Shown here one piece after another: positions 1 through 64,000 of a stretch of DNA of 64,000 bases. The stretch covers positions 62,001 to 126,000 of the forward strand of contig JALQPE010001855.1 of NCBI GenBank assembly GCA_030407315.1, given 5' to 3'. The position numbers were made by a program, and so were the translations under genes. Numbering within the stretch: the stretch's first letter is position 1; each line of letters starts with the position of its first letter. This DNA is from Asparagopsis taxiformis. Lineage: Eukaryota > Rhodophyta > Florideophyceae > Bonnemaisoniales > Bonnemaisoniaceae. The notes below the pieces were generated by a model. That model was given only the letters and a program-made list of their open reading frames with translations. It was not told the origin of the DNA and made no database searches.

Positions 1-1
1 C

Positions 2-3000
2 TCCCCTATAACAAGTCCTGTACAAGATAAGCACACACAGTGCCATGGTGCCCGTGCCCAACCCACTTCCAAGAACATCAACATACCGAAATCACACAAC
101 ACTAGACGGCAACCAAATCACCCTACAGCCCCACCCCGAGCATTCAATCCCAAGACTACAACTCCCCGCCCTTTCCGCCTTTCCGGCACACGCACCGCTA
201 AACCGAGTATCCCTCAACAAATTAAACAAAATGGCAAAAAGGTCACCTTTGCCACGCCCCTTGTTCAGCCAGAACCACACCAAATCCGCCTCCCGTCACC
301 ACAACACCGGAGCAAAGCTGTGAAAGACAATACACCAGCGACACAACAGCCGAAGCCTCCCATACAACAACAAGTATACCCTCCTCATGCCTCTCCGCAC
401 AATCGTACAACAAACAAGATCACCCCACCCACCCACAACCCAACGGCACCACTCATTCAATCAAACAATATCCCTTCTTCCGCGACGAAAAGTATCACCC
501 TCACGCCGCCAATTCGACCAAAGGCCACCAAAACCCTCACCTCAACTGACCAAGACTACCACGAATGGCACCTGCGGCTTGGTCATTTACACCCCAAACG
601 TATACACCACCTCGCGGTACATGGTCGAGTAACAGGACTCCCAGACACACTTAAACATAGTCCCCCTCCAGATCTAACTTGCACGGGATGTGCAATAGGG
701 AAACAAACGTCGGCTCCGTTCCGACCAAGACCACGCACAGCACAACTCTGCGCACACATCCATACAGACGTATGTGGCCCCTTCAACCCACCGTCGCTGC
801 ACAACAATAGATACTTTGCGACTTTCCTGGATGAGCATAGCAGATTCCTTCATGTCCACGTATCACCCCGCAAAAACCAGGCGGCCAGCCACATACAACA
901 ACACATCTCTACGATCCACGCTAACACCCCATTCCGAGTCACAGACATAACTATGGACAACGCAAAGGAATATTTTTCCAACTCCCTTAAGCAGTTCTAC
1001 GACTCCGAACACATCACGACACACCCGACAATACCTCACAGCCCTCAGGAAAATGCCTTAGCCGAACGCGTAAACCGCACGCTAATGGAAACCACTCGCT
1101 CACTTCTCCTGACGTCCGGCCTACCAACCAAGCTGTGGGACTATGCGCTGCATGCCTCGGTTGACTACCACAACCACTCACCACACAAGACACATGGACA
1201 GACCCCAATGGCTGTATGGACAGGCAAAACACCTGACATCACCACCTTCCTCACCTTCGGACAGCTCGGACATGTCCATGACCGCAAACCAAAATCCAAA
1301 CTACAGCCCCGAGCCCAAATGTATCACTACGTTGGGCGTCTGGATGCAAATCACTACCACATCTATAATGCAAGCGAAGATAAAATCAGCCGCTGCCGCA
1401 TTCATGATTTCAAGCCATACAACTCCAACACAGACCCTGTAGCGACCAGTATGGCCGCGCACACTCGATCTGCAACAACTGTCAACTCACCCCAAATAGA
1501 ACAAAGTTTCAGCCACCCCACAACATTACAGCAAGCGCGTCAAGCACACGATGCCCATGAATGGTCTCTCTCCTGGAACAAAGAACTAGACTCACTAGAG
1601 CAGAGAGGTACCATAACATACATCCCCAAGAGTCAACTTCCCCCGAACACAAAACTCCTCCCCGTCAAGATGGTTCTTAAAACAAAGACCGACGCCAATG
1701 GCAATCCAATGACACGGAAAACAAGATGTAATCTTCGCGGCGACATGCAAAAACCAAACGTACACTACGACCCTGATAACATCACGTCACCCGTGGCCGA
1801 TCGCGACGCAGTACGCACGGCACTGGCTATTGCAGCGGCACATGGATACGACGTGCATCACTGGGATATAGAGTCGGCGTTCCTCCACGAAACGTTTGGA
1901 GATGACAAACCCCTGTATATCCATCAACCCCCGCGATTCGACGGTTCTTTTAAGTATCCTGGATATGTGGGAAAAGTCACTGGCAACATTTATGGCGCCA
2001 AACAAGCCTGCAGTACCTTCACCAGAGGTTTATCCAAACACCTTGAGCTGCACAACTTCACACGTCTCACAAGTGAAAGCTGCACATTTCTCCTTCGCTC
2101 CAAACAGGACAACACCAAATTTGTCTTCTTTGTGATCACCATAGACGACTTCCTTGTGGTTTCCAATTGCCAACAACTCCGCGAAACGGCAAAGCAACAT
2201 CTGCAATCTAAATATGTCCTCAAAGATCTAGGCCCCGTGGAACACATCCTGGGATGGAAGGTTACCCGCAACTCAGACTCCATCACTATCACACAACCAG
2301 CGTACATCGACAAGCTTCTCCACCAATTTGGGCTAACTAGTGCCAAGTCTGCCAATTCACCAATAGCGACAGACATAATTAACACCACAAAACACCTCGA
2401 CACACCACTCGACATCAAAGCCTACAACTACAATTCATTAGTTGGAAGCCTACGATACCTGGCTGATTCCACACGCCCAGATATAGCGTACATCACGGGC
2501 TACCTGGGAAGATATTCACATCAACCCACAAAACAGCAATGGCATGCAGGCCTCCGTGTCTTAAGATACCTCAAGGACACCAAAACAAGAGGTCTGACAT
2601 ACTCCACAAAACTAACGAGCACATTAACTGCTTATTCAGATAGCGATTTCGCAGCTTGTACGAATACTCGGCGCTCCACCACGGGAACAGTGATAATGTA
2701 TAATGGATCCCCCGTGGCTTGGCAATCTAAGAGACAACGATTTGTTGCACCAAGTACGTGGGCCGCCGAATACGTTGCTGGGTATCACACAGCTCAACAC
2801 GTCAACTGCATTCGACATCTCCTCTCTGACCTCAATCACGCAGAAAAACATCCGACAACAATTAACATGGACAACGCCGGTGCAGTAACCACAGCCAACA
2901 CATCGCACCCCACGCCAAAATCTAAACACTTGGATGTCAAGTATCATTATCTCAAGGAACAAATTACACGCAACAGGATCACAGTGCAACACATCCCATC

Positions 3001-3085
3001 GGAACAAAATGCAGCGGATGTCCTAACTAAAGCACTAAAACCAGCTCAGTTCCGCCAACAAGTTAAACTCCTCCGGCTTTCTTAG
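2..3085 (+). CDS. Copia A Pol polyprotein, 5'-partial
   Basis: The frame is open from base 2 to the TAG at 3083-3085, about 1,027 codons. The first ~180 codons are a Pro/Thr/Ser-rich linker alignable with element C (for example KKVTFATPLVQ against KRVTFSNPLIQ). It is followed by the GAG-pre-integrase zinc motif (YHEWHLRLGHLHP with CTGC, about 555-690), the integrase D, D and E residues (HTDVCGPF near 765, TMDNAKEY near 955, ENALAERVNR near 1050), reverse transcriptase with TIDD at about 2140, and RNase H (YSDSDFAAC, AAEYVAG, MDNAGAV). The RT box has Thr where Tyr is usual. No frame break is seen, so this pol could be functional. Gag and protease lie to the left of the window. Confidence 0.9.
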   Translation, partial: SPITSPVQDKHTQCHGARAQPTSKNINIPKSHNTRRQPNHPTAPPRAFNPKTTTPRPFRLSGTRTAKPSIPQQIKQNGKKVTFATPLVQPEPHQIRLPSPQHRSKAVKDNTPATQQPKPPIQQQVYPPHASPHNRTTNKITPPTHNPTAPLIQSNNIPSSATKSITLTPPIRPKATKTLTSTDQDYHEWHLRLGHLHPKRIHHLAVHGRVTGLPDTLKHSPPPDLTCTGCAIGKQTSAPFRPRPRTAQLCAHIHTDVCGPFNPPSLHNNRYFATFLDEHSRFLHVHVSPRKNQAASHIQQHISTIHANTPFRVTDITMDNAKEYFSNSLKQFYDSEHITTHPTIPHSPQENALAERVNRTLMETTRSLLLTSGLPTKLWDYALHASVDYHNHSPHKTHGQTPMAVWTGKTPDITTFLTFGQLGHVHDRKPKSKLQPRAQMYHYVGRLDANHYHIYNASEDKISRCRIHDFKPYNSNTDPVATSMAAHTRSATTVNSPQIEQSFSHPTTLQQARQAHDAHEWSLSWNKELDSLEQRGTITYIPKSQLPPNTKLLPVKMVLKTKTDANGNPMTRKTRCNLRGDMQKPNVHYDPDNITSPVADRDAVRTALAIAAAHGYDVHHWDIESAFLHETFGDDKPLYIHQPPRFDGSFKYPGYVGKVTGNIYGAKQACSTFTRGLSKHLELHNFTRLTSESCTFLLRSKQDNTKFVFFVITIDDFLVVSNCQQLRETAKQHLQSKYVLKDLGPVEHILGWKVTRNSDSITITQPAYIDKLLHQFGLTSAKSANSPIATDIINTTKHLDTPLDIKAYNYNSLVGSLRYLADSTRPDIAYITGYLGRYSHQPTKQQWHAGLRVLRYLKDTKTRGLTYSTKLTSTLTAYSDSDFAACTNTRRSTTGTVIMYNGSPVAWQSKRQRFVAPSTWAAEYVAGYHTAQHVNCIRHLLSDLNHAEKHPTTINMDNAGAVTTANTSHPTPKSKHLDVKYHYLKEQITRNRITVQHIPSEQNAADVLTKALKPAQFRQQVKLLRLS

Positions 3086-3155
3086 ACACGCCACGCGGCG
3101 ACTGTCGGAAGATCAATCCGTACAACGTGTCGTATCTCCAAAAGCCTCCGCATCT
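3086..3155 (+). promoter_or_regulatory. Echo stem-loop of element A
   Basis: The stop codon is followed by CGCGGCGAC and then by TGTCGGAAGATCA (3103-3115), a 13-nt copy of the LTR start at 3156. A short stem, GACACG (3085-3090) with CGTGTC (3126-3131), can enclose it. There is no polypurine tract before the LTR. The role in plus-strand priming is inferred from the comparison of six elements. Confidence 0.6.
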
Positions 3156-3279
3156 TGTCGGAAGATCATACCAGTACAATAATGCATTACAGTAGACTCA
3201 GTATTTAAGGTAGCGTCAAGCGATCTCGCCGACGATGAAGTAAATGGCATCCGATTACGAGACTACCTCAAGATCGTCA
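3156..3279 (+). repeat. 3' LTR of element A
   Basis: The 124-bp repeat starts TGTCGGAAGATC and ends GATCGTCA. A TATA-like GTATTTAAGG sits near 3203. The boundaries are fixed by the inverted copy that follows, with one mismatch in 124 bp. Confidence 0.9.
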
Positions 3280-3430
3280 GGCGCAAGGAGGTCTGGTCCC
3301 ATAACCTGACGATCTTGAGGTAGTCTCGTAATCGGATACCATTTACTTCATCGTCGGCGAGATCGCTTGACGCTACCTTAAATACTGAGTCTACTGTAAT
3401 GCATTATTGTACTGGTATGATCTTCCGACA
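3280..3430 (-). repeat. Inverted LTR plus primer site of family A
   Basis: Read on the minus strand this is a complete 124-bp LTR (3430 to 3307), then GGTTATGGGACCAG (3306-3293, primer site) and a few bases of leader. It is joined tail to tail to the 3' LTR. The only difference from the forward LTR is one base, C at 3249-3250 on the forward copy against T. See findings. Confidence 0.9.
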
Positions 3431-4248
3431 TGGCGGGCACTGTGGAATGGAAAGAGGTAGTGAGGCTGAAAATATATTCCATTATAGGATACAACAGCCA
3501 ATGCCAAGTGTAAACGTGTACAGCGTTTGATCAAATAAATTCCCAGACACGACAACGCGCCCGACAGTTTCAAGATTTCCTATCATACTTGTCCTACTGC
3601 TTCCTCTCGACAGACGAGACTCATCTTCAGAAAAGTTGAGGAATCAAACATAATCAATCGTGGTCAGCACCAGAGCCTATCTAATAGCTTAGCGTGGGGA
3701 TTCACGTTCAGATTGTCCTGGGTGATGTTGCATTTGCCGAATGGAGTAATTTCACCCGCTCTCCAATTCCGCCCAAGTACTCCAGCCTCAATGACTTTCT
3801 TGTCAGCTCCATCATGTGAAACAGTAAGGCTGATCCTGATCCCTATCAATTCCTCTCATTTCACCACACACCATTCCCAATGCAATTCATCCTGCTCAAA
3901 ATATTCATCCCATAGTCTCCTCTCACCTCATTTCGTGCATGGTGAACAACCTGTATCCCCTTTCGCACAAATTATCAAACCATTCATTCACTCAGCATCA
4001 ATCTCATTGCCCCACATTTCCCATTCATGCGCCCCTGATTCGTGACGCAACCCTCTCCCTCCCCATGACATTCAGCACCCACCTAAATATTTCCATTACA
4101 GAGAGTCAGAGTCGCTTTGCAATCCTTTCCAGTACATATTCAATATCCTCATTCCAATAGCCTCCCAGTCCACCCTCATCCACCTTCAACACTTCCAAAC
4201 CCTCTTTCCAAACTCAACTCCATTCCAGACTCTCCAAAATACTCCATC
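3431..4248. other. Intergenic DNA and probable 5' region of the gene at 4249
   Basis: I see no convincing coding region. The last ~350 bases are C/T-rich and A-rich with few G, as in the leaders of the other small genes here, so they probably contain the promoter and 5' UTR. A 20-nt sequence at 3435-3454 recurs at 55118-55137. Confidence 0.5.
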
Positions 4249-4641
4249 ATGAAGTCTATGCGCCTGGAAAATGCGATCCAGAAGGCCCGCTCAGCGGCCA
4301 GGGAAGCTTCTCGCTTCCAGCGCACCAAACGGGTGAGAAAGGCTGCTGGCAAAGCCGAGAAAAGAGCCACTAGGCTCCTCACAAAACATCTGCAATCCAT
4401 GCAGTTGTCGTTTGCGGAGTGGAGCAAGGAACTCGAGGTCTGCCATGCAGACTATGCCAGGCTAAAGCAACAGGCCGGCAAGGAATGCAACAAAAGTGAC
4501 ATGGTCCTAGAGTTTGACCTTTCGCTTGCCTCCTACAAAAGAGTGCTGGTGACCTTGCTTAGGAATACAGCAGAGGTGGAAGAAGGGTGTGCTGCACTAG
4601 GTGGATTGTGCTCAGCTATGCAATCAGCTTCCGTTGAATAG
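4249..4641 (+). CDS. Small basic hypothetical protein
   Basis: The ATG at 4249 is the first after a pyrimidine-rich leader, although the frame is open further upstream. The 130-residue product starts MKSMRLENAIQKARSA. Residues 1-60 are rich in Lys, Arg and Ala and look helical. The rest is mixed-charge helical sequence with four Cys. There is no signal peptide, membrane segment or domain that I recognise. An AATAAA 17 nt after the stop fits a short 3' UTR. I take it as a host gene rather than a transposon gene because its base composition is balanced and there are no LTRs around it. The function is unknown. A histone-like or coiled-coil nuclear protein is possible but not shown. Confidence 0.6.
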   Translation: MKSMRLENAIQKARSAAREASRFQRTKRVRKAAGKAEKRATRLLTKHLQSMQLSFAEWSKELEVCHADYARLKQQAGKECNKSDMVLEFDLSLASYKRVLVTLLRNTAEVEEGCAALGGLCSAMQSASVE

Positions 4642-4657
4642 CTTGGTGTTTATAAAT

Positions 4658-4663
4658 AATAAA
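4658..4663 (+). terminator. Probable polyadenylation signal of the gene at 4249
   Basis: A canonical AATAAA lies 17 nt downstream of the stop codon. Confidence 0.5.
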
Positions 4664-5229
4664 AGGAACAATCGAACTCCAACTTTTCTGTGCCATGTAC
4701 TGCTGTTCTTTATTAGATTGGACTAGTTGAGTGTGGTTTTAGAATAGCAAGGGAGTTCAGAGTCCCCATGGCGGGGAAATACATGTGACGCTGGAGTTTA
4801 GATGAGTGGTAGGTAGTGTCAGGTTCTTTCAATCTTGAGTTTTGTATCTCCATCAAATCTGAACAGGTTGATTACTTACGGCGATCATCGGACACACGGG
4901 ATGGAATGCAGATGACGTTCTAGAGGCAGACTGTATTTCCAATGCTACTGTCTACTTGTGACTGATATGTACAAAGAGATCATCCTAGAATCACCAGTAG
5001 TAGCAGAGGTGTGGAATCTACGCATTTCAGGAAGGTAACCTGGTGAGAAATCACCATTCGTGGAGCTCTGCTAATATACTGAGGTGACAATCGTGAATAC
5101 AGAGACGGCGTGCAATTCGTTCTACGTGGCAAAGCTGTTGCTCACATGCAGTCCGGCTTGCTGGAGCACATCGATACTGACTGCGTACAAACCACTTATA
5201 TCCTCAGGGCGCTCGAAAACAGTGCAGCT
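4664..5229. other. Intergenic flank of copia B
   Basis: No recognisable gene. When element B and one target-site copy are removed, the frame from 5084 to 5229 joins the frame 9902-10108 without a stop. This may be a disrupted coding region, but no family is recognised. Confidence 0.4.
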
Positions 5230-5234
5230 ATTCG

Positions 5235-5358
5235 TGACGAAGAACTACTACTTACAGGAACTCCTTACAGTAATCACTTAGTATTTAATCCCCGTCGCGG
5301 ACCGCCGCGACGCAATAAAACCTCAGACGGGGGTAACAACATCTTCACTTCTTCAACA
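5235..5358 (+). repeat. 5' LTR of element B
   Basis: It starts TGACGAAGAACT and ends TTCTTCAACA. It contains a TATA-like TAGTATTTAATC and AATAAAA, giving promoter and polyadenylation signals, and the palindromic GTCGCGGACCGCCGCGAC. Confidence 0.95.
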
Positions 5359-5372
5359 GGTTATAGGCCCAG
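5359..5372 (+). other. Primer binding site of element B
   Basis: GGTTATAGGCCCAG directly follows the LTR. It matches the complement of the initiator tRNA-Met anticodon arm at 13 of 14 positions, which indicates priming by a 5' half tRNA. Confidence 0.75.
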
Positions 5373-5415
5373 ACCTACCACTGCGCTTTTCTCTCCCACC
5401 CTCCCACTTTATCTT

Positions 5416-5513
5416 CCGGCGACGCCTTCCCGCTATTAGCGACGTGATCCGCCACCAACTCACTGACATCTTTACGGCGACACCTTCCCGCACCCTGCGA
5501 CGTTATCCGCCAC
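5416..5513 (+). repeat. Direct repeat in the leader of element B
   Basis: A 40-nt unit starting CGGCGAC at 5417 recurs at 5475, 58 nt away. Both copies carry CCTTCCCGC, GCGACGT and ATCCGCCAC. The repeat is imperfect and lies just upstream of the gag start. Confidence 0.8.
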
Positions 5514-5527
5514 AATTCCTCCCTGTC

Positions 5528-8500
5528 ATGGCTCAAAACCCTGAAATTACCATCACTACACCTGCGCCTCTTCAGCATCACCTTGAAATACCCCTGCTTA
5601 CCGAGGCCAATTTCATTCCCTGGCGCCTTACGGTCGAACACTTCGCCAAGGCCCAGGATGTCTACGACTACCTCTTTCATCCGATACCCCCCACATCGTC
5701 ACCAACTGACCATGCCAATCACGAAACCAACCACACACAAGCGCAACTGCTTGTTGTCTCAACGCTTTCCCCTGCAGTCATGGCACAATTCACCGATGCT
5801 CAGCTTTCTGGCCCGATCCACACCCTATATGCAGACATTCAGAACCGCCTCTGTGCTAGGAATCCCGAACACACTCCAGAAGCCCTGAAACAGATGGCTA
5901 AAGCAATCAGTTGGACTTCTGCAATGACTGTCTCCGAATACATTTCGAAGCATAATGACATCAGGAAACTGATGATCCGCGCTGCATATCCCGACATTGC
6001 AAATCCAGCTACCACAACTTCCTTCATCCTAGAAGGCCTGGAGAATCACTCTGACTGGACGGTCCTTCTTCAAACCGTATCCTCACATAACGAGATAAAT
6101 CCTAACAACCCAATCTCGCAAGAAAAACTAATCGCATTGATGATCAAACATGATGACATCAACAAATGCACTGCACCTACCATCACCACGACCCACTCTA
6201 CACCTCCCCAGCACAGTTCCAGCCGTCACCACTATTCCCGTCGTCGATACCTCACACATAGCCCGCCCCGAGGCCGCACCCCACCGTCCACACACGCTCG
6301 CACACAGAGGTTCCATATAGAACATAACATTCCACCGCCTCCTGGATACAAAGGCCAATGGTGTATTCATCACGGCACCGGATCTCATTCCACACAGAAT
6401 TGCAAAATGCGCCGCATGTACAAAGAAGTCATTGCTTCTATGGCTCGCAAACCCAATCTACCTAATCTCGATTCAGCACACCCCATCATGTCGAAGAACA
6501 TCATTCACGACCAACATGTATACACCTCTGATCCCTCTTCAGATGAAGACGTCACTCCGCTCCATGATGAAACTGTACGTGCCGCTCAAACCACCACTTT
6601 CTTACTGGACTCTGCCGCGAACCCTACTCATCTAACCACACTCCCACTTAACCTACCTACTACCACTTCCGCTACCGTAACGGCAGACGGCACCCGCTCC
6701 GATGTGACCCACAAAGGCCATGTTACCATTCCGACCTCTACCTCCTCCTTGATCACACACCAAGCAGTCGTCGCCCCCCATCTCGAAGACAACCTACTCT
6801 CCGTAGGACAACTCACTAAAGGCCACGACGTCATTTTTACTCATCGCCGAGCTTTCATTACAACCCCTCAACCTCCCCCACCCTCAGACATTATCGTCGC
6901 CACTGCACGCAGACGCCCGGACAACATGTTCGAACTTCAAACCGATCCACCGTGTACCGCCAACCTGTCAAAAACGGCTCGCACCTACCCTCTGACTAGA
7001 CACAAAGTTACAAAAAAAGGCCGTCCCATCCCCCAGCTTCCTCCGCCGTCTGTTCCTAAGATAACAAAACGCGCACTAAAAAATCAACAATCGTGCGCCG
7101 CGGCAAACCTTCTCGTCTTCCCGAAAACATTCCTCCCGCTCCCATCAACGCACACGTTCACTTCCTCAGCCAAACGTCCATATGACGTATCATCCACTGT
7201 TCAAGCCTACCATGAATGGCACCTCAAACTTAACCACGCGCACCCTATGAAAATTCACCACATGGCAAAACAAAAATTAGTTCCCAACCTCCCCAAATCC
7301 CTTTTACGCCCACCTCCTAAGCTCTCCTGTACCGGCTGCGCGCTTGGCAAGACTGCTGCAGCCCCTTTCCGCGCGAGATTAAGAACTGACCCCATAGGAG
7401 CGCACCTTCACACCGACATCTGTGGTCCCCTCCCAACTCCATCCATTCATGGAAATAGGTACATAATCACTTTCTTAGACCAAGGCAGTCGTTTCCTCCG
7501 CGTACACTTCGCACCCACCAAATCTCAAGCAGCAGCATATATCAAGACACACATCAATCACGTGCATACTCTCACCCCTCACATCATTACAGACATTACC
7601 TCTGATAATGCCAAGGAGTACTACACTAAGGAACTTCAATCATTCTATGCTGCAAAAACATTACCACCCATCCCACAATTCCTCACACACCTCAAGAAAA
7701 TGCTCTTGCTGAACGTGTGAACAGAACATTGATGGAATCCGCTCGTGCCAGTCTCTTAACTTCCAATCTACCCATGAACCTCTGGGAGTATGCTGTCAAC
7801 GCTGCCACTGACGCCTACATTCACACGCCACATTCTGCCACCAAACAACTCCCCGTATCTCTATGGTACGGCGACGAAGCCCCGCAGATAGACACCCTCC
7901 TCCCTTTCGGCACACTGGGATATGTTCATGATCGTTCCCCTCACAACAAACTACAGCCAAGAGCAACTCTTGTCCACTACATAGGTCGATATGACTCCAG
8001 ACACTATTTCCTCTTCAACCCAGACACCACAAAAATCAGTCGCTGCCGATCCGCCGACTTCAGCTTATACCACCCTGCTGATGACCCTATCTACACCACC
8101 GCCAACACGTACGCCCGGAAAATTACTACCCAGTTCACTGAACCCCGTAACATCAAAGAAGCACGCTCTGCTCCTGACTCTACTGAATGGTCAATCGCTT
8201 GGAACAGCGAGCTGGACACTCTAGAGAACGCAGGGATTATATCCTTTATTCCACGCTCCAATCTCCCTTCTAACACCAAACTTCTCCCTGTCACTATGGT
8301 ACTCAAGCTCAAGAAGGACAGTGACGGAAATCCACTGCTCCGCAAAGCTAGATGCACCATCCGCGGTGACCGCCAAGTCGCTGGCCTTCACTATGATCCT
8401 CAAGACCTCTCAAGCCCAGTCGAGCACCGAGACGCGATTCGCTCATCACTTGCTTTAGCTGCTGCCCATAATTACTCCGTCTACCACTGGGACCTAGAAG

Positions 8501-9730
8501 CTGCCTTCCTCCACGAGCTTTTCACAGAGAACAGAAACCTGTTTCTTCACCAGCCCATACGTTTCGATGGCTCTGAAAAATATCCCAATCACATTGTTCG
8601 GTTAACAGGCAACATGTACGGCAGTCGCCAGGCCTGCAAGATCTTTACTGAAGGCCTGGCCGACCACCTTACACTTTCTGACTTTCAGCGTCTCTCTTCC
8701 GACTCCTGTTCCTTTATCTTACGCAGCAATACGGATCCTTCTCATTTCCTCCTCCTGTCATCACCGTAGACGACTTTCTCGTCACCACAAACAGCCCAAG
8801 CCTCACCAACACCGTCAAAATGCACCTCCGTACCAAGTACAAACTGAAAGATCTCGGTACAGTGGAACACATCTTAGGATGGAAGGTAACACACTCTACC
8901 GAAGGCATCAAAATCTCCCAGCCAGCTTACACCCAATCTGTCCTGGAGCATTTCAGACTCAATGACGCTAAGCCTTTCCCCTCACCCATCGCCTCTGAGC
9001 TTATCTCACCTTCCCATCATCTACAAGTACCTCTGGACCTGCTAAATACGACTATCAGGGCCTCATCGGCTGTCTTCGTTATCTCGCGGACTCAACCCGC
9101 CCCGACCTTGCATTCATCGTTGGCTATCTTGGCCGCTTTACCCATTCACCACAGAAGCACCACTGGCAAGCTGCCCTTCGTGTTCTGCGCTATCTGAAAG
9201 GTAGTATCAACACTGGCATCCTCTACAAGCGGGGATATTCCTCACCGCTCCAAACTTTTTCCGACTCCGACCATGCTTCCTGCCCCTCCACAAGACGCTC
9301 CACCACTGGTACAGTGATCTTCTACAATGGCGAGCCCATCGCATGGCAATCCAAACGCCAATCCCAGGTCGCACCATCCACACACGAAGCGGAATTCATT
9401 GCCACGTTCCACTCGACACAGCACCTCAAGATACTTTCTCACTTTTTCACTGAAACTGGACACACCTCTCCCGAACCTCTAGATCTCTTCATCGACAACG
9501 CGGCCGCTATTGCCACTGCCAAGTCGAAATATCCTACACCCAAGTCACGTCATATAGACGTCAAGTATCATTGGATCCGTGAGCAAGTACAAGCCGGCTT
9601 CATCAACCCTCAACATATCCCTTCCCCTGAGAACCCAGCTGACCTCCTCACAAAAGCACTGAAGCCCGCACAGTTCCAATCCAAACTACACCTCCTTCGC
9701 CTCTCACCACACACGGCGCGCGGCGACTGA
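5528..9730 (+). pseudogene. Copia B Gag-Pol, broken by three frameshifts
   Basis: The ATG at 5528 (MAQNPEITITT) is chosen by comparison with MADHEHSTP in element E. Gag carries a zinc-knuckle variant, C-x2-H-x4-H-x4-C (WCIHHGTGSHSTQNC). The protease box near 6605 reads LLDSAANPTH, with Ala replacing the active-site Gly. Integrase has HTDICGPL, TSDNAKEY and ENALAERVNR. The frame changes near 7665 (before the integrase Glu), near 8755 (just before the RT box TVDD) and near 9040 (between RT and RNase H). RNase H ends at a TGA at 9728-9730 that forms the first three bases of the echo. The breaks may be real decay or homopolymer read errors. As written it cannot make a complete Pol. Confidence 0.85.
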
Positions 9731-9758
9731 CGAATAACTATTCTCTTCCGCGCCGTGT
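9711..9758 (+). promoter_or_regulatory. Echo stem-loop of element B
   Basis: ACACGGCGCG (9711-9720) pairs perfectly with CGCGCCGTGT (9749-9758). The loop holds CGGCGAC followed by TGACGAATAACTA (9728-9740), a copy of the LTR start. The 3' LTR begins 46 nt after the echo start. Confidence 0.75.
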
Positions 9759-9773
9759 CCGATGACAGTCTCT

Positions 9774-9897
9774 CGACGAATAACTACTACTTACAGGAAC
9801 TCCTTACAGTAATCACTTAGTATTTAATCCCCGTCGCGGACCGCCGCGACGCAATAAAACCTCAGACGGGGGTAACAACATCTTCACTTCTTCAACA
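9774..9897 (+). repeat. 3' LTR of element B
   Basis: It starts CGACGAATAACT, so the terminal TG of the 5' LTR is CG here. Apart from position 8 the rest is identical to the 5' LTR. Confidence 0.95.
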
Positions 9898-9902
9898 ATT
9901 AG

Positions 9903-10364
9903 TGGTTGACCAAACGGGCCATTGCGGTATCCAGCTCGATGCACTGTTTGCTAGAAACGTGGATCCACACATCCTCCAGCCCGTAAGTAACGCGTGTGTC
10001 CAGCATTCCAGTCACCGCTCAATCCCATGGCGATCAATGCGTGGGATCGACTGGGTGGTGGTCTCAGCTGACGCAACTTGTGGCATGGGCTACCTTGCAG
10101 ATTTGTGAGCCAGGACTCGAGCGCAGAAGACTAAGTGCCATGCTGTGATCGAGGAAATCACGCGTAGTCATCGTGAAATGTGAAGATAGGCTGATAGGGC
10201 AGTCGAATGATCATCGCACATGACTCACAATAATTGCTCCCTTTCGCTTTCTGAGACCAACAATGAGCGCACATCATTGACGTTGGGTGTTGTTGTCTGG
10301 AGGGAAATGGACACGGACAGAGTGGGAGTGGGGCAGATGTGAGTTCAAGATTAAGAAATTGTTT
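9903..10364. other. Flanking DNA between elements B and G
   Basis: It contains the right-hand half (9902-10108) of the open frame interrupted by B. The remainder shows no gene or repeat that I recognise. Confidence 0.4.
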
Positions 10365-10369
10365 TTGTG

Positions 10370-10446
10370 TGTTGGGATATTCATATAACCAGGCGACATG
10401 CCAACTCTAGTGTCTGCGCAGGCACAACATTCTTTATAGTCTAACA
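10370..10446 (+). repeat. 5' LTR of element G
   Basis: It starts TGTTGGGATATTCATAT and ends TATAGTCTAACA. The first 17 nt equal the echo at 15927, not the 3' LTR. Confidence 0.9.
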
Positions 10447-10457
10447 GGTTATGGGCC
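10447..10457 (+). other. Primer binding site of element G
   Basis: GGTTATGGGCC follows the LTR directly and is an exact match to the complement of the initiator tRNA-Met anticodon region. Confidence 0.7.
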
Positions 10458-10636
10458 GTTATCGCTAACCGGACTGCGTGAGTTCGATTCTCACAAGCAC
10501 CGCTGCATCATAATTTATTCAACACGGCGACGCAACTACCGCCAATCACATCACAGCGACGACAAATCCTGCTACGACAAGTCAACAAGACTCTTATCTA
10601 TTCAAGACAGGCTCCAACGCCTCAGGCTACTACGCC
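10458..10636 (+). other. Interior of element G, left part, with a tRNA-like T-arm
   Basis: It contains GTGAG-TTCGATT-CTCAC, a perfect T-arm, followed by AAGCACC, which resembles the 3' strand of an acceptor stem. No matching 5' half (GGTGCTT) lies nearby, so no tRNA gene is called. The rest is non-coding. The ACGCC at 10632-10636 is the left target copy of element C. Confidence 0.4.
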
Positions 10637-10765
10637 TGTCGGATGATCATACTAATCATACATACAATTACAGTAGGAACATACACTAGTATTTAAACCG
10701 GCACTGGACAACAGCGCCGACGGAGTAAATGGATCATCAGGTTGATACCCGTCACATTTACATCA
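10637..10765 (+). repeat. 5' LTR of element C
   Basis: It starts TGTCGGATGATCATAC and ends TTTACATCA, with a TATA-like GTATTTAAACC. Confidence 0.95.
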
Positions 10766-10779
10766 GGTTATGGTACCAG
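10766..10779 (+). other. Primer binding site of element C
   Basis: GGTTATGGTACCAG matches the initiator tRNA-Met anticodon-arm complement at 12 of 14 positions. The ATG inside it opens a 29-codon upstream frame. Confidence 0.7.
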
Positions 10780-11038
10780 ACCTCACTGCGCAAATTTTTC
10801 TCCTCCCACCCACCAACAGCAAATCAATGATCGCGGCGACTCGAAGGAACTAACTCCGCCGCAATGGAAAAAATAATTCAAGATTAACGCCAAGCAACTC
10901 AACGCACGTGCCGTACGTTGCCACAATTACGCCCGCACAAGATCGCGACAATTGGCTGCTGAACAAGAACTCAAACAACTACCAGAAGATCTTTACGCAC
11001 AAGTACTAATCGAACAACACGACGAGAGTCACATCCCC

Positions 11039-14000
11039 ATGTCCGACCAAGAACCATCTCCCACTCTCCCCTCCCCGACAACACACACAACACCTTCCCC
11101 ACTGCCTCCTCGCTTTGACATCCCACCTCTCTCTGCCAACAATATCCTACAATGGACCAGCACTATCGAGTGTCATGCCACCCTTTACGATCTCACCCCT
11201 TACCTAAAAGACCCGCCTCCACTTACCCCAACTAACCCCACAGATTACAAGATCCACCAACAAAAGACAGCTTTAGCCAGGCTACTCGTCCTACCCAACA
11301 TATCCCCTGAAATACTCCGTGGCTTAAGTCCCTCTCTTCTCGAAAGTCCGACTGCAGTTCTCTACCAAAATCTCAAGACGAAACTCAGTGCTGTAAGCCC
11401 TCAACACTCGGAAGCAAATCTACGCCGCCGAGCCTACCAACTGGTATATATCCCGGGCACGCCAATACAAGAATACATCACGCAGCATACCGAACTTCGA
11501 GAGCTTATGCTCCAAACATCTTTCCCACATATTGAAGATGAACAAACAACGGTACAATTTGTCTTAAATGGACTTTACAATGTTCCAAAGTTTGCATCCC
11601 TGTTACGAGAACTGGCAAATTTCCATCACTTTCACTGCGGCCAGAGACCACCACTGGACCTAGTGTTCACAATGTTAATAGAACACGAAAACGCAACGGC
11701 TGTCACTTCGCGTCAACCCCCTCCACAACTGGCACCCCCTTACCCAAACCACAATCTGTACGTCCCACAGACTCCTACGTACTCAATGGAACCACTACCC
11801 AGGCGTCACACATATCATTCACATCACCCAGCACCCACCTCACCAACAAAAGCGCGCCACCACAAGCGATACACGCTGAACAAACACAGGCCGCCACCAA
11901 GGGGGTACAACGGCAAGTGGTGCACACTACATGGCAGTAAGACACACAACACGAACGAATGCTTCACGAGACAACACCTCCTCACACAAAACCCCGACAC
12001 AACACAATCCATACGTTCCAATTACACCCTCGACTCGTCGTTCACACTGCCCCCCACCCCTCTCAATCCCTCCCCCATCCACCCCCTCATTAATCCACAT
12101 CACTCTGCCTCTCCTCCTCAACATCAAACCACATCATTCCATCAATCCACCAGCCGTCCTCCATCAATAGCTGACCTTTCCCCGCTTCACACTTCCCCAC
12201 CACCATGCCACACAGAAATAAACGATGGTTCTGATTACTATCTACTCGACTCTGGCGCCACGCCAACTCATACCAAACACCGCCATCACACCATGATAGA
12301 GTCTCCCTCTGCATCCATCACTGCAGCGGGCATACCGGCAGACATCACACACCAAGGACCAATACAACTCCCCATATCACAGCACAATTCACTTTACATA
12401 CCACATGCTGTCAATATGCCGACAGCACAACACAACCTTTTGTCCGTAGGTCAACTCACTTCCTCGTATGATGTTCTCTTTCAGAAAGGGGCTGCATACA
12501 TCACAAAACAGCAGCCACCACCCCAACAATCACAGATCATCGCGGTTGCCCCCTGTCACAACAATCTATACTATCTTCCCATAGCCCCTCACAATACTAC
12601 TCGCATAACACAGCACCCACCTCAATGCAACGGAGCCCGCTCACATCCACAGCCAACCACACAAGTAACAAAAGCAAAAAACAAACTTGGCACACCTACG
12701 ACACCGACAGCTCCACCACCAGCATACAACCCAAAAACTACCAAACCACAACCCTTCCGCTTATCAGGCTCAAACAAATCCAAAACCTCCACATCACAAG
12801 CCCCTCCCTCATATACACCTAGCAATACCAAACCAAAGCGTGTAACATTTTCCAACCCACTCATACAGGCCGACCCTCAACAACCCCATACACCGAACAC
12901 GCCAAAACAAACCACGTCACTCCCCAGCAACCCAACACTGCAGAGGCCACCTACACCTCCCCAACCACACACCAATACCAATACGACCAATAACTCACAC
13001 GACAAACCAACATCACGTTCAGGTACACCAACACACACTCTCCCTCCCTTCCCACCCTTCAAACAACCCGAAATCGATACGAATACATCATCTAGCAAGC
13101 GGGTAACAGTCCAAACCCCGCATAGGCCACCAGCGACACAACAACAGACAGAATTGACTCGAGCATATCATGAATGGCATTTGCGACTGGGACACTTACA
13201 CCCAGCCCGCATACAGAAACTTGCACTCAAAGGCCTAGTACGGGGATTACCCCGCATCCTCACAAACTCACCACCGCATATTACCTGTACGGGCTGCGCG
13301 CTGGGAAAACAATATTCTGCCCCCTTTCATTCCTCCCCGAGAACAGCCACATTAGGCTCTCACCTACACACAGACGTCTGTGGTCCTTTCAAGTCTCCCT
13401 CCATACATCACAATCGATACTTCGCCACATTCATGGACGAAAACAGTCGCTACCTCCATGTACACGTGTCTCCCAACAAGAACACCGCTGCCGCGCACAT
13501 CCAACGTCACATATCCAGAATCCATACATTAACACCGATTCGAATCACGGACATAACAATGGACAACGCTAAAGAGTATCACACACACTCTTTGCAACAA
13601 TTTTACCACCAAGAACACATCACGGTACACCCTACCATTCCACATACCCCACAAGAGAACGCCCTTGCTGAGCGGGTCAATAGATCGCTACTGGACACCA
13701 TCCGATCCCTATTGCTCTCCTCTGGACTTCCAGAAACGTTATGGGATTATGCTCTACACGCAGCAGTAGACTATCACAATCATTCACCGCATAGCGCTCA
13801 TAACAAGATCCCGATTACAATGTGGAACGGCACAATTCCTGATGTCACGACACTACTAAAGTTCGGACAACTTGGCCACATACACAATCGCCACACAAAC
13901 AACAAACTACAACCCCGAGCATCTCTTGTCCACTATATCGGAAGATTGGACACCACACACTATCACACGTACGACCCACAAACAAACAAAATAGGAAGAT

Positions 14001-15715
14001 GCCGTATCAAGGATTTCAAAACCTATGACCCCAATACTGACCCAGTAGTCACATGCAATACAGCGAAGAACAACACACAGAGCAACAATACTAGTCCCGA
14101 TTCCACCCCATTCAGTACTCCGAAAACACTGTCAGACGCCCGGAAAGCACCCGACGCCGCCGAATGGGCAGTCTCCTGGAATCACGAACTTGACTCCCTC
14201 GAAAAGAGAGGAACAATCACGTACATACCGTCAACACAAGTTCCCCCCGATACTAAACTGTTACCAGTCAAAATGGTACTTAAAACAAAGACTGATGCAA
14301 ACGGTAACCCCATTACAAGAAAGACAAGATGTAACTTACGCGGCGACCTTCAACGTCCACACGAACATTATGATCCAGACAACATTGCCTCTCCCGTAGC
14401 CGACCGCGATGCTATACGCACTGCACTAGCCATAGCAGCCGCTCATGACTATGATGCACATCACTGGGACATAGAATCTGCATTCCTACATGAAGCCTTT
14501 GGCGAAAGCACACCACTTTACATACACCAACCACAACGGTTTGATGGCTCTTACAAGTATCCCGGCTATGTCGGTAAAATTACGGGCAACATCTATGGAG
14601 CCAAACAAGCGTGCAACACATTCACACGTGGCCTGTCCAAGTACCTAGAGCTCCATAACTTCACCCGCTTAACCAGCGAAAGCTGCACTTTCCTGCTACG
14701 ATCCACACTAGACAACACAAAATTTGTATTCTTCGTCATCACCATTGATGATTTTCTGGTTGTGTCAAACTGCTCCAAGCTTCGAGAACTCGCCAAACAA
14801 CAACTACAGGCCAAGTACATCATCAAAGATTTAGGGCCTGTGCGACACATCCTAGGATGGAAGATTGAACGCACGGACCAAGCTATCACAGTAACACAAC
14901 CGGCATACATCGCAACGCTATTGGAAACTTTTGGCCTCACAGGAGCAAAAACCGCAACAACACCCAACGCATCAGATATACTCAATACAACGGCACATCT
15001 TAATGAGTGTCTCGACGTGAAACAATACAACTACAGCTCCCTAGTGGGAAGTCTAAGATATTTAGCAGATTCCACGCGCCCCGATATTGCCTTCATAACA
15101 GGCTATCTAGGACGTTTCTCCCATCAACCCAAGAAACTACACTGGCAGGCAGGACTACGTGTACTGAGATACCTCAAAGAGACACCACACCGCGGCCTCA
15201 CCTATTCCACAACACTGACCACCACACTAACAGCATACTCAGACAGTGACTTTGCGGCGTGTACAAACACAAGACGTTCCACCTCAGGAACAGTCATAAT
15301 GTACAACAAATCGCCTATCGCGTGGCAATCCAAACGTCAACGCTTCGTAGCTCCGAGCACATGGGCAGCCGAATACGTCGCAGGATACCATACGGCGCAA
15401 CACGTGAACTGTATACGGAATCTACTGTCAGACCTTCAACATCCAGAGGCCACACCAACAGTGCTATATATGGACAACGCAGGAGCAGTTACCACCGCTA
15501 ATACTCCTCACCCAACGCCTAAATCTAAGCACATAGACGTGAAATATCACTACCTCAAAGAACAAATCGCACAGGGAAAAATCATAGTCACACACATTCC
15601 CTCCAACAAAAACGCAGCAGACGTTCTAACGAAAGCACTCAAACCGGCGCAATTCCGCCAACAAGTCCAACTACTCAGCCTTTCACCATCACGCCGCGCG
15701 GCGACTGTCGGATGA
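11039..15715 (+). CDS. Copia C Gag-Pol polyprotein, intact
   Basis: The first in-frame ATG is at 11039 (MSDQEPSP), giving 1,558 residues, but the frame is open from 10877 and its upstream part is conserved in D. In order: Gag; zinc-knuckle variant WCTLHGSKTHNTNEC (residues ~294-308, C-x2-H-x4-H-x4-C); protease LLDSGATPTH (~403); a ~220-residue Pro/Thr/Ser-rich linker; the pre-integrase zinc motif (YHEWHLRLGHLHP, CTGC); integrase HTDVCGPF, TMDNAKEY, ENALAERVNR; RT with IESAFLHEAF and TIDD (~1235); RNase H YSDSDFAAC, AAEYVAG, MDNAGAV. All catalytic acids are present. The coding strand is rich in A and C and poor in G, unlike the gypsy elements. The stop TGA (15713-15715) lies inside the echo sequence. 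Confidence 0.95.
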   Translation: MSDQEPSPTLPSPTTHTTPSPLPPRFDIPPLSANNILQWTSTIECHATLYDLTPYLKDPPPLTPTNPTDYKIHQQKTALARLLVLPNISPEILRGLSPSLLESPTAVLYQNLKTKLSAVSPQHSEANLRRRAYQLVYIPGTPIQEYITQHTELRELMLQTSFPHIEDEQTTVQFVLNGLYNVPKFASLLRELANFHHFHCGQRPPLDLVFTMLIEHENATAVTSRQPPPQLAPPYPNHNLYVPQTPTYSMEPLPRRHTYHSHHPAPTSPTKARHHKRYTLNKHRPPPRGYNGKWCTLHGSKTHNTNECFTRQHLLTQNPDTTQSIRSNYTLDSSFTLPPTPLNPSPIHPLINPHHSASPPQHQTTSFHQSTSRPPSIADLSPLHTSPPPCHTEINDGSDYYLLDSGATPTHTKHRHHTMIESPSASITAAGIPADITHQGPIQLPISQHNSLYIPHAVNMPTAQHNLLSVGQLTSSYDVLFQKGAAYITKQQPPPQQSQIIAVAPCHNNLYYLPIAPHNTTRITQHPPQCNGARSHPQPTTQVTKAKNKLGTPTTPTAPPPAYNPKTTKPQPFRLSGSNKSKTSTSQAPPSYTPSNTKPKRVTFSNPLIQADPQQPHTPNTPKQTTSLPSNPTLQRPPTPPQPHTNTNTTNNSHDKPTSRSGTPTHTLPPFPPFKQPEIDTNTSSSKRVTVQTPHRPPATQQQTELTRAYHEWHLRLGHLHPARIQKLALKGLVRGLPRILTNSPPHITCTGCALGKQYSAPFHSSPRTATLGSHLHTDVCGPFKSPSIHHNRYFATFMDENSRYLHVHVSPNKNTAAAHIQRHISRIHTLTPIRITDITMDNAKEYHTHSLQQFYHQEHITVHPTIPHTPQENALAERVNRSLLDTIRSLLLSSGLPETLWDYALHAAVDYHNHSPHSAHNKIPITMWNGTIPDVTTLLKFGQLGHIHNRHTNNKLQPRASLVHYIGRLDTTHYHTYDPQTNKIGRCRIKDFKTYDPNTDPVVTCNTAKNNTQSNNTSPDSTPFSTPKTLSDARKAPDAAEWAVSWNHELDSLEKRGTITYIPSTQVPPDTKLLPVKMVLKTKTDANGNPITRKTRCNLRGDLQRPHEHYDPDNIASPVADRDAIRTALAIAAAHDYDAHHWDIESAFLHEAFGESTPLYIHQPQRFDGSYKYPGYVGKITGNIYGAKQACNTFTRGLSKYLELHNFTRLTSESCTFLLRSTLDNTKFVFFVITIDDFLVVSNCSKLRELAKQQLQAKYIIKDLGPVRHILGWKIERTDQAITVTQPAYIATLLETFGLTGAKTATTPNASDILNTTAHLNECLDVKQYNYSSLVGSLRYLADSTRPDIAFITGYLGRFSHQPKKLHWQAGLRVLRYLKETPHRGLTYSTTLTTTLTAYSDSDFAACTNTRRSTSGTVIMYNKSPIAWQSKRQRFVAPSTWAAEYVAGYHTAQHVNCIRNLLSDLQHPEATPTVLYMDNAGAVTTANTPHPTPKSKHIDVKYHYLKEQIAQGKIIVTHIPSNKNAADVLTKALKPAQFRQQVQLLSLSPSRRAATVG

Positions 15716-15755
15716 TCAATCCGATATTTCGCGTCATGATTCCGAAAGACTTCGT
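15688..15755 (+). promoter_or_regulatory. Echo region of element C
   Basis: CGCGGCGAC precedes TGTCGGATGATCA (15706-15718), identical to the first 13 nt of the 5' LTR. The flanks ATCACGC and GCGTCATGAT can pair with a bulge. The 3' LTR starts 50 nt after the echo. Confidence 0.65.
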
Positions 15756-15884
15756 CATCGGATGATCATACTAATCATACATACAATTACAGTAGGAACA
15801 TACACTAGTATTTAAACCGGCACTGGACAACAGCGCCGACGGAGTAAATGGATCATCAGGTTGATACCCGTCACATTTACATCA
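15756..15884 (+). repeat. 3' LTR of element C
   Basis: It starts CATCGGATGATC where the 5' LTR has TGTCGGATGATC. The other 127 positions are identical. Confidence 0.95.
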
Positions 15885-15914
15885 ACGCCTCCTACCGCTT
15901 CACCGCTTGCCCAG

Positions 15915-15978
15915 GGAGCGGGGGCGTGTTGGGATATTCATATCCCTCATCTCCTCCCTGGCCAATCGGCTCCGCTCC
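15915..15978 (+). promoter_or_regulatory. Echo stem-loop of element G
   Basis: GGAGCGG (15915-15921) pairs with CCGCTCC (15972-15978), whose last base is the first base of the 3' LTR. The loop contains TGTTGGGATATTCATAT (15927-15943), identical to the first 17 nt of the 5' LTR. The distance to the 3' LTR is 51 nt. Confidence 0.75.
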
Positions 15979-16054
15979 GTTGGGATATCCATATAACCAG
16001 GCGACATGCCAACTCTAGTGTCTGCGCAGGCACAACATTCTTTATAGTCTAACA
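15978..16054 (+). repeat. 3' LTR of element G
   Basis: It starts CGTTGGGATATCC. It differs from the 5' LTR at positions 1 and 12 only, and the echo carries the 5' LTR base at both. Confidence 0.9.
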
Positions 16055-16059
16055 TTGTG

Positions 16060-16954
16060 GGCGGCGGATGGGTCGGATGTTATAATCATTACTTTTATGC
16101 CTACACACCCACCTAGCGAATAAAGCGACAGGATTACAAGGAACAGCAAACCATAATACAGCACGTGTTGATAGTCGTTTGTTGCCCCAGCACAGCTTCT
16201 TCGACAACAGTGTTTCCTCGTCAAATCTCCAATTTTCTAATTGATAGCATTGATAACTAATTGATCTTCCCGCTTCCCCCTTCATTCAATTAAACAAAAC
16301 ATGAAACTCTGATGCGTAGAGAGATCTGTCATGCCACATACGCCGGTACATGTTACATCGATATGTGCGAGCTGGTTCTGCAGCCACACTCTCGAAACTT
16401 TCACCTGCGCGATGCTCTACAATTCGGCCAAAAATGCCAACGAAAACTGTTCTAGTCCGTCAGCGCATGATTTTGTCTCCCATCAACTCCCTTCACTAAA
16501 AAATTGTCCACCCAGGCCACTGTAGCTTCGTGCGCGCGCAATTTTGTCAACCACGACACGGTGTCTGCATCCCGCCATGACTTCTCCGATTCCCTCCGCG
16601 AAACATGCAACAATTTCACTCCCATATTCTCTTCCCTATGAGCTTACGATGCTTCCCTCCCTCATTTCCTTCACATTTCTGTAGTCATGTGTCCCAATCT
16701 ACTAAAACTTCTTGCCCTCCATGTCCATTGACTCTCGAAAACTTTACCAAAATGAAATTATCTCGCACCATGCTCTCTCGCGCTTCGCTCCTCCTCATCG
16801 ACCCCAACCAATTCTAAACACTCCCAGGCCCTGCCTCACACACCACTTTCCCCTACTTAAGTTGTCCAACAACCACAATCACCACAACCAACACCCTTCA
16901 TCACTCTCACCACTTCTATCTTCCAATTCCGAACAAGTCAAGGCCTTCACAATC
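16060..16954. other. Upstream region of WD40 pseudogene W1
   Basis: From about 16365 this aligns with the sequence upstream of W3 (from about 53100), for example the shared GATTTTGTCTCCCATCAACT. The gene and its promoter region were therefore duplicated together. No further gene is seen. Confidence 0.6.
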
Positions 16955-18112
16955 ATGTTCGGTTTCTCCTTCCTCACACGACTTGTACACACCCTCCTAT
17001 CTGTCGTGCAGGCTCCCAACTTGTCCCCACCCAATTCGACACACCCGCCATCCTCTCCCACCCACCATAACATTGCCAGCAGATCACAACACACTCTCTG
17101 CGACACCATCCTCCCACACTCACCAACCACACTTGCTTCCATTATCCGCTCCATGCCCATGATACCCATGTTGACCAATGCATTCTCCGTCGACTACTCG
17201 CCCTGGCGTATGGAGCGCGCACACACATCCGGCTCCATTATCCTCGGCGGCTGCAATGGCGAACTGCGAGTCGTTTCGCTCCACAACCACCGCGAGACTC
17301 ACACCCTCCGCGGCCATGAGCATAACGCCATCGCTGCCATCTGCGTCGGTTAGTCGTGTCACACTGTTTCCTGCGATTCAACAGGGAATTTCATCTTCTG
17401 GTCCGACGAGAATCCCACTCATTGGTACCACATCCCTGGAACAGGCCGCGACGAGTGCGTCGAGTGCATGCAACTCGTATCGTCACACTGAGCAGTGGTC
17501 AGCACCACATCCGGCATACTCCTCCTCATCGACCTTTCCAACGGCGGCATCCTGAGCGCGGTCAGAGCACACGCCAAAACGGTGCGCTCGCTTGTTGTCG
17601 CCGCCGACGGATCCGTGGTCGTCTCTGCCCCGGCAGATTGCTGTGCGCGAGTCTGGAATGCCCACACTTTGCAGCCAGTCGGAAAAGCGCTTGTCGGACA
17701 CACCAAGCCACTGAATGACTTGGCAGTGAGCGAGTGCGGACGACGAGTGGCCTCAGCGGCAGACGATGGCAGTGTCTGTATCTGGGACCTGCAAACGTGC
17801 ACGCAGGTATTTGCACCGCTCAGATGCCATCACGGCAGCGCTTTGTCGGTCACATTCAGCGCGGATGGCAAGTTGCTGTACTCTGGAGACAGCGAAAGAA
17901 TCTGCATGTGGGACGTGAGTAGGTTGGATAACGAGGTTATATTCATCGGGGAAATGCGGGATGAGCGGATGAGGAATGTGTGCTCGCTGCGGATGAGCGC
18001 CGACGGGAGCGAGCTGATCGCGTTGGCATCAGATGTGTTTGTGTGGCGGGCCTGTCGTTGGAGTGGCGGCGGGGGAGGGGAAGTGGCGCGTTATGAATGG
18101 ATGGTGGCCTGA
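16955..18112 (+). pseudogene. WD40-repeat protein W1, two nonsense codons
   Basis: This is a full-length paralogue of W3 from MFGFSFLTRL to the TGA at the end, all in one frame. It is interrupted by TAG at 17351-17353 and TGA at 17489-17491. The intact paralogue has Gln (CAG) and Arg (CGA) at these places, so both are explained by C-to-T changes. WD blades remain readable (SADGKLLYSGDSERICMWD, DDGSVCIWD). The tail differs from W3 and is Gly-rich. A hydrophobic N-terminus like that of W3 is present. An alternative is a sequencing error at both stops, which I consider unlikely because they are substitutions, not indels. Confidence 0.8.
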
Positions 18113-19162
18113 GGGTGGTGGTGGATAGCTGAGTAGTAGAGAGGAAAAGTAAATTTTGGGACGTTTCTGGAGGGTATAGACGGTCGAATAGGGAGGTAGG
18201 AAAGTGAGAAACAGCGAAGGGGAGCGTGGCAAGTGTAGGGAATGGAGGCGGCATGAATGGAGATGTAATTAGAAATGAACAATGAGATGAGTGAAAAAGA
18301 ATCGAGATGTCTGGAATGTTTGTAACAGTCATGTTCAACTTCGATGCAGAGAATCCAGACTCTCGCGGAGAACAGCTGCAAATGGCAAAGGGAGGTTGGG
18401 CTTCCCCGAGCATAAAACCGTGGATGATTTGTGTATAGCGTAGAGCATTTCTATCTATGGCAGAGGAGCAATGCAGTTCGGAATTGTTCCGTGCGTGGCC
18501 CAAGTCATTCTATGGGCAGAATACAAACCTGAAATTCCCAGCAACGGCATCCCACCTTCATTTCCACCCCCCCTCTGAACGAATGAGTTGATGTGCAGGG
18601 GAAGGAATGAAAATGTGGAGTTTCGGCAAGCTTTGCAAGCAGTAGTCGATGCAATTAGGGGATATGACGGGAGTTGGCAATCCAATAGCCACGAAGGCCG
18701 GGGTTCTCTGGGTTCTCTTCTGCTTCGGCTCCGCCTCTGCCTCTGCCTCCCACCCCTCGCACGACCGAGTCGCACTATTTATACTGTTTCTACCTGGCTA
18801 TCTATTGTGCCACGGTTCGGTAGCAATGTCTTTCTATGCTCCATATGTTGCCATCATGGCGACGCATGGATGGTTGCTTCCATAATGTGCCTGCATCTTG
18901 CAGACAGAGATCCGACATGTGTCCACGTCATTGGTAGAAACACATTCTCATATATAAAAGTATCGAGATTTGATCTCGTTTCTTTTCGTGCCACATACAT
19001 TGGACAGTTACATAAACTGCCATACGTAATGTATTACGTCATCGGGTGCATCTCTGTGTGTCCACGTGTGTGTGCACGTGGCACATTACAGCAGATGTGA
19101 GCTAACCATCTCGGTATAGCTGCACAAATTACCACACACCCCCATTGACTCTGTAGAGCGTC
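18113..19162. other. Region between W1 and copia fragment J
   Basis: The first part resembles the 3' flank of W3 (AGAAACAGCGAAGG shared). The part from about 18900 to 19100 may be the LTR of J read in reverse: a TATA-like TATATAAAAG and two perfect short palindromes (19024-19039, 19062-19081) are seen. No gene is supported. Confidence 0.4.
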
Positions 19163-20357
19163 CTAGCGCGAAGAGTCAACTTTCTCATTGCACTGGAACC
19201 ATTGAGTTGCATACAACTCAAATCCATTGTCTAGATTCACGTACATTACTCCATCCCGGCAAATATCGTTCAACAATTGATACAATACAATGTTGCGCTT
19301 GGTGAGTGCGTCAGAAATGTTGCTCGTACCTTGATCCATCGCAATACATCAATTTCCTTAGACTCAAAACTATCACGTATCCTTTGGACAGTTTGTCGTA
19401 GCCGATAATCGCGACCTTCATGTAGCGTGGAGAGAGTATCGAAGAGCCTGCGAGAATCAACGTTTAAGTGCGATTGGAGGTTAGACTTGTTCAATAGAAT
19501 ACGCAAGCCCTGTCGAAGTGGGTATGTGCGGTCATCCGCATCGGCACATGCAAGTATTTCTGCTCCAAACGAAGAATATGATACTCTTCTCTGTTTGTTG
19601 GAGAACCAATCCAATGGGTGGAACAGTGTGCCATTGGATTGTGGTAGTGCTAAACCGCTGAATATTCCAGTCTGTCCATAGGTGTGACTGGACGAGATGT
19701 TATACGCTGCATCGGAGAAAGTACATAGGAATGGGTCATTCTCTTCTGACTCATATGGACACCTGAACTGAAGAGTGAGGCTCAGTCTGTAAATCTCCTT
19801 GACCATTGCATTTGCGTCAATTATTGCAGCCACTGTAAGCTTTCCAGACTTTTGCAACATTTTGCTCGTAACAAACGAAGCCGGAGGGAGTGCCCCTTTT
19901 CCTAGGAAGTTCAATGTTCCTGCAAGGTGAAGATATTTGTGAAGCTCTTCATTCGTTGCAAAATGCTCTCTCTGTTTAGATCTTGTGCGACTGAGGAGTA
20001 TAGGCTGTACTCTGGACATGTATTGTTGCATTGACAATAAAATCGTGCCATCACTCGTTTGCGAGATCTCCGTGCCATTAAACTTGATTGTTTCGTCAAT
20101 AACAACAGTACCGATTTCGAATTGCGCTGTAGCACTGGCTACAAAATCTTTGATGTGCTGCAGACATCCTGAGACGAGAAAATCGTCTATAACTTTGACC
20201 ACAAGTAACATTATGCAGTTCGTATCATTGCGTTTGATGAATATCTGAGACAGTCCTGGAATACTTTGAAATTGCATAGAACCTAGCAGCCACGATTCCG
20301 CTGTCAGTTGCCACTGTCTCCCTGCCTCAACAATACCATATGGTAATTTGCTGAGTT
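19163..20357 (-). pseudogene. Copia J, RT-RNase H fragment, reverse strand
   Basis: Read on the minus strand it starts abruptly at the LTR of gypsy I (20357). It encodes the RT palm with VKVIDDFLVSG, the linker, and RNase H (FSDAAYN, GAEILACADADDR, VDSRRLFDTLS, DYRLRQTVQRIR, EIDVLRWIK). One base appears to be missing in a G run near 19336. Past that, the other frame continues through ISDALTKRNIVLYQLL to the TAG at 19163-19165. It is a different copia lineage from A-E. It lacks gag, protease and integrase, and is a remnant. Confidence 0.8.
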
Positions 20358-20690
20358 TGTTACGTGGGAGCAGAGAATGGTACCAAGCCAGGTAACCAAA
20401 AAGCCGACACTTAACATCAGTTGATAGTGTATTGCACCGCAGTGCAGCGTATTGCGTTGACATGCAATGCAGTGCCATCATGTGGAAATAATTTACAGAA
20501 TGCAAAGGAGACAAACCAAAGATTTCAGGAGAGTATGGGAGAAAGTAATTATCAACACTGGAACCACTGACAGTATAAATAGGTAGCAATGAAGAGTAGA
20601 AAGGGGAGATCATGAATGGAGAACAGAGGAGGAAGAGAGCAATGAAAGAATAAAGGAGAGGGAGTTTTACTTTCATACCGGTATCTAACA
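20358..20690 (+). repeat. 5' LTR of gypsy I
   Basis: It has a TATA-like AGTATAAATAGG near 20575 and AATAAAGG near 20650. Its left edge cuts into copia J. Confidence 0.9.
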
Positions 20691-20878
20691 ATAAGTTTAA
20701 ACTTTTTGTGCTTGTGGACAGGTCTGCAGTGATTGAAATTCATTGTATTGGCTGGAAGGCAGTGCGCTCTAATAGGTTGACGCTCGGTGATCAATTCCTG
20801 AGCGGCGATAACAGTTGGCAAGTGGGAAGCGTAAGTGAGGGCGACAATAACATTCAGTGAAACAAGTTTGATAACACG

Positions 20879-21958
20879 ATGGTGAATCCGACTAATACGG
20901 AAAGAATCAGTGGAGTGGAACATAGACTCAATGTACTCGACAATACTGTCGAAGCATTAGTGAATGGAATGGAAGGACTGGAGGGCCGCGTGTTAAAGAT
21001 AGAGAATTGTATTGCGGATATTGAAAAGGGCATGACCGCGAACCATAACGAATTGATGAGTATTCTAAGGAGGCAGGGAGCAGCAGAGAATGCGCAATCT
21101 GTAATTCGTACCACAGTTGTGATGGAAGAACAAGAGTTTCCATCACAGGTTTTGCCCGAAACACCCTCCAAAGCAAACAAAGATGAGGCTGTGACGCTGT
21201 CCATATCTGACAAGATGAAGATATGGGAGCGAAAAATGACACAGAACAAAGTTTCAGCTGCAGGAGACTACAACTTCCCTTCTGCAAGGCAGGATTTTCA
21301 CAGGCTGCATGAGAAGTTTCCGCTCACAGATGACATTGAGCGCGAAATGTCACTTTTGTCATTTGACAAAGCTGCACTGAAAATAGCCAATGCCACCTCA
21401 AGAAAATTCCCATCTATCACATGTTCGGAACTGTGGAATATACTGGAAGACAAGTTGTTCAATGAAACACAAAAGAAGTCTAAAAATACGGCTTTCCTCA
21501 ATATGAAGTGGGACGAGAAACGAGAATCGACGAGTCAGTTTGGCGAGAGAGTTAATGTGTTAGGAACTTCATTGGGACTAGACAAGGACATGATTCAGGC
21601 TACTTTTATTAAGGGTCTACCGAACAGGTTGCAATCATATGCATATACTATCCAAGGAGGATTTGACGAGTTGGTAGCAGCAATGACACATATATCAGCG
21701 AACCAGACGCGCTCAGAGGCTGTGAGGGAAGTTGTCGAAACAAGTATGGGTAGTGCTGTCAAGAGTGACATCAGCCATCAACAGTCTAAGAAATCGACAT
21801 ACAGATGCTTCAGATGTAATGAGATTGGGCATATGTCATGGGAAAAGGACAAGTGTAAGGCATATACCAGTAGGCTAACCAAAAGTGGACATATGAATAA
21901 TGGTCAGTTGTCGGGAAACTGGAATGGGAGAGGTCCACAGCAAAGTATGCGGGATTAG
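20879..21958 (+). CDS. Gypsy I Gag
   Basis: The ATG at 20879 gives 359 residues. The first ~70 form a probable coiled coil (RISGVEHRLNVLDNTVEALV). A retrotransposon Gag core follows (FHRLHEKFPLTDD; ENAQSV), and a zinc knuckle CFRCNEIGHMSWEKDKC is present at about residue 313. Its last spacing is seven residues instead of four. It ends at TAG 21956-21958. The pol frame overlaps in the -1 frame, so a frameshift is probably needed to make Gag-Pol. The gene is intact. Confidence 0.85.
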   Translation: MVNPTNTERISGVEHRLNVLDNTVEALVNGMEGLEGRVLKIENCIADIEKGMTANHNELMSILRRQGAAENAQSVIRTTVVMEEQEFPSQVLPETPSKANKDEAVTLSISDKMKIWERKMTQNKVSAAGDYNFPSARQDFHRLHEKFPLTDDIEREMSLLSFDKAALKIANATSRKFPSITCSELWNILEDKLFNETQKKSKNTAFLNMKWDEKRESTSQFGERVNVLGTSLGLDKDMIQATFIKGLPNRLQSYAYTIQGGFDELVAAMTHISANQTRSEAVREVVETSMGSAVKSDISHQQSKKSTYRCFRCNEIGHMSWEKDKCKAYTSRLTKSGHMNNGQLSGNWNGRGPQQSMRD

Positions 21959-23619
21959 CTCCCGAAGTCAACTTCGAGACATTCTGTCATTGTCAGGACA
22001 CCACAATTAATGACTTCCCTGAGATGATATACGACGATACAATGGAAGAGATGTCTGACATTGTTATAGAAGTGCAATTTGATGTGAATGGAACAGAAGT
22101 GAGAAAGGTTGCGGTGGTGGATACAGGTGCATTCTCTATATGGATGGATAAAACCATGTTTAAGTCATTGAATGGAACGTTAATTGAAGATGGTTGTGCT
22201 GCATTTGGCGCAGATGGAAAGAAGCTATACATAGCTGGGAAAGGTTATATTGACTTTTCAATATGGGGCTGCAAGATGAGCCAAGAGCCAATTAGGGTGA
22301 TGAGGAAACTAGCAAGTGGTCTGCTATTCGGTAGAAGGTTCTGGATGCGGTATATGTTTAAGATGGATCTGGAAACAATGAAAGGATGTATTATGGTTGG
22401 TAGCACAAGATATGAAGGGAGTTTAAGAAGGAAATACATCGAAGATGAAGAAATAAGGGCTGTAATTGAAGATGCTGACGTGGATGCAGAGATAAGAGGA
22501 ATGGACTTGACACAATTCCACAGCACCACGGAGATGCAGGAGAGATTGCGTGGCGTCATTTGGAAACATCGTATGATATTCAAGGAAGTTGGTTGTATCA
22601 AAGGGTACAAACATGAGATAAAATTGGTGAAGGATGCAGAACCGGTGGTTGTACCAATCAGAAGACGCTCACCGGCCGAACAAGCTGTCGAAGAGAAAAT
22701 GATGGACAAACTATTACAAAAGGGTATTTTGGAACACTCTGAATCGGAGTGGGCAGCCAACAATGTCTTTGTACCAAAGCGGGACGGTAGCATGAGGTGT
22801 ACAACAGATTTCAGAGCATTGAACAGCAGGACTGTCAGCGATCAGTACCCAATGGAATCTGTTAGAGAAACGTTGGATTGGTTGGCTAGTAAGAAAGTAT
22901 TTACTGCTTTCGATCTGAAGGATGGGTATTTCCAAGTACAGCTTGATGAATCTTCTAAGCCTTACACGGCAGTACGAACTGTCAAAGGATTACTGCAGTA
23001 CACGAGATTGCCCCAGGGCTAAAGAACAGTCCTGCAGTGTTTCAGCGATTGGTGAATTTAGTACTGGGAAAATACAAGGGAAGGAGCGTATGGGCCTTTA
23101 TGGATGATGGTAATATTGGTACGATAGACGAGGAGTCACATTTGGAGGAGCTGGGTGAGATTCTCACGTGCATGTGGAATGCAGGAATGCGTCTCAAGAT
23201 CAGTAAGTGTCGTTTTGGAGTGCAGGAAGTGGAAGTTCTGGGTCATAGAGTAACCGCCAATGGCCTGAAGCCATCTGAAACTCATATTACGGCAATTAGG
23301 AATCTGAAGGAACCACAGACGCTGACAGAATTACTAAGATTCCTAGGTTTGGTGAATTACTTTGCAACCTTTTTGCCTAACTTCACAAATAGAGCCAAGC
23401 CTCTGTATGACGTTTTGAAGGACTCTGGTTGTAATAGGAAGAAACGATGGAGGATTGATTCCCATAACATCATTGATTGGGATAAAAAATGGGGAGATAA
23501 GCAGAGGAATGCATGGTAAGATCTTAAAGAAGGTTTGTGTGACCCAATGAACTTGCATCACCGGACTGTAAGAAACAAAAGGTGGTGATGACCGACGCGA
23601 GTGATTATGGTATTGGTGG
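21959..23619 (+). pseudogene. Gypsy I Pol, left part: protease and RT
   Basis: The protease box VVDTGAFSIWM lies near 22110. RT starts about 22600 (FVPKRDGSMRCTTDFRALN, FTAFDLKDGYFQVQL). A one-base loss in a C run at about 23020 breaks LPQG from LKNSPAVFQR. The active-site box AFMDDGN follows near 23098. A TAA near 23517 and another one-base loss near 23565 break the connection domain. The frame ends at TDASDYGIGGV, the start of RNase H, where element H is inserted. Confidence 0.85.
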
Positions 23620-23623
23620 GGTT

Positions 23624-23873
23624 TGTGGAGATTGAAGATCCTAACACGAAATAATAACGGTGAAGAGAATGAAAGAATGCAAGAGGTTTAAGAGGAGAGT
23701 GACGCGTAATAATTACATCACATGTTGCGATGGTAATTATTACAGGATAGGATATAAACATTAGATTATGTTAGCAGTATAAAAGGCAGTACCACATTGC
23801 ACTCTGGTGAGAGTGGTACAGGCAGATTGGGGAATAAGTTGTGTGTCAGCTTCGATTGTACTAACGGTCTATA
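23624..23873 (+). repeat. 5' LTR of gypsy H
   Basis: It contains the inverted pair GTAATAATTAC (23707-23717) and GTAATTATTAC (23734-23744) and a TATA-like GTATAAAAGGC near 23778. I could not identify the primer tRNA after the LTR. Confidence 0.9.
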
Positions 23874-23913
23874 GAAATTTCTATCCTGCAGGAGAAGTTG
23901 GGAATCAGTCGAA

Positions 23914-26900
23914 ATGGCAGACGACGCAAATTCCGAAGCTTGTCAAAGCGAAACAGGTTCAAGCAGTACGGTGTTCAGCGCAATAGCGCATCCCGTATTA
24001 AGAAGTGTTGACCCTGTCAAGGTTGCTCAGTTCTTAAAAGAAAGAGAGAGATATGAGATCGATGTTGCCGAAAAGAAAAAGGAGGTTCCTTCCCTCACCA
24101 AGGCAACCTACAAAGTGTCAGTCGACACAGGCATGCTGCGTAGAATGCACTTCTTGGGGAGATTCAAAGAAATTGCACCGGGGAAGACATTTGGGCAGCT
24201 TACAGGAGCCCACATTGAGAAATGGGTGAAAAGTTTGGTTGAGAGAGAGGATACAACTTTTGACCATGCTATAATTGAGCGCGCAATTGCATCATTAAGG
24301 ATGCCAATGTCTATAGCAGATCCGGAAGCACGGATCATGGAATACTGTAATGAATTCTTCGGAAGATTGGAGGCTGTGGGATACGAAAACTTCAAGGAAG
24401 TAAGCCCCAAAAAGACCATCAAGTTGCTTCAGGACCACCTATACCCAGTGAGGTTTAAAGAAGTAGTGCAGAAGACTTTGGAATACCATGAAACAATACA
24501 GTCAGACGTGGTTGGATACATAGAGCAATTGTGCGAGGAAGCAAAGGCGTTCGAAAAGTACAAAGACGTTTCCAGACAAGCTACGGTACGTGGAAAGTTT
24601 CGAAACAATGACAACCATGTTGAAAAACAAGGCAGTGAACCACACTACAGAAGGAATAACAAGGGAGGATCGAAAAAACGGCCATTATGTTTAAACAAAT
24701 CGTGCGCCAGCAAAGGTTTGAGGCATTACGTGCTAACAGAGTGCGAAATAACATCAAAAGCTGAAGCAAAAAGGCTATTGAGAGAGGCGAACAAAAGTCG
24801 CAACCAATACCAAAAAGAGCAAGCTAAAATTGTCAAGAAATTGGAATCTAGTGATGACAAAAGCACAATTGTCAAAGCGTCTTTCGCGAATTGTGTGGAC
24901 AGTATTATCTGTGCAGACGGGGGATCCGATCTTAATATAATACCTCCTGAAGTCCTGAAGGAGGTACAAAAGAAGAATGGGGAGGTGAAAGTTGTGCAAT
25001 TTGACACACCTCGCAATTTTGGCTTGGCAGCCACAACTGACGAGCACGGGAATAACATAAATATCACCTGTGACAAATTTGCAACCATGAATATTGAATT
25101 ATACATCCGCCACGGGTACTATCTAGAGCTGCGTAATATGACATGGCATGTGTCAACCACGTCTATGTCAGAGCCGATTTTAGGCAGGCCAACTCTAGAA
25201 CTCCTAGGAATCAATACCAAAGAGTTATTGGCAGCGGCAGTCGACAGGTTGGGTAACTCAGTGGATATGTCATCAGCCAATGCATATTCCGAGTATCCAG
25301 AGGGGAGTATTGCAAGGATCATTAGTAACGGCATATATCACAGTGACAAAGGCGTACAGTGTGATGCAGATTTCGAAGAAGAAGATTGGTTAGATCTCGG
25401 CCCAGATAACGACGAAGAAGTCGACAATTGCATTGAAGAATGCATGAAAGAAGCAAGTGAAAATGGCATTACAGTAACAGGAGCTATGAAATTGAAACAA
25501 ATGTTCGAAACTTACCGAGATGTAATGAGAGTGAGGCTTGGAAATGACCCCCCAGCCGATGTAGAGCCAATGAAAGTGGAAATAAGATCAGACGCGAAGC
25601 CAGTGGCTGCTAAACCACGTAGTTTCTCGATGGAAGGAAGGAAGTTCATGGAAAACTACGTAGATCGGGTGATACAGTATGGTTTTGGAAAGGTTACCAC
25701 CACAGCAAAATGGGTCGCAGCGCCAGTATTGGTGGCGAAACCACCACCAGCGAATTTCAGACTTACTTTTGATTACAGGCCTGTTAATGCCGTCACAGTC
25801 GATATGAACTGGCCGATGCCTCGTATAGAATCTGAATTGAGTGATGTGGCTGGCAGTACATATTTTGCTACAGTTGACTTTGTAAGTGGATATTGGCAGT
25901 TGCCATTATCGATTGAAAGTCAAGAACTACTCAGTTTTACAACATCTAACAGGATTATCATGCCAACAAGATGTACACAAGGAGCAAAAAACGCTGGACC
26001 AAACTTCCAATCTAAAATAGAGCCACTGTTTGCGACCATAAGACACGCTCTAAAGGCATGGTTGGATGATTTCGTATTGCATAGTCGAAGTGAAGACGAC
26101 CATCTACAAGTCATCGAACAATTTTTATCGACCTGCCGCAAGAAACGGTTGAAAATTTCAGTACGAAAGTCTAAGTTCTTTCTGCGCAGTGTACGATGGT
26201 GTGGACGTATATTGGATGGAGATGGAATCACTTACGACCCAAGGAATCTCAGCGGGCTCACAGATATGCATTTGCCACGTATGGCAAGTGAACTTTGTGA
26301 ATACATTCACTGCCTGCAATGGATGTCAACTAACATACCTGATTTTGCACAGAGGATTGCGCCTCTTCGCCAAATATTAGAAGCTGCATACGACAGAGCG
26401 GGTGCTCGTACAAAAAGGAAAATTAAGTGTATTCCACTTGAGTCTATTGGATGGAGCACCACACACAGCTCTGCTTTCATGGACTTGCAAGACGAGTTGA
26501 AAAAGCTAGCGAAATTAGCACACAAGGAGCCCGGGAAAGTCACCTGCATTTACACCGACGCATCGGATGAATTTTGGTCTGCAGTAATCACACAAACCAC
26601 TCCAACAGATTTGACAAAAGAACTTGCCTCGCAAAAACACGATCCCATGGCATTCTTAGGCTCTGCATTCAAGCAAACAGAGAAGCTTTGGACAACTTTT
26701 GAAAAGGAAGCATATGCAATATATCAAGTATTCAAAAAGTTGGACTATCTGCTGCTTACAGAGCGAGAAACACATATATACACAGATCATCGCAACTTGT
26801 TATTTGTGTTCAACCCACTAGCTCTAGATCCTGCACTCGGCCGTCATGTCATAAGCAAAGTACAAAGGTGGGGACTGTACTTGTCTCGGTTTTCATATGT

Positions 26901-28572
26901 TATTGAACATGTAGCTGGCGACAAAAACGTAATGGCGGACATAATGACAAGATGGATGAAGGGCTATCGAGGCAAACGTGCATCAGTAAGGAGAATTACA
27001 CGCCTTCTTTCAGAGCAAGACGTTGTGCAATCACCATTGGCGGACGGTTTCAAGGCACCAGAAGGTGATTGGATAAGAAAATCGCAAATGGAACACAAAA
27101 CCAGAGTACCAAGCAACGTCATAATGGACAAGAATGACTTTTGGAAGGTCGACGGCAAAGTATGGATCCCAGAGCATGATTCAGAGCTGCAATTGAAGCT
27201 ATTAGTCATAGCTCACTGCGGCAGAGCAGGACACAGAGGAAAAGAAGCGACTCAAAGCATTTTGTGCGAAGGATACTATTGGACAGGAATGAAGGATGAT
27301 TGTCACGAGTTCATTGCAGCTTGCCTGCATTGTATTACTGGAAAGACAGGCCATAAGATTGCTCGTCCATTATCAACCACATTGCATGCGACGGCACCTA
27401 ACGAAGTTATTCACTTTGATTACCTATACATGGGCCCGGGAATCGGAAACATGAAGTATATACTGGTAATACGCGATGACTTGTCAGGCTATCTTTGGCT
27501 TACCCCTACACAGCGAGCGGATGCTCAGACTGCCGCCGCCGAAATATCTCGATGGATACGAGTGTTTACATTGATGTTATTCTGGGTAAGTGACCAGGGA
27601 TCTCATTTCCATAATGTGACAATGGAAAACCTAGCTAAGAGCTACAACATTACTCATCGATTTACAGTGGCATATTCACCATGGGTTAACGGCACAGTTG
27701 AAAGCTGCATGAAGCATGTGCAAGCCGCATACCGATGCTTACAATCAGAGATGATGTTAGGACCTCAAGACTGGCCTACGACTGTTGGTATGATACAGAC
27801 AGTACTGAATGAGGCACCGCTGAGACGATTAGGCTCCAGGGCGGATGGCACACATAGAACGCCATTGGAGGTAATGACTGGCATAAAACCTGCACGTTCA
27901 ATGCTTTACACAAGCCAAATCGGCACAGCTGAGCACAGTCCACGGAAAATAGAAAAAGTCAGAGCAATGCAGCTCATGGAATGCGACAAACTTCAAACAG
28001 CTTTTGAGTTCATACACAAGGATGTCGCTACAAAGGTTTCTACAAACCGAGCACGGCAAATTAAGTATCATAATGACAAAACAAATGTAACTAAGGCCAA
28101 CTTTACTACCGGTGATTTCGTGCTGGTGCGACGCCCACAAGACAAAGGACATAAACAGTCCTTCCGATGGGTTGGGCCAAGACGTATCAAGGGAGTGGTT
28201 GGTGAGGTTGTTTATGATGTAGAGAATATTTTAACAAAGCATGTTGAGCGGGTGCACGCCGAACGACTAATACTGTATCGAGCAGATCAAGACGGTAAGG
28301 AAATAAGCAAAGAGTTGCTTAATCATGCTAAACACAGCGAGACCAAATATGAATTGATAGAGGAGCTGATGGGAATCAGTGGTTCAGACAAGGATGGAAT
28401 ATACATACAGGTGAAGTGGACGGGTCTGCCAGAAAAGCAGGATTGGACGTGGCAACCGATCAGAGAACTATACGAGGATGTCCCAGAAATGGTTATGGAC
28501 TTCTTAGATGGATGCAAAAAGTCAGTCGCAAAGCAGGCAAAGAAATTGTTGTCAGGATCTACATCAAAATGA
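23914..28572 (+). CDS. Gypsy H Gag-Pol polyprotein with chromodomain, intact
   Basis: The ATG at 23914 opens a single frame of 1,552 residues. In order: a charged Gag region (1-250) with a degenerate Cys cluster (CLNKSCASKG); a protease-like box CADGGSDLNII near residue 334, with Gly in place of Ser/Thr after the catalytic Asp; RT with YFATVDFVSGYWQLPL and WLDD at ~715 in place of Y-x-D-D; RNase H IYTDASDEFWS at ~879; integrase zinc region (HCGRAGHRG, CLHC, 1097-1144); the integrase triad near 1167 (HFDYLYMG), 1225 (VSDQGSHF) and 1262 (GTVESCMKH); and a C-terminal chromodomain (1479-1535, VKWTGLPEKQDWTWQP). The chromodomain presumably directs integration to marked chromatin, as known for chromoviruses. 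H, K and L are one family. Confidence 0.95.
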   Translation: MADDANSEACQSETGSSSTVFSAIAHPVLRSVDPVKVAQFLKERERYEIDVAEKKKEVPSLTKATYKVSVDTGMLRRMHFLGRFKEIAPGKTFGQLTGAHIEKWVKSLVEREDTTFDHAIIERAIASLRMPMSIADPEARIMEYCNEFFGRLEAVGYENFKEVSPKKTIKLLQDHLYPVRFKEVVQKTLEYHETIQSDVVGYIEQLCEEAKAFEKYKDVSRQATVRGKFRNNDNHVEKQGSEPHYRRNNKGGSKKRPLCLNKSCASKGLRHYVLTECEITSKAEAKRLLREANKSRNQYQKEQAKIVKKLESSDDKSTIVKASFANCVDSIICADGGSDLNIIPPEVLKEVQKKNGEVKVVQFDTPRNFGLAATTDEHGNNINITCDKFATMNIELYIRHGYYLELRNMTWHVSTTSMSEPILGRPTLELLGINTKELLAAAVDRLGNSVDMSSANAYSEYPEGSIARIISNGIYHSDKGVQCDADFEEEDWLDLGPDNDEEVDNCIEECMKEASENGITVTGAMKLKQMFETYRDVMRVRLGNDPPADVEPMKVEIRSDAKPVAAKPRSFSMEGRKFMENYVDRVIQYGFGKVTTTAKWVAAPVLVAKPPPANFRLTFDYRPVNAVTVDMNWPMPRIESELSDVAGSTYFATVDFVSGYWQLPLSIESQELLSFTTSNRIIMPTRCTQGAKNAGPNFQSKIEPLFATIRHALKAWLDDFVLHSRSEDDHLQVIEQFLSTCRKKRLKISVRKSKFFLRSVRWCGRILDGDGITYDPRNLSGLTDMHLPRMASELCEYIHCLQWMSTNIPDFAQRIAPLRQILEAAYDRAGARTKRKIKCIPLESIGWSTTHSSAFMDLQDELKKLAKLAHKEPGKVTCIYTDASDEFWSAVITQTTPTDLTKELASQKHDPMAFLGSAFKQTEKLWTTFEKEAYAIYQVFKKLDYLLLTERETHIYTDHRNLLFVFNPLALDPALGRHVISKVQRWGLYLSRFSYVIEHVAGDKNVMADIMTRWMKGYRGKRASVRRITRLLSEQDVVQSPLADGFKAPEGDWIRKSQMEHKTRVPSNVIMDKNDFWKVDGKVWIPEHDSELQLKLLVIAHCGRAGHRGKEATQSILCEGYYWTGMKDDCHEFIAACLHCITGKTGHKIARPLSTTLHATAPNEVIHFDYLYMGPGIGNMKYILVIRDDLSGYLWLTPTQRADAQTAAAEISRWIRVFTLMLFWVSDQGSHFHNVTMENLAKSYNITHRFTVAYSPWVNGTVESCMKHVQAAYRCLQSEMMLGPQDWPTTVGMIQTVLNEAPLRRLGSRADGTHRTPLEVMTGIKPARSMLYTSQIGTAEHSPRKIEKVRAMQLMECDKLQTAFEFIHKDVATKVSTNRARQIKYHNDKTNVTKANFTTGDFVLVRRPQDKGHKQSFRWVGPRRIKGVVGEVVYDVENILTKHVERVHAERLILYRADQDGKEISKELLNHAKHSETKYELIEELMGISGSDKDGIYIQVKWTGLPEKQDWTWQPIRELYEDVPEMVMDFLDGCKKSVAKQAKKLLSGSTSK

Positions 28573-28612
28573 CTACATACACCTGAAGCATCTGGTGATA
28601 GTCATGGGGCGG

Positions 28613-28862
28613 TGTGGAGATTGAAGATCCTAACACGAAATAATAACGGTGAAGAGAATGAAAGAATGCAAGAGGTTTAAGAGGAGAGTGACGCGTAATA
28701 ATTACATCACATGTTGCGATGGTAATTATTACAGGATAGGATATAAACATTAGATTATGTTAGCAGTATAAAAGGCAGTACCACATTGCACTCTGGTGAG
28801 AGTGGTACAGGCAGATTGGGGAATAAGTTGTGTGTCAGCTTCGATTGTACTAACGGTCTATA
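28613..28862 (+). repeat. 3' LTR of gypsy H
   Basis: It matches 23624-23873 throughout, as far as read by eye. Confidence 0.9.
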
Positions 28863-28866
28863 GGTT

Positions 28867-30680
28867 CTATTACAGGAGTCTAATAAGGATGAATGGAGGC
28901 CAATTGCCTTTACGTCACGAAAGCTGAAGGGAGCGGAGCAAAGGTATACTGTAACCGAGAAAGAGTGTTTGGCAGTAGTACATGCACTTAAAAAATGGAG
29001 GCTTATCTTCATGGAGGCATGCAGTTTACGGTGAAATCGGACCATCAAGCCTTGAAGTGGCTCATGTCATTAAGGGAGCCTAAAGGAAGACTGGCGAGGT
29101 GGATGATTGAGGTGCAGGACTATGATTTTGTGGTAGAGTATGCTCCAGGCCAGTCAATGGCAGTTGCAGATACGCTGAGTCGTGATTCAGTACTAATACA
29201 CGCTGTCCAAGATGCAATGAGCTCATCATGATGATGACAGAGCGGGAAAGGTCATTACCTACAGTGGAAACAATCAAAGAAGGCCAACGAACTGAGTTTG
29301 AAGACTTGGAAAGACTGATTACGGAAAGAAGCAATTACGTATGGATGAGGATGGACTATTGTGTTTAGCTGAGGGTTCTAGTATGCGCATTATAGTTCCA
29401 AAACTACTTATTCCTCAAGTGCTTGATTACGCCATGGTGCAAGGCCTAATGGTCATCAAGGTGTATGGAAAACAATGCAATGGGTGGAAAGGAGGTTTTG
29501 GTGGAAAGGTTGGAGAAATGATGTATCGGAACGGGTTAGAAAATGCGTTAACTGCTCATTACATAGACTGGGTAAGCCAGGTGTGCAGGGAAATATGAAG
29601 AAGTGGCACCCGTTGAGAAGATTTCAAGTCGTTGCAGTTGATGTACTGGAGGTATCTACATCCAATATGAGAGGTACATCAAAAGCTGTTGTAATGGGAG
29701 ATTTATTCACGAGGTTTGTGTGGGCTACTGCAGTGAAGGATGAGCGGGCAGAGACTATTTCTCAGGTGTTGCTCGATGAGTGGATATTAAGGTTTGGCCC
29801 ACCAGAAAAGCTGCTGAGTGACAGGGGAAAGACATTTATGAGCGAGATGGTGCAACATTTGTGTACATGTGTCGGGGCAAAAAAGATATTTACCAGTCCC
29901 TATCACCCACAAACTGATGGTTTTATCGAGAGATTTAACCGTACTCTGATGAAGGACATTCGTGCATATGTGTCAGTAGAGGAAAACGATTGGGTGCAGC
30001 ATTTGCCAATGGCATGTTTCAGGTACAATGCAGCAGTGAACAGTGCCACGGGAATGACTCCATACAAGGCTGTTTTCGGAGTGGATGCATTTGATTTTGA
30101 TGCTGAAGCAGGAAGGCGAATGGCCATCGACCAAGAACCAGAAAGTAATGAGGAGTTAGCAAGGAGGCTTGCAGAGTTACATTGGCAATTAATACAGAAG
30201 GGAAGCAAGGAACGTACAGATGCAGCTAAGCAGTACAATAAGCTAGCAAATGCTGTGGAGTTTGAAAAGGGTGATCGTGTTATGGTGTATAATCCTCGCC
30301 ACCACATGGAGAAAGGGAGAAAGCTACGTACACCATGGATGGGGCCGTATATAGTGCAGGAGGTGCTAACTAATGTTTCATACATTGTCAAGTCTGAAGT
30401 TGGACTGGATGTCGCTCGGGTGCATGTCAATAGACTTCAGAAGTATGATGAGGATATATGTGAGACTGGGGATCCTATCGATGGGGTCTTCCCAGACAGT
30501 CGAAGAATTATCAAAAGTATAATTGGGGAGAATATCAGGGATGGCAAACGGCGGTTCAAGGTGAAACACACCTATGCAAATGGAGCAGAATGGGTCAGTG
30601 AGGCAGATCTACCTACGTTAATTGTTGCAGGGTATGACGCAATAGTCGCATCGAAGGCCAAACGCTCTGTGGCAAAGTGA
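28867..30680 (+). pseudogene. Gypsy I Pol, right part: RNase H and integrase
   Basis: It continues RNase H from element I (LLQESNKDEWRPIAFTSRKL, EKECLAVVHAL). A frame change follows in an A run near 28992, and then FTVKSDHQALKWL. Further breaks lie near 29230, 29335 and 29440. The integrase then reads cleanly in one frame from about 29475: CVNC zinc residues, VAVDVLEV, LLSDRGKTF and GFIERFNRTL supply D, D and E. The C-terminus (GKRRFKVKHTYANGAEWV) looks like a degenerate chromodomain. The stop at 30678-30680 is followed by a purine-rich GTGAGGATAAGCGAGTGAGG before the LTR. Confidence 0.85.
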
Positions 30681-30702
30681 GGATAAGCGAGTGAGGCCGA
30701 GT

Positions 30703-31030
30703 GTTACGTGGGAGCAGAGAATGGTACCAAGCCAGGCAACCAAAAGCCGACACTTAACATCAGTTGATAGTGTATTGCACCGCAGTGCAGCGTATTGCGT
30801 TGACATGCAATGCAGTGCCATCATGTGGAAATAATTTACAGAATGCAAAGGAGACAAACCAAAGATTTCAGGAGAGTATGGAGAAAGTAATTATCAACAC
30901 TGGAACCACTGACAGTATAAATAGGTAGCAATGAAGAGTAGAAAGGGGAGATCATGAATGGAGAACAGAGGAGGAAGAGAGCAATGAAAGAATAAAGGAG
31001 AGGAGTTTACTTTCATACCGGTATCTAACA
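30703..31030 (+). repeat. 3' LTR of gypsy I
   Basis: It ends GTATCTAACA and is joined directly to WD40 coding sequence. Confidence 0.9.
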
Positions 31031-31423
31031 AGCACGTGCGGACGACTGGTGGCATCAGCGGCATACGATGGCAGCGTCCGTATCTGGGACTTGCAAACCT
31101 GCGAGCAGGTTTGTGCGCCGCTCAGAGACCATCACGGAAGCGCATTTTCGATGGTGTTCAGCGCTGATGGCAAGTTGCTGTACACTGGAGGGAGAGAGAC
31201 AATCTGCATGTGGGACGTGAGCAAGTTGGATGGCGGGGTCATATTCGTCGTGGAATTAAGGGATGAGCGGATGAGGAATGTGCGCTCGTTATGGATGAGC
31301 GCCGACGGGAGATCGCTGATCGCATTGGCCACGGATGTGTTTGTGTGGAGTGTGGGTGGGAAGGGCGCGGATAGCTCGGAAATGGAGAAGGTAGAGAGGT
31401 TTGAACGTTTGGTTGATATGTGA
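31031..31423 (+). pseudogene. WD40 fragment W2, 5'-truncated
   Basis: The frame starts at the first base after the LTR of gypsy I (STCGRLVASAAYDGSVRIWD) and runs to TGA at 31421-31423. It corresponds to the last ~130 residues of W3: three WD blades and the C-terminal tail. No breaks are seen within it. It has no start or promoter of its own, other than possibly the LTR. Confidence 0.8.
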
Positions 31424-32575
31424 GGTTGACTGAAAGTGATGCATGTTGGACGCTCAACGGAGTGGCTCATCCTCGATTGCGGATGACATTGATGCGAGGC
31501 AGCTCTAAAATGCCTTTGGAATACGCGAATGCGGTGTCAGCTGACATTAAGTGGCCACCGCTTGAAATTGAGATTTCCCCATACATCAAAATCCACACAC
31601 GTTGGTACGACGGACTGGTAGCCCGTTTCTCTCCCAACTTCACAGCCAACGCTGCTACCACACATCATCCTCTAGCATCATGCACATTGATGTTTCTACC
31701 AATCCTTCTCCTACACCCTGTCATAGTTTCGCGATTCACCTCTCCACTTCAATAACCTTCCGATACTATCCCGTTCACAGATTATCATTTCATCTAGCTA
31801 GACCAATCTGATCAGTTGTTTGCTGATGTCGCGACATTTCTTCCCTGATGACTGCCCGCCCACCCGCCCTCTGGTGTGCTGTAATGTCAAATTAGTGAAA
31901 GAGCACCGCCCCTGTCCGCACCATGCCTCCACCCCCGCCCAACGGTACTGTGCTATCTCTTAATCTGCTATAGCATAATGATAGGTGACACAGTTTGTAC
32001 TACCAACACATAATGCAAAGCTCTTTCCCACTCTGATATTTCCTCCCCGCCAACATGGACGCAGACTTACAGCATCTAATTCAAACAACGGTAGACAGGA
32101 AATCTCATCTATTTACTCCACCATTTACTAATCTTCATATCCATCCCTATAATCATTCACTTCTCCTTCTACTTGTCAACAATGCAATGCAATACAATTG
32201 TGTTTTCTATCCCTCCCCTCTCTCTCTTCTATGCTTCCACATTGTGAATATTGTAACTTACCCACTCCTCACTCCCGCTAGCAATCGCACCTCTCACCTG
32301 CCTCCACAAGCTATAGTGCAAAATAATTACACATTCACCCATACAATCAAGCGCGCTACATTGCATTGAACAAAGAAAGGTTACATTTTCAGCCAACCTG
32401 TGTGCCTGCCACTCACACAACGACCACACGACTGATCCCCCTATGCCTCCCTTCTCCCGTATAAATAAATACCAATCGAACAATCCATCCCCTTGCCCTC
32501 CCTTCTCCCCAAAACTTCTCAAGCTTGCTGTTAATTCTCTCCACAACTGCCAGAAAAAAAGTCAAAACTATCAAA
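31424..32575. other. Intergenic DNA
   Basis: No supported gene. The last ~100 bases are C/T-rich and resemble the leader of the small gene at 32576. Confidence 0.45.
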
Positions 32576-32934
32576 ATGGCTAGGAACAGTGGACAAACAA
32601 AGCTCGTGAACAATTCCCCTCCCCTGTCCTACCCAACGAGCAGCGACTCCGCGAAGATCTCGAAGAAATACAGTGGTTTCTGAGAAATCTTTCGCGAGTC
32701 AATGACGACGTAGGACAGGAAGGTGCTCCCACGGCAGAGAGTCTGAGAAGAATGCACCACTTCATCTTCCAGCTCATGTCGCGCGGTCGCGAAGCGTGGT
32801 ATGCGCTTTGGGAGCACGTGTTGGATATCGAATCCTTCTTGTCGCGGATGCGTAGCATCCCTACATATGATGGTGAAGGTTGCATTGATTGTGGCCAGAA
32901 TCGTTTTTGTAGTCATGTAATGAGTGACGAATAA
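32576..32934 (+). pseudogene. Small hypothetical gene, one frameshift
   Basis: The ATG at 32576 (MARNSGQTK) follows a typical pyrimidine-rich leader but meets a stop after 35 codons. The next frame is open from 32584 to TAA at 32932-32934 and reads like protein: LREDLEEIQWFLRNLSRV, then ESLRRMHHFIFQLMSRG, REAWYALWEHVLDIESFLS, and a Cys-containing tail (GCIDCGQNRFC). A single base gained or lost near 32590-32605 would join them. A read error, a real mutation or a tiny unseen splice are all possible. AATAAA at 32930-32935 and 32938-32943 fits a 3' end here. No family is recognised. Confidence 0.5.
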
Positions 32935-33612
32935 ATGAATAAACGGAAACTTGTATCCAAATTGTTTTGCGTTGTTTCTCTTTGGATTTAGTTTTAGACT
33001 GACCAGATCGGATCGGATGGGATCTGGTACAGTTCGTAGAGAAGCATTTTTCCGCAGCGATCGCTGGTTTCATCAACTCTTTCGTGTCACGAACGGCTTA
33101 AAATCCTTCTTTTAGTGTCGTAGCAGAGAAAGGCAATGATGTGGTGTCTTGTCCACGTCAATGTCGAGAGCGAGAACTTTCGACTGCAGATGAGCACTTG
33201 GTGGAGTCCATTCTGCAGTAATTGAGCTTTAAATTAACATAGAACATCTAGGAGTTCAAATGCTCACGCTGCCTAGAGTGCTACATTGGATGGCACATAG
33301 GTTTTTCTCTAGTTTACAAATGAGGCGCTTGTTCTTTTGCCAGCTTTTGGCTGCTAGAAACAAAAAAGGATCATGTTATGAGTTGGAGATGCAGCGGTAT
33401 GGAATTTTCGAAGAGGAGCAAGGTATTGTGGTGAAAATAAATAATCATGATACGCCAGCGCTGTACTGGGGAGTCGAAAGTTAAGTTGAGAGCGCATAGA
33501 ATGATAGGAATTGTAAAGCCCAAGATGTGTCCGCCTGGAAGAATGGTAGCGGGGCTTTCATTAGCAGGAGATGAACGTATCAGTGTGAAGAGAGAACTCA
33601 CGACTCAATACT
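32935..33612. other. Intergenic DNA
   Basis: Nothing recognisable. It is bounded on the right by the tRNA-Cys repeat. Confidence 0.4.
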
Positions 33613-33884
33613 CAGAGCTTCCGACTGTTGCAGTATTTGCGTCGCAGTGAAGGGGTTCGTAGCTCAGTGGTACGGAGAACGGAAGCACGAGAGAGCAAGC
33701 GACTGCAGATCGATAGGTCGCGTGTTCGACTCACGCCGGACCCTACTTCCCGCTCATCTCCTCCGATGGCAGAGTGCGAGAGTCTTTTTACCCATTTCAA
33801 CCTCCATGGAGTGGGCCCATTGGCGAATCACTCTGACAGGTAAGCGCTCCACGTAACATCACAGCAATAACCGTAACCAGTCCA
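33613..33884 (+). repeat. tRNA-Cys-bearing dispersed repeat, copy 1
   Basis: This 272-bp unit starts CAGAGCTTCCGACTG and ends CCGTAACCAGTCCA. It recurs in shortened form at 52203-52401 with sharp edges. It contains the tRNA-Cys at 33653-33744 and a TTTTT at 33785-33789 that could end Pol III transcription. No target duplication is evident, so a SINE is possible but not shown. Confidence 0.7.
33653..33744 (+). tRNA. tRNA-Cys (GCA) with a 20-nt insertion in the D-loop
   Basis: Acceptor stem GGGTTCG (33653-33659) pairs with CGGACCC (33737-33743), and U73 (33744) is the usual Cys discriminator. D-stem GCTC (33662-33665) pairs with GAGC (33693-33696). The D-loop AGTGGTA is followed by 20 extra bases (33673-33692). 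The anticodon loop CTGCAGA (33703-33709) gives GCA. The anticodon stem has one G-A mismatch (33699/33713). The T-arm GCGTG-TTCGACT-CACGC is perfect. Without the insert the molecule is exactly 72 nt. Internal A and B boxes are present. Disrupted tRNA genes with D-loop introns are known from red algae. Whether this insert is spliced is not shown. Confidence 0.8.
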
Positions 33885-33986
33885 TGTCGGCTCCAGTGGC
33901 ACCCGATCTCGACCCAGACTTTCAGTGGCCAAGGTCCATCGATCTTGCAGATTCACAGGCTGCCGCTATTGAAAAAGGGGAGGAAG
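33885..33986 (+). pseudogene. Gypsy L Pol, left fragment
   Basis: The frame reads VAPDLDPDFQWPRSIDLAD and ends GEEV against the LTR of K. It matches the RNase H-integrase linker of K (SQDSEFDWPSEAEIARV). When K and one GGAAG copy are removed, it joins the fragment at 39625 in frame. Confidence 0.7.
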
Positions 33987-34357
33987 TGTAGCGTATTCTC
34001 AGTCCTATCACAATCGAACACTACGACAACAAATCATTTAGACAACACTTCTTGTGCACCGTGAACAGCGAGTGCTGTTCCTGTGACACTTTGTCACCGG
34101 AGACACAACAGCTACATACGGACAATGCGAAGCGAACTGTCTCCCCGAGACAGCGCTACTTACCTCGGCAAAGCGACACCTCATGGAAGTAGACTGACTG
34201 TCTCGTAAAGACAGCGGCGACGACGTAGAAACTTAGGGCAACTCATAGACCATCGTGAGAGGATTTCTTAGTTGTATTTAAGGACGTCTCAACTACTGTA
34301 CTCAATAAAGAAGGCATGGAACCACTGCCATCACTACCGCACAAGGGAAGAACTACA
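33987..34357 (+). repeat. 5' LTR of gypsy K
   Basis: It contains four short perfect hairpins in a row (34063-34214), a TATA-like GTATTTAAGG (near 34274) and AATAAAG (near 34303). Confidence 0.9.
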
Positions 34358-34504
34358 GTGATCACTTTACTTCTCGAAGCGCGAACTAAGCCGCTCAAAG
34401 ACGTGTGGTATTGCACCACTCGTTGCTGTTCCGACACACCTGGAAGAAACCTCTAGGACCATTGGTTGGGAACATATAACGAATTGAATTTTGTATCCAT
34501 CACT

Positions 34505-37500
34505 ATGTCAATGGAATCAGAGACTACGGGTGTAGACACACGAAAAACACCCAATGTATCCATCAACGTTGATCACCCGCGGCTGATCAAACAAGATGCA
34601 AATTCGATTCGCATATTCTTACGACTATACGATCAATATGCTAACGAAGTATTAGCTAAGGCTACACAGCTCTCCAGTCCCGAACAGCTGGTTGGAGAGG
34701 CTGCAAGGCCTGTTGATTTAAAATTCTGTGTGGAACCCGAGTACCTGGAATCGGCAATCGCATTGGGATTTATCCCAGGCGCCCTTTCCTACCGCCAGCT
34801 TGATGATTCCACATTGCGTGCATTTTTAGAAGAAAGAGCTGAAGAATGCAAAGAATCAGTCACCCTGTCATCGCTGGACAGTCTCGTGTCTAAGAATTTA
34901 AAAATGGATATGCATGACGCATCTGCAGTATCACGAATGCAATTACTGTTTGTGTCCTACCATACATTATTGCGTCAAAATGGCCTCTTATGGGTAATGG
35001 AAACGTCCCCGAAGGTAGCTGTAAATCATGTACTATCGGCTATCCGTCCTAAGGCGATGCAGAACAGGCTGAAGGACGATCTTTCTTTCGCCCACAGCAG
35101 GCTCAGGAAGGACTTCAAGGGTTTCATGGAACATGCGATGCGACTAGCTGAAGCGTTCCAGCTTCTTGATACCGGCCACAGCAGCCATACTAGCGAAAAC
35201 GGTACACATGGCTCGAAGAGAGCCAACAAAAACTCCACAAAGGTGGGAGAAAACAAGTCAGTGACGAAACCAAGCAGGATTGCTCGGTACGCCCCGCTCT
35301 GTCCATTCAAGCTGTGCGTCCCGCATGGCAGAAGGCATTATATACAAGACTGCCCTGCGTCCAATGAGGAGCAGAAGCGAGAAATGCGGCGAGAATTGGC
35401 CGAGCGCAAGGCCAGAGACGGACCGGCACACTCTACAAGAGCTCGTAGCGCTGCAAAAGAACAAGGAAAACCAACTGTCTCTGGACGTCTTAGCAAGAGA
35501 CATGAATTTTCATCAGGAAGAAGTATTGGAGGCTGCAAAATAACTGTCTCGAATGGAGTTACGGCTATAGACACTCAAGGACGTTGTGATGATGGCAGCG
35601 ACGACAGCTTGGCATCACGACGCGTTGCAGAAAACGCCGCTGCACGTGGAATTGGTACAATAGAAAGTATCAAGCCAGTTACACTACAAGTGGCACTGCG
35701 AAAAGGGAAGAAAGCGGAAACATTTAGGTTTTCGAGAGCATGGAAAGTACCTCGAACTGTCCTAAATCTATCTTCCGGACCATTGGCACTCCTTAACGCC
35801 TCCTTTCTAGTGCCAGATGATGAGCTGGCATGCGAGGAGCTACTTTTGGGGCAGCCCATACTTCGACACCTGCGAATTGACTCGCAAACTTTACTGGAAA
35901 TGCATCGTGTGGCGCTTGATGGATCAGATTGCTCACCAGTCGGGAATCCTACTGTCCCCTCAGGTGGCGGTAAACTCAGCCGCCTCATGGTCGCCCGAAT
36001 CAATCGAGTAGACAATGGCGCGATTACAGACGAGGAGAATTGTTCTGTAACATCGCCTGGGAATATGCGGAAAAGACTTGACTACTTTACTCTACAGAAC
36101 GAGCCCGATCCGTTCCCTGACCCGTGTTTACTAGATACTGCTGATAGCGAACAGCAGGAGGAGACTGCAAAAGCCGTAAGCGACATGATTACTCGTGCAC
36201 ACGACTCCGGTTTGCCGGAAAAATATCGTCGAAAGCTCGAGTCAATAGTGTACGCCCACTTTGACGTTTTTCGAATTGGCCTGTCTTCCGGACCACCTGC
36301 AGACCTACCTCCACTGCGCATTACTCTTTCGAGGGATGCCCGCCCAACAAGGGTAAAGTTGCGCAATTATTCGCAACAACAGCACGAATTCCTAACGGAC
36401 TTTGTACACAAACTGGTCGAGAAAGGGTTAGCTTATCCAAATCCTACTGCAGCATGGGCTGCTGCGCCCCTTTTGGTACCTAAGCCCGGCCCGGCCCGAT
36501 TTAGATTCACGGTTGACTTACGCCCCGTGAACAAATATACCGTCAAACACCAGTATCCAATGCCTAATCTGGAACACGCGATATCCCAACTCGTGCACTC
36601 CCAAGTTTATGCCACGTTTGACCTATCTGCAGGGTACTGGCAACTACCATTACACCCTGCCAGTCAGGAATGCCAATCATTCCTGACTCCTGACAATGTA
36701 TACTCACCAACAAGGGTTCTTCACGGCACCACCAACGCCGTGGCACATCTCCAGTCTGCGCTCACGTCCATCATCCCACCCGACCTCCGCCCTCATGTAC
36801 TCATTTGGCTTGATGACATATTAAGCCACCGTTCATCCGTCGACTCGCTATTAGACACCATTGAAGGCATATTTTCGTTGTTTAAGCAGCGTCATATTCA
36901 TTTACATCCAGGCAAATGCAATTTGTTTGCAACATCTATCTCTTGGTGTGGTCGTCTTATCTCTAAACACGGAATAAGGTTTGACCCGAGACGCTTAGAT
37001 GCTCTCACCTCCATGTCGCCGCCAACTACGGGCGCGCATTTGCAACAATTTCTTTGCGCTATGCAATGGGTGAAGAGTTGCATACCCAGTTTTGCAGACA
37101 TCACGAAGTCTCTGCAAGACTTTCTGCAGCAGGTATATACCCATGCCCCAAAACGCACTAAATCGTCTCTTTCTCGCATCTCCCTGGCTTCTCTCGGATG
37201 GGGAGAGGACATGGACAATGCCTTTGAATGCTGTAAGCAAGCACTGTCATCGCAAGTTACCCTCAGCCATCGAGATCCGCAGAAACGCTTGTGCGTTTAC
37301 ACTGACGCGTCCGATGAGATATGGTCTGGTATCATTACACAGGTCATCCATACTGACCTAGGGAAACCCCACGCAGAGCAGCAACACGAGCCCCTCGCCT
37401 TCCTATCCGGCAGTTTCAATAACACACAATTGCGATGGTCCACGTTGGAAAAGGAGTCGTTCGCAATACTGGCAACACTCGAACGAATGCACTGGCTCGT

Positions 37501-39253
37501 TGCGACGCCAGCTGGTTTCGATCTTTACACTGACCACAACAACATAATCTTTATCTTCGACCCTTTATCGCTGCTCCCAGACCTCGCGCAGAGTTCTATC
37601 AAAAAAGTATTGCGCTGGGCAGTACGTATGAGTATGTACAACTATGTATGTATTCACATTAAGGGTGATGACAACGTGTGGGCTGATCTATTAGGCAGAT
37701 GGTCTGCCCCACCAACACTTCGCCGACTTATTTCGATACCGCCTCTATTGTCCAGTCAAGATTCGGAATTTGACTGGCCGAGTGAAGCCGAAATCGCTCG
37801 GGTGCAGAAACACCACGCAGCATCACGTCCAGCATCCGTCATGAATGTCAATGGGATATGGAGAACTAAAGGAGGAAATATTTGGATCCCGGATGAGGTA
37901 GATGAATTACAACTCCGGTTGTGCATAGTCGCTCACACCAGCTGTGGCGGCCACCGCGGCCAGGATGCCACTGAGCGAGCTATTCGGCGACACTTCTATT
38001 GGTCGACAATGAAGACTGACATTAGAACTTTTGTTCAGTCCTGAATCCACTGCATCTCCACCACAGCAGGAGATAAGCAGCCACGACCACTGGGTACCGC
38101 CTTGCATGGCTCCGCACCCAACGATTTACTGCAATTCGATTACTTGGAAATGGCACCGAGCAATAATGGTTGCAAGTACATACTTCTACTTCGTGATGAC
38201 TTTTCTTCATATTGCTGGCTTGTACCATTCGCAGCTGCGAATGCTGAGAACGCAGCAGACGCCATAATAGAGTGGGCTAGCACCTTTACTATCCCGAAAG
38301 GGATGATGTCCGATGGAGGCAGCCACTTCAAGAATGAGACAGTACGTCGTGTGTGCAAGGGTCTGATGTCCCCACACCACTTTACACTCCCCTATTCACC
38401 TTGGAGTAACGGAGGTGTAGAGAGGCTCGGAAAAGAGGTTTTACGAGCTTTCCGGGCCATACTCTCTGAGCTCCGCCTGCGGCCTAATGAATGGCCAGAC
38501 TTGGCTCCAGTTGTACAGAGTGCTCTGAACAACTCACCATCACCGCAGCGTCGCAATATGGCGCCAATCACTATCTTCTGTGGTCTGCCCCCCACTACTC
38601 CTGTCAGTACGTTCAAGAGGTCTTCTACTGGATCCATTGTTTCCTTACAGAACGCTCGTGAGGAGCTCAGCAAGTGTCTGTCAGCAGTACAAGAGAAACT
38701 CTCCGAGTTACATCCGCTGGTTAATGTATCTCTGCGTTCCAACCGTCAGCGAGCACGTTCGGCAGCATCAAAAGGAGTACTGCCTAACTTCTGTGAGGGA
38801 GACTATGTGCTCGTGGCCAGAGAAGAGTTCCCCGCAGGTGAGAAATTAAGCTTGCGTTGGAGAGGCCCACGCCGTATTGTGAAAGCAATATCTGATCACG
38901 TCTACAAAGTGGAAGACTTACGAAATGGAGCATGTGAAGATGTCCATGCATGTAGACTGAGGTTTTATTCTGACTCCTCTCTGGATACAGCCGCGATATT
39001 CCCGCATGTGTTAAGTTCAGAAACAGGGATGCAGGTCGCACGGCTGATGGGCATAGAGCGAACGACGGACGGTTTAATGGTCCACGTCAGGTGGAAAGGG
39101 TTATCACCCAAGGAAGACACTCTTGAGCCATTGCAGAAGGCATATGAAGACGTGCCTAAGCTTGTCGAGCGCCTCCTCGCCCGAGCTTCGATGCCCAGCG
39201 ATTTAGTGGCAGAGGCAAAAGAAGCGCTTGCCCTTCGAGAAAGGGGTGTGTAG
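34505..39253 (+). CDS. Gypsy K Gag-Pol with chromodomain, one in-frame TGA
   Basis: The ATG at 34505 (MSMESETTGV) is the first in frame, with 1,583 codons to the end. Protease-like CDDGSDDSLAS is near residue 360. RT has YATFDLSAGYWQLPL and WLDD (~767). RNase H has VYTDASDEIWSG (~931). The integrase zinc region has HTSCGGHRG. Then codon 1180 (38042-38044) is TGA, where H and L have the first Cys of C-L-H-C. The same frame continues with the integrase triad (LLQFDYLEM, MMSDGGSHF, GGVERLGKEV) and a chromodomain (~1505-1555, VRWKGLSPKEDTLEP). Everything else looks intact. The TGA is most simply a one-base mutation of TGT or TGC. Readthrough cannot be excluded. Confidence 0.85.
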
Positions 39254-39619
39254 CGTATTCTCAGTCCTATCACAATCGAACACTACGACAACAAATCATT
39301 TAGACAACACTTCTTGTGCACCGTGAACAGCGAGTGCTGTTCCTGTGACACTTTGTCACCGGAGACACAACAGCTACATACGGACAATGCGAAGCGAACT
39401 GTCTCCCCGAGACAGCGCTACTTACCTCGGCAAAGCGACACCTCATGGAAGTAGACTGACTGTCTCGTAAAGACAGCGGCGACGACGTAGAAACTTAGGG
39501 CAACTCATAGACCATCGTGAGAGGATTTCTTAGTTGTATTTAAGGACGTCTCAACTACTGTACTCAATAAAGAAGGCATGGAACCACTGCCATCACTACC
39601 GCACAAGGGAAGAACTACA
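39249..39619 (+). repeat. 3' LTR of gypsy K
   Basis: It is a copy of 33987-34357 at an offset of 5,262. The pol stop codon (TAG, 39251-39253) lies inside its first five bases. Confidence 0.9.
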
Positions 39620-41041
39620 GGAAGACGCACCGCCTACAATGCATAATGGATTACATGTTTATGATAATGGCCAAATTTGGATACCATCAGACAGTGTTTC
39701 TTTACAACTACGCATCTGTGTGATTGCACATTGCGGCATTGGAGGTCACCGCGGAGCTGAAACCACTTATCAGCATATCAAAGATGTATTCCAATGGAAA
39801 GGCATGAAAAACGATGTCATGAATTTCTGCAAGTCTTGTCTTCACTGTCTGTGCACCACTGGTGGGCACCATATCCCGAGACCTCTCTCCCATGCATTGC
39901 ACTCAGATAAACCGAATGAAATACTCCACTTCGACTACCTTTACATGGGTTCAAGTACTACGGGAGAGACATATATTCTAATTCTGAAAGATGATGCATC
40001 ATCATTCGTCTGGCTAGAGCCTTGTTGTGCCGCAGACGCAGCTACAACCGTGGAAGTATTAGGACGTTGGTTTTCTCTTTTTGGGGTCGCAACTACTTGG
40101 GTCTCAGATAGAGGTTCCCATTTCAAGAACACGGTAATGGACGCTATGAACCGTCGCCTGCACGCTCATCATCACTTTACAACTGCATATTGTCCACAGT
40201 CCAACGGTACTGTCGAAAGTGTTTGCAAAGAAGTGCTGAGAGCTACATGTGCGCTATTATCAGAGTATCGCCTCAGTGAAAAAGATTGGCCGTCCATCAC
40301 ACCCATTGTGCAGAGTGTGCTAAATCACTCTAAGCGATCCTCTCTCGGAAATGTCGCTCCGATTACTGCATTCTGTGGCCTTCCCGCTGACAATCCGCTC
40401 CATTCCCTCCTTCCCCAGCTGGAATCAATCTGCGAACGCTATCTTTCATTCAAGTTCAAAGAATCGTGGGGATTAAACAGCTTATTAAGTTTGTGGATCA
40501 AATTCACAAGGATGTTTCAAGGAGACGCACTCGGAAGCGGGACAAAGCGGTAGAAACGCATAACTCTCGTACACACGTACAACCTGTCAATTTCGAAGTT
40601 GGTGACTATGTTCTCGTCGCGCAGCGCCTAACTAATGACGGACACAAGCTTTGTGTTAAGTGGTGTGGTCCAAAACGTATTTCCAAGGCTCAATCTGAAC
40701 TGGTGTATGAAGTGGAAGACCTTCTCAGTACCACCCGCGCCTTGGTGCATGCCAACCGAATTAAGTTTTACGCTGACACGATGTTGAATGTTACGGAGAC
40801 TCTTTTGGACTCTGTCGCCCACAACAATCCACATTACAATATTGTTCAAAGGTTGACCGGCCTCCGATACAATAAGGATCTAACGCGATATGAAGTTCAA
40901 ACCAAGTGGAAAGACTTCGACTATGAGGAGCCAACTTGGGAACCATTGGATACACTTCAAGAAGATATCCCGAAGATGCTATCCGACTTTCTGGCTTCCT
41001 ATCCCGATCGGGAATTGGTTGCCAGCGCCCTTGCAGCATGA
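39620..41041 (+). pseudogene. Gypsy L Pol, right fragment: integrase and chromodomain
   Basis: It reads DAPPTMHNGLHVYDNGQIWI, then the integrase zinc region (HCGIGGHRG, CLHC) and the triad in LHFDYLYMG, VSDRGSHF and GTVESVCKEV. The frame shifts near 40465, and the second frame carries the C-terminal domain and a chromodomain (VQTKWKDFDYEEPTWEP), ending TGA at 41039-41041. It is a close relative of H and K but has no RT in the window, so it is not autonomous. Confidence 0.8.
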
Positions 41042-41122
41042 AGCTGTCTTTGAAAAAGAGGGCTGGTGCACATTGTCAACATAGTTGCATCTGTTTGTGC
41101 ATTTGATTAAGACGTTCAAGAA

Positions 41123-41234
41123 TGACGAATAACTTACACATTTACAGTACTTACAGTCATCACAACACATAGATAAACCTCCGCCGACGATCTCGGGGAG
41201 GAATAAACGGTCAAGCAACCACGTTTGTTTCACA
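41123..41234 (+). repeat. 5' LTR of element E
   Basis: It starts TGACGAATAACTTACAC and ends TTGTTTCACA, and contains GGAATAAACGG as a possible polyadenylation signal. Confidence 0.95.
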
Positions 41235-41248
41235 GGTTATGAGCCCAG
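41235..41248 (+). other. Primer binding site of element E
   Basis: GGTTATGAGCCCAG matches the complement of the initiator tRNA-Met anticodon arm at 13 of 14 positions. Confidence 0.75.
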
Positions 41249-41317
41249 ACGCTACAATCTGCTTCCCTCCACCCGCCCATTCTTCCTAATCACCGATCTC
41301 ACGGCTGCACACTACCC

Positions 41318-41500
41318 GTGCCTCTCTTACGGCACCATCTAGCTCCACGCCTCTCTTACGGCGACACTCCCAGCCCGTTATCACGCCTCTTTTACGGCAG
41401 TAACTGATCACACGCCTCTTTTACGGCGATATCTACATTTCACAATCTCGCCTCTGTCCACGGCGACCCTCACCTCTCAATATCACGCCTCTTTTACGGC
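41318..41500 (+). repeat. Array of six mini-hairpins in the leader of E
   Basis: Six copies of CACGCCTCTTTTACGGC or close variants start (GCC) at 41321, 41349, 41385, 41414, 41450 and 41487. Each can fold as GCC-loop-GGC, some extended to CGCC/GGCG. Spacing is 28-37 nt. The function is unknown; packaging or translational control is an inference. Confidence 0.75.
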
Positions 41501-41620
41501 TATATTTTCGACGTGTTTCCCACACACACTTACTCATCCACTACCTCATTTTTCCGGCGACCTTTCCCCAATTTCTGTTGACTTTCTACTTCTATTCCAG
41601 AAACACTCAAACTTCACAAC

Positions 41621-44600
41621 ATGGCTGACCATGAACATTCCACCCCCGTTCCGCCTACTCCACAGATCCAGCACCAATTGGAAATACCAGAACTCAACAA
41701 TGGGAATTACATTCCATGGAAAATAACGGTGGAACATTTTGCTCGAGCCCAAGGTGTCTACGACCACTTGACCAACAACATACCTGTTCCGTCTGACCCT
41801 ATTATGGCGACCGAGCACTTCACCAAACACACACAAGCCCAATTGCTTGTACTATCCACTTTATCTCAAGACATCATGAAACACTACACCGACTCGGAAC
41901 TCCACGGACCTATTAGTGTTTTATACAACAAAATTCATCACCGAATGACCACCGTGAGTCCGGAAAAATCCCCTGAGAACCTACGCCGAAAAGCTCGTTC
42001 CATACATTGGTCACATTCTACCCCCATTTCTAATTTCATCAATCAGCACCTTGAACTTCGGACAGTCATGATCAGATCCAACTACCCCGAAATTTCCAAC
42101 GAGCAAACCACCATTCGTTTCATGCTGGAAGCCTTAGAAGGTCATTCCGAATGGACAACATTCCTACAAACCGTGTCAGCACACATGGATTTGAATCCTG
42201 ACCGACCACCCTCTCTTCATCACATCACTGCCATGATGCTCAAACACGATGACCTCCGCTCATGCTCTTCTATCTCCAACCAACCCACCAACCATTCTAC
42301 TCCTCCTCCCTTCATCCGAAACCCTCAACGATACTACCAACGCCGCAGCTATACTCGCCGCACACCCAAACCTCATCCCTTTCACCCCGAAAACCACATA
42401 CCAAGGCCACATGGCCACTCTGGCAGATGGTGCACCATGCATGGTACGAGCTCCCATGATACTTCCCACTGCAAAATGCGCAAGCGGCTTGAACGTCTTC
42501 CGCATACTTCCGACCACAAACAATTCCGCCGCACGCCGCCGCAAAACATTGGTCACCAAGCTATTGACCCCTCCGAAGGATATGATTCTCCTGCTCCACA
42601 CTCTGACTCCGATGACGTAAGTTCCAGTCAACATACAACTTACATTCTCGATTCCGGAGCAAATCGTACTCACCTCACTTCTCCCTCCACAGACATCCCC
42701 GTGAAACTGTCTTCCACAATATGCGCAGATGGCAGACGTGCACAAGTAACACATGGTGGACGAGCGTCAATTCCTGCGCTACAACACACTCCCCTCCCGG
42801 CACACGACGTCGTCGTGGCTCCCTCACTGCAGCATAATCTGCTATCCGTGGGCCAAATAGCCAAAACACACGACGTCATATTCCAACGGAAAACAGCTTT
42901 CATTAAAACACCATCTCCTCCCCCACCCAGCGACCAAATCGTAGCCACTGCTTCCAAGACGCGCGAAGGACTCTATCGTCTACGATATCCTAACCCACAC
43001 AAGTCGCAATTACGCCGCTTAAGAAGGAACAACAGGCAAAAAACGCTTGCCAATGGCGCACGAGCACTCCCTACCATACGAAAATCAAAACAAATCAAAC
43101 TATCCTCTACAAACAAGCCACCAGCTCAAACGCCAAATATAATTCCCAAGCGCCTTCGCAAATCGCGCTCACAGAAACGTTCTCAACCTATTACATTTCT
43201 CAAAAAGGTCATTTCCAAGAAGCCCCAATCTCAAAAACCTCGTATCCCTCCACGAACGCACCCAAGACTCAAGGCGGATCTACCGTCCACTATCAGAGAC
43301 TACCACAAGTGGCATCTTAAACTGAACCACATTCATCCAAACAAGATTCACTACATGGCTAAGAATGGCCTTGTTTCCAACATGCCTTCAACACTGCTCC
43401 GCACACCCCCTCGTGATTTCATCTGCTCTGGCTGTGCACAAGGAAAAATGCACGCAGCTCCATTCCGCCGCAAAGTACGCCTTGCCCCTATCGGTTCTCA
43501 CCTACACACCGATGTCTGCGGTCCCATGCCTCATAATTCCTTTTCCCGCAATCGTTTCTTCATTACCTTCCTTGACGAAGGCAGCAGATTCCTCACTCTG
43601 ATACCCATCAAATCAAAAGCGGACGTAGGCTCCACCCTATCTCAACACATCACTGACACACTCACTCATACCCCACACCGCATCACACAGCTCACCTCAG
43701 ACAATGCCAAAGAATACCACACACATTCCCTCACATCCTTTTACAAACAACACAACATCCACCTTCACCCTACCATACCTCACACCCCGCAAGAAAATTC
43801 TCTTGCCGAGCGAGTGAATCGTACAATCATGAACACAACCTGTACCACATCTCCCTCATCGATGACACTAACTGCCAAAACACCGTCGTTAACCTTTACG
43901 GAGCCCAAAAACGTAAAGCAAGCTCGATCCGCTCCAGACGCCAGGGAATGGGAAATTGCATGGAACGCAGAACTCGACAATTTGGAAGAGCGTGGTGTAC
44001 TGACGTACATACCCAAGACCGATGTCCCACCCAATACGAAGCTCCTCCCGGTTCAAACTGTCATAAAACTCAAAACTGACAGTGATGGTTCACCCACTAC
44101 CCGCAAAGTTCGCTGTACTATACGAGGTGACCGCCAAATTTCCGGCCTACACTACGATCCGGATGATTTATCTAGTCCAGTTGCCAGCCGCGAAGCGATA
44201 CGAACGGCCCTAGCACTTGCGGCTGCTCATAATTGGCACACCTTTCACTGGGACCTTGAAGCCGCATTCTTACATGAGCTGTTTACAGAAGATCGACACA
44301 TCTTCCTCCACCAACCGCGCCGTTTCGATGGCACTTTAAAATATCCAAATCATGTAGCCAAACTGACTGGAAACATGTATGGCAGTCGCCAGGCTTGTAA
44401 GATATTCACTGAAGGCCTGGCAGACTTTCTCAACGTCTCCGACTTCTCCCGCCTTACATCTGACACCTGCTCTTTTCTTCTCCGTCACCAAATTAACCCA
44501 TCCCACTTCGTCTTACTCGTCATCACGGTGGATGACTTCCTCGTGGTCTCTAACCATATTCCCCTTGTCAATAAGGTTAAAACAAGACTTCAACAGAAAT

Positions 44601-45492
44601 ATACTCTCAAAGATCTCGGACAAGTAACAAACATACTTGGCTGGAAAGTAGAACACTCAAAAGAAGGCATCAAGATTTCACAGCCTGGATACATCCAAAA
44701 TCTCATCGATCGCTTTGGACAAACTGATGCCAAACCCTTCCCATCTCCCATCGCTTCAGAAATCGTTGCCGACTTAAACAGTGAAAGCAAACCACTGGAC
44801 ACATCCACTTATGAATACAAAAGCCTTATAGGATCCCTTCGATACCTATGTGATTCCACCCGCCCCGACTTATCCTACATTGTAGGCTTCCTCGGCCGTT
44901 ACTCACATGCTCCGACACAACACCATTGGAAGGCCGCCATCCGTATTTTACGCCATCTCAAAACCTCCTCATCCAAAGGAATTCTATACCCTCGCGGATT
45001 CTCCACCGGCTTACAAGCTTATTCGGATTCCGACTTTGCTGCTTGCCCTGATACGCGCCGCTCTACCTCTGGATCCATCATATTTTACAACAGTGCACCC
45101 ATATCATGGCAGTCTCGCCGACAACGCAACGTTGTCACCTCTACACACGCAGCTGAATATATCGCTGCTTTCCAAACAACCTTACTACTCAAATCGATTT
45201 CTAACTTTCTCACAGAACTGGGACACGCGCAAACAGACCCAATTCCTCTCTATATGGACAACGCAGCTGCCATCAGTACTGCTAAAGCCAAATACCCCAC
45301 ACCAACCTCACGTCACATTGACGTCAAATTCCATTGGCTACGAGAACAGGTCAAACAAAAGTTATACTCCCTACACATATCCCTTCTGCGCAAAACCCAG
45401 CAGACCTATTAACTAAGGCTCTCAAGCCTGCACAATTCACTGCCAAGGTACAACTCCTTCGTCTGAATCCACTCACAGCGCGCGGCGACTGA
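41621..45492 (+). pseudogene. Copia E Gag-Pol with in-frame integrase deletion and a late frameshift
   Basis: The ATG at 41621 (MADHEHSTP) starts Gag. The zinc-knuckle variant WCTMHGTSSHDTSHC, protease ILDSGANRTH (near 42645), pre-integrase YHKWHLKLNHIHP with C-x2-C, and integrase HTDVCGPM, TSDNAKEY and ENSLAERVNR all follow in one frame. At about 43835 the frame jumps straight to EPKNVKQARSAP. About 145 residues present in B, the C-terminal part of integrase, are missing without a frame break. RT (TVDD near 44530) and RNase H are intact until a frameshift near 45365. The other frame then reads LTKALKPAQF and reaches the TGA at 45490-45492, inside the echo. Confidence 0.85.
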
Positions 45493-45521
45493 CGAATAAC
45501 TTCTCTTTTTCCGCGCTGTGA
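45473..45521 (+). promoter_or_regulatory. Echo stem-loop of element E
   Basis: TCACAGCGCG (45473-45482) pairs perfectly with CGCGCTGTGA (45512-45521). The loop carries CGGCGAC then TGACGAATAACTT (45490-45502), a copy of the 5' LTR start. The 3' LTR starts 45 nt after the echo. Confidence 0.75.
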
Positions 45522-45534
45522 CTACATCCAGCCT

Positions 45535-45646
45535 TTCCGAATAACTTACACATTTACAGTACTTACAGTCATCACAACACATAGATAAACCTCCGCCGAC
45601 GATCTCGGGGAGGAATAAACGGTCAAGCAACCACGTTTGTTTCACA
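45535..45646 (+). repeat. 3' LTR of element E
   Basis: It starts TTCCGAATAAC where the 5' LTR has TGACGAATAAC. The rest is identical. Confidence 0.95.
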
Positions 45647-45740
45647 AAGAAATAATAGGATTTCAAGGAACGCAGAAGTTATTTTAACTTCACAAGCGCT
45701 AGTAGAAGCACAAACGCAAATTGAAGGAGTGACAACGGTT

Positions 45741-45853
45741 TGTCGGATGATCATACCTAACTACCAACTGTAAGCAGAACGTATAGTATTTATAGGCGGC
45801 CGCACTCGCCGGCGGAAGTAAAGTCTTGGACATTGTTGACCTCGACGATAACA
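45741..45853 (+). repeat. 5' LTR of element D
   Basis: It starts TGTCGGATGATCATACC and ends CGACGATAACA, with a TATA-like AGTATTTATAGG and a NotI-like GCGGCCGC. Confidence 0.95.
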
Positions 45854-45873
45854 GGTTATGGTCCCAGCTCGCT
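45854..45873 (+). other. Primer binding site of element D
   Basis: GGTTATGGTCCCAGCTCGCT matches the initiator tRNA-Met complement at about 18 of 20 positions. It is the longest match of the six elements. Confidence 0.8.
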
Positions 45874-46193
45874 AACCACTTCTTCAACACCGCCCTCTCC
45901 TCCCCACCCGCCCATCACCCCTTGCACACCGCGCGACGCCCTACACCGCCGGACACCACCCAATACACAAAACACACCCTCCCTCGCACATCCAACACAC
46001 CCTTCCACTCCTCTCGCCCAAAATTGCTAACACACCCCCAACCCTTCCCCTTTCTCCCCCTCTCACAGCGCGCACATCGCGGCGACGGAGATACGTGAGA
46101 CACCGTGAGAGACAACTGGAACTTGACCGTCTCCCAGACGATCTGCTCGCACAAGCCACGTACGAAACGGAGCCTGATACACCCAACGCCCCA

Positions 46194-49100
46194 ATGACGG
46201 GACAACACCATCCCACACCAACCCCATCCACAGCACCGACCCCCACTCCTCCCACATCCATTCCCCACTTCGACATCCCACCCTTGACGCACACAAACCT
46301 TATTCAATGGTCCATCAGTGTGAAAAGTCATGCCTCCATCCATAACATACTCCCCTACATACTCGGTCCGACACCATCCACCCCGCAGGATCCTACAGAG
46401 TCGAAGCGGCACCAATACAACCTCTCATTGGCTCGCCTCCTCATCGTACCCCACATATCCCCCGCCGTACTCAAAACTATCAGCCCAAACATTCTATCCG
46501 GGAACCCTGCAGGCATCTACACCTATCTCGAAGATAAGCTGTCCATCATTCCCCCCCAACACTCCGAAGCCAATCTACGATACACCGCACAAAACTTGAA
46601 ACACACCCCAGGCAACCCCATCAACGATTACATCACTCGCCATCGCGACCTACGCGACACCATGCTCCAATCAGGCTTCCCTCACATCGACGACGAAACT
46701 ACTACAGTGCAGTTTGTCCTGGATGGCTTGAAGCATCTCCCTGAGTGGGCTCCTCTCATCAGAGAGCTAGCCAACTACCACAATTTCCACGACGGCCTTC
46801 GACCAAATCTAGATCTGGTATTCACCATGATCGTTGCACACGAACAAGCGGTGCCTGCACCTTCCCCGGCTCTCCCTGGATACACCACCCCTGCTCCACA
46901 TCCCTCACCACACCCGAAACCATACCCACCGTTCACCAACTCTACCCCCCCCCGTATCCCCCACACATCTACTGGCAATCCACTCAGTATGGCCACAACG
47001 CCCACGCCACACCGACACCCTACTATCGCGATAGAGGAAGACGTGGTCGCGGTCAAGGACGATTCGCGCGCCCGCCGTACCACAACACCGCGCAGAACAT
47101 ACCACCGCCGCCATGGCACCAAGGACTCTGGTGTACCTATCATGGCTCCCCACCCACAACACAAATATGTGCAGAGCAAAACTATACCACCAAAAACAAC
47201 ACAAACCAAACCAGGCGCAGCAAGCCAACTTCAGCATGCTGCCGCCTCCTATACACCCACCGTACCAAACCATAGAATATCCCCCAACAGAGAGCTTTCC
47301 AAATAACCTGCATAACGCACAGCACGAGTCACTTGAAACACACCTGCACGACAATCCAACCATCCCTCCCCACGTACATCAAATCCCCAACCCTCCACAC
47401 CAAGACAGCCCTCAAACTATACAGTCAGCATCTCCATACTCGAGCACAATAAATACCCCCACCTCTTCTTCCTATCTTCTCGACTCCGGTGCATATCCCA
47501 CCCACCTTCAACACCACCACCCCACAATGCACCCCACGCACACCAAAACAACGGTGGCGAACGGCCAACAGGTCCACATCACCCATGAGGGACCGATGCA
47601 CATACCTCTACGCAACCGGTGCACGCTCACGATCCCCAATGCAGTCACTATGCCTGGTGCCACTCACAACCTACTCTCCGTCAGCCAACTAGCAGAAAAT
47701 AATGACGTCATATTCCAACAACAGGCGGCGTACATCACAGCTCCCCAACCACCGCCCGACAAAACAATAATCCGCGCCACAGCACCGCGCAAAAACAAAC
47801 TATACTTCCTCCCCTCCCACTCACAACCCCCAACCACGTCTAACCCTTCTATCTCCAGCCGGCCACCCATACTCAAACATAACCCTACAAATTCACAGCA
47901 TACAGGCCACAGCGGTACCAATAACCGCGCAATATACCGCCCTGAATGTCACGGTGCCAGGACACACACCAAAACAGCAGCCCGCGACAAAAAAGTACCG
48001 CAAACACCGCATCCACCCGTATCGGCACCACCCCCCGCATTCAGGTCACGCCTAACATCTCCGAAACCATTCCGTCTCTCCACAGCACAACCGACTCACC
48101 CACATACACACACGCACCCTCCACTCCACACGGCGACCAAAACCCCCGCACCTGCAGTTGCGCGTCGTGCTGCAAATCCCCCTCTCATCCCACCATCCGT
48201 ACCCTCCAAGTCACAGCACCGGCAAAATCTACCACGCACCATCCATCCCAATCCCCGTCCATTACGAAAAACACCTTCCTTGACACATACCCCTCCTACC
48301 GGCCCCCGTCACTCTGTCGGACCACAAAGACGCACTCCGGTCTCCTCCATCCGCCCCCCAAGTGCCACGCGTAACAAATCTGTCCCAAATAACGAACAGC
48401 CACAACAGACCCTACCCCCACAGCATCCTTCAATGGCCAGCAACCAAGCGACACCAATCCGCACTCAAAATACCGTGTCTCCCTCAACCCTTTCAAAAAC
48501 ACAACAACTGCACATCCCCCGCGTCTTCTCACAATCCCCAAAACATACGTTAACCTCTCGAAAACTGACAGTGATTACCACACTTGGCACCTTCGCCTCG
48601 GCCACCTACACCCTTCCAGACTACATCAACTAGCAAAACAAGACCTAGTGAACGGCCTCCCACAAACACTCAAAAATCCCCCGCCACCCATGACGTGCAC
48701 AGGCTGTGCCGTAGGAAAACAACCTTCGGCACCCTTTCACAAGCACAAAGAGCGCAAAGCACAACTAGGATCACACATCCACACAGACATATGCGGTCCC
48801 TTCCCCATGCCCTCTATCAACGGCACCAGATACTTCGCGACCTTTACGGACGAGTACAGCCGATACCTACAAGTCCACTTCGCCAAACACAAAAACGAGG
48901 CCGCAGCCTACATCAAGCACCACATCTCTCATATTAACAGAAACTCCCCTTGCCAAGTTACTGACATCACAATGGACAACGCCAGCGAGTACTTCACCAA
49001 CGATCTCCGCCAATTCTATCTCGACAACAGCATTACACTACATCCCACAGTCCCTTACACCCCCCAAGAGAACGGAGTCAGCGAGCGAGTGAACCGTTCG

Positions 49101-51122
49101 CTCCTAGACATTACACGCGCGACACTTCTAACGTCAGGACTCCCTGAAAATCTCTGGGAATACGCAGTGCAAGCTGCAGCCGACAACATCAATCATTCGC
49201 CTCACTCATCGCACAAACAGCTTCCCATAACGAAATGGAACCAGACTACACCCAATGTCACGACATTCAAAATCTTCGGACAGCTTGGCTACGTACATGA
49301 CAGAAAACCCGTGAACAAACTGCAGCCAAAAGCAAAACTGGTCCATTACATCGGTCGCCTCGACCAACACCATTACAACATCTATGATCCCTCCAATAAC
49401 ACCGTACACCGGTGCCGCGCGACGGATTTCCGCGACTATATACCGACTCAAGACCCCACAGCAACTACAAAGGCGCCCACATCCACAACAACCGCCCTCA
49501 CCGCTGCTTCCGCGCAACCTACACGACACGCCGCATCATCATATTACGCGGACCCCAAAAATGTGAAACAAGCCAGGGCCTCCCCTGATGCAGCAGAGTG
49601 GGCAACAGCATGGAACACTGAGCTCGACACGCTCGAGTCGCGCGGCACCATCACGTATATCCCTGCATCGCAGGTCCCCGAAGGAACCAAGCTACTCCCT
49701 ATCAAAACAGTTCTTAAAACTAAGCGAGACGCAGACGGCAACCCTATATCACGAAAAGCTCGATGCAATATTCGCGGCGACCTACAGAAGGCCCACGAGC
49801 ACTATGATCCCGACAAAATATCCTCACCAGTCGCCGATAGAGACGCAGTAAGACTCGCTCTGGCACTAGCCGCCGCCAACAACTACACAGCCCATCATTG
49901 GGATCTCGACTCTGCTTTTTTGCACGAGGAATTCGGCGACGCCAAAACACTATTCATACACCAGCCTCAACGCTTCGATGGATCACACAAGTACCCAGGA
50001 TACGTCGGAAAGGTAACCGGAAATATGTATGGCGCTAAACAAGCCTGCCAGATCTTCACAACAGGACTCTCCAACCACCTACTCCTCAAAAACTTCACTC
50101 GCCTGACAAGCGATAGCTGCACTTTTATGCTCACTTGTCCACGTGATTCCAGCCAGTTTGTTCTCCTAATAATCACTATTGACGACTTTCTAGTTGTCTC
50201 CAACAACGACAAACTCCGTGAAACTACAAAACGTCATCTGCAAACTAAATACAGCCTCAAGGATCTCGGTCCAGTTAATCACATATTGGGTTGGAAAGTC
50301 ACACGCACACCTGATGCCATCAAAATATCACAACCCTCATACATCAAGCAGCTCCTCATAAAATACGGACTATCAGACGCTAAACCCGCGAAGTCACCTA
50401 TAGCCAGCGACATCCTGAACACAACTGAGAAGCTCACCGAACCGCTCGACACGAAAACACATGATTACCTCGCCCTAATCGGCAGCCTGCGATACCTCGC
50501 TGACTCTACGCGACCAGACATCGCTTTCATCACTGGATACCTCGCTCGATTCTCCACAAAACCACAAATCTTACACTGGCAAGCTGGAATGCGAGTATTG
50601 CGCTATCTGCAGCAAAGTCAGGACACCGGAATATCATACAAATCGCAAAAGACGGAAGACCTTATCGCATTCTCGGATAGCGATTTCGCGGCATGTCCAC
50701 ACACACGCAAATCCACATCCGGCACCGTTATCATGTACAATAACTCCCCCGTCGCGTGGAAATCTAAGCGGCAAAGATTTGTCACAACAAGTACGTGGCA
50801 CGCAGAATATGTTGCCGCCTTTCACACCGCTCAACACGTCAACTTCCTTCGCAACATACTCAGAGACATGCGACACCACAACAACCTCCCTACACCAATA
50901 TACATGGACAACGCGGGAGCCATTACAACTGCCAACACAGAATTCCCAACACCGAAGTCCAAGCACATCGATGTGAAGTATCACTTCGTGAAAGAGGAGA
51001 TCCAACGCAAACACATAACACTTCACCACACATCGTCGAGCTCCAACGCAGCAGACATCATGACAAAGACACTGAAACCAGCACAATTCAGCGCCAAGCT
51101 ACCGCTCCTACGCCTCACTTAG
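46194..51122 (+). pseudogene. Copia D Gag-Pol, three frame changes
   Basis: The first in-frame ATG is at 46194 (MTGQHHPTP). The frame upstream to about 46074 is open and its protein is conserved with C. Gag reads to a C9 run near 46950, where the frame changes. An Arg/Gly-rich stretch (RDRGRRGRGQGRF) follows, and the zinc knuckle near 47140 is split by a second change in a C-rich run. Protease LLDSGAYPTH is near 47480. A third change lies just before the pre-integrase motif near 48560. From there to TAG 51120-51122 the integrase, RT (TIDD near 50180) and RNase H are open. Two of the three breaks are at C runs, so read errors are plausible. Confidence 0.85.
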
Positions 51123-51123
51123 C

Positions 51124-51174
51124 ACACGTCGCGCGGCGACTGTCGGATGATCAATCCGTTACTACGCGCCGTGT
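51124..51174 (+). promoter_or_regulatory. Echo stem-loop of element D
   Basis: ACACGTCGCG (51124-51133) pairs with CGCGCCGTGT (51165-51174) with one mismatch. CGCGGCGAC then TGTCGGATGATCA (51141-51153) sit in the loop. The 3' LTR starts 50 nt after the echo. Confidence 0.7.
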
Positions 51175-51190
51175 CCGAACTGAGTCTCCG

Positions 51191-51303
51191 TGTCGGATGA
51201 TCATACCTAACTACCAACTGTAAGCAGAACGTATAGTATTTATAGGCGGCCGCACTCGCCGGCGGAAGTAAAGTCTTGGACATTGTTGACCTCGACGATA
51301 ACA
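51191..51303 (+). repeat. 3' LTR of element D
   Basis: It is identical to 45741-45853, including the terminal TG. Confidence 0.95.
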
Positions 51304-51308
51304 CGGTT

Positions 51309-52202
51309 GCCGTGCAGCCGGCACGCGACACGTGTTTATCTCGCAGGCTTGGTGACACGGCGCGCGTATTACCTAAGCTGAAAGCTCGCCGGCGGCCAGA
51401 CTCTGGAAGCCAGCTATGTATAGGCAATCCAGCCTCAAAATATGCACGCGCCAGTGCAACGCAGTCGCCCTTCGAGAGGCAAACATCCTGCTTCGCTGCC
51501 AGAAGGCAAGTTGTTGACGGAGCGTCACCCTCAGGAACGTCAATTCTGCAGACTAGTCGCTTGTTTTCGTTTGCTTTCGTTCCCCTCCCACCATCCCACT
51601 CTATCGTAGATCCTCAGTAGCTTAGTATGGACCGCTACTGGGGGCCTACCGCTACACGCTCAGGCAGGCCTCTCGGTCTGAAGGACTACAGAACTCCTAC
51701 CCCCCAGTAGCTGTCCGGAACGTTTCCGTAAACCCGGCAGTTATACTGCGTTCTACTCATGATCTTATCGAGGTTTACATCGAGTGTTGGGCGTTGAACG
51801 GAAGCGAAATGACGTTAATAATGAATGAATTATTGCTACTGTGCTGACTCTACGTATCATCACGTGATCATGTGATAATGAAACGTGAAGCACTGCACAA
51901 GCGATATCATTATCGATACCGGACCTTGCACAAGCCTTTAACCGCACTTCTATGGAACAGTTAAATTATTTGTACCTTTCGGAACAGATTCAGTGTTCCA
52001 GAGACGATCATCTCTTCTCATGCTCGGAGCTACGGATAGCTCCGTCCATTCTCTATATCTAGCTACGAACTGGAATAAAAAAGGGCAACAATCTTGACCC
52101 ACACAGATTGAACTCAATCCTAGCGTTGCTTCTCTATCAGCAGCCTACCTCTCTTGGACTCTCCTCTAGCGGAGTATCCATTCCCTACTGGCGATCAAAA
52201 CC
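51309..52202. other. Intergenic DNA with an inverted repeat and a possible solo LTR
   Basis: GCTACTGGGGG (51634-51644) and CCCCCAGTAGC (51701-51711) form a perfect 11-bp inverted repeat. From about 51840 to 52200 the sequence has a TATA-like TCTATATC and GAATAAAAAAG in LTR-like order, but no second copy exists in the window to prove it. No gene is seen. Confidence 0.4.
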
Positions 52203-52401
52203 CAGAGCTTCCGACTGTTGTAGTATGTGCGTCGCAGTGAAGGGGTTCGTAGCTCGGTGGTACGGAGAACGGAAGCACGAGAGAGCAATCGACTGCAGAT
52301 CGATAGTTCGATTTCAACCTCCATGGAGTGGGCCCATTGGCGAATCACTCCGACAGGTAAGCGCTCCACGTAACATCACACCAATGACCGTAACCAGTCC
52401 A
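52203..52401 (+). repeat. tRNA-Cys-bearing dispersed repeat, copy 2, deleted
   Basis: It aligns with 33613-33884 but lacks about 73 bp. The tRNA part survives only from the acceptor 5' strand to the anticodon arm (52243-52306), including the D-loop insert. The T-arm and 3' acceptor are gone. Its anticodon stem ATCGA/TCGAT is perfect, unlike copy 1. Confidence 0.75.
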
Positions 52402-52527
52402 GTTCTCCTCGTCCTCCACTTGTAATTCTATGCCGCCTGAGTTCCATCTTTCGTACACTACCTCATTCCTCCGCGCGCGCAATGATGAGATAAGGAGACG
52501 ATCTAAAGAGCGTCCATCTTAGCATTT

Positions 52528-52920
52528 ATGTCTTCACCGATACTAGCACTCCTCAATGTCTTTCCGATCACCAAACACCCTCACCATCTAGACATTCACA
52601 AGCAACTGGCACACGCAAGCATCCCAATTACAATCGTCTTTGGCCCTCCCAAAATCCACGTACACCGTCCTCGCAGTTTTGTCCATCTTGCGTCTACCCA
52701 TCGCCCAGTCACCGTCAACCAGTCCTCACCAGAGCTGCTTTCGCGTTTGTCCCCCCACTTCTTCATATTAGCCTCCGGCTTCGAACTGCCAGAGGCGGAC
52801 AAGGTAGCATTCATCACCGGCTCGCAACTGGGCCTTGCAATCGTCCTCCAATCTTGTTTCGGGTCGGAATATGTTTTCATAAAGGCTGTGCGCCAATATA
52901 CATCACAAAATGCTGCGTAG
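52528..52920 (+). CDS. Hypothetical protein, doubtful
   Basis: An ATG at 52528 opens 130 codons (MSSPILALLNVFPITKHP). No domain, signal peptide or homologue in the window is recognised. Its middle contains a moderately hydrophobic stretch. It may be a small host gene or a chance frame. There is no clear polyadenylation signal close to its stop. Confidence 0.3.
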   Translation: MSSPILALLNVFPITKHPHHLDIHKQLAHASIPITIVFGPPKIHVHRPRSFVHLASTHRPVTVNQSSPELLSRLSPHFFILASGFELPEADKVAFITGSQLGLAIVLQSCFGSEYVFIKAVRQYTSQNAA

Positions 52921-53706
52921 CTGCGCGTCTTTGTTTCCTCTATCTGGCAATGTACTTCGTTATACCGTTGCAATTGAACAACTATTGTCCCTTCGCCGTT
53001 TACTTTTCAGTAATCAAACTGCATCAATATGCCGGTGATGCGAAATAGCTCGTGTAACTGCAGTGCCGACAATGATTAAGTTGATCGGATTAGCCCTATC
53101 GAGATCTGTGCGAGCCCAGATCCAGACTCCAATGCTGTTCACCTCCGCGATTCTCTGTCATTCGGTGAACAAATTCCAATGCAAACAGTTGTTGTCCATC
53201 AGCGCGTGATTTTGTCTCCCATCAACTCTCGCTTCACTCAAAAATTTTCCACCCCAGGCCACCACAGTTCCTGGTACGCCCAATTCCGGCAGACCCGACG
53301 CCATCACACTCTCCCATCATGGCTCCTCCGATTGTCATTCCGGAACATGCAGCAGTTTCATCCGCATGTTCTCTTTCGTGTGAACTTACGATGCTCCCCT
53401 TCCTCACCTCCTCTATCGTTTTGTGGTTATGTGTCTCAGTCTACTGCGAGTTCCATCCCTCCATGTCCACTGATTCTCAAATACTTTACCACATTGAAAT
53501 CACCACAAATCATGCCCACTCATATCCCTCCTCTGCCTGATGCTCAGCAACCTACAAGCTATACCAAAGGCGCCCAAACCCTTCCACACTCACCTCTTCA
53601 CTCTGCTCAAGTTTCCCTAAAACGCCAGTAACCGCCACCAGCAGCACTCTTTATCACTCTCGCCACTTCATTGTTCCAGCTTTCTGCACACAAAAGCATC
53701 ACAGCT
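52921..53706. other. Upstream region of WD40 gene W3
   Basis: From about 53100 this is alignable with the region upstream of W1. It is C/T-rich near the gene and probably holds the promoter and leader. No TATA box is obvious. Confidence 0.5.
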
Positions 53707-54888
53707 ATGTTTGGCTTTTCTATCCTGGTCGGTCTTGTACAAGCCATACTGTCCATTGCGCGAGGTTCCAGAGTGTCTTCCACACCACCGCGATCTTCCG
53801 TTACTCAAGATGGCATACTTCTGAGCTTGGAAAACACCAGCTCCAATGCCAATCATCCGCCACAATCCAAGCTTCCTACGCCCATCGTTCGCTACAAGCC
53901 CATGTTACCAGAGTTGACAAACGTCTTTTCGGTCGACTACTGGCCCCGACACATGGAGCTCGCCAATACTGCCGACTCGATTATCCTCGGAGCCTGCAGG
54001 GGCGAGATGCGAGTCGTTTCGCTCTGCACTGGTCGCCAGACTCAGGCCCTCCATGGCCACGAGGACAACGCCATTGTTGCCATTTGTGTCCGTCAGCCAG
54101 GCCACATTGTTTCCTGCGATTCTTCTGGAATCTTCATCATCTGGAACAACTACAAGCTCACTCGCTGGTTCCACATCCCCGGAACTGGTCGCGACGACTA
54201 TGTTGAGTGCATGCAGATCGTCTCTTCAGACCGAGCAGTGGTTGGCAACACATCTGGCCTGCTCCTGCTTATCGACCTTTCCAGCGACGACATCTTCAAC
54301 ACGGTCAGCATCGTCAGCGCCGTCAGGGCACACGCGAAAACGGTACGCTCGCTCGTCGTGGCCGCCAACGGATCCGTTGTTGTATCTGCATCGGCCGATT
54401 GCTCTGCACGAATTTGGGATGCCCAGACGTTGCAGTCAGTGGGTGAGGCGCTTGTCGGACACACCATGTCGCTATATGGTTTAGCCGTCAGCGAGTGCGG
54501 ACAGCTGGTCGCTTCAGCTTCATACGATGGCAGTGTGCGTATCTGGGACGTGCGCAGGTGCAAGCAGGTATCCGCGCCGCTCATAAAACATTATGGCAGT
54601 GCTCTGTCTGTTGTTTTCAGCGCGGATGGCAAGCTGTTGTACTCCAGCGGCAGTGAGCGAATCTGCGTGTGGGATGTTAGCAACCTGGATGAAGGGGTGA
54701 AATTTGTCGGAGAGTTGCAGCACGAGCGTATGCGAAATGTGTGCTCCCTGCGAATGAGTGCGGACGGGAAATCGCTGATCGCACTGGCCACGGGTGTGTT
54801 TGTGTGGAGTGTGAGTGGAAAGGAGGGCGTGGGTGGTAGAGCGGAAGAGGGGAGGGTGGTGAGGTTTGAACGACTGAATGTAGCATGA
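53707..54888 (+). CDS. WD40-repeat protein W3, intact
   Basis: The ATG at 53707 (MFGFSILVGLVQAILSIARG) is the start shared with W1 (MFGFSFLTRL), giving 393 residues. The first ~18 residues are hydrophobic and could be a signal or membrane anchor. WD-type blades are seen at about 115-147, 207-238 (SASADCSARIWD), 250-281 (SASYDGSVRIWD), 295-323 (GSERICVWD) and 341-368, with weaker ones before them, enough for a propeller of about seven blades. WD40 propellers bind other proteins; the partner is unknown. No intron is seen. It is the only intact member of three copies in the window and may be the parent of W1 and W2. Confidence 0.85.
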   Translation: MFGFSILVGLVQAILSIARGSRVSSTPPRSSVTQDGILLSLENTSSNANHPPQSKLPTPIVRYKPMLPELTNVFSVDYWPRHMELANTADSIILGACRGEMRVVSLCTGRQTQALHGHEDNAIVAICVRQPGHIVSCDSSGIFIIWNNYKLTRWFHIPGTGRDDYVECMQIVSSDRAVVGNTSGLLLLIDLSSDDIFNTVSIVSAVRAHAKTVRSLVVAANGSVVVSASADCSARIWDAQTLQSVGEALVGHTMSLYGLAVSECGQLVASASYDGSVRIWDVRRCKQVSAPLIKHYGSALSVVFSADGKLLYSSGSERICVWDVSNLDEGVKFVGELQHERMRNVCSLRMSADGKSLIALATGVFVWSVSGKEGVGGRAEEGRVVRFERLNVA

Positions 54889-55137
54889 GAGAGTAGAAGA
54901 ATGTAAATGAAAATATTTATTATTTGCACACAAGGGTTTGGGAACTGTCGAATAGGAGTGGAGGAGTAGAAGAAACAGCGAAGGAGGATATGGCACGTGT
55001 TTAGTCTGCGGGTGGGAATGTGGGCTGTAATGGGTGTGGATGGAGTTGAATTACCAATTGAGGGGCGTGGAAACGAATTAAATTTAGTGAGGGAGATCGA
55101 TTAATTAGAAACATAGAGGGCACTGTGGAATGGAAAG
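54889..55137. other. 3' flank of W3
   Basis: It shares short stretches with the 3' flank of W1. The last 20 bases (55118-55137) recur at 3435-3454. Confidence 0.5.
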
Positions 55138-55462
55138 TGTTGTAATTATTACACGAAACATCGAGGAGAGTGGATAATTATCATCTACATTTAGTGGCAA
55201 CACAACATACGAACACGTAATCTCAAATAATGAGAGTGACTCAATAACCTGTGCAAGTCTGCACATCTCTAATTCTTAGTTGTATTCAGAATAGTACTTA
55301 AGGAACAATGTCAAAAGATAGTTGTAGATCACTAGGATCATCAATTTACATTCTACTTACATTCTCACTTTGAGTAAACAAGGTACACTGTTCACATCAC
55401 ACGAACCTCCAGCGTATCAGTGCGCTAAGGACAGGCATCGTTTGATAACGGTTGACTCATAA

Positions 55463-55540
55463 GTGGACAGCTTGGCTCCGGCCGCGTCTACTAACCTATT
55501 GACGTACCAGTGGACAGTTTGGCTCCGGCCGCGTCTACTA
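55463..55540 (+). repeat. Two 31-nt direct repeats in the leader of F
   Basis: GTGGACAG(C/T)TTGGCTCCG and the following GCCGCGTCTACTA occur at 55463-55493 and 55510-55540, 47 nt apart, with one mismatch. The same pair is present in F' at 60514-60591. Confidence 0.85.
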
Positions 55541-55607
55541 CACCGGTTCTGTCATAGTTAAACTACATTCGCGAATACGTTTACGTGAAGTAACCGACTC
55601 ATTCTCA

Positions 55608-57058
55608 ATGACGTTCATGGAAAACGTAATTGTCACTGGCAACAGGACAGAGAACTTGATCACACAAGTTCGTGACATTGAAGCAAACAATCTGACTGGC
55701 GAGAAACTGCGAAGCGCAATTATTGAAGGAATAGACCCTTCGGATTTGTTCACGATGACGTCAGACAAAATGGCATTTTCTATACCAAGTTTAGGGACTT
55801 CCTGGTATCTAGAGGAGTTACATTACCGAGGCACTCTACTGGACGCATAATACGTCAAATTGGGTATCATCTCTACCCAGACGAAGAGAGTACAAGCATT
55901 TCAATCAAATTGATTGATCCATCACCACACGAGGCTAATCAAAACGAATCCATCCCTGAAAGAGACGCCCCAGATGACTCAAGGAAGGTACATAATGTTG
56001 CTATGCGATTAGACAAGGAGGAGAAGAAATTCTCTGGAAGAATAGACGAAAACATTGCAGAGTATCTCTCAAATTATGAATGCATTGCAATCGACTACAA
56101 CTTGTCAGAAGCTGACAAATATCGGTTCTTACATAATTTGTTTAGTGGTGATGCAAAACGATTCTTTCTAGACAAAATCAAACCGTTTGTCCGTAGCTAT
56201 AATGAAGCTGTGAAACGTATGAATCAGGAATTCAATTCTGCAACTAAGCAGGAAAAGATTCTTACACAACTGCGTTCGCTACGTATCACGAAGCTGATTT
56301 CATCTACTACCAGCGCATCTATAGCCCTCGATACGATATATCAAACCATAACAAAGCTTACACCGCAAGCACCTCCCTCCCACCGTCATGATGCGCACAT
56401 GCTTGAATTCCTTCGAAAGGCGGTAATTGGGCAGAAATGGGCAGGCGATGCATTGAAGAGAGCAGCACCAGACAAACTATCATTCCATCAGCTTTATGTC
56501 AATCTTGAAGCCGCATTACAGCACCACCTGGAAGAAGTAGCTGCAAACAATATGGATCGTTTAACAATTGAGACAGAGACAAGAGATGACAATTGCGGAT
56601 ATGGAATTCCTGGAATACACTTTACAGGACAGGCAAGGTATGGAAGAGATCCTAAACACTTCAGAAGTAGACATAGGAACCATAATGGTCAATATCATGA
56701 CAAAAGACGTCAGAGAGATATCATATGCTGGAATTGTGGTGAAAATGGGCACGTTGTCGGCAGTCTGTCTTGCAAAAAACCCGTAAACCACACAAGGGTG
56801 ATGGCAAAACGAGTCGACTACTACAACAAAAAGTTCGGCAAGAGTGACAAAAACTATCGTACAGTTCTATTCGAGTTATGTCAAGACTTAGATGCTCAAG
56901 AGTCTGACGTGGAAAGTGACTCTGTTGCGGATGAAATATTCTTTGTTGATGATGTCGAAAAAACCATCCAAGAAGTAAGAGATTCTCATATTGACGCTGC
57001 AAAGAACCATGCCACTCCTTCATTGAACAACGCGCTGTACAGCGATGATGATTTTTGA
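55608..57058 (+). pseudogene. Element F Gag, one frameshift
   Basis: The ATG at 55608 (MTFMENVIVTGNR) matches F'. A T is missing near 55752 relative to F', so the frame breaks after DPSDLF and resumes in the next frame as KLIDPSPHEA. A Gag core and a zinc knuckle CWNCGENGHVVGSLSC follow, the latter with longer last spacing than usual. The acidic C-terminus ends DDDF and TGA (57056-57058), where a T5 run overlaps the start of pol in the -1 frame. Confidence 0.8.
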
Positions 57059-58608
57059 AGCAGGATTTCAGTCGCCGCGGAATCCTGACCAAAAGGCCAG
57101 AAAAAAGTCATCCAACACAATGTTGTGAGCATTACGAACAAGACAAAGACCAATGTGAAGTGTATGCTGCATGCAATAATATCTTGTTCCACGGGACAAG
57201 CTCAGCTACTTTCAATGGCGCTGTGTTAGATATTGGAGCTCAAAAGAGTGTTGTAGGATTACAACAAGCAAAGGCATACGCCAGGTATATGGGGATACCT
57301 TACAGGGTGAAAGAATCAAATATTGCCTTCCGTTTCGGCGATACTATACACAAAAGTCTAGGGAAGATGTACGTCAGAGTACCATCACCATGTGGGGCCT
57401 TCGTACCACTGCAAATCGATGTCGTATCTGCTGACGTTCCAATGTTAGTTGGACTTGATGTGTTGGATAAGCAAGGTTGGTATGCAGATAACACTACAAA
57501 TATGCTCGTATGTCCTTCTACAAACACCCGTACTCCCATAACTCGAAAGTTCGGTCATTTATACCTTGAGTGGGGTGTTATCAACACACTATTTTGCAAG
57601 CAAGAGCTAACTAAGCTACACAAACATTTCTTCCATCCTTCAGTACAAAAGTTGTACGATCTCATCAAGAGGGCAAAGCCTGAAAAGGCAACTATAGAAA
57701 CTCGCAGGCTCCTAGAAGAAATACAGACAGCGTGCAAGACCTGTACTGAGCTTGGACCAAGGCCAGCAAGATTTCAAGTGTCTATACCAGGTGAAGTAAT
57801 TTTCAATCAAGAGTTGGCTCTGGATTTGATGTGGATACTCTCGAAGCCACTACTTCACATTGTTGATACACAGACACATTTTAGCTCTGCAGGATTTTTA
57901 CATGGTGAATCTAGCGAAGATATATGGAAGTCATTCCTCGAAAATTGGGCTGCTTTGTACACAGGATATCCAGATCGATTCCACGTGGATTCTGGATCTG
58001 CCTTCACTTCTAAGAGATGGACTGATATATGCAACTCTGTCGGCATAGAACTAAAGATCTCTGGAATTAGAAGCCATCATTCTCTTGGATCTGGCGAACG
58101 GTATCATGCACCACTCCGAAGAATCTTCTTCAAGATACAAAATGACTTTCCAAGTCTAAGCATTAATTTAATACTGCGCCTAGCGACAAAGGCCATGAAT
58201 GATACAATGGGGCCGGAAGGGCTTGTGCCATCTTTGCTCGTCTTTGGAGTTTTACCAAGATTCCCAATCACCGACTCAAAACTTCCAGAACAAGCAGACA
58301 GAATGAGGTCTTTGAACATTGCTAGAAAGGAAATGGCAATAATTACAGCTGAATTGAGAATACAAAGAGCTATGAAAGCGAACATCCCTTCTGCTTCAGA
58401 CCGTATAATCAAACCAGGGATGCAACTGTTTGTTTATAATGAGAAGGACAAACGGTGGAAGTCCGGATATGTCTGTGTGCGCAACTATGGAAAGGTTATC
58501 CTAACAAGTGACAAGAGTGGAAAACAATTTAGATATTCTATTGAGGATGTCATTCCCTTTCAAGATGACACTCAATATGCCTTTACAAACAATGCACAGT
58601 ACGTTTAA
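57052..58608 (+). CDS. Element F Pol, left part: protease and integrase
   Basis: This -1 frame is entered at the T5 run before the gag stop. It has no ATG of its own at the start. Protease: VLDIGAQKSVVG near 57230. Pre-integrase zinc region: HKHFFHPSVQKL with CKTC. Integrase: LALDLMWI, HVDSGSAF and GSGERYHAP supply D, D and E. The frame stops at TAA 58606-58608 because of base differences near 58577-58590. F' reads through here into RT. It is a different copia-like lineage from A-E. Confidence 0.8.
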   Translation, partial: FLKQDFSRRGILTKRPEKSHPTQCCEHYEQDKDQCEVYAACNNILFHGTSSATFNGAVLDIGAQKSVVGLQQAKAYARYMGIPYRVKESNIAFRFGDTIHKSLGKMYVRVPSPCGAFVPLQIDVVSADVPMLVGLDVLDKQGWYADNTTNMLVCPSTNTRTPITRKFGHLYLEWGVINTLFCKQELTKLHKHFFHPSVQKLYDLIKRAKPEKATIETRRLLEEIQTACKTCTELGPRPARFQVSIPGEVIFNQELALDLMWILSKPLLHIVDTQTHFSSAGFLHGESSEDIWKSFLENWAALYTGYPDRFHVDSGSAFTSKRWTDICNSVGIELKISGIRSHHSLGSGERYHAPLRRIFFKIQNDFPSLSINLILRLATKAMNDTMGPEGLVPSLLVFGVLPRFPITDSKLPEQADRMRSLNIARKEMAIITAELRIQRAMKANIPSASDRIIKPGMQLFVYNEKDKRWKSGYVCVRNYGKVILTSDKSGKQFRYSIEDVIPFQDDTQYAFTNNAQYV

Positions 58609-60155
58609 GAGGTTCAGAAGCAATACAACACAAGATATCGGTATTACAGAGACTTTAATGCCAAACGACAAAAGAAGAAACAGGTGAAATCTTCAATGAA
58701 GCTAAAGAAAAAGAGCTCAAGGGTCTAATTGCGCGTGACACATGGGAAAAGGTTAAACTATCACAGCTACCATCTGATGCAAACGTTTTAAATGGACGCT
58801 TTGTGTTAAGTATCAAAAATGTTGGTTCAAAAGATGAGTTGTACAAGGCTCGGTTTGTCGTACAAGGACACAAAGACTCTGAAAAAATGTATATCTAATA
58901 CATAATGCGTCTACTCTGAAACAAAGCTCTACAAGACTAATTGCATCAATTGCATCTACTTTTAGCTTCCGCATATTTTCTCATGATATCTCACAAGCGT
59001 ACCTACAGAGCATGGACAAACTGACGCGAGATGTCTATATTAAGCCTCCGAAAGAGCTCACTTGAAGGCGATGAAGTACTGAAGTTACTTAAGCCTTTGT
59101 ATGGACTGTCAGACTCGGGCGATTACTGGAAGAAGACTTTCCACCTCCACATGCGCGATGATTTGCATATGCACACTCTCACTGGAGATCCATGTTTTTT
59201 CTATTACAAGTCGGAAGGAAAATTGAGCGGGGGTGGCAGGTACTTTTGTTGATGATTCACTACTCGCTGGAGATAAGAATTTCCAAAAGCCACTCTAGCC
59301 AGACGCTCACTAAGTTTGAATCAAGACAAAGGGAGTGGGACAATATCAATTTCATTGGTTGTAATCTTAAGATGCTGGAAACTGGAGAGATTCAAATATC
59401 TCAGAGTGAGTACCTCAGAAAGATACAACCAGTATCAAAAGGTTCAGATTATGAGGAATTTAGATCGATGAGAGCACGTTTAGCATGGATATGCCACTCC
59501 AGACCTGACATATGCGCAGCTATAAGCATGACAGCACAAATAACTGCAGCATCCTTCAACGCAGAAAAAATAACTGTACTGAACAAAGTAATCAAGCATC
59601 TGCAGAAAACAGCTAATAATGCTCTTTTATACAAGAAATTGGACGTTGATTCTATCGCAATCAATGCATATGCTGATGCCAGTTTCAGTAACAACAGCGA
59701 CCTCACACTCAACTGGGCTTCATCGTTGTGCTCAAGGATAAGCATTACCAATCAAATATATCCATTTTACGAGTTACAAGTCAAGGAGGGTAGTGCGATC
59801 CATATTAGGTGGGGAGGTATACGCATTCTCAGATGCATTTGATTGGGCATTTACATTCAGACATGACTTGACTGAAAAGCTTATGGGACGAAAAGTTCCT
59901 CTGTCGATGTTTACAGACTCAAGATCCCTATTGATATAATTACCAAGGCTTCGTCAACGAAAGAGAAGAGACTTATGATCGATCTCACTGCATCAAGGGA
60001 AGGATATGAAAAGAATGAAATATCGGACAGGGCTAGTTCGATCGGAACATAATCCAGCGGGACGGACTAACCAAAATTGGAAAGTTTCCAGCATGGAACA
60101 GCTGATGCATAATAACTGCAAATTCCCAATCGAACAATGGATAGTCCGACAATGA
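58609..60155 (+). pseudogene. Element F Pol, right part: RT and RNase H, several frameshifts
   Basis: Pieces in three frames give IFNEAKEKELKGLI, RFVLSIKNVG and ELYKARFVVQGHKD (near 58690-58890), DISQAYLQSMD, LKPLYGLSDSGDYW, and an RT box FVDD near 59247. RNase H follows: YADASFSNNS, FSDAFDWAF and FTDSRSL. The last readable frame ends TGA at 60153-60155. It is not translatable as written. Confidence 0.75.
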
Positions 60156-60658
60156 GCCACAGCCATTTCGATGAGAAAAAACTGCGAGTGTTGTAATTAT
60201 TACACGAGACATCGAGGAGAGTGGATAATTATCATCTACATTTAGTGGCAACACAACATACGAACACGTAATCTCAAATAATGAGAGTGACTCAATAACC
60301 TGTGCAAGTCTGCACATCTCTAATTCTTAGTTGTATTCAGAATAGTACTTAAGGAACAATGTCAAAAGATAGTTGTAGATCACTAGGATCATCAATTTAC
60401 ATTCTACTTACATTCTCACTTTGAGTAAACAAGGTACACTGTTCACATCACACGAACCTCCAGCGTATCAGTGCGCTAAGGACAGGCATCGTTTGATAAC
60501 GGTTGACTCATAAGTGGACAGCTTGGCTCCGGCCGCGTCTACTAACCTATTGACGTACCAGTGGACAGTTTGGCTCCGGCCGCGTCTACTACACCGGTTC
60601 TGTCATAGTTAAACTACATTCGCGAATACGTTTACGTGAAGTAACCGACTCATTCTCA

Positions 60659-62110
60659 ATGACGTTCATGGAAAACGTAATTGTCACTGGCAACAGGACA
60701 AAGAACTTGATCACACAAGTTCGTGACATTGAAGCAAACAATCTGACTGGCGAGAAACTGCGAAGCGCAATTATTGAAGGAATAGACCCTTCGGATTTGT
60801 TTCACGATGACGTCAGACAAAATGGCATTTTCTATACCAAGTTTAGGGACTTCCTGGTATCTAGAGGAGTTACATTACCGAGGCACTCTACTGGACGCAT
60901 AATACGTCAAATTGGGTATCATCTCTACCCAGACGAAGAGAGTACAAGCATTTCAATCAAATTGATTGATCCATCACCACACGAGGCTAATCAAAACGAA
61001 TCCATCCCTGAAAGAGACGCCCCAGATGACTCAAGGAAGGTACATAATGTTGCTATGCGATTAGACAAGGAGGAGAAGAAATTCTCTGGAAGAATAGACG
61101 AAAACATTGCAGAGTATCTCTCAAATTACGAATGCATTGCAATCGACTACAGCTTGTCAGAAGCTGACAAATATCGGTTCTTACATAATTTGTTTAGAGG
61201 TGATGCAAAACGATTCTTTCTAGACAACATCAAACCGTTTGTCCGTAGCTATAATGAAGCTGTGAAACGTATGAATCAGGAATTCAATTCTGCAACTAAG
61301 CAGGAAAAGATTCTTACACAACTGCGTTCGTTACGTATCACTAAGCTGATTTCATCTACTACCAGCACATCTATAGCCCTTGATACGATATATCAAACCA
61401 TAACAAAGCTTACACCTCAAGCACCTCCCTCCCACCGTCATGATGCGCACATGCTTGAATTCCTTCGAAAGGCAGTAATTGGGCAGAAATGGGCAGGCGA
61501 TGCATTGAAGAGAGCAGCACCAGACAAACTATCATTCCATCAGCTTTATGTCAATCTTGAAGCCGCATTACAGCACCACCTGGAAGAAGTAGCTGCAAAC
61601 AATATGGATCGTTTAACAATTGAGACAGAGACAAGAGATGACAATTGCGGATATGGAATTCCTGGAATACACTTTACAGGACAGGCAAGGTATGGAAGAG
61701 ATCCTAAACACTTCAGAAGTAGACATAGGAACCATAATGGTCAATATCATGACAAAAGACGTCAGAGAGATATCATATGCTGGAATTGTGGTGAAAATGG
61801 GCACGTTGTCGGCAGTCTGTCTTGCAAAAAACCCGTAAACCACACAAGGGTGATGGCAAAACGAGTCGACTACTACAACAAAAAGTTCGGCAAGAGTGAC
61901 AAAACTATCGTACAGTTCTATTCGAGTTATGTCAAGACTTAGATGCTCAAGAGTCTGACGTGGAAAGTGACTCTGTTGCGGATGAAATATTCTTTGTTGA
62001 TGATGTCGAAAAAAACCATCCAAGAAGTAAGAGATTCTCATATTGACGCTGCAAAGAACCATGCCACTCCTTCATTGAACAACGCGCTGTACAGCGATGA
62101 TGATTTTTGA
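60659..62110 (+). pseudogene. Element F' Gag, one frameshift near its end
   Basis: The ATG at 60659 is intact through the region where F is broken (DPSDLFHDDVRQNGIF) and through the zinc knuckle CWNCGENGHVVGSLSC. After KFGKSDK one A is missing relative to F (near 61901) and the frame ends at 61942. The homologous acidic tail continues in the other frame to the stop at 62108-62110. Each tandem copy is broken where the other is open. Confidence 0.8.
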
Positions 62111-64000
62111 AGCAGGATTTCAGTCGCCGCGGAATCCTGACCAAAAGGCCAGAAAAAAGTCATCCAACACAATGTTGTGAGCATTACGAACAAGACAAAG
62201 ACCAATGTGAAGTGTATGCTGCATGCAATAATATCTTGTTCCACGGGACAAGCTCAGCTACTTTCAATGGCGCTGTGTTAGATATTGGAGCTCAAAAGAG
62301 TGTTGTAGGATTACAACAAGCCAAGGCATACTCCAAGTATATGGGAATACCTTACAGGGTGAAAGAATCAAATATTGCCTTCCGTTTCGGTGATACTATA
62401 CACAAAAGTCTAGGGAAGATGTACGTCAGAGTACCATCACCCTGTGGGGCCTTCGTACCACTGCAAATCGATGTCGTATCTGCTGACGTTCCAATGTTAG
62501 TTGGACTTGATGTGTTGGATAAGCAAGGTTGGTATGCAGATAACACTACAAATATGCTCGTATGTCCTTCTACAAACACCCGTACTCCCATAACTCGAAA
62601 GTTCGGTCATTTATACCTTGAGTGGGGTGTTATCAACACATTATTTTGCAAGCAAGAGCTAACTAAGCTACACAAACATTTCTTCCATCCTTCAGTACAA
62701 AAGTTGTACGATCTCATCAAGAGGGCAAAGCCTGAAAAGGCAACTATAGAAACTCGCAGGCTCCTAGAAGAAATACAGACTGCGTGCAAGACCTGTACTG
62801 AGCTTGGACCAAGGCCAGCAAGATTTCAAGTGTCTATACCAGGTGAAGTAATTTTCAATCAAGAGTTGGCTCTGGATTTGATGTGGATACTCTCGAAGCC
62901 ACTACTTCACATTGTTGATACACAGACACATTTTAGCTCTGCAGGATTTTTACATGGTGAATCTAGCGAAGATATATGGAAGTCATTCCTCGAAAATTGG
63001 GCTGCTTTGTACACAGGATATCCAGATCGATTCCACGTGGATTCTGGATCTGCCTTCACTTCTAAGAGATGGACTGATATATGCAACTCTGTCGGCATAG
63101 AACTAAAGATCTCTGGAATTAGAATCCATCATTCTCTTGGATCTGGCGAACGGTATCATGCACCACTCCGAAGAATCTTCTTCAAGATACAAAATGACTT
63201 TCCAAGTCTAAGCATTAATTTAATACTGCGCCTAGCGACAAAGGCCATGAATGATACAATGGGGCCGGAAGGGCTTGTGCCATCCTTGCTCGTCTTTGGA
63301 GTTTTACCAAGATTCCCAATCACCGACTCAAAGCTTCCAGAACAAGCAGACAGAATGAGGGCTTTGAACATTGCTAGAAAGGAAATGGCAATAATTACAG
63401 CTGAATTGAGAATACAAAGGGCTATGAAAGCGAACATCCCTTCTGCTTCAGACCGTATAATCAAACCAGGGATGCAACTGTTTGTTTATAATGAGAAGGA
63501 CAAACGGTGGAAGTCCGGATATGTCTGTGTGCGCAACTATGGAAAGGTTATCCTAACAAGTGACAAGAGTGGAAAACAGTTCAGGTATTCTATTGAGGAT
63601 GTCATTCCCTTTCAAGATGACACTCAAATATGCCTCTTAAAAACAATGCACAGTACGTTTAAGAGGTTCAGAAGCAATACAACACAAGATATCGGTATTA
63701 CAGAGACTTTAATGCCAAACGACAAAAGAAGAAACAGTGAAATCTTCAATGAAGCTAAAGAAAAAGAGCTCAAGGGTCTAATTGCGCGTGACACATGGGA
63801 AAAGGTTAAACTATCACAGCTACCATCTGATGCAAACGTTTTAAATGGACGCTTTGTGTTAAGTATCAAAAATGTTGGTTCAAAAGATGAGTTGTACAAG
63901 GCTCGGTTTGTCGTACAAGGACACAAAGACTCTGAAAAAATGTATCTAATACATAATGCGTCTACTCTGAAACAAAGCTCTACAAGACTAATTGCATCAA
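62104..64000 (+). CDS. Element F' Pol, open to the window end (partial)
   Basis: Entered at the same T5 run as in F, this frame has no stop from about 62107 to the window edge. Protease VLDIGAQKSVVG, the pre-integrase zinc region, integrase LALDLMWI, HVDSGSAF and GSGERYHAP, and the start of RT (IFNEAKEKELKGLI, ELYKARFVVQGHKD) are joined in one frame. This suggests the native pol is a single frame and that F carries the error. RT active site and RNase H lie to the right. Confidence 0.8.

Follow-up and report, generated by a model that had tools for sequence, protein, structure and literature searches.

An internal repeat as the almost certain source of the 5' LTR tip in TRIM and Ty1/copia elements of Asparagopsis taxiformis, with a probable primer hop during plus-strand synthesis

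Introduction

In textbook reverse transcription, both long terminal repeats (LTRs) of a retrotransposon derive from a single U3, which starts where the plus strand starts. A locus of Asparagopsis taxiformis, initially annotated as a single LTR element ('element G'), raises the question of where the tip of the 5' LTR comes from, as this tip is matched exactly by a short internal repeat upstream of the 3' LTR, here called the echo, and less well by the 3' LTR itself. The first-pass annotation proposed that plus-strand DNA starts at the echo and then switches to the LTR by homology, skipping a stem-loop. In this study, the 5' tip, the echo and the 3' tip were compared among copies of the elements concerned, together with the spacer that separates the echo from the 3' LTR.

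Methods

The DNA analysed, referred to as the window, is a 64-kb stretch of A. taxiformis (assembly GCA_030407315.1, contig JALQPE010001855.1, positions 62,001-126,000); the assembly comprises 141 Mb in 3156 contigs and represents one genome. Its rbcL gene has 96% identity to a Gracilariaceae record and 95% to records of Pterocladiaceae and Gelidium, as is consistent with a florideophyte red alga. The TRIM sample consisted of 40 loci from the best-scored matches to the LTR-tip pattern and the locus in the window, 41 in all, most matches to a 3' end only being left out. Sifting removed six duplicates of counted insertions, three loci unreadable at one end, five without a 5-bp duplication at the expected place and two with a disrupted 3' echo, which left 25 distinct insertions, each with a duplication, a 5' tip and a 3' echo.

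For the copia elements, a chosen set of 54 3' ends from the window and from fetched sequences was examined. Both ends were tried in 36 elements, of which eight had no 5' LTR that could be found and one (L052) had no spacer, leaving 27; L050, L051 and L059, which are copies of insertions in the set, and L119/L080, with a disrupted 3' end, had been left out beforehand. The stem alignment used 44 of 46 distinct copia ends (without L062 and L065), and the comparison of echo and 3' tip used 45 distinct ends (without L052, L062 and L080).

Results

Two nested elements in the window

'Element G' is two nested elements: a TRIM with 77-bp LTRs and a 5.2-kb Ty1/copia element inserted in the TRIM leader (Table 1). 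A single element was ruled out, as the 127-bp repeat around the ORF is part of the nested copia LTR pair with its own target duplication; the coding element, which had been assigned to the 77-bp-LTR element, is thus a separate copia element at 10637-15884 with its own duplication and its own echo (15706-15718). The description of the outer LTRs was accurate: each is 77 bp long (10370-10446 and 15978-16054), and positions 1 (T/C) and 12 (T/C) are the only differences between them. The echo equals the first 17 nt of the 5' LTR, as had been noted, with TGTTGGGATATTCATAT found exactly at 10370 and 15927, whereas the 3' LTR tip at 15978 has two mismatches. The 51 nt given between the echo and the 3' LTR holds as a start-to-start distance but not as a gap, the spacer between the copies being 34 nt (15944-15977). 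At up to three mismatches, TGTTGGGATATTCATAT has 3 matches in the window, where 0.25 would be expected. Both kinds of element have the same order at their 3' ends, namely the plus-strand start motif, the echo (13 nt; 17 in the TRIM), the spacer and the 3' LTR tip.

Table 1. Features of the nested elements and of the other copia elements in the window (position 1 is the first letter of the window).
Feature	Position	Strand	Remarks
Outer TRIM target-site duplication TTGTG, 5 bp	10365-10369 (left), 16055-16059 (right)	+	Flanks 10370-16054
Outer TRIM 5' LTR, 77 bp	10370-10446	+	First 17 nt equal the echo
Outer TRIM primer-binding site (PBS) GGTTATGGGCC	10447-10457	+	Complementary to the anticodon region of host tRNA-Met(CAT) genes
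Inner copia target duplication ACGCC	10632-10636, 15885-15889		
Inner copia 5' LTR, tip TGTCGGATGATCA	10637-10765	+	PBS GGTTATGG next, at 10766
Inner copia polyprotein ORF, 1587 aa	10952-15715	+	gag_pre-integrs, rve, RVT_2
Inner copia stem, upstream arm	15690-15698	+	
Inner copia conserved plus-strand start motif GCGGCGAC	15698-15705	+	
Inner copia echo TGTCGGATGATCA	15706-15718	+	Equals own 5' LTR tip; 3' LTR tip is CATCGGATGATCA
Inner copia stem, downstream (spacer) arm	15730-15738	+	7/9 pairs in the family of the inner element
Inner copia 3' LTR (129-bp LTRs)	15756-15884	+	Tip CA instead of TG
Outer TRIM purine-rich start tract CCCAGGGAGCGGGGGCG	15910-15926	+	Adjoins the echo, not the 3' LTR
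Outer TRIM stem, upstream arm CCAGGGAG	15911-15918	+	Inside the start tract
Outer TRIM echo TGTTGGGATATTCATAT	15927-15943	+	
Outer TRIM spacer, 34 nt	15944-15977	+	Missing from 5' LTRs in 22/25 distinct TRIM insertions
Outer TRIM stem, downstream arm CTCCCTGG	15954-15961	+	Inside the spacer
Outer TRIM 3' LTR, tip CGTTGGGATATCCATAT	15978-16054	+	
Second copia element, echo	9728-9740	+	5' LTR 5235-5358, 3' LTR 9774-9897
Third copia element, echo	45490-45502	+	5' LTR 41123-41234, 3' LTR 45535-45646, 3' tip TTCCGAATAACTT
Fourth copia element, echo	51141-51153	+	5' LTR 45741-45853, 3' LTR 51191-51303; identical tips, not diagnostic
Fifth copia element, echo	3103-3115	+	3' LTR from 3156

The copia elements have rve before RVT_2, together with gag_pre-integrs, which is the Ty1/copia domain order. 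Their PBS, GGTTATGG and the nucleotides that follow it, is complementary to the anticodon region of the host tRNA-Met(CAT) at 13-14 of 19 positions in four of five elements, the reading of the fifth being out of register.

Several further features of the window were observed. At 3156-3430, after the 3' LTR of the copia element at the window's left edge, comes an LTR in inverted orientation, the two being joined through a reverse-complement PBS; this palindromic LTR pair, recognized by eye, is perhaps a by-product of reverse transcription. The window also contains a 3.8-kb direct repeat with 99% identity (55136-58949 and 60187-64000) and three related stretches with 71-83% identity (16400-18046, 31036-31407 and 53138-54872), the last of which, at 53671-54888, contains an ORF with WD40 repeats. 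Outside the window, locus L129 (contig C1042) carries a COX1 ORF of 819 aa with TGA read as Trp, and may be a contaminant or else an organelle contig from a different protist.

The 5' tip of TRIM copies follows the echo

Elsewhere in the genome the outer element is about 435 bp long, and its LTR-tip pattern has 239 matches, compared with none for the reversed control. The spacer is absent from the 5' LTR in 22 of the 25 distinct insertions and retained in three. Of 43 diagnostic positions among the 22 with short 5' LTRs, the 5' tip agrees with the echo at 40 and with the 3' LTR at three. At position 1 the 5' tip has the T of the echo and not the C of the 3' LTR in all 22; at position 12 the states of 5' tip, echo and 3' tip are T, T, C in 18 insertions, C, C, C in three and C, T, C in one. 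The three positions at which the 3' LTR is matched instead are positions 2 and 12 of L034 and position 11 of L040, and those at position 2 of L034 and position 11 of L040 may be private mutations of the echo.

In the three remaining insertions (L019, L031 and L037), the 5' LTR is 128 bp long and consists of echo, spacer and LTR, with an exact target duplication at the TG of the echo. Since these long 5' LTRs sit flush with the target duplication, U3 of the TRIM begins at the echo, and a 128-bp 5' LTR is the product expected of a plus-strand start at the echo without a hop to the 3' LTR tip. L019 has lost its 3' LTR tip by deletion, and in L037 one of the two echoes has mutated, since that of the 5' LTR and that of the 3' side disagree at position 12. 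A deletion between the repeats after insertion was ruled out as the cause of the short 5' LTRs, as the spacer is gone from the 5' LTR in 22/25 insertions, while at the 3' side the spacer end precedes the 3' LTR tip in 28 of 28 loci where the tip could be placed (of 32 distinct loci).

Two observations on individual copies may be added. The TRIM L011 (C2926:16380-17600) carries two additional LTR-leader units in tandem; their junctions have no purine tract, and every inner LTR starts with the T-type tip. L036 and L038 have the same flanks and duplication, one being a plain TRIM and the other carrying an insertion of about 5 kb, and are therefore two states of one site in the assembly.

The same pattern in copia elements

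With two RNase H regions as protein queries, at least 150 places were scored for each in the genome, at 58-100% identity. Among the 54 copia 3' ends, the start motif was found at up to two mismatches in 53 and a second echo copy (at least 10 of 13 positions) in 50, the others being L052, L062, L080 and L093. In 50/54 ends, and in 19/20 newly fetched ends, it is the echo and not the 3' LTR that immediately follows the motif. The distance from the start of the echo to the 3' LTR tip is 42-67 nt, with L052 as an exception; L062 was excluded here because it lacks a second copy. The start motif joined to the commoner echo type occurs 224 times genome-wide at up to three mismatches, against none for the reversed pattern.

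Of the 27 elements read at both ends, 25 have target duplications as found by script, 5 bp in length. The 5' tip starts with TG in 26 and with TA in one, whereas the 3' LTR tips are often without TG; the echo starts with TA in L105, L120, L137, L139, L143 and L147, and in L120, where the 5' end was read, the 5' LTR also starts with TA. The echo differs from the 3' tip in 14 of the 27 elements. In these diagnostic insertions, which include two same-family pairs (the inner element of the window, winG, with L049, and win411 with L123), the 5' tip equals the echo at 23 of 25 positions, the 3' tip at one and neither at one. The two exceptions both lie at position 13: L116 matches the 3' tip, which fits a hop after at most 12 nt, and L125 matches neither. 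A 5' LTR carrying the spacer was found in none of the 27. L052 (C342:71253-78412) is a copy without a spacer, in which the start motif adjoins the 3' LTR, with 100% identity between the two LTRs; the spacer may therefore be dispensable, since this young copy has none.

The comparison across copies proposed in the first-pass annotation thus comes out for the echo in both kinds of element (40/43 positions in 22 TRIM insertions and 23/25 in 14 copia insertions, within a chosen part of the genomic copies). Together with the three spacer-bearing TRIM 5' LTRs, it supports the proposal that the plus strand starts at the echo and then switches to the LTR by homology, and the echo is almost certainly the source of the 5' tip. 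Orthodox priming at the 3' LTR tip, with the echo as an old duplication and the 3' tips drifted after insertion, is very improbable: the 13 of 27 copia elements with identical tips show nothing against it in those tips, but both TRIM differences recur in 18 of 22 insertions and that at position 1 in all 22, three 128-bp 5' LTRs lie flush with their target duplications, and the start motif directly precedes the echo rather than the 3' LTR.

The identity of echo and 3' tip is maintained

Inside the copia LTRs a TATTTA box was recognized by eye, with the 5' tip upstream of it, and the 5' tip is probably not passed on to the next copy. In this case the echo and the 3' tip should diverge unless they are selected to match. 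In the 45 distinct 3' ends, mismatches between them at positions 1-13 number 10, 16, 5, 0, 1, 2, 1, 0, 1, 0, 0, 0 and 2, and thus lie mainly at positions 1-3, with only seven in all at positions 4-13. Over positions 4-13 of 22 distinct types, the mean is 0.32 mismatches within a type and 3.34 between types, a contrast reached in none of 20000 permutations. The newly fetched ends (n = 19) gave 1, 11, 7, 0, 3, 3, 0, 0, 0, 0, 0, 0 and 4. Broadly, this is what would be expected of a primer that has to re-anneal, for which the 3' part matters more than the 5' end; positions 5, 6 and 13 show some drift. The 3' LTR tip had been described as free to drift; drift is seen at positions 1-3, but the rarity of mismatches at positions 4-13 does not agree with freedom over the whole tip.

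Inheritance of the 5' tip from the 5' LTR of the parent element, with read-through RNA as one conceivable route, would also keep the 5' and 3' tips different. It gives no account of why the 5' tip of each family equals its own echo or why some 5' LTRs bear the spacer, and the TATTTA box (by eye) would place the tip upstream of transcription; we regard such inheritance as scarcely credible.

A stem between the start-motif flank and the spacer

In the copia elements, 9 nt upstream of and overlapping the start motif can pair with 9 nt of the spacer. In the alignment of 44 ends, 85.1% of the 396 cells are paired, and eight of the nine pairs have changes on both sides. Versions of the stem slid along the alignment are 12-52% paired, and none of 500 shuffles reached the observed percentage; the register had been picked by eye on the same alignment, which favours the stem over the slid versions. 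Further pair types do not exceed the shuffles (15 compared with 16.3). The mean pairing energy is -11.4 kcal/mol for an arm with its own partner and -9.5 kcal/mol with foreign partners, a difference found in none of 20000 permutations, although 12 of 41 arm sets pair with their own partner no better than with foreign partners on average. With the register preset, the newly fetched ends showed the motif in 19 of 20 and pairing in 148 of 171 cells (87%), compared with at most 43% for slid versions and none of 2000 shuffles; these ends are a repeat more than an independent set, since several come from families represented in the first set.

Applied to the full alignment, RNAalifold did not select the stem. 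In 12 folds of the minus strand, the z-scores ranged from -3.68 to +0.85 and the stem was present in 11, L095 being the exception. In the TRIM the corresponding place is taken by another stem, formed by CCAGGGAG and CTCCCTGG, with z = -3.68 as minus-strand DNA. The first-pass annotation had the stem-loop skipped; a hairpin that takes in the start-motif flank as one arm is more than a skipped structure.

The mispairs carry information on the strand. Read in the plus strand, the 44-end set has two G·T and 25 A·C among 396 cells, and 20 collapsed arm types have no G·T and 13 A·C among 180 cells, where shuffles give expectations of 18.8 and 31.0, respectively (binomial P 0.002). A plus-strand A·C is a G·T in the minus strand, and a plus-strand G·T is a C·A there. 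As G·T is nearly absent beside many A·C, the stem looks as if it were selected in minus-strand DNA, although this sign is only suggestive: it would equally arise from a G-to-A mutation bias, and the families are related to one another.

These mispairs bear on the reading in which the stem works in RNA, where it would shield the plus-strand primer from RNase H or mark the RNA 3' end, the hop being a by-product. The same arms can pair in RNA, and as GCGGCGAC is not purine-rich, another way to spare the primer may be needed; yet G·U, which RNA tolerates, would account for only 2/396 and 0/180 cells (18.8 expected), and the 13 A·C pairs of the collapsed types are G·T in the minus strand. A function in RNA is therefore unlikely. 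Plain repeat slippage, with a start at the echo and a slip between the direct repeats in which the hairpin has no part, seems quite unlikely. Repeats of 13-17 nt about 50 nt apart would suffice in principle, three TRIM copies keep the spacer, and the 12/41 arm sets with no advantage of own pairing agree with slippage; against it stand the 0/27 copia elements with a spacer-bearing 5' LTR, a covarying stem that takes in the start-motif flank, and an echo/tip identity kept even though the 5' tip is probably not passed on.

Discussion

Proposed mechanism

The sequence comparisons support a U3 that begins at the echo, loss of the spacer at the 5' side, and conservation of both the stem and the echo/tip identity. 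The reading that best joins these features, and that we consider probable, is that the plus strand copies the echo, a hairpin in the minus strand ejects the nascent DNA, and this DNA re-anneals at the 3' LTR tip. From polarity, we infer that the hop takes place in plus-strand synthesis, since the 5' tip has the letters of the echo up to position 12, which would not be so if the minus strand had copied the 3' tip first; a jump during completion of the minus strand is disfavoured, as the 3' LTR tip would then be copied before the echo and positions 1 and 12 would show its letters. The stem would act in the template strand, because one arm lies upstream of the plus-strand start and is absent from plus-strand DNA. 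The hairpin would accordingly form in minus-strand DNA, and the hopping primer would presumably be DNA rather than RNA.

In the proposed sequence of events, the minus strand would be made as usual through the 3' LTR, the spacer, the echo and the start motif. Plus-strand DNA would start at GCGGCGAC|TG (GGGGGCG|TG in the TRIM) and copy the echo, while the start-motif flank and the spacer would pair in the minus-strand template. The resulting hairpin, poor at holding the echo duplex in its loop, would expel the short nascent DNA, which would pair again, through its 3' part, with the tip of the 3' LTR some 50 nt further on and be extended through U3-R-U5. The outcome would be a 5' LTR without the spacer and with the echo as its tip, beside a 3' LTR that retains the tip it had. 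Failure of the hop, in a minority of TRIM events, would yield a 128-bp 5' LTR. A wider interpretation, that this copia lineage and the TRIM have replaced polypurine-tract priming with a translocation driven by a minus-strand hairpin, in which the start-motif flank pairs with a primer mimic located in the spacer, convergently with the hepadnaviral transfer from DR1 to DR2, is in our judgement slightly favoured.

With a 5' LTR tip taken from a separate donor, the two LTRs of an element can differ at birth, so that age estimates from LTR divergence, and programs that search for LTRs, may go wrong at the tips. The TRIM records success and failure of the hop as 77-bp and 128-bp 5' LTRs, which genome surveys can count. 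Should the hairpin be the driver, the many natural copies form a ready mutant series for site-set hopping of reverse transcriptase, and primer translocation has evolved outside the hepadnaviruses.

Comparison with known systems

No earlier description of the echo/spacer arrangement in an LTR element was found in the open-access literature, as judged from titles and the beginnings of abstracts among the matches listed. In retroviral and Ty3-type elements the plus strand starts at a defined junction with U3 (PMC3185511). The three Ty3-type elements of the window, which have RVT_1 domains, differ from the elements described here in that a purine-rich stretch (by eye) adjoins the 3' LTR and no echo is found, the best match being 8/13, as for shuffled tips. 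One exact match to the pattern in viral contigs (L132) was rejected as a relative, having no echo arrangement, no retrotransposon reading and ORFs that appear phage-like by eye.

The outer element resembles the TRIMs, including the Helenus/Cassandra-type TRIMp3 elements (PMC10886601), in its length of about 435 bp, short LTRs, PBS, start tract, 5-bp duplications and, judging from its size, lack of coding capacity. It differs in the echo/spacer arrangement, which is as in the copia elements, and in having a tRNA-like T-arm (by eye) in the leader and not in the LTR. This T-arm, GTGAGTTCGATTCTCAC, was seen by eye after the PBS within 10447-10520 and is perhaps a Pol III B box; ARAGORN and Rfam gave no tRNA there.

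The inner element and its relatives resemble Ty1/copia elements, including Drosophila copia, in the order of rve before RVT_2, the gag_pre-integrs domain, the 5-bp duplications and a PBS complementary to the anticodon region of tRNA-Met. Drosophila copia uses a half-tRNA primer. The difference lies in the plus-strand start, which is not next to the 3' LTR but separated from it by the echo and the spacer, and which is marked by GCGGCGAC and not by a purine tract; orthodox priming would have a polypurine tract directly 5' of the 3' LTR, which is not the arrangement here.

A primer hop is known from the hepadnaviruses, and for Ty1/copia elements no description of one was found in the literature searched. 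A hepadnavirus is a protein-primed virus with neither an integrase nor LTRs, in which a minus-strand DNA hairpin at DR1 discourages in-place priming. As described in PMC3039676 and PMC5408681, a short primer moves from DR1 to DR2, direct repeats of 11 nt on the minus strand, and in a minority of cases stays in place. The likeness lies in short direct repeats (13-17 nt here) that serve as donor and acceptor on the minus strand, in a product that carries the donor sequence, and in a minority in-place product, here seen in 3/25 TRIM insertions and 0/27 copia elements. The hepadnaviral primer is an RNA remnant of 17-18 nt, whereas here it would most simply be nascent DNA that hops about 50 nt. The hop proposed here would further differ in taking place inside an LTR element and in rebuilding its 5' LTR.
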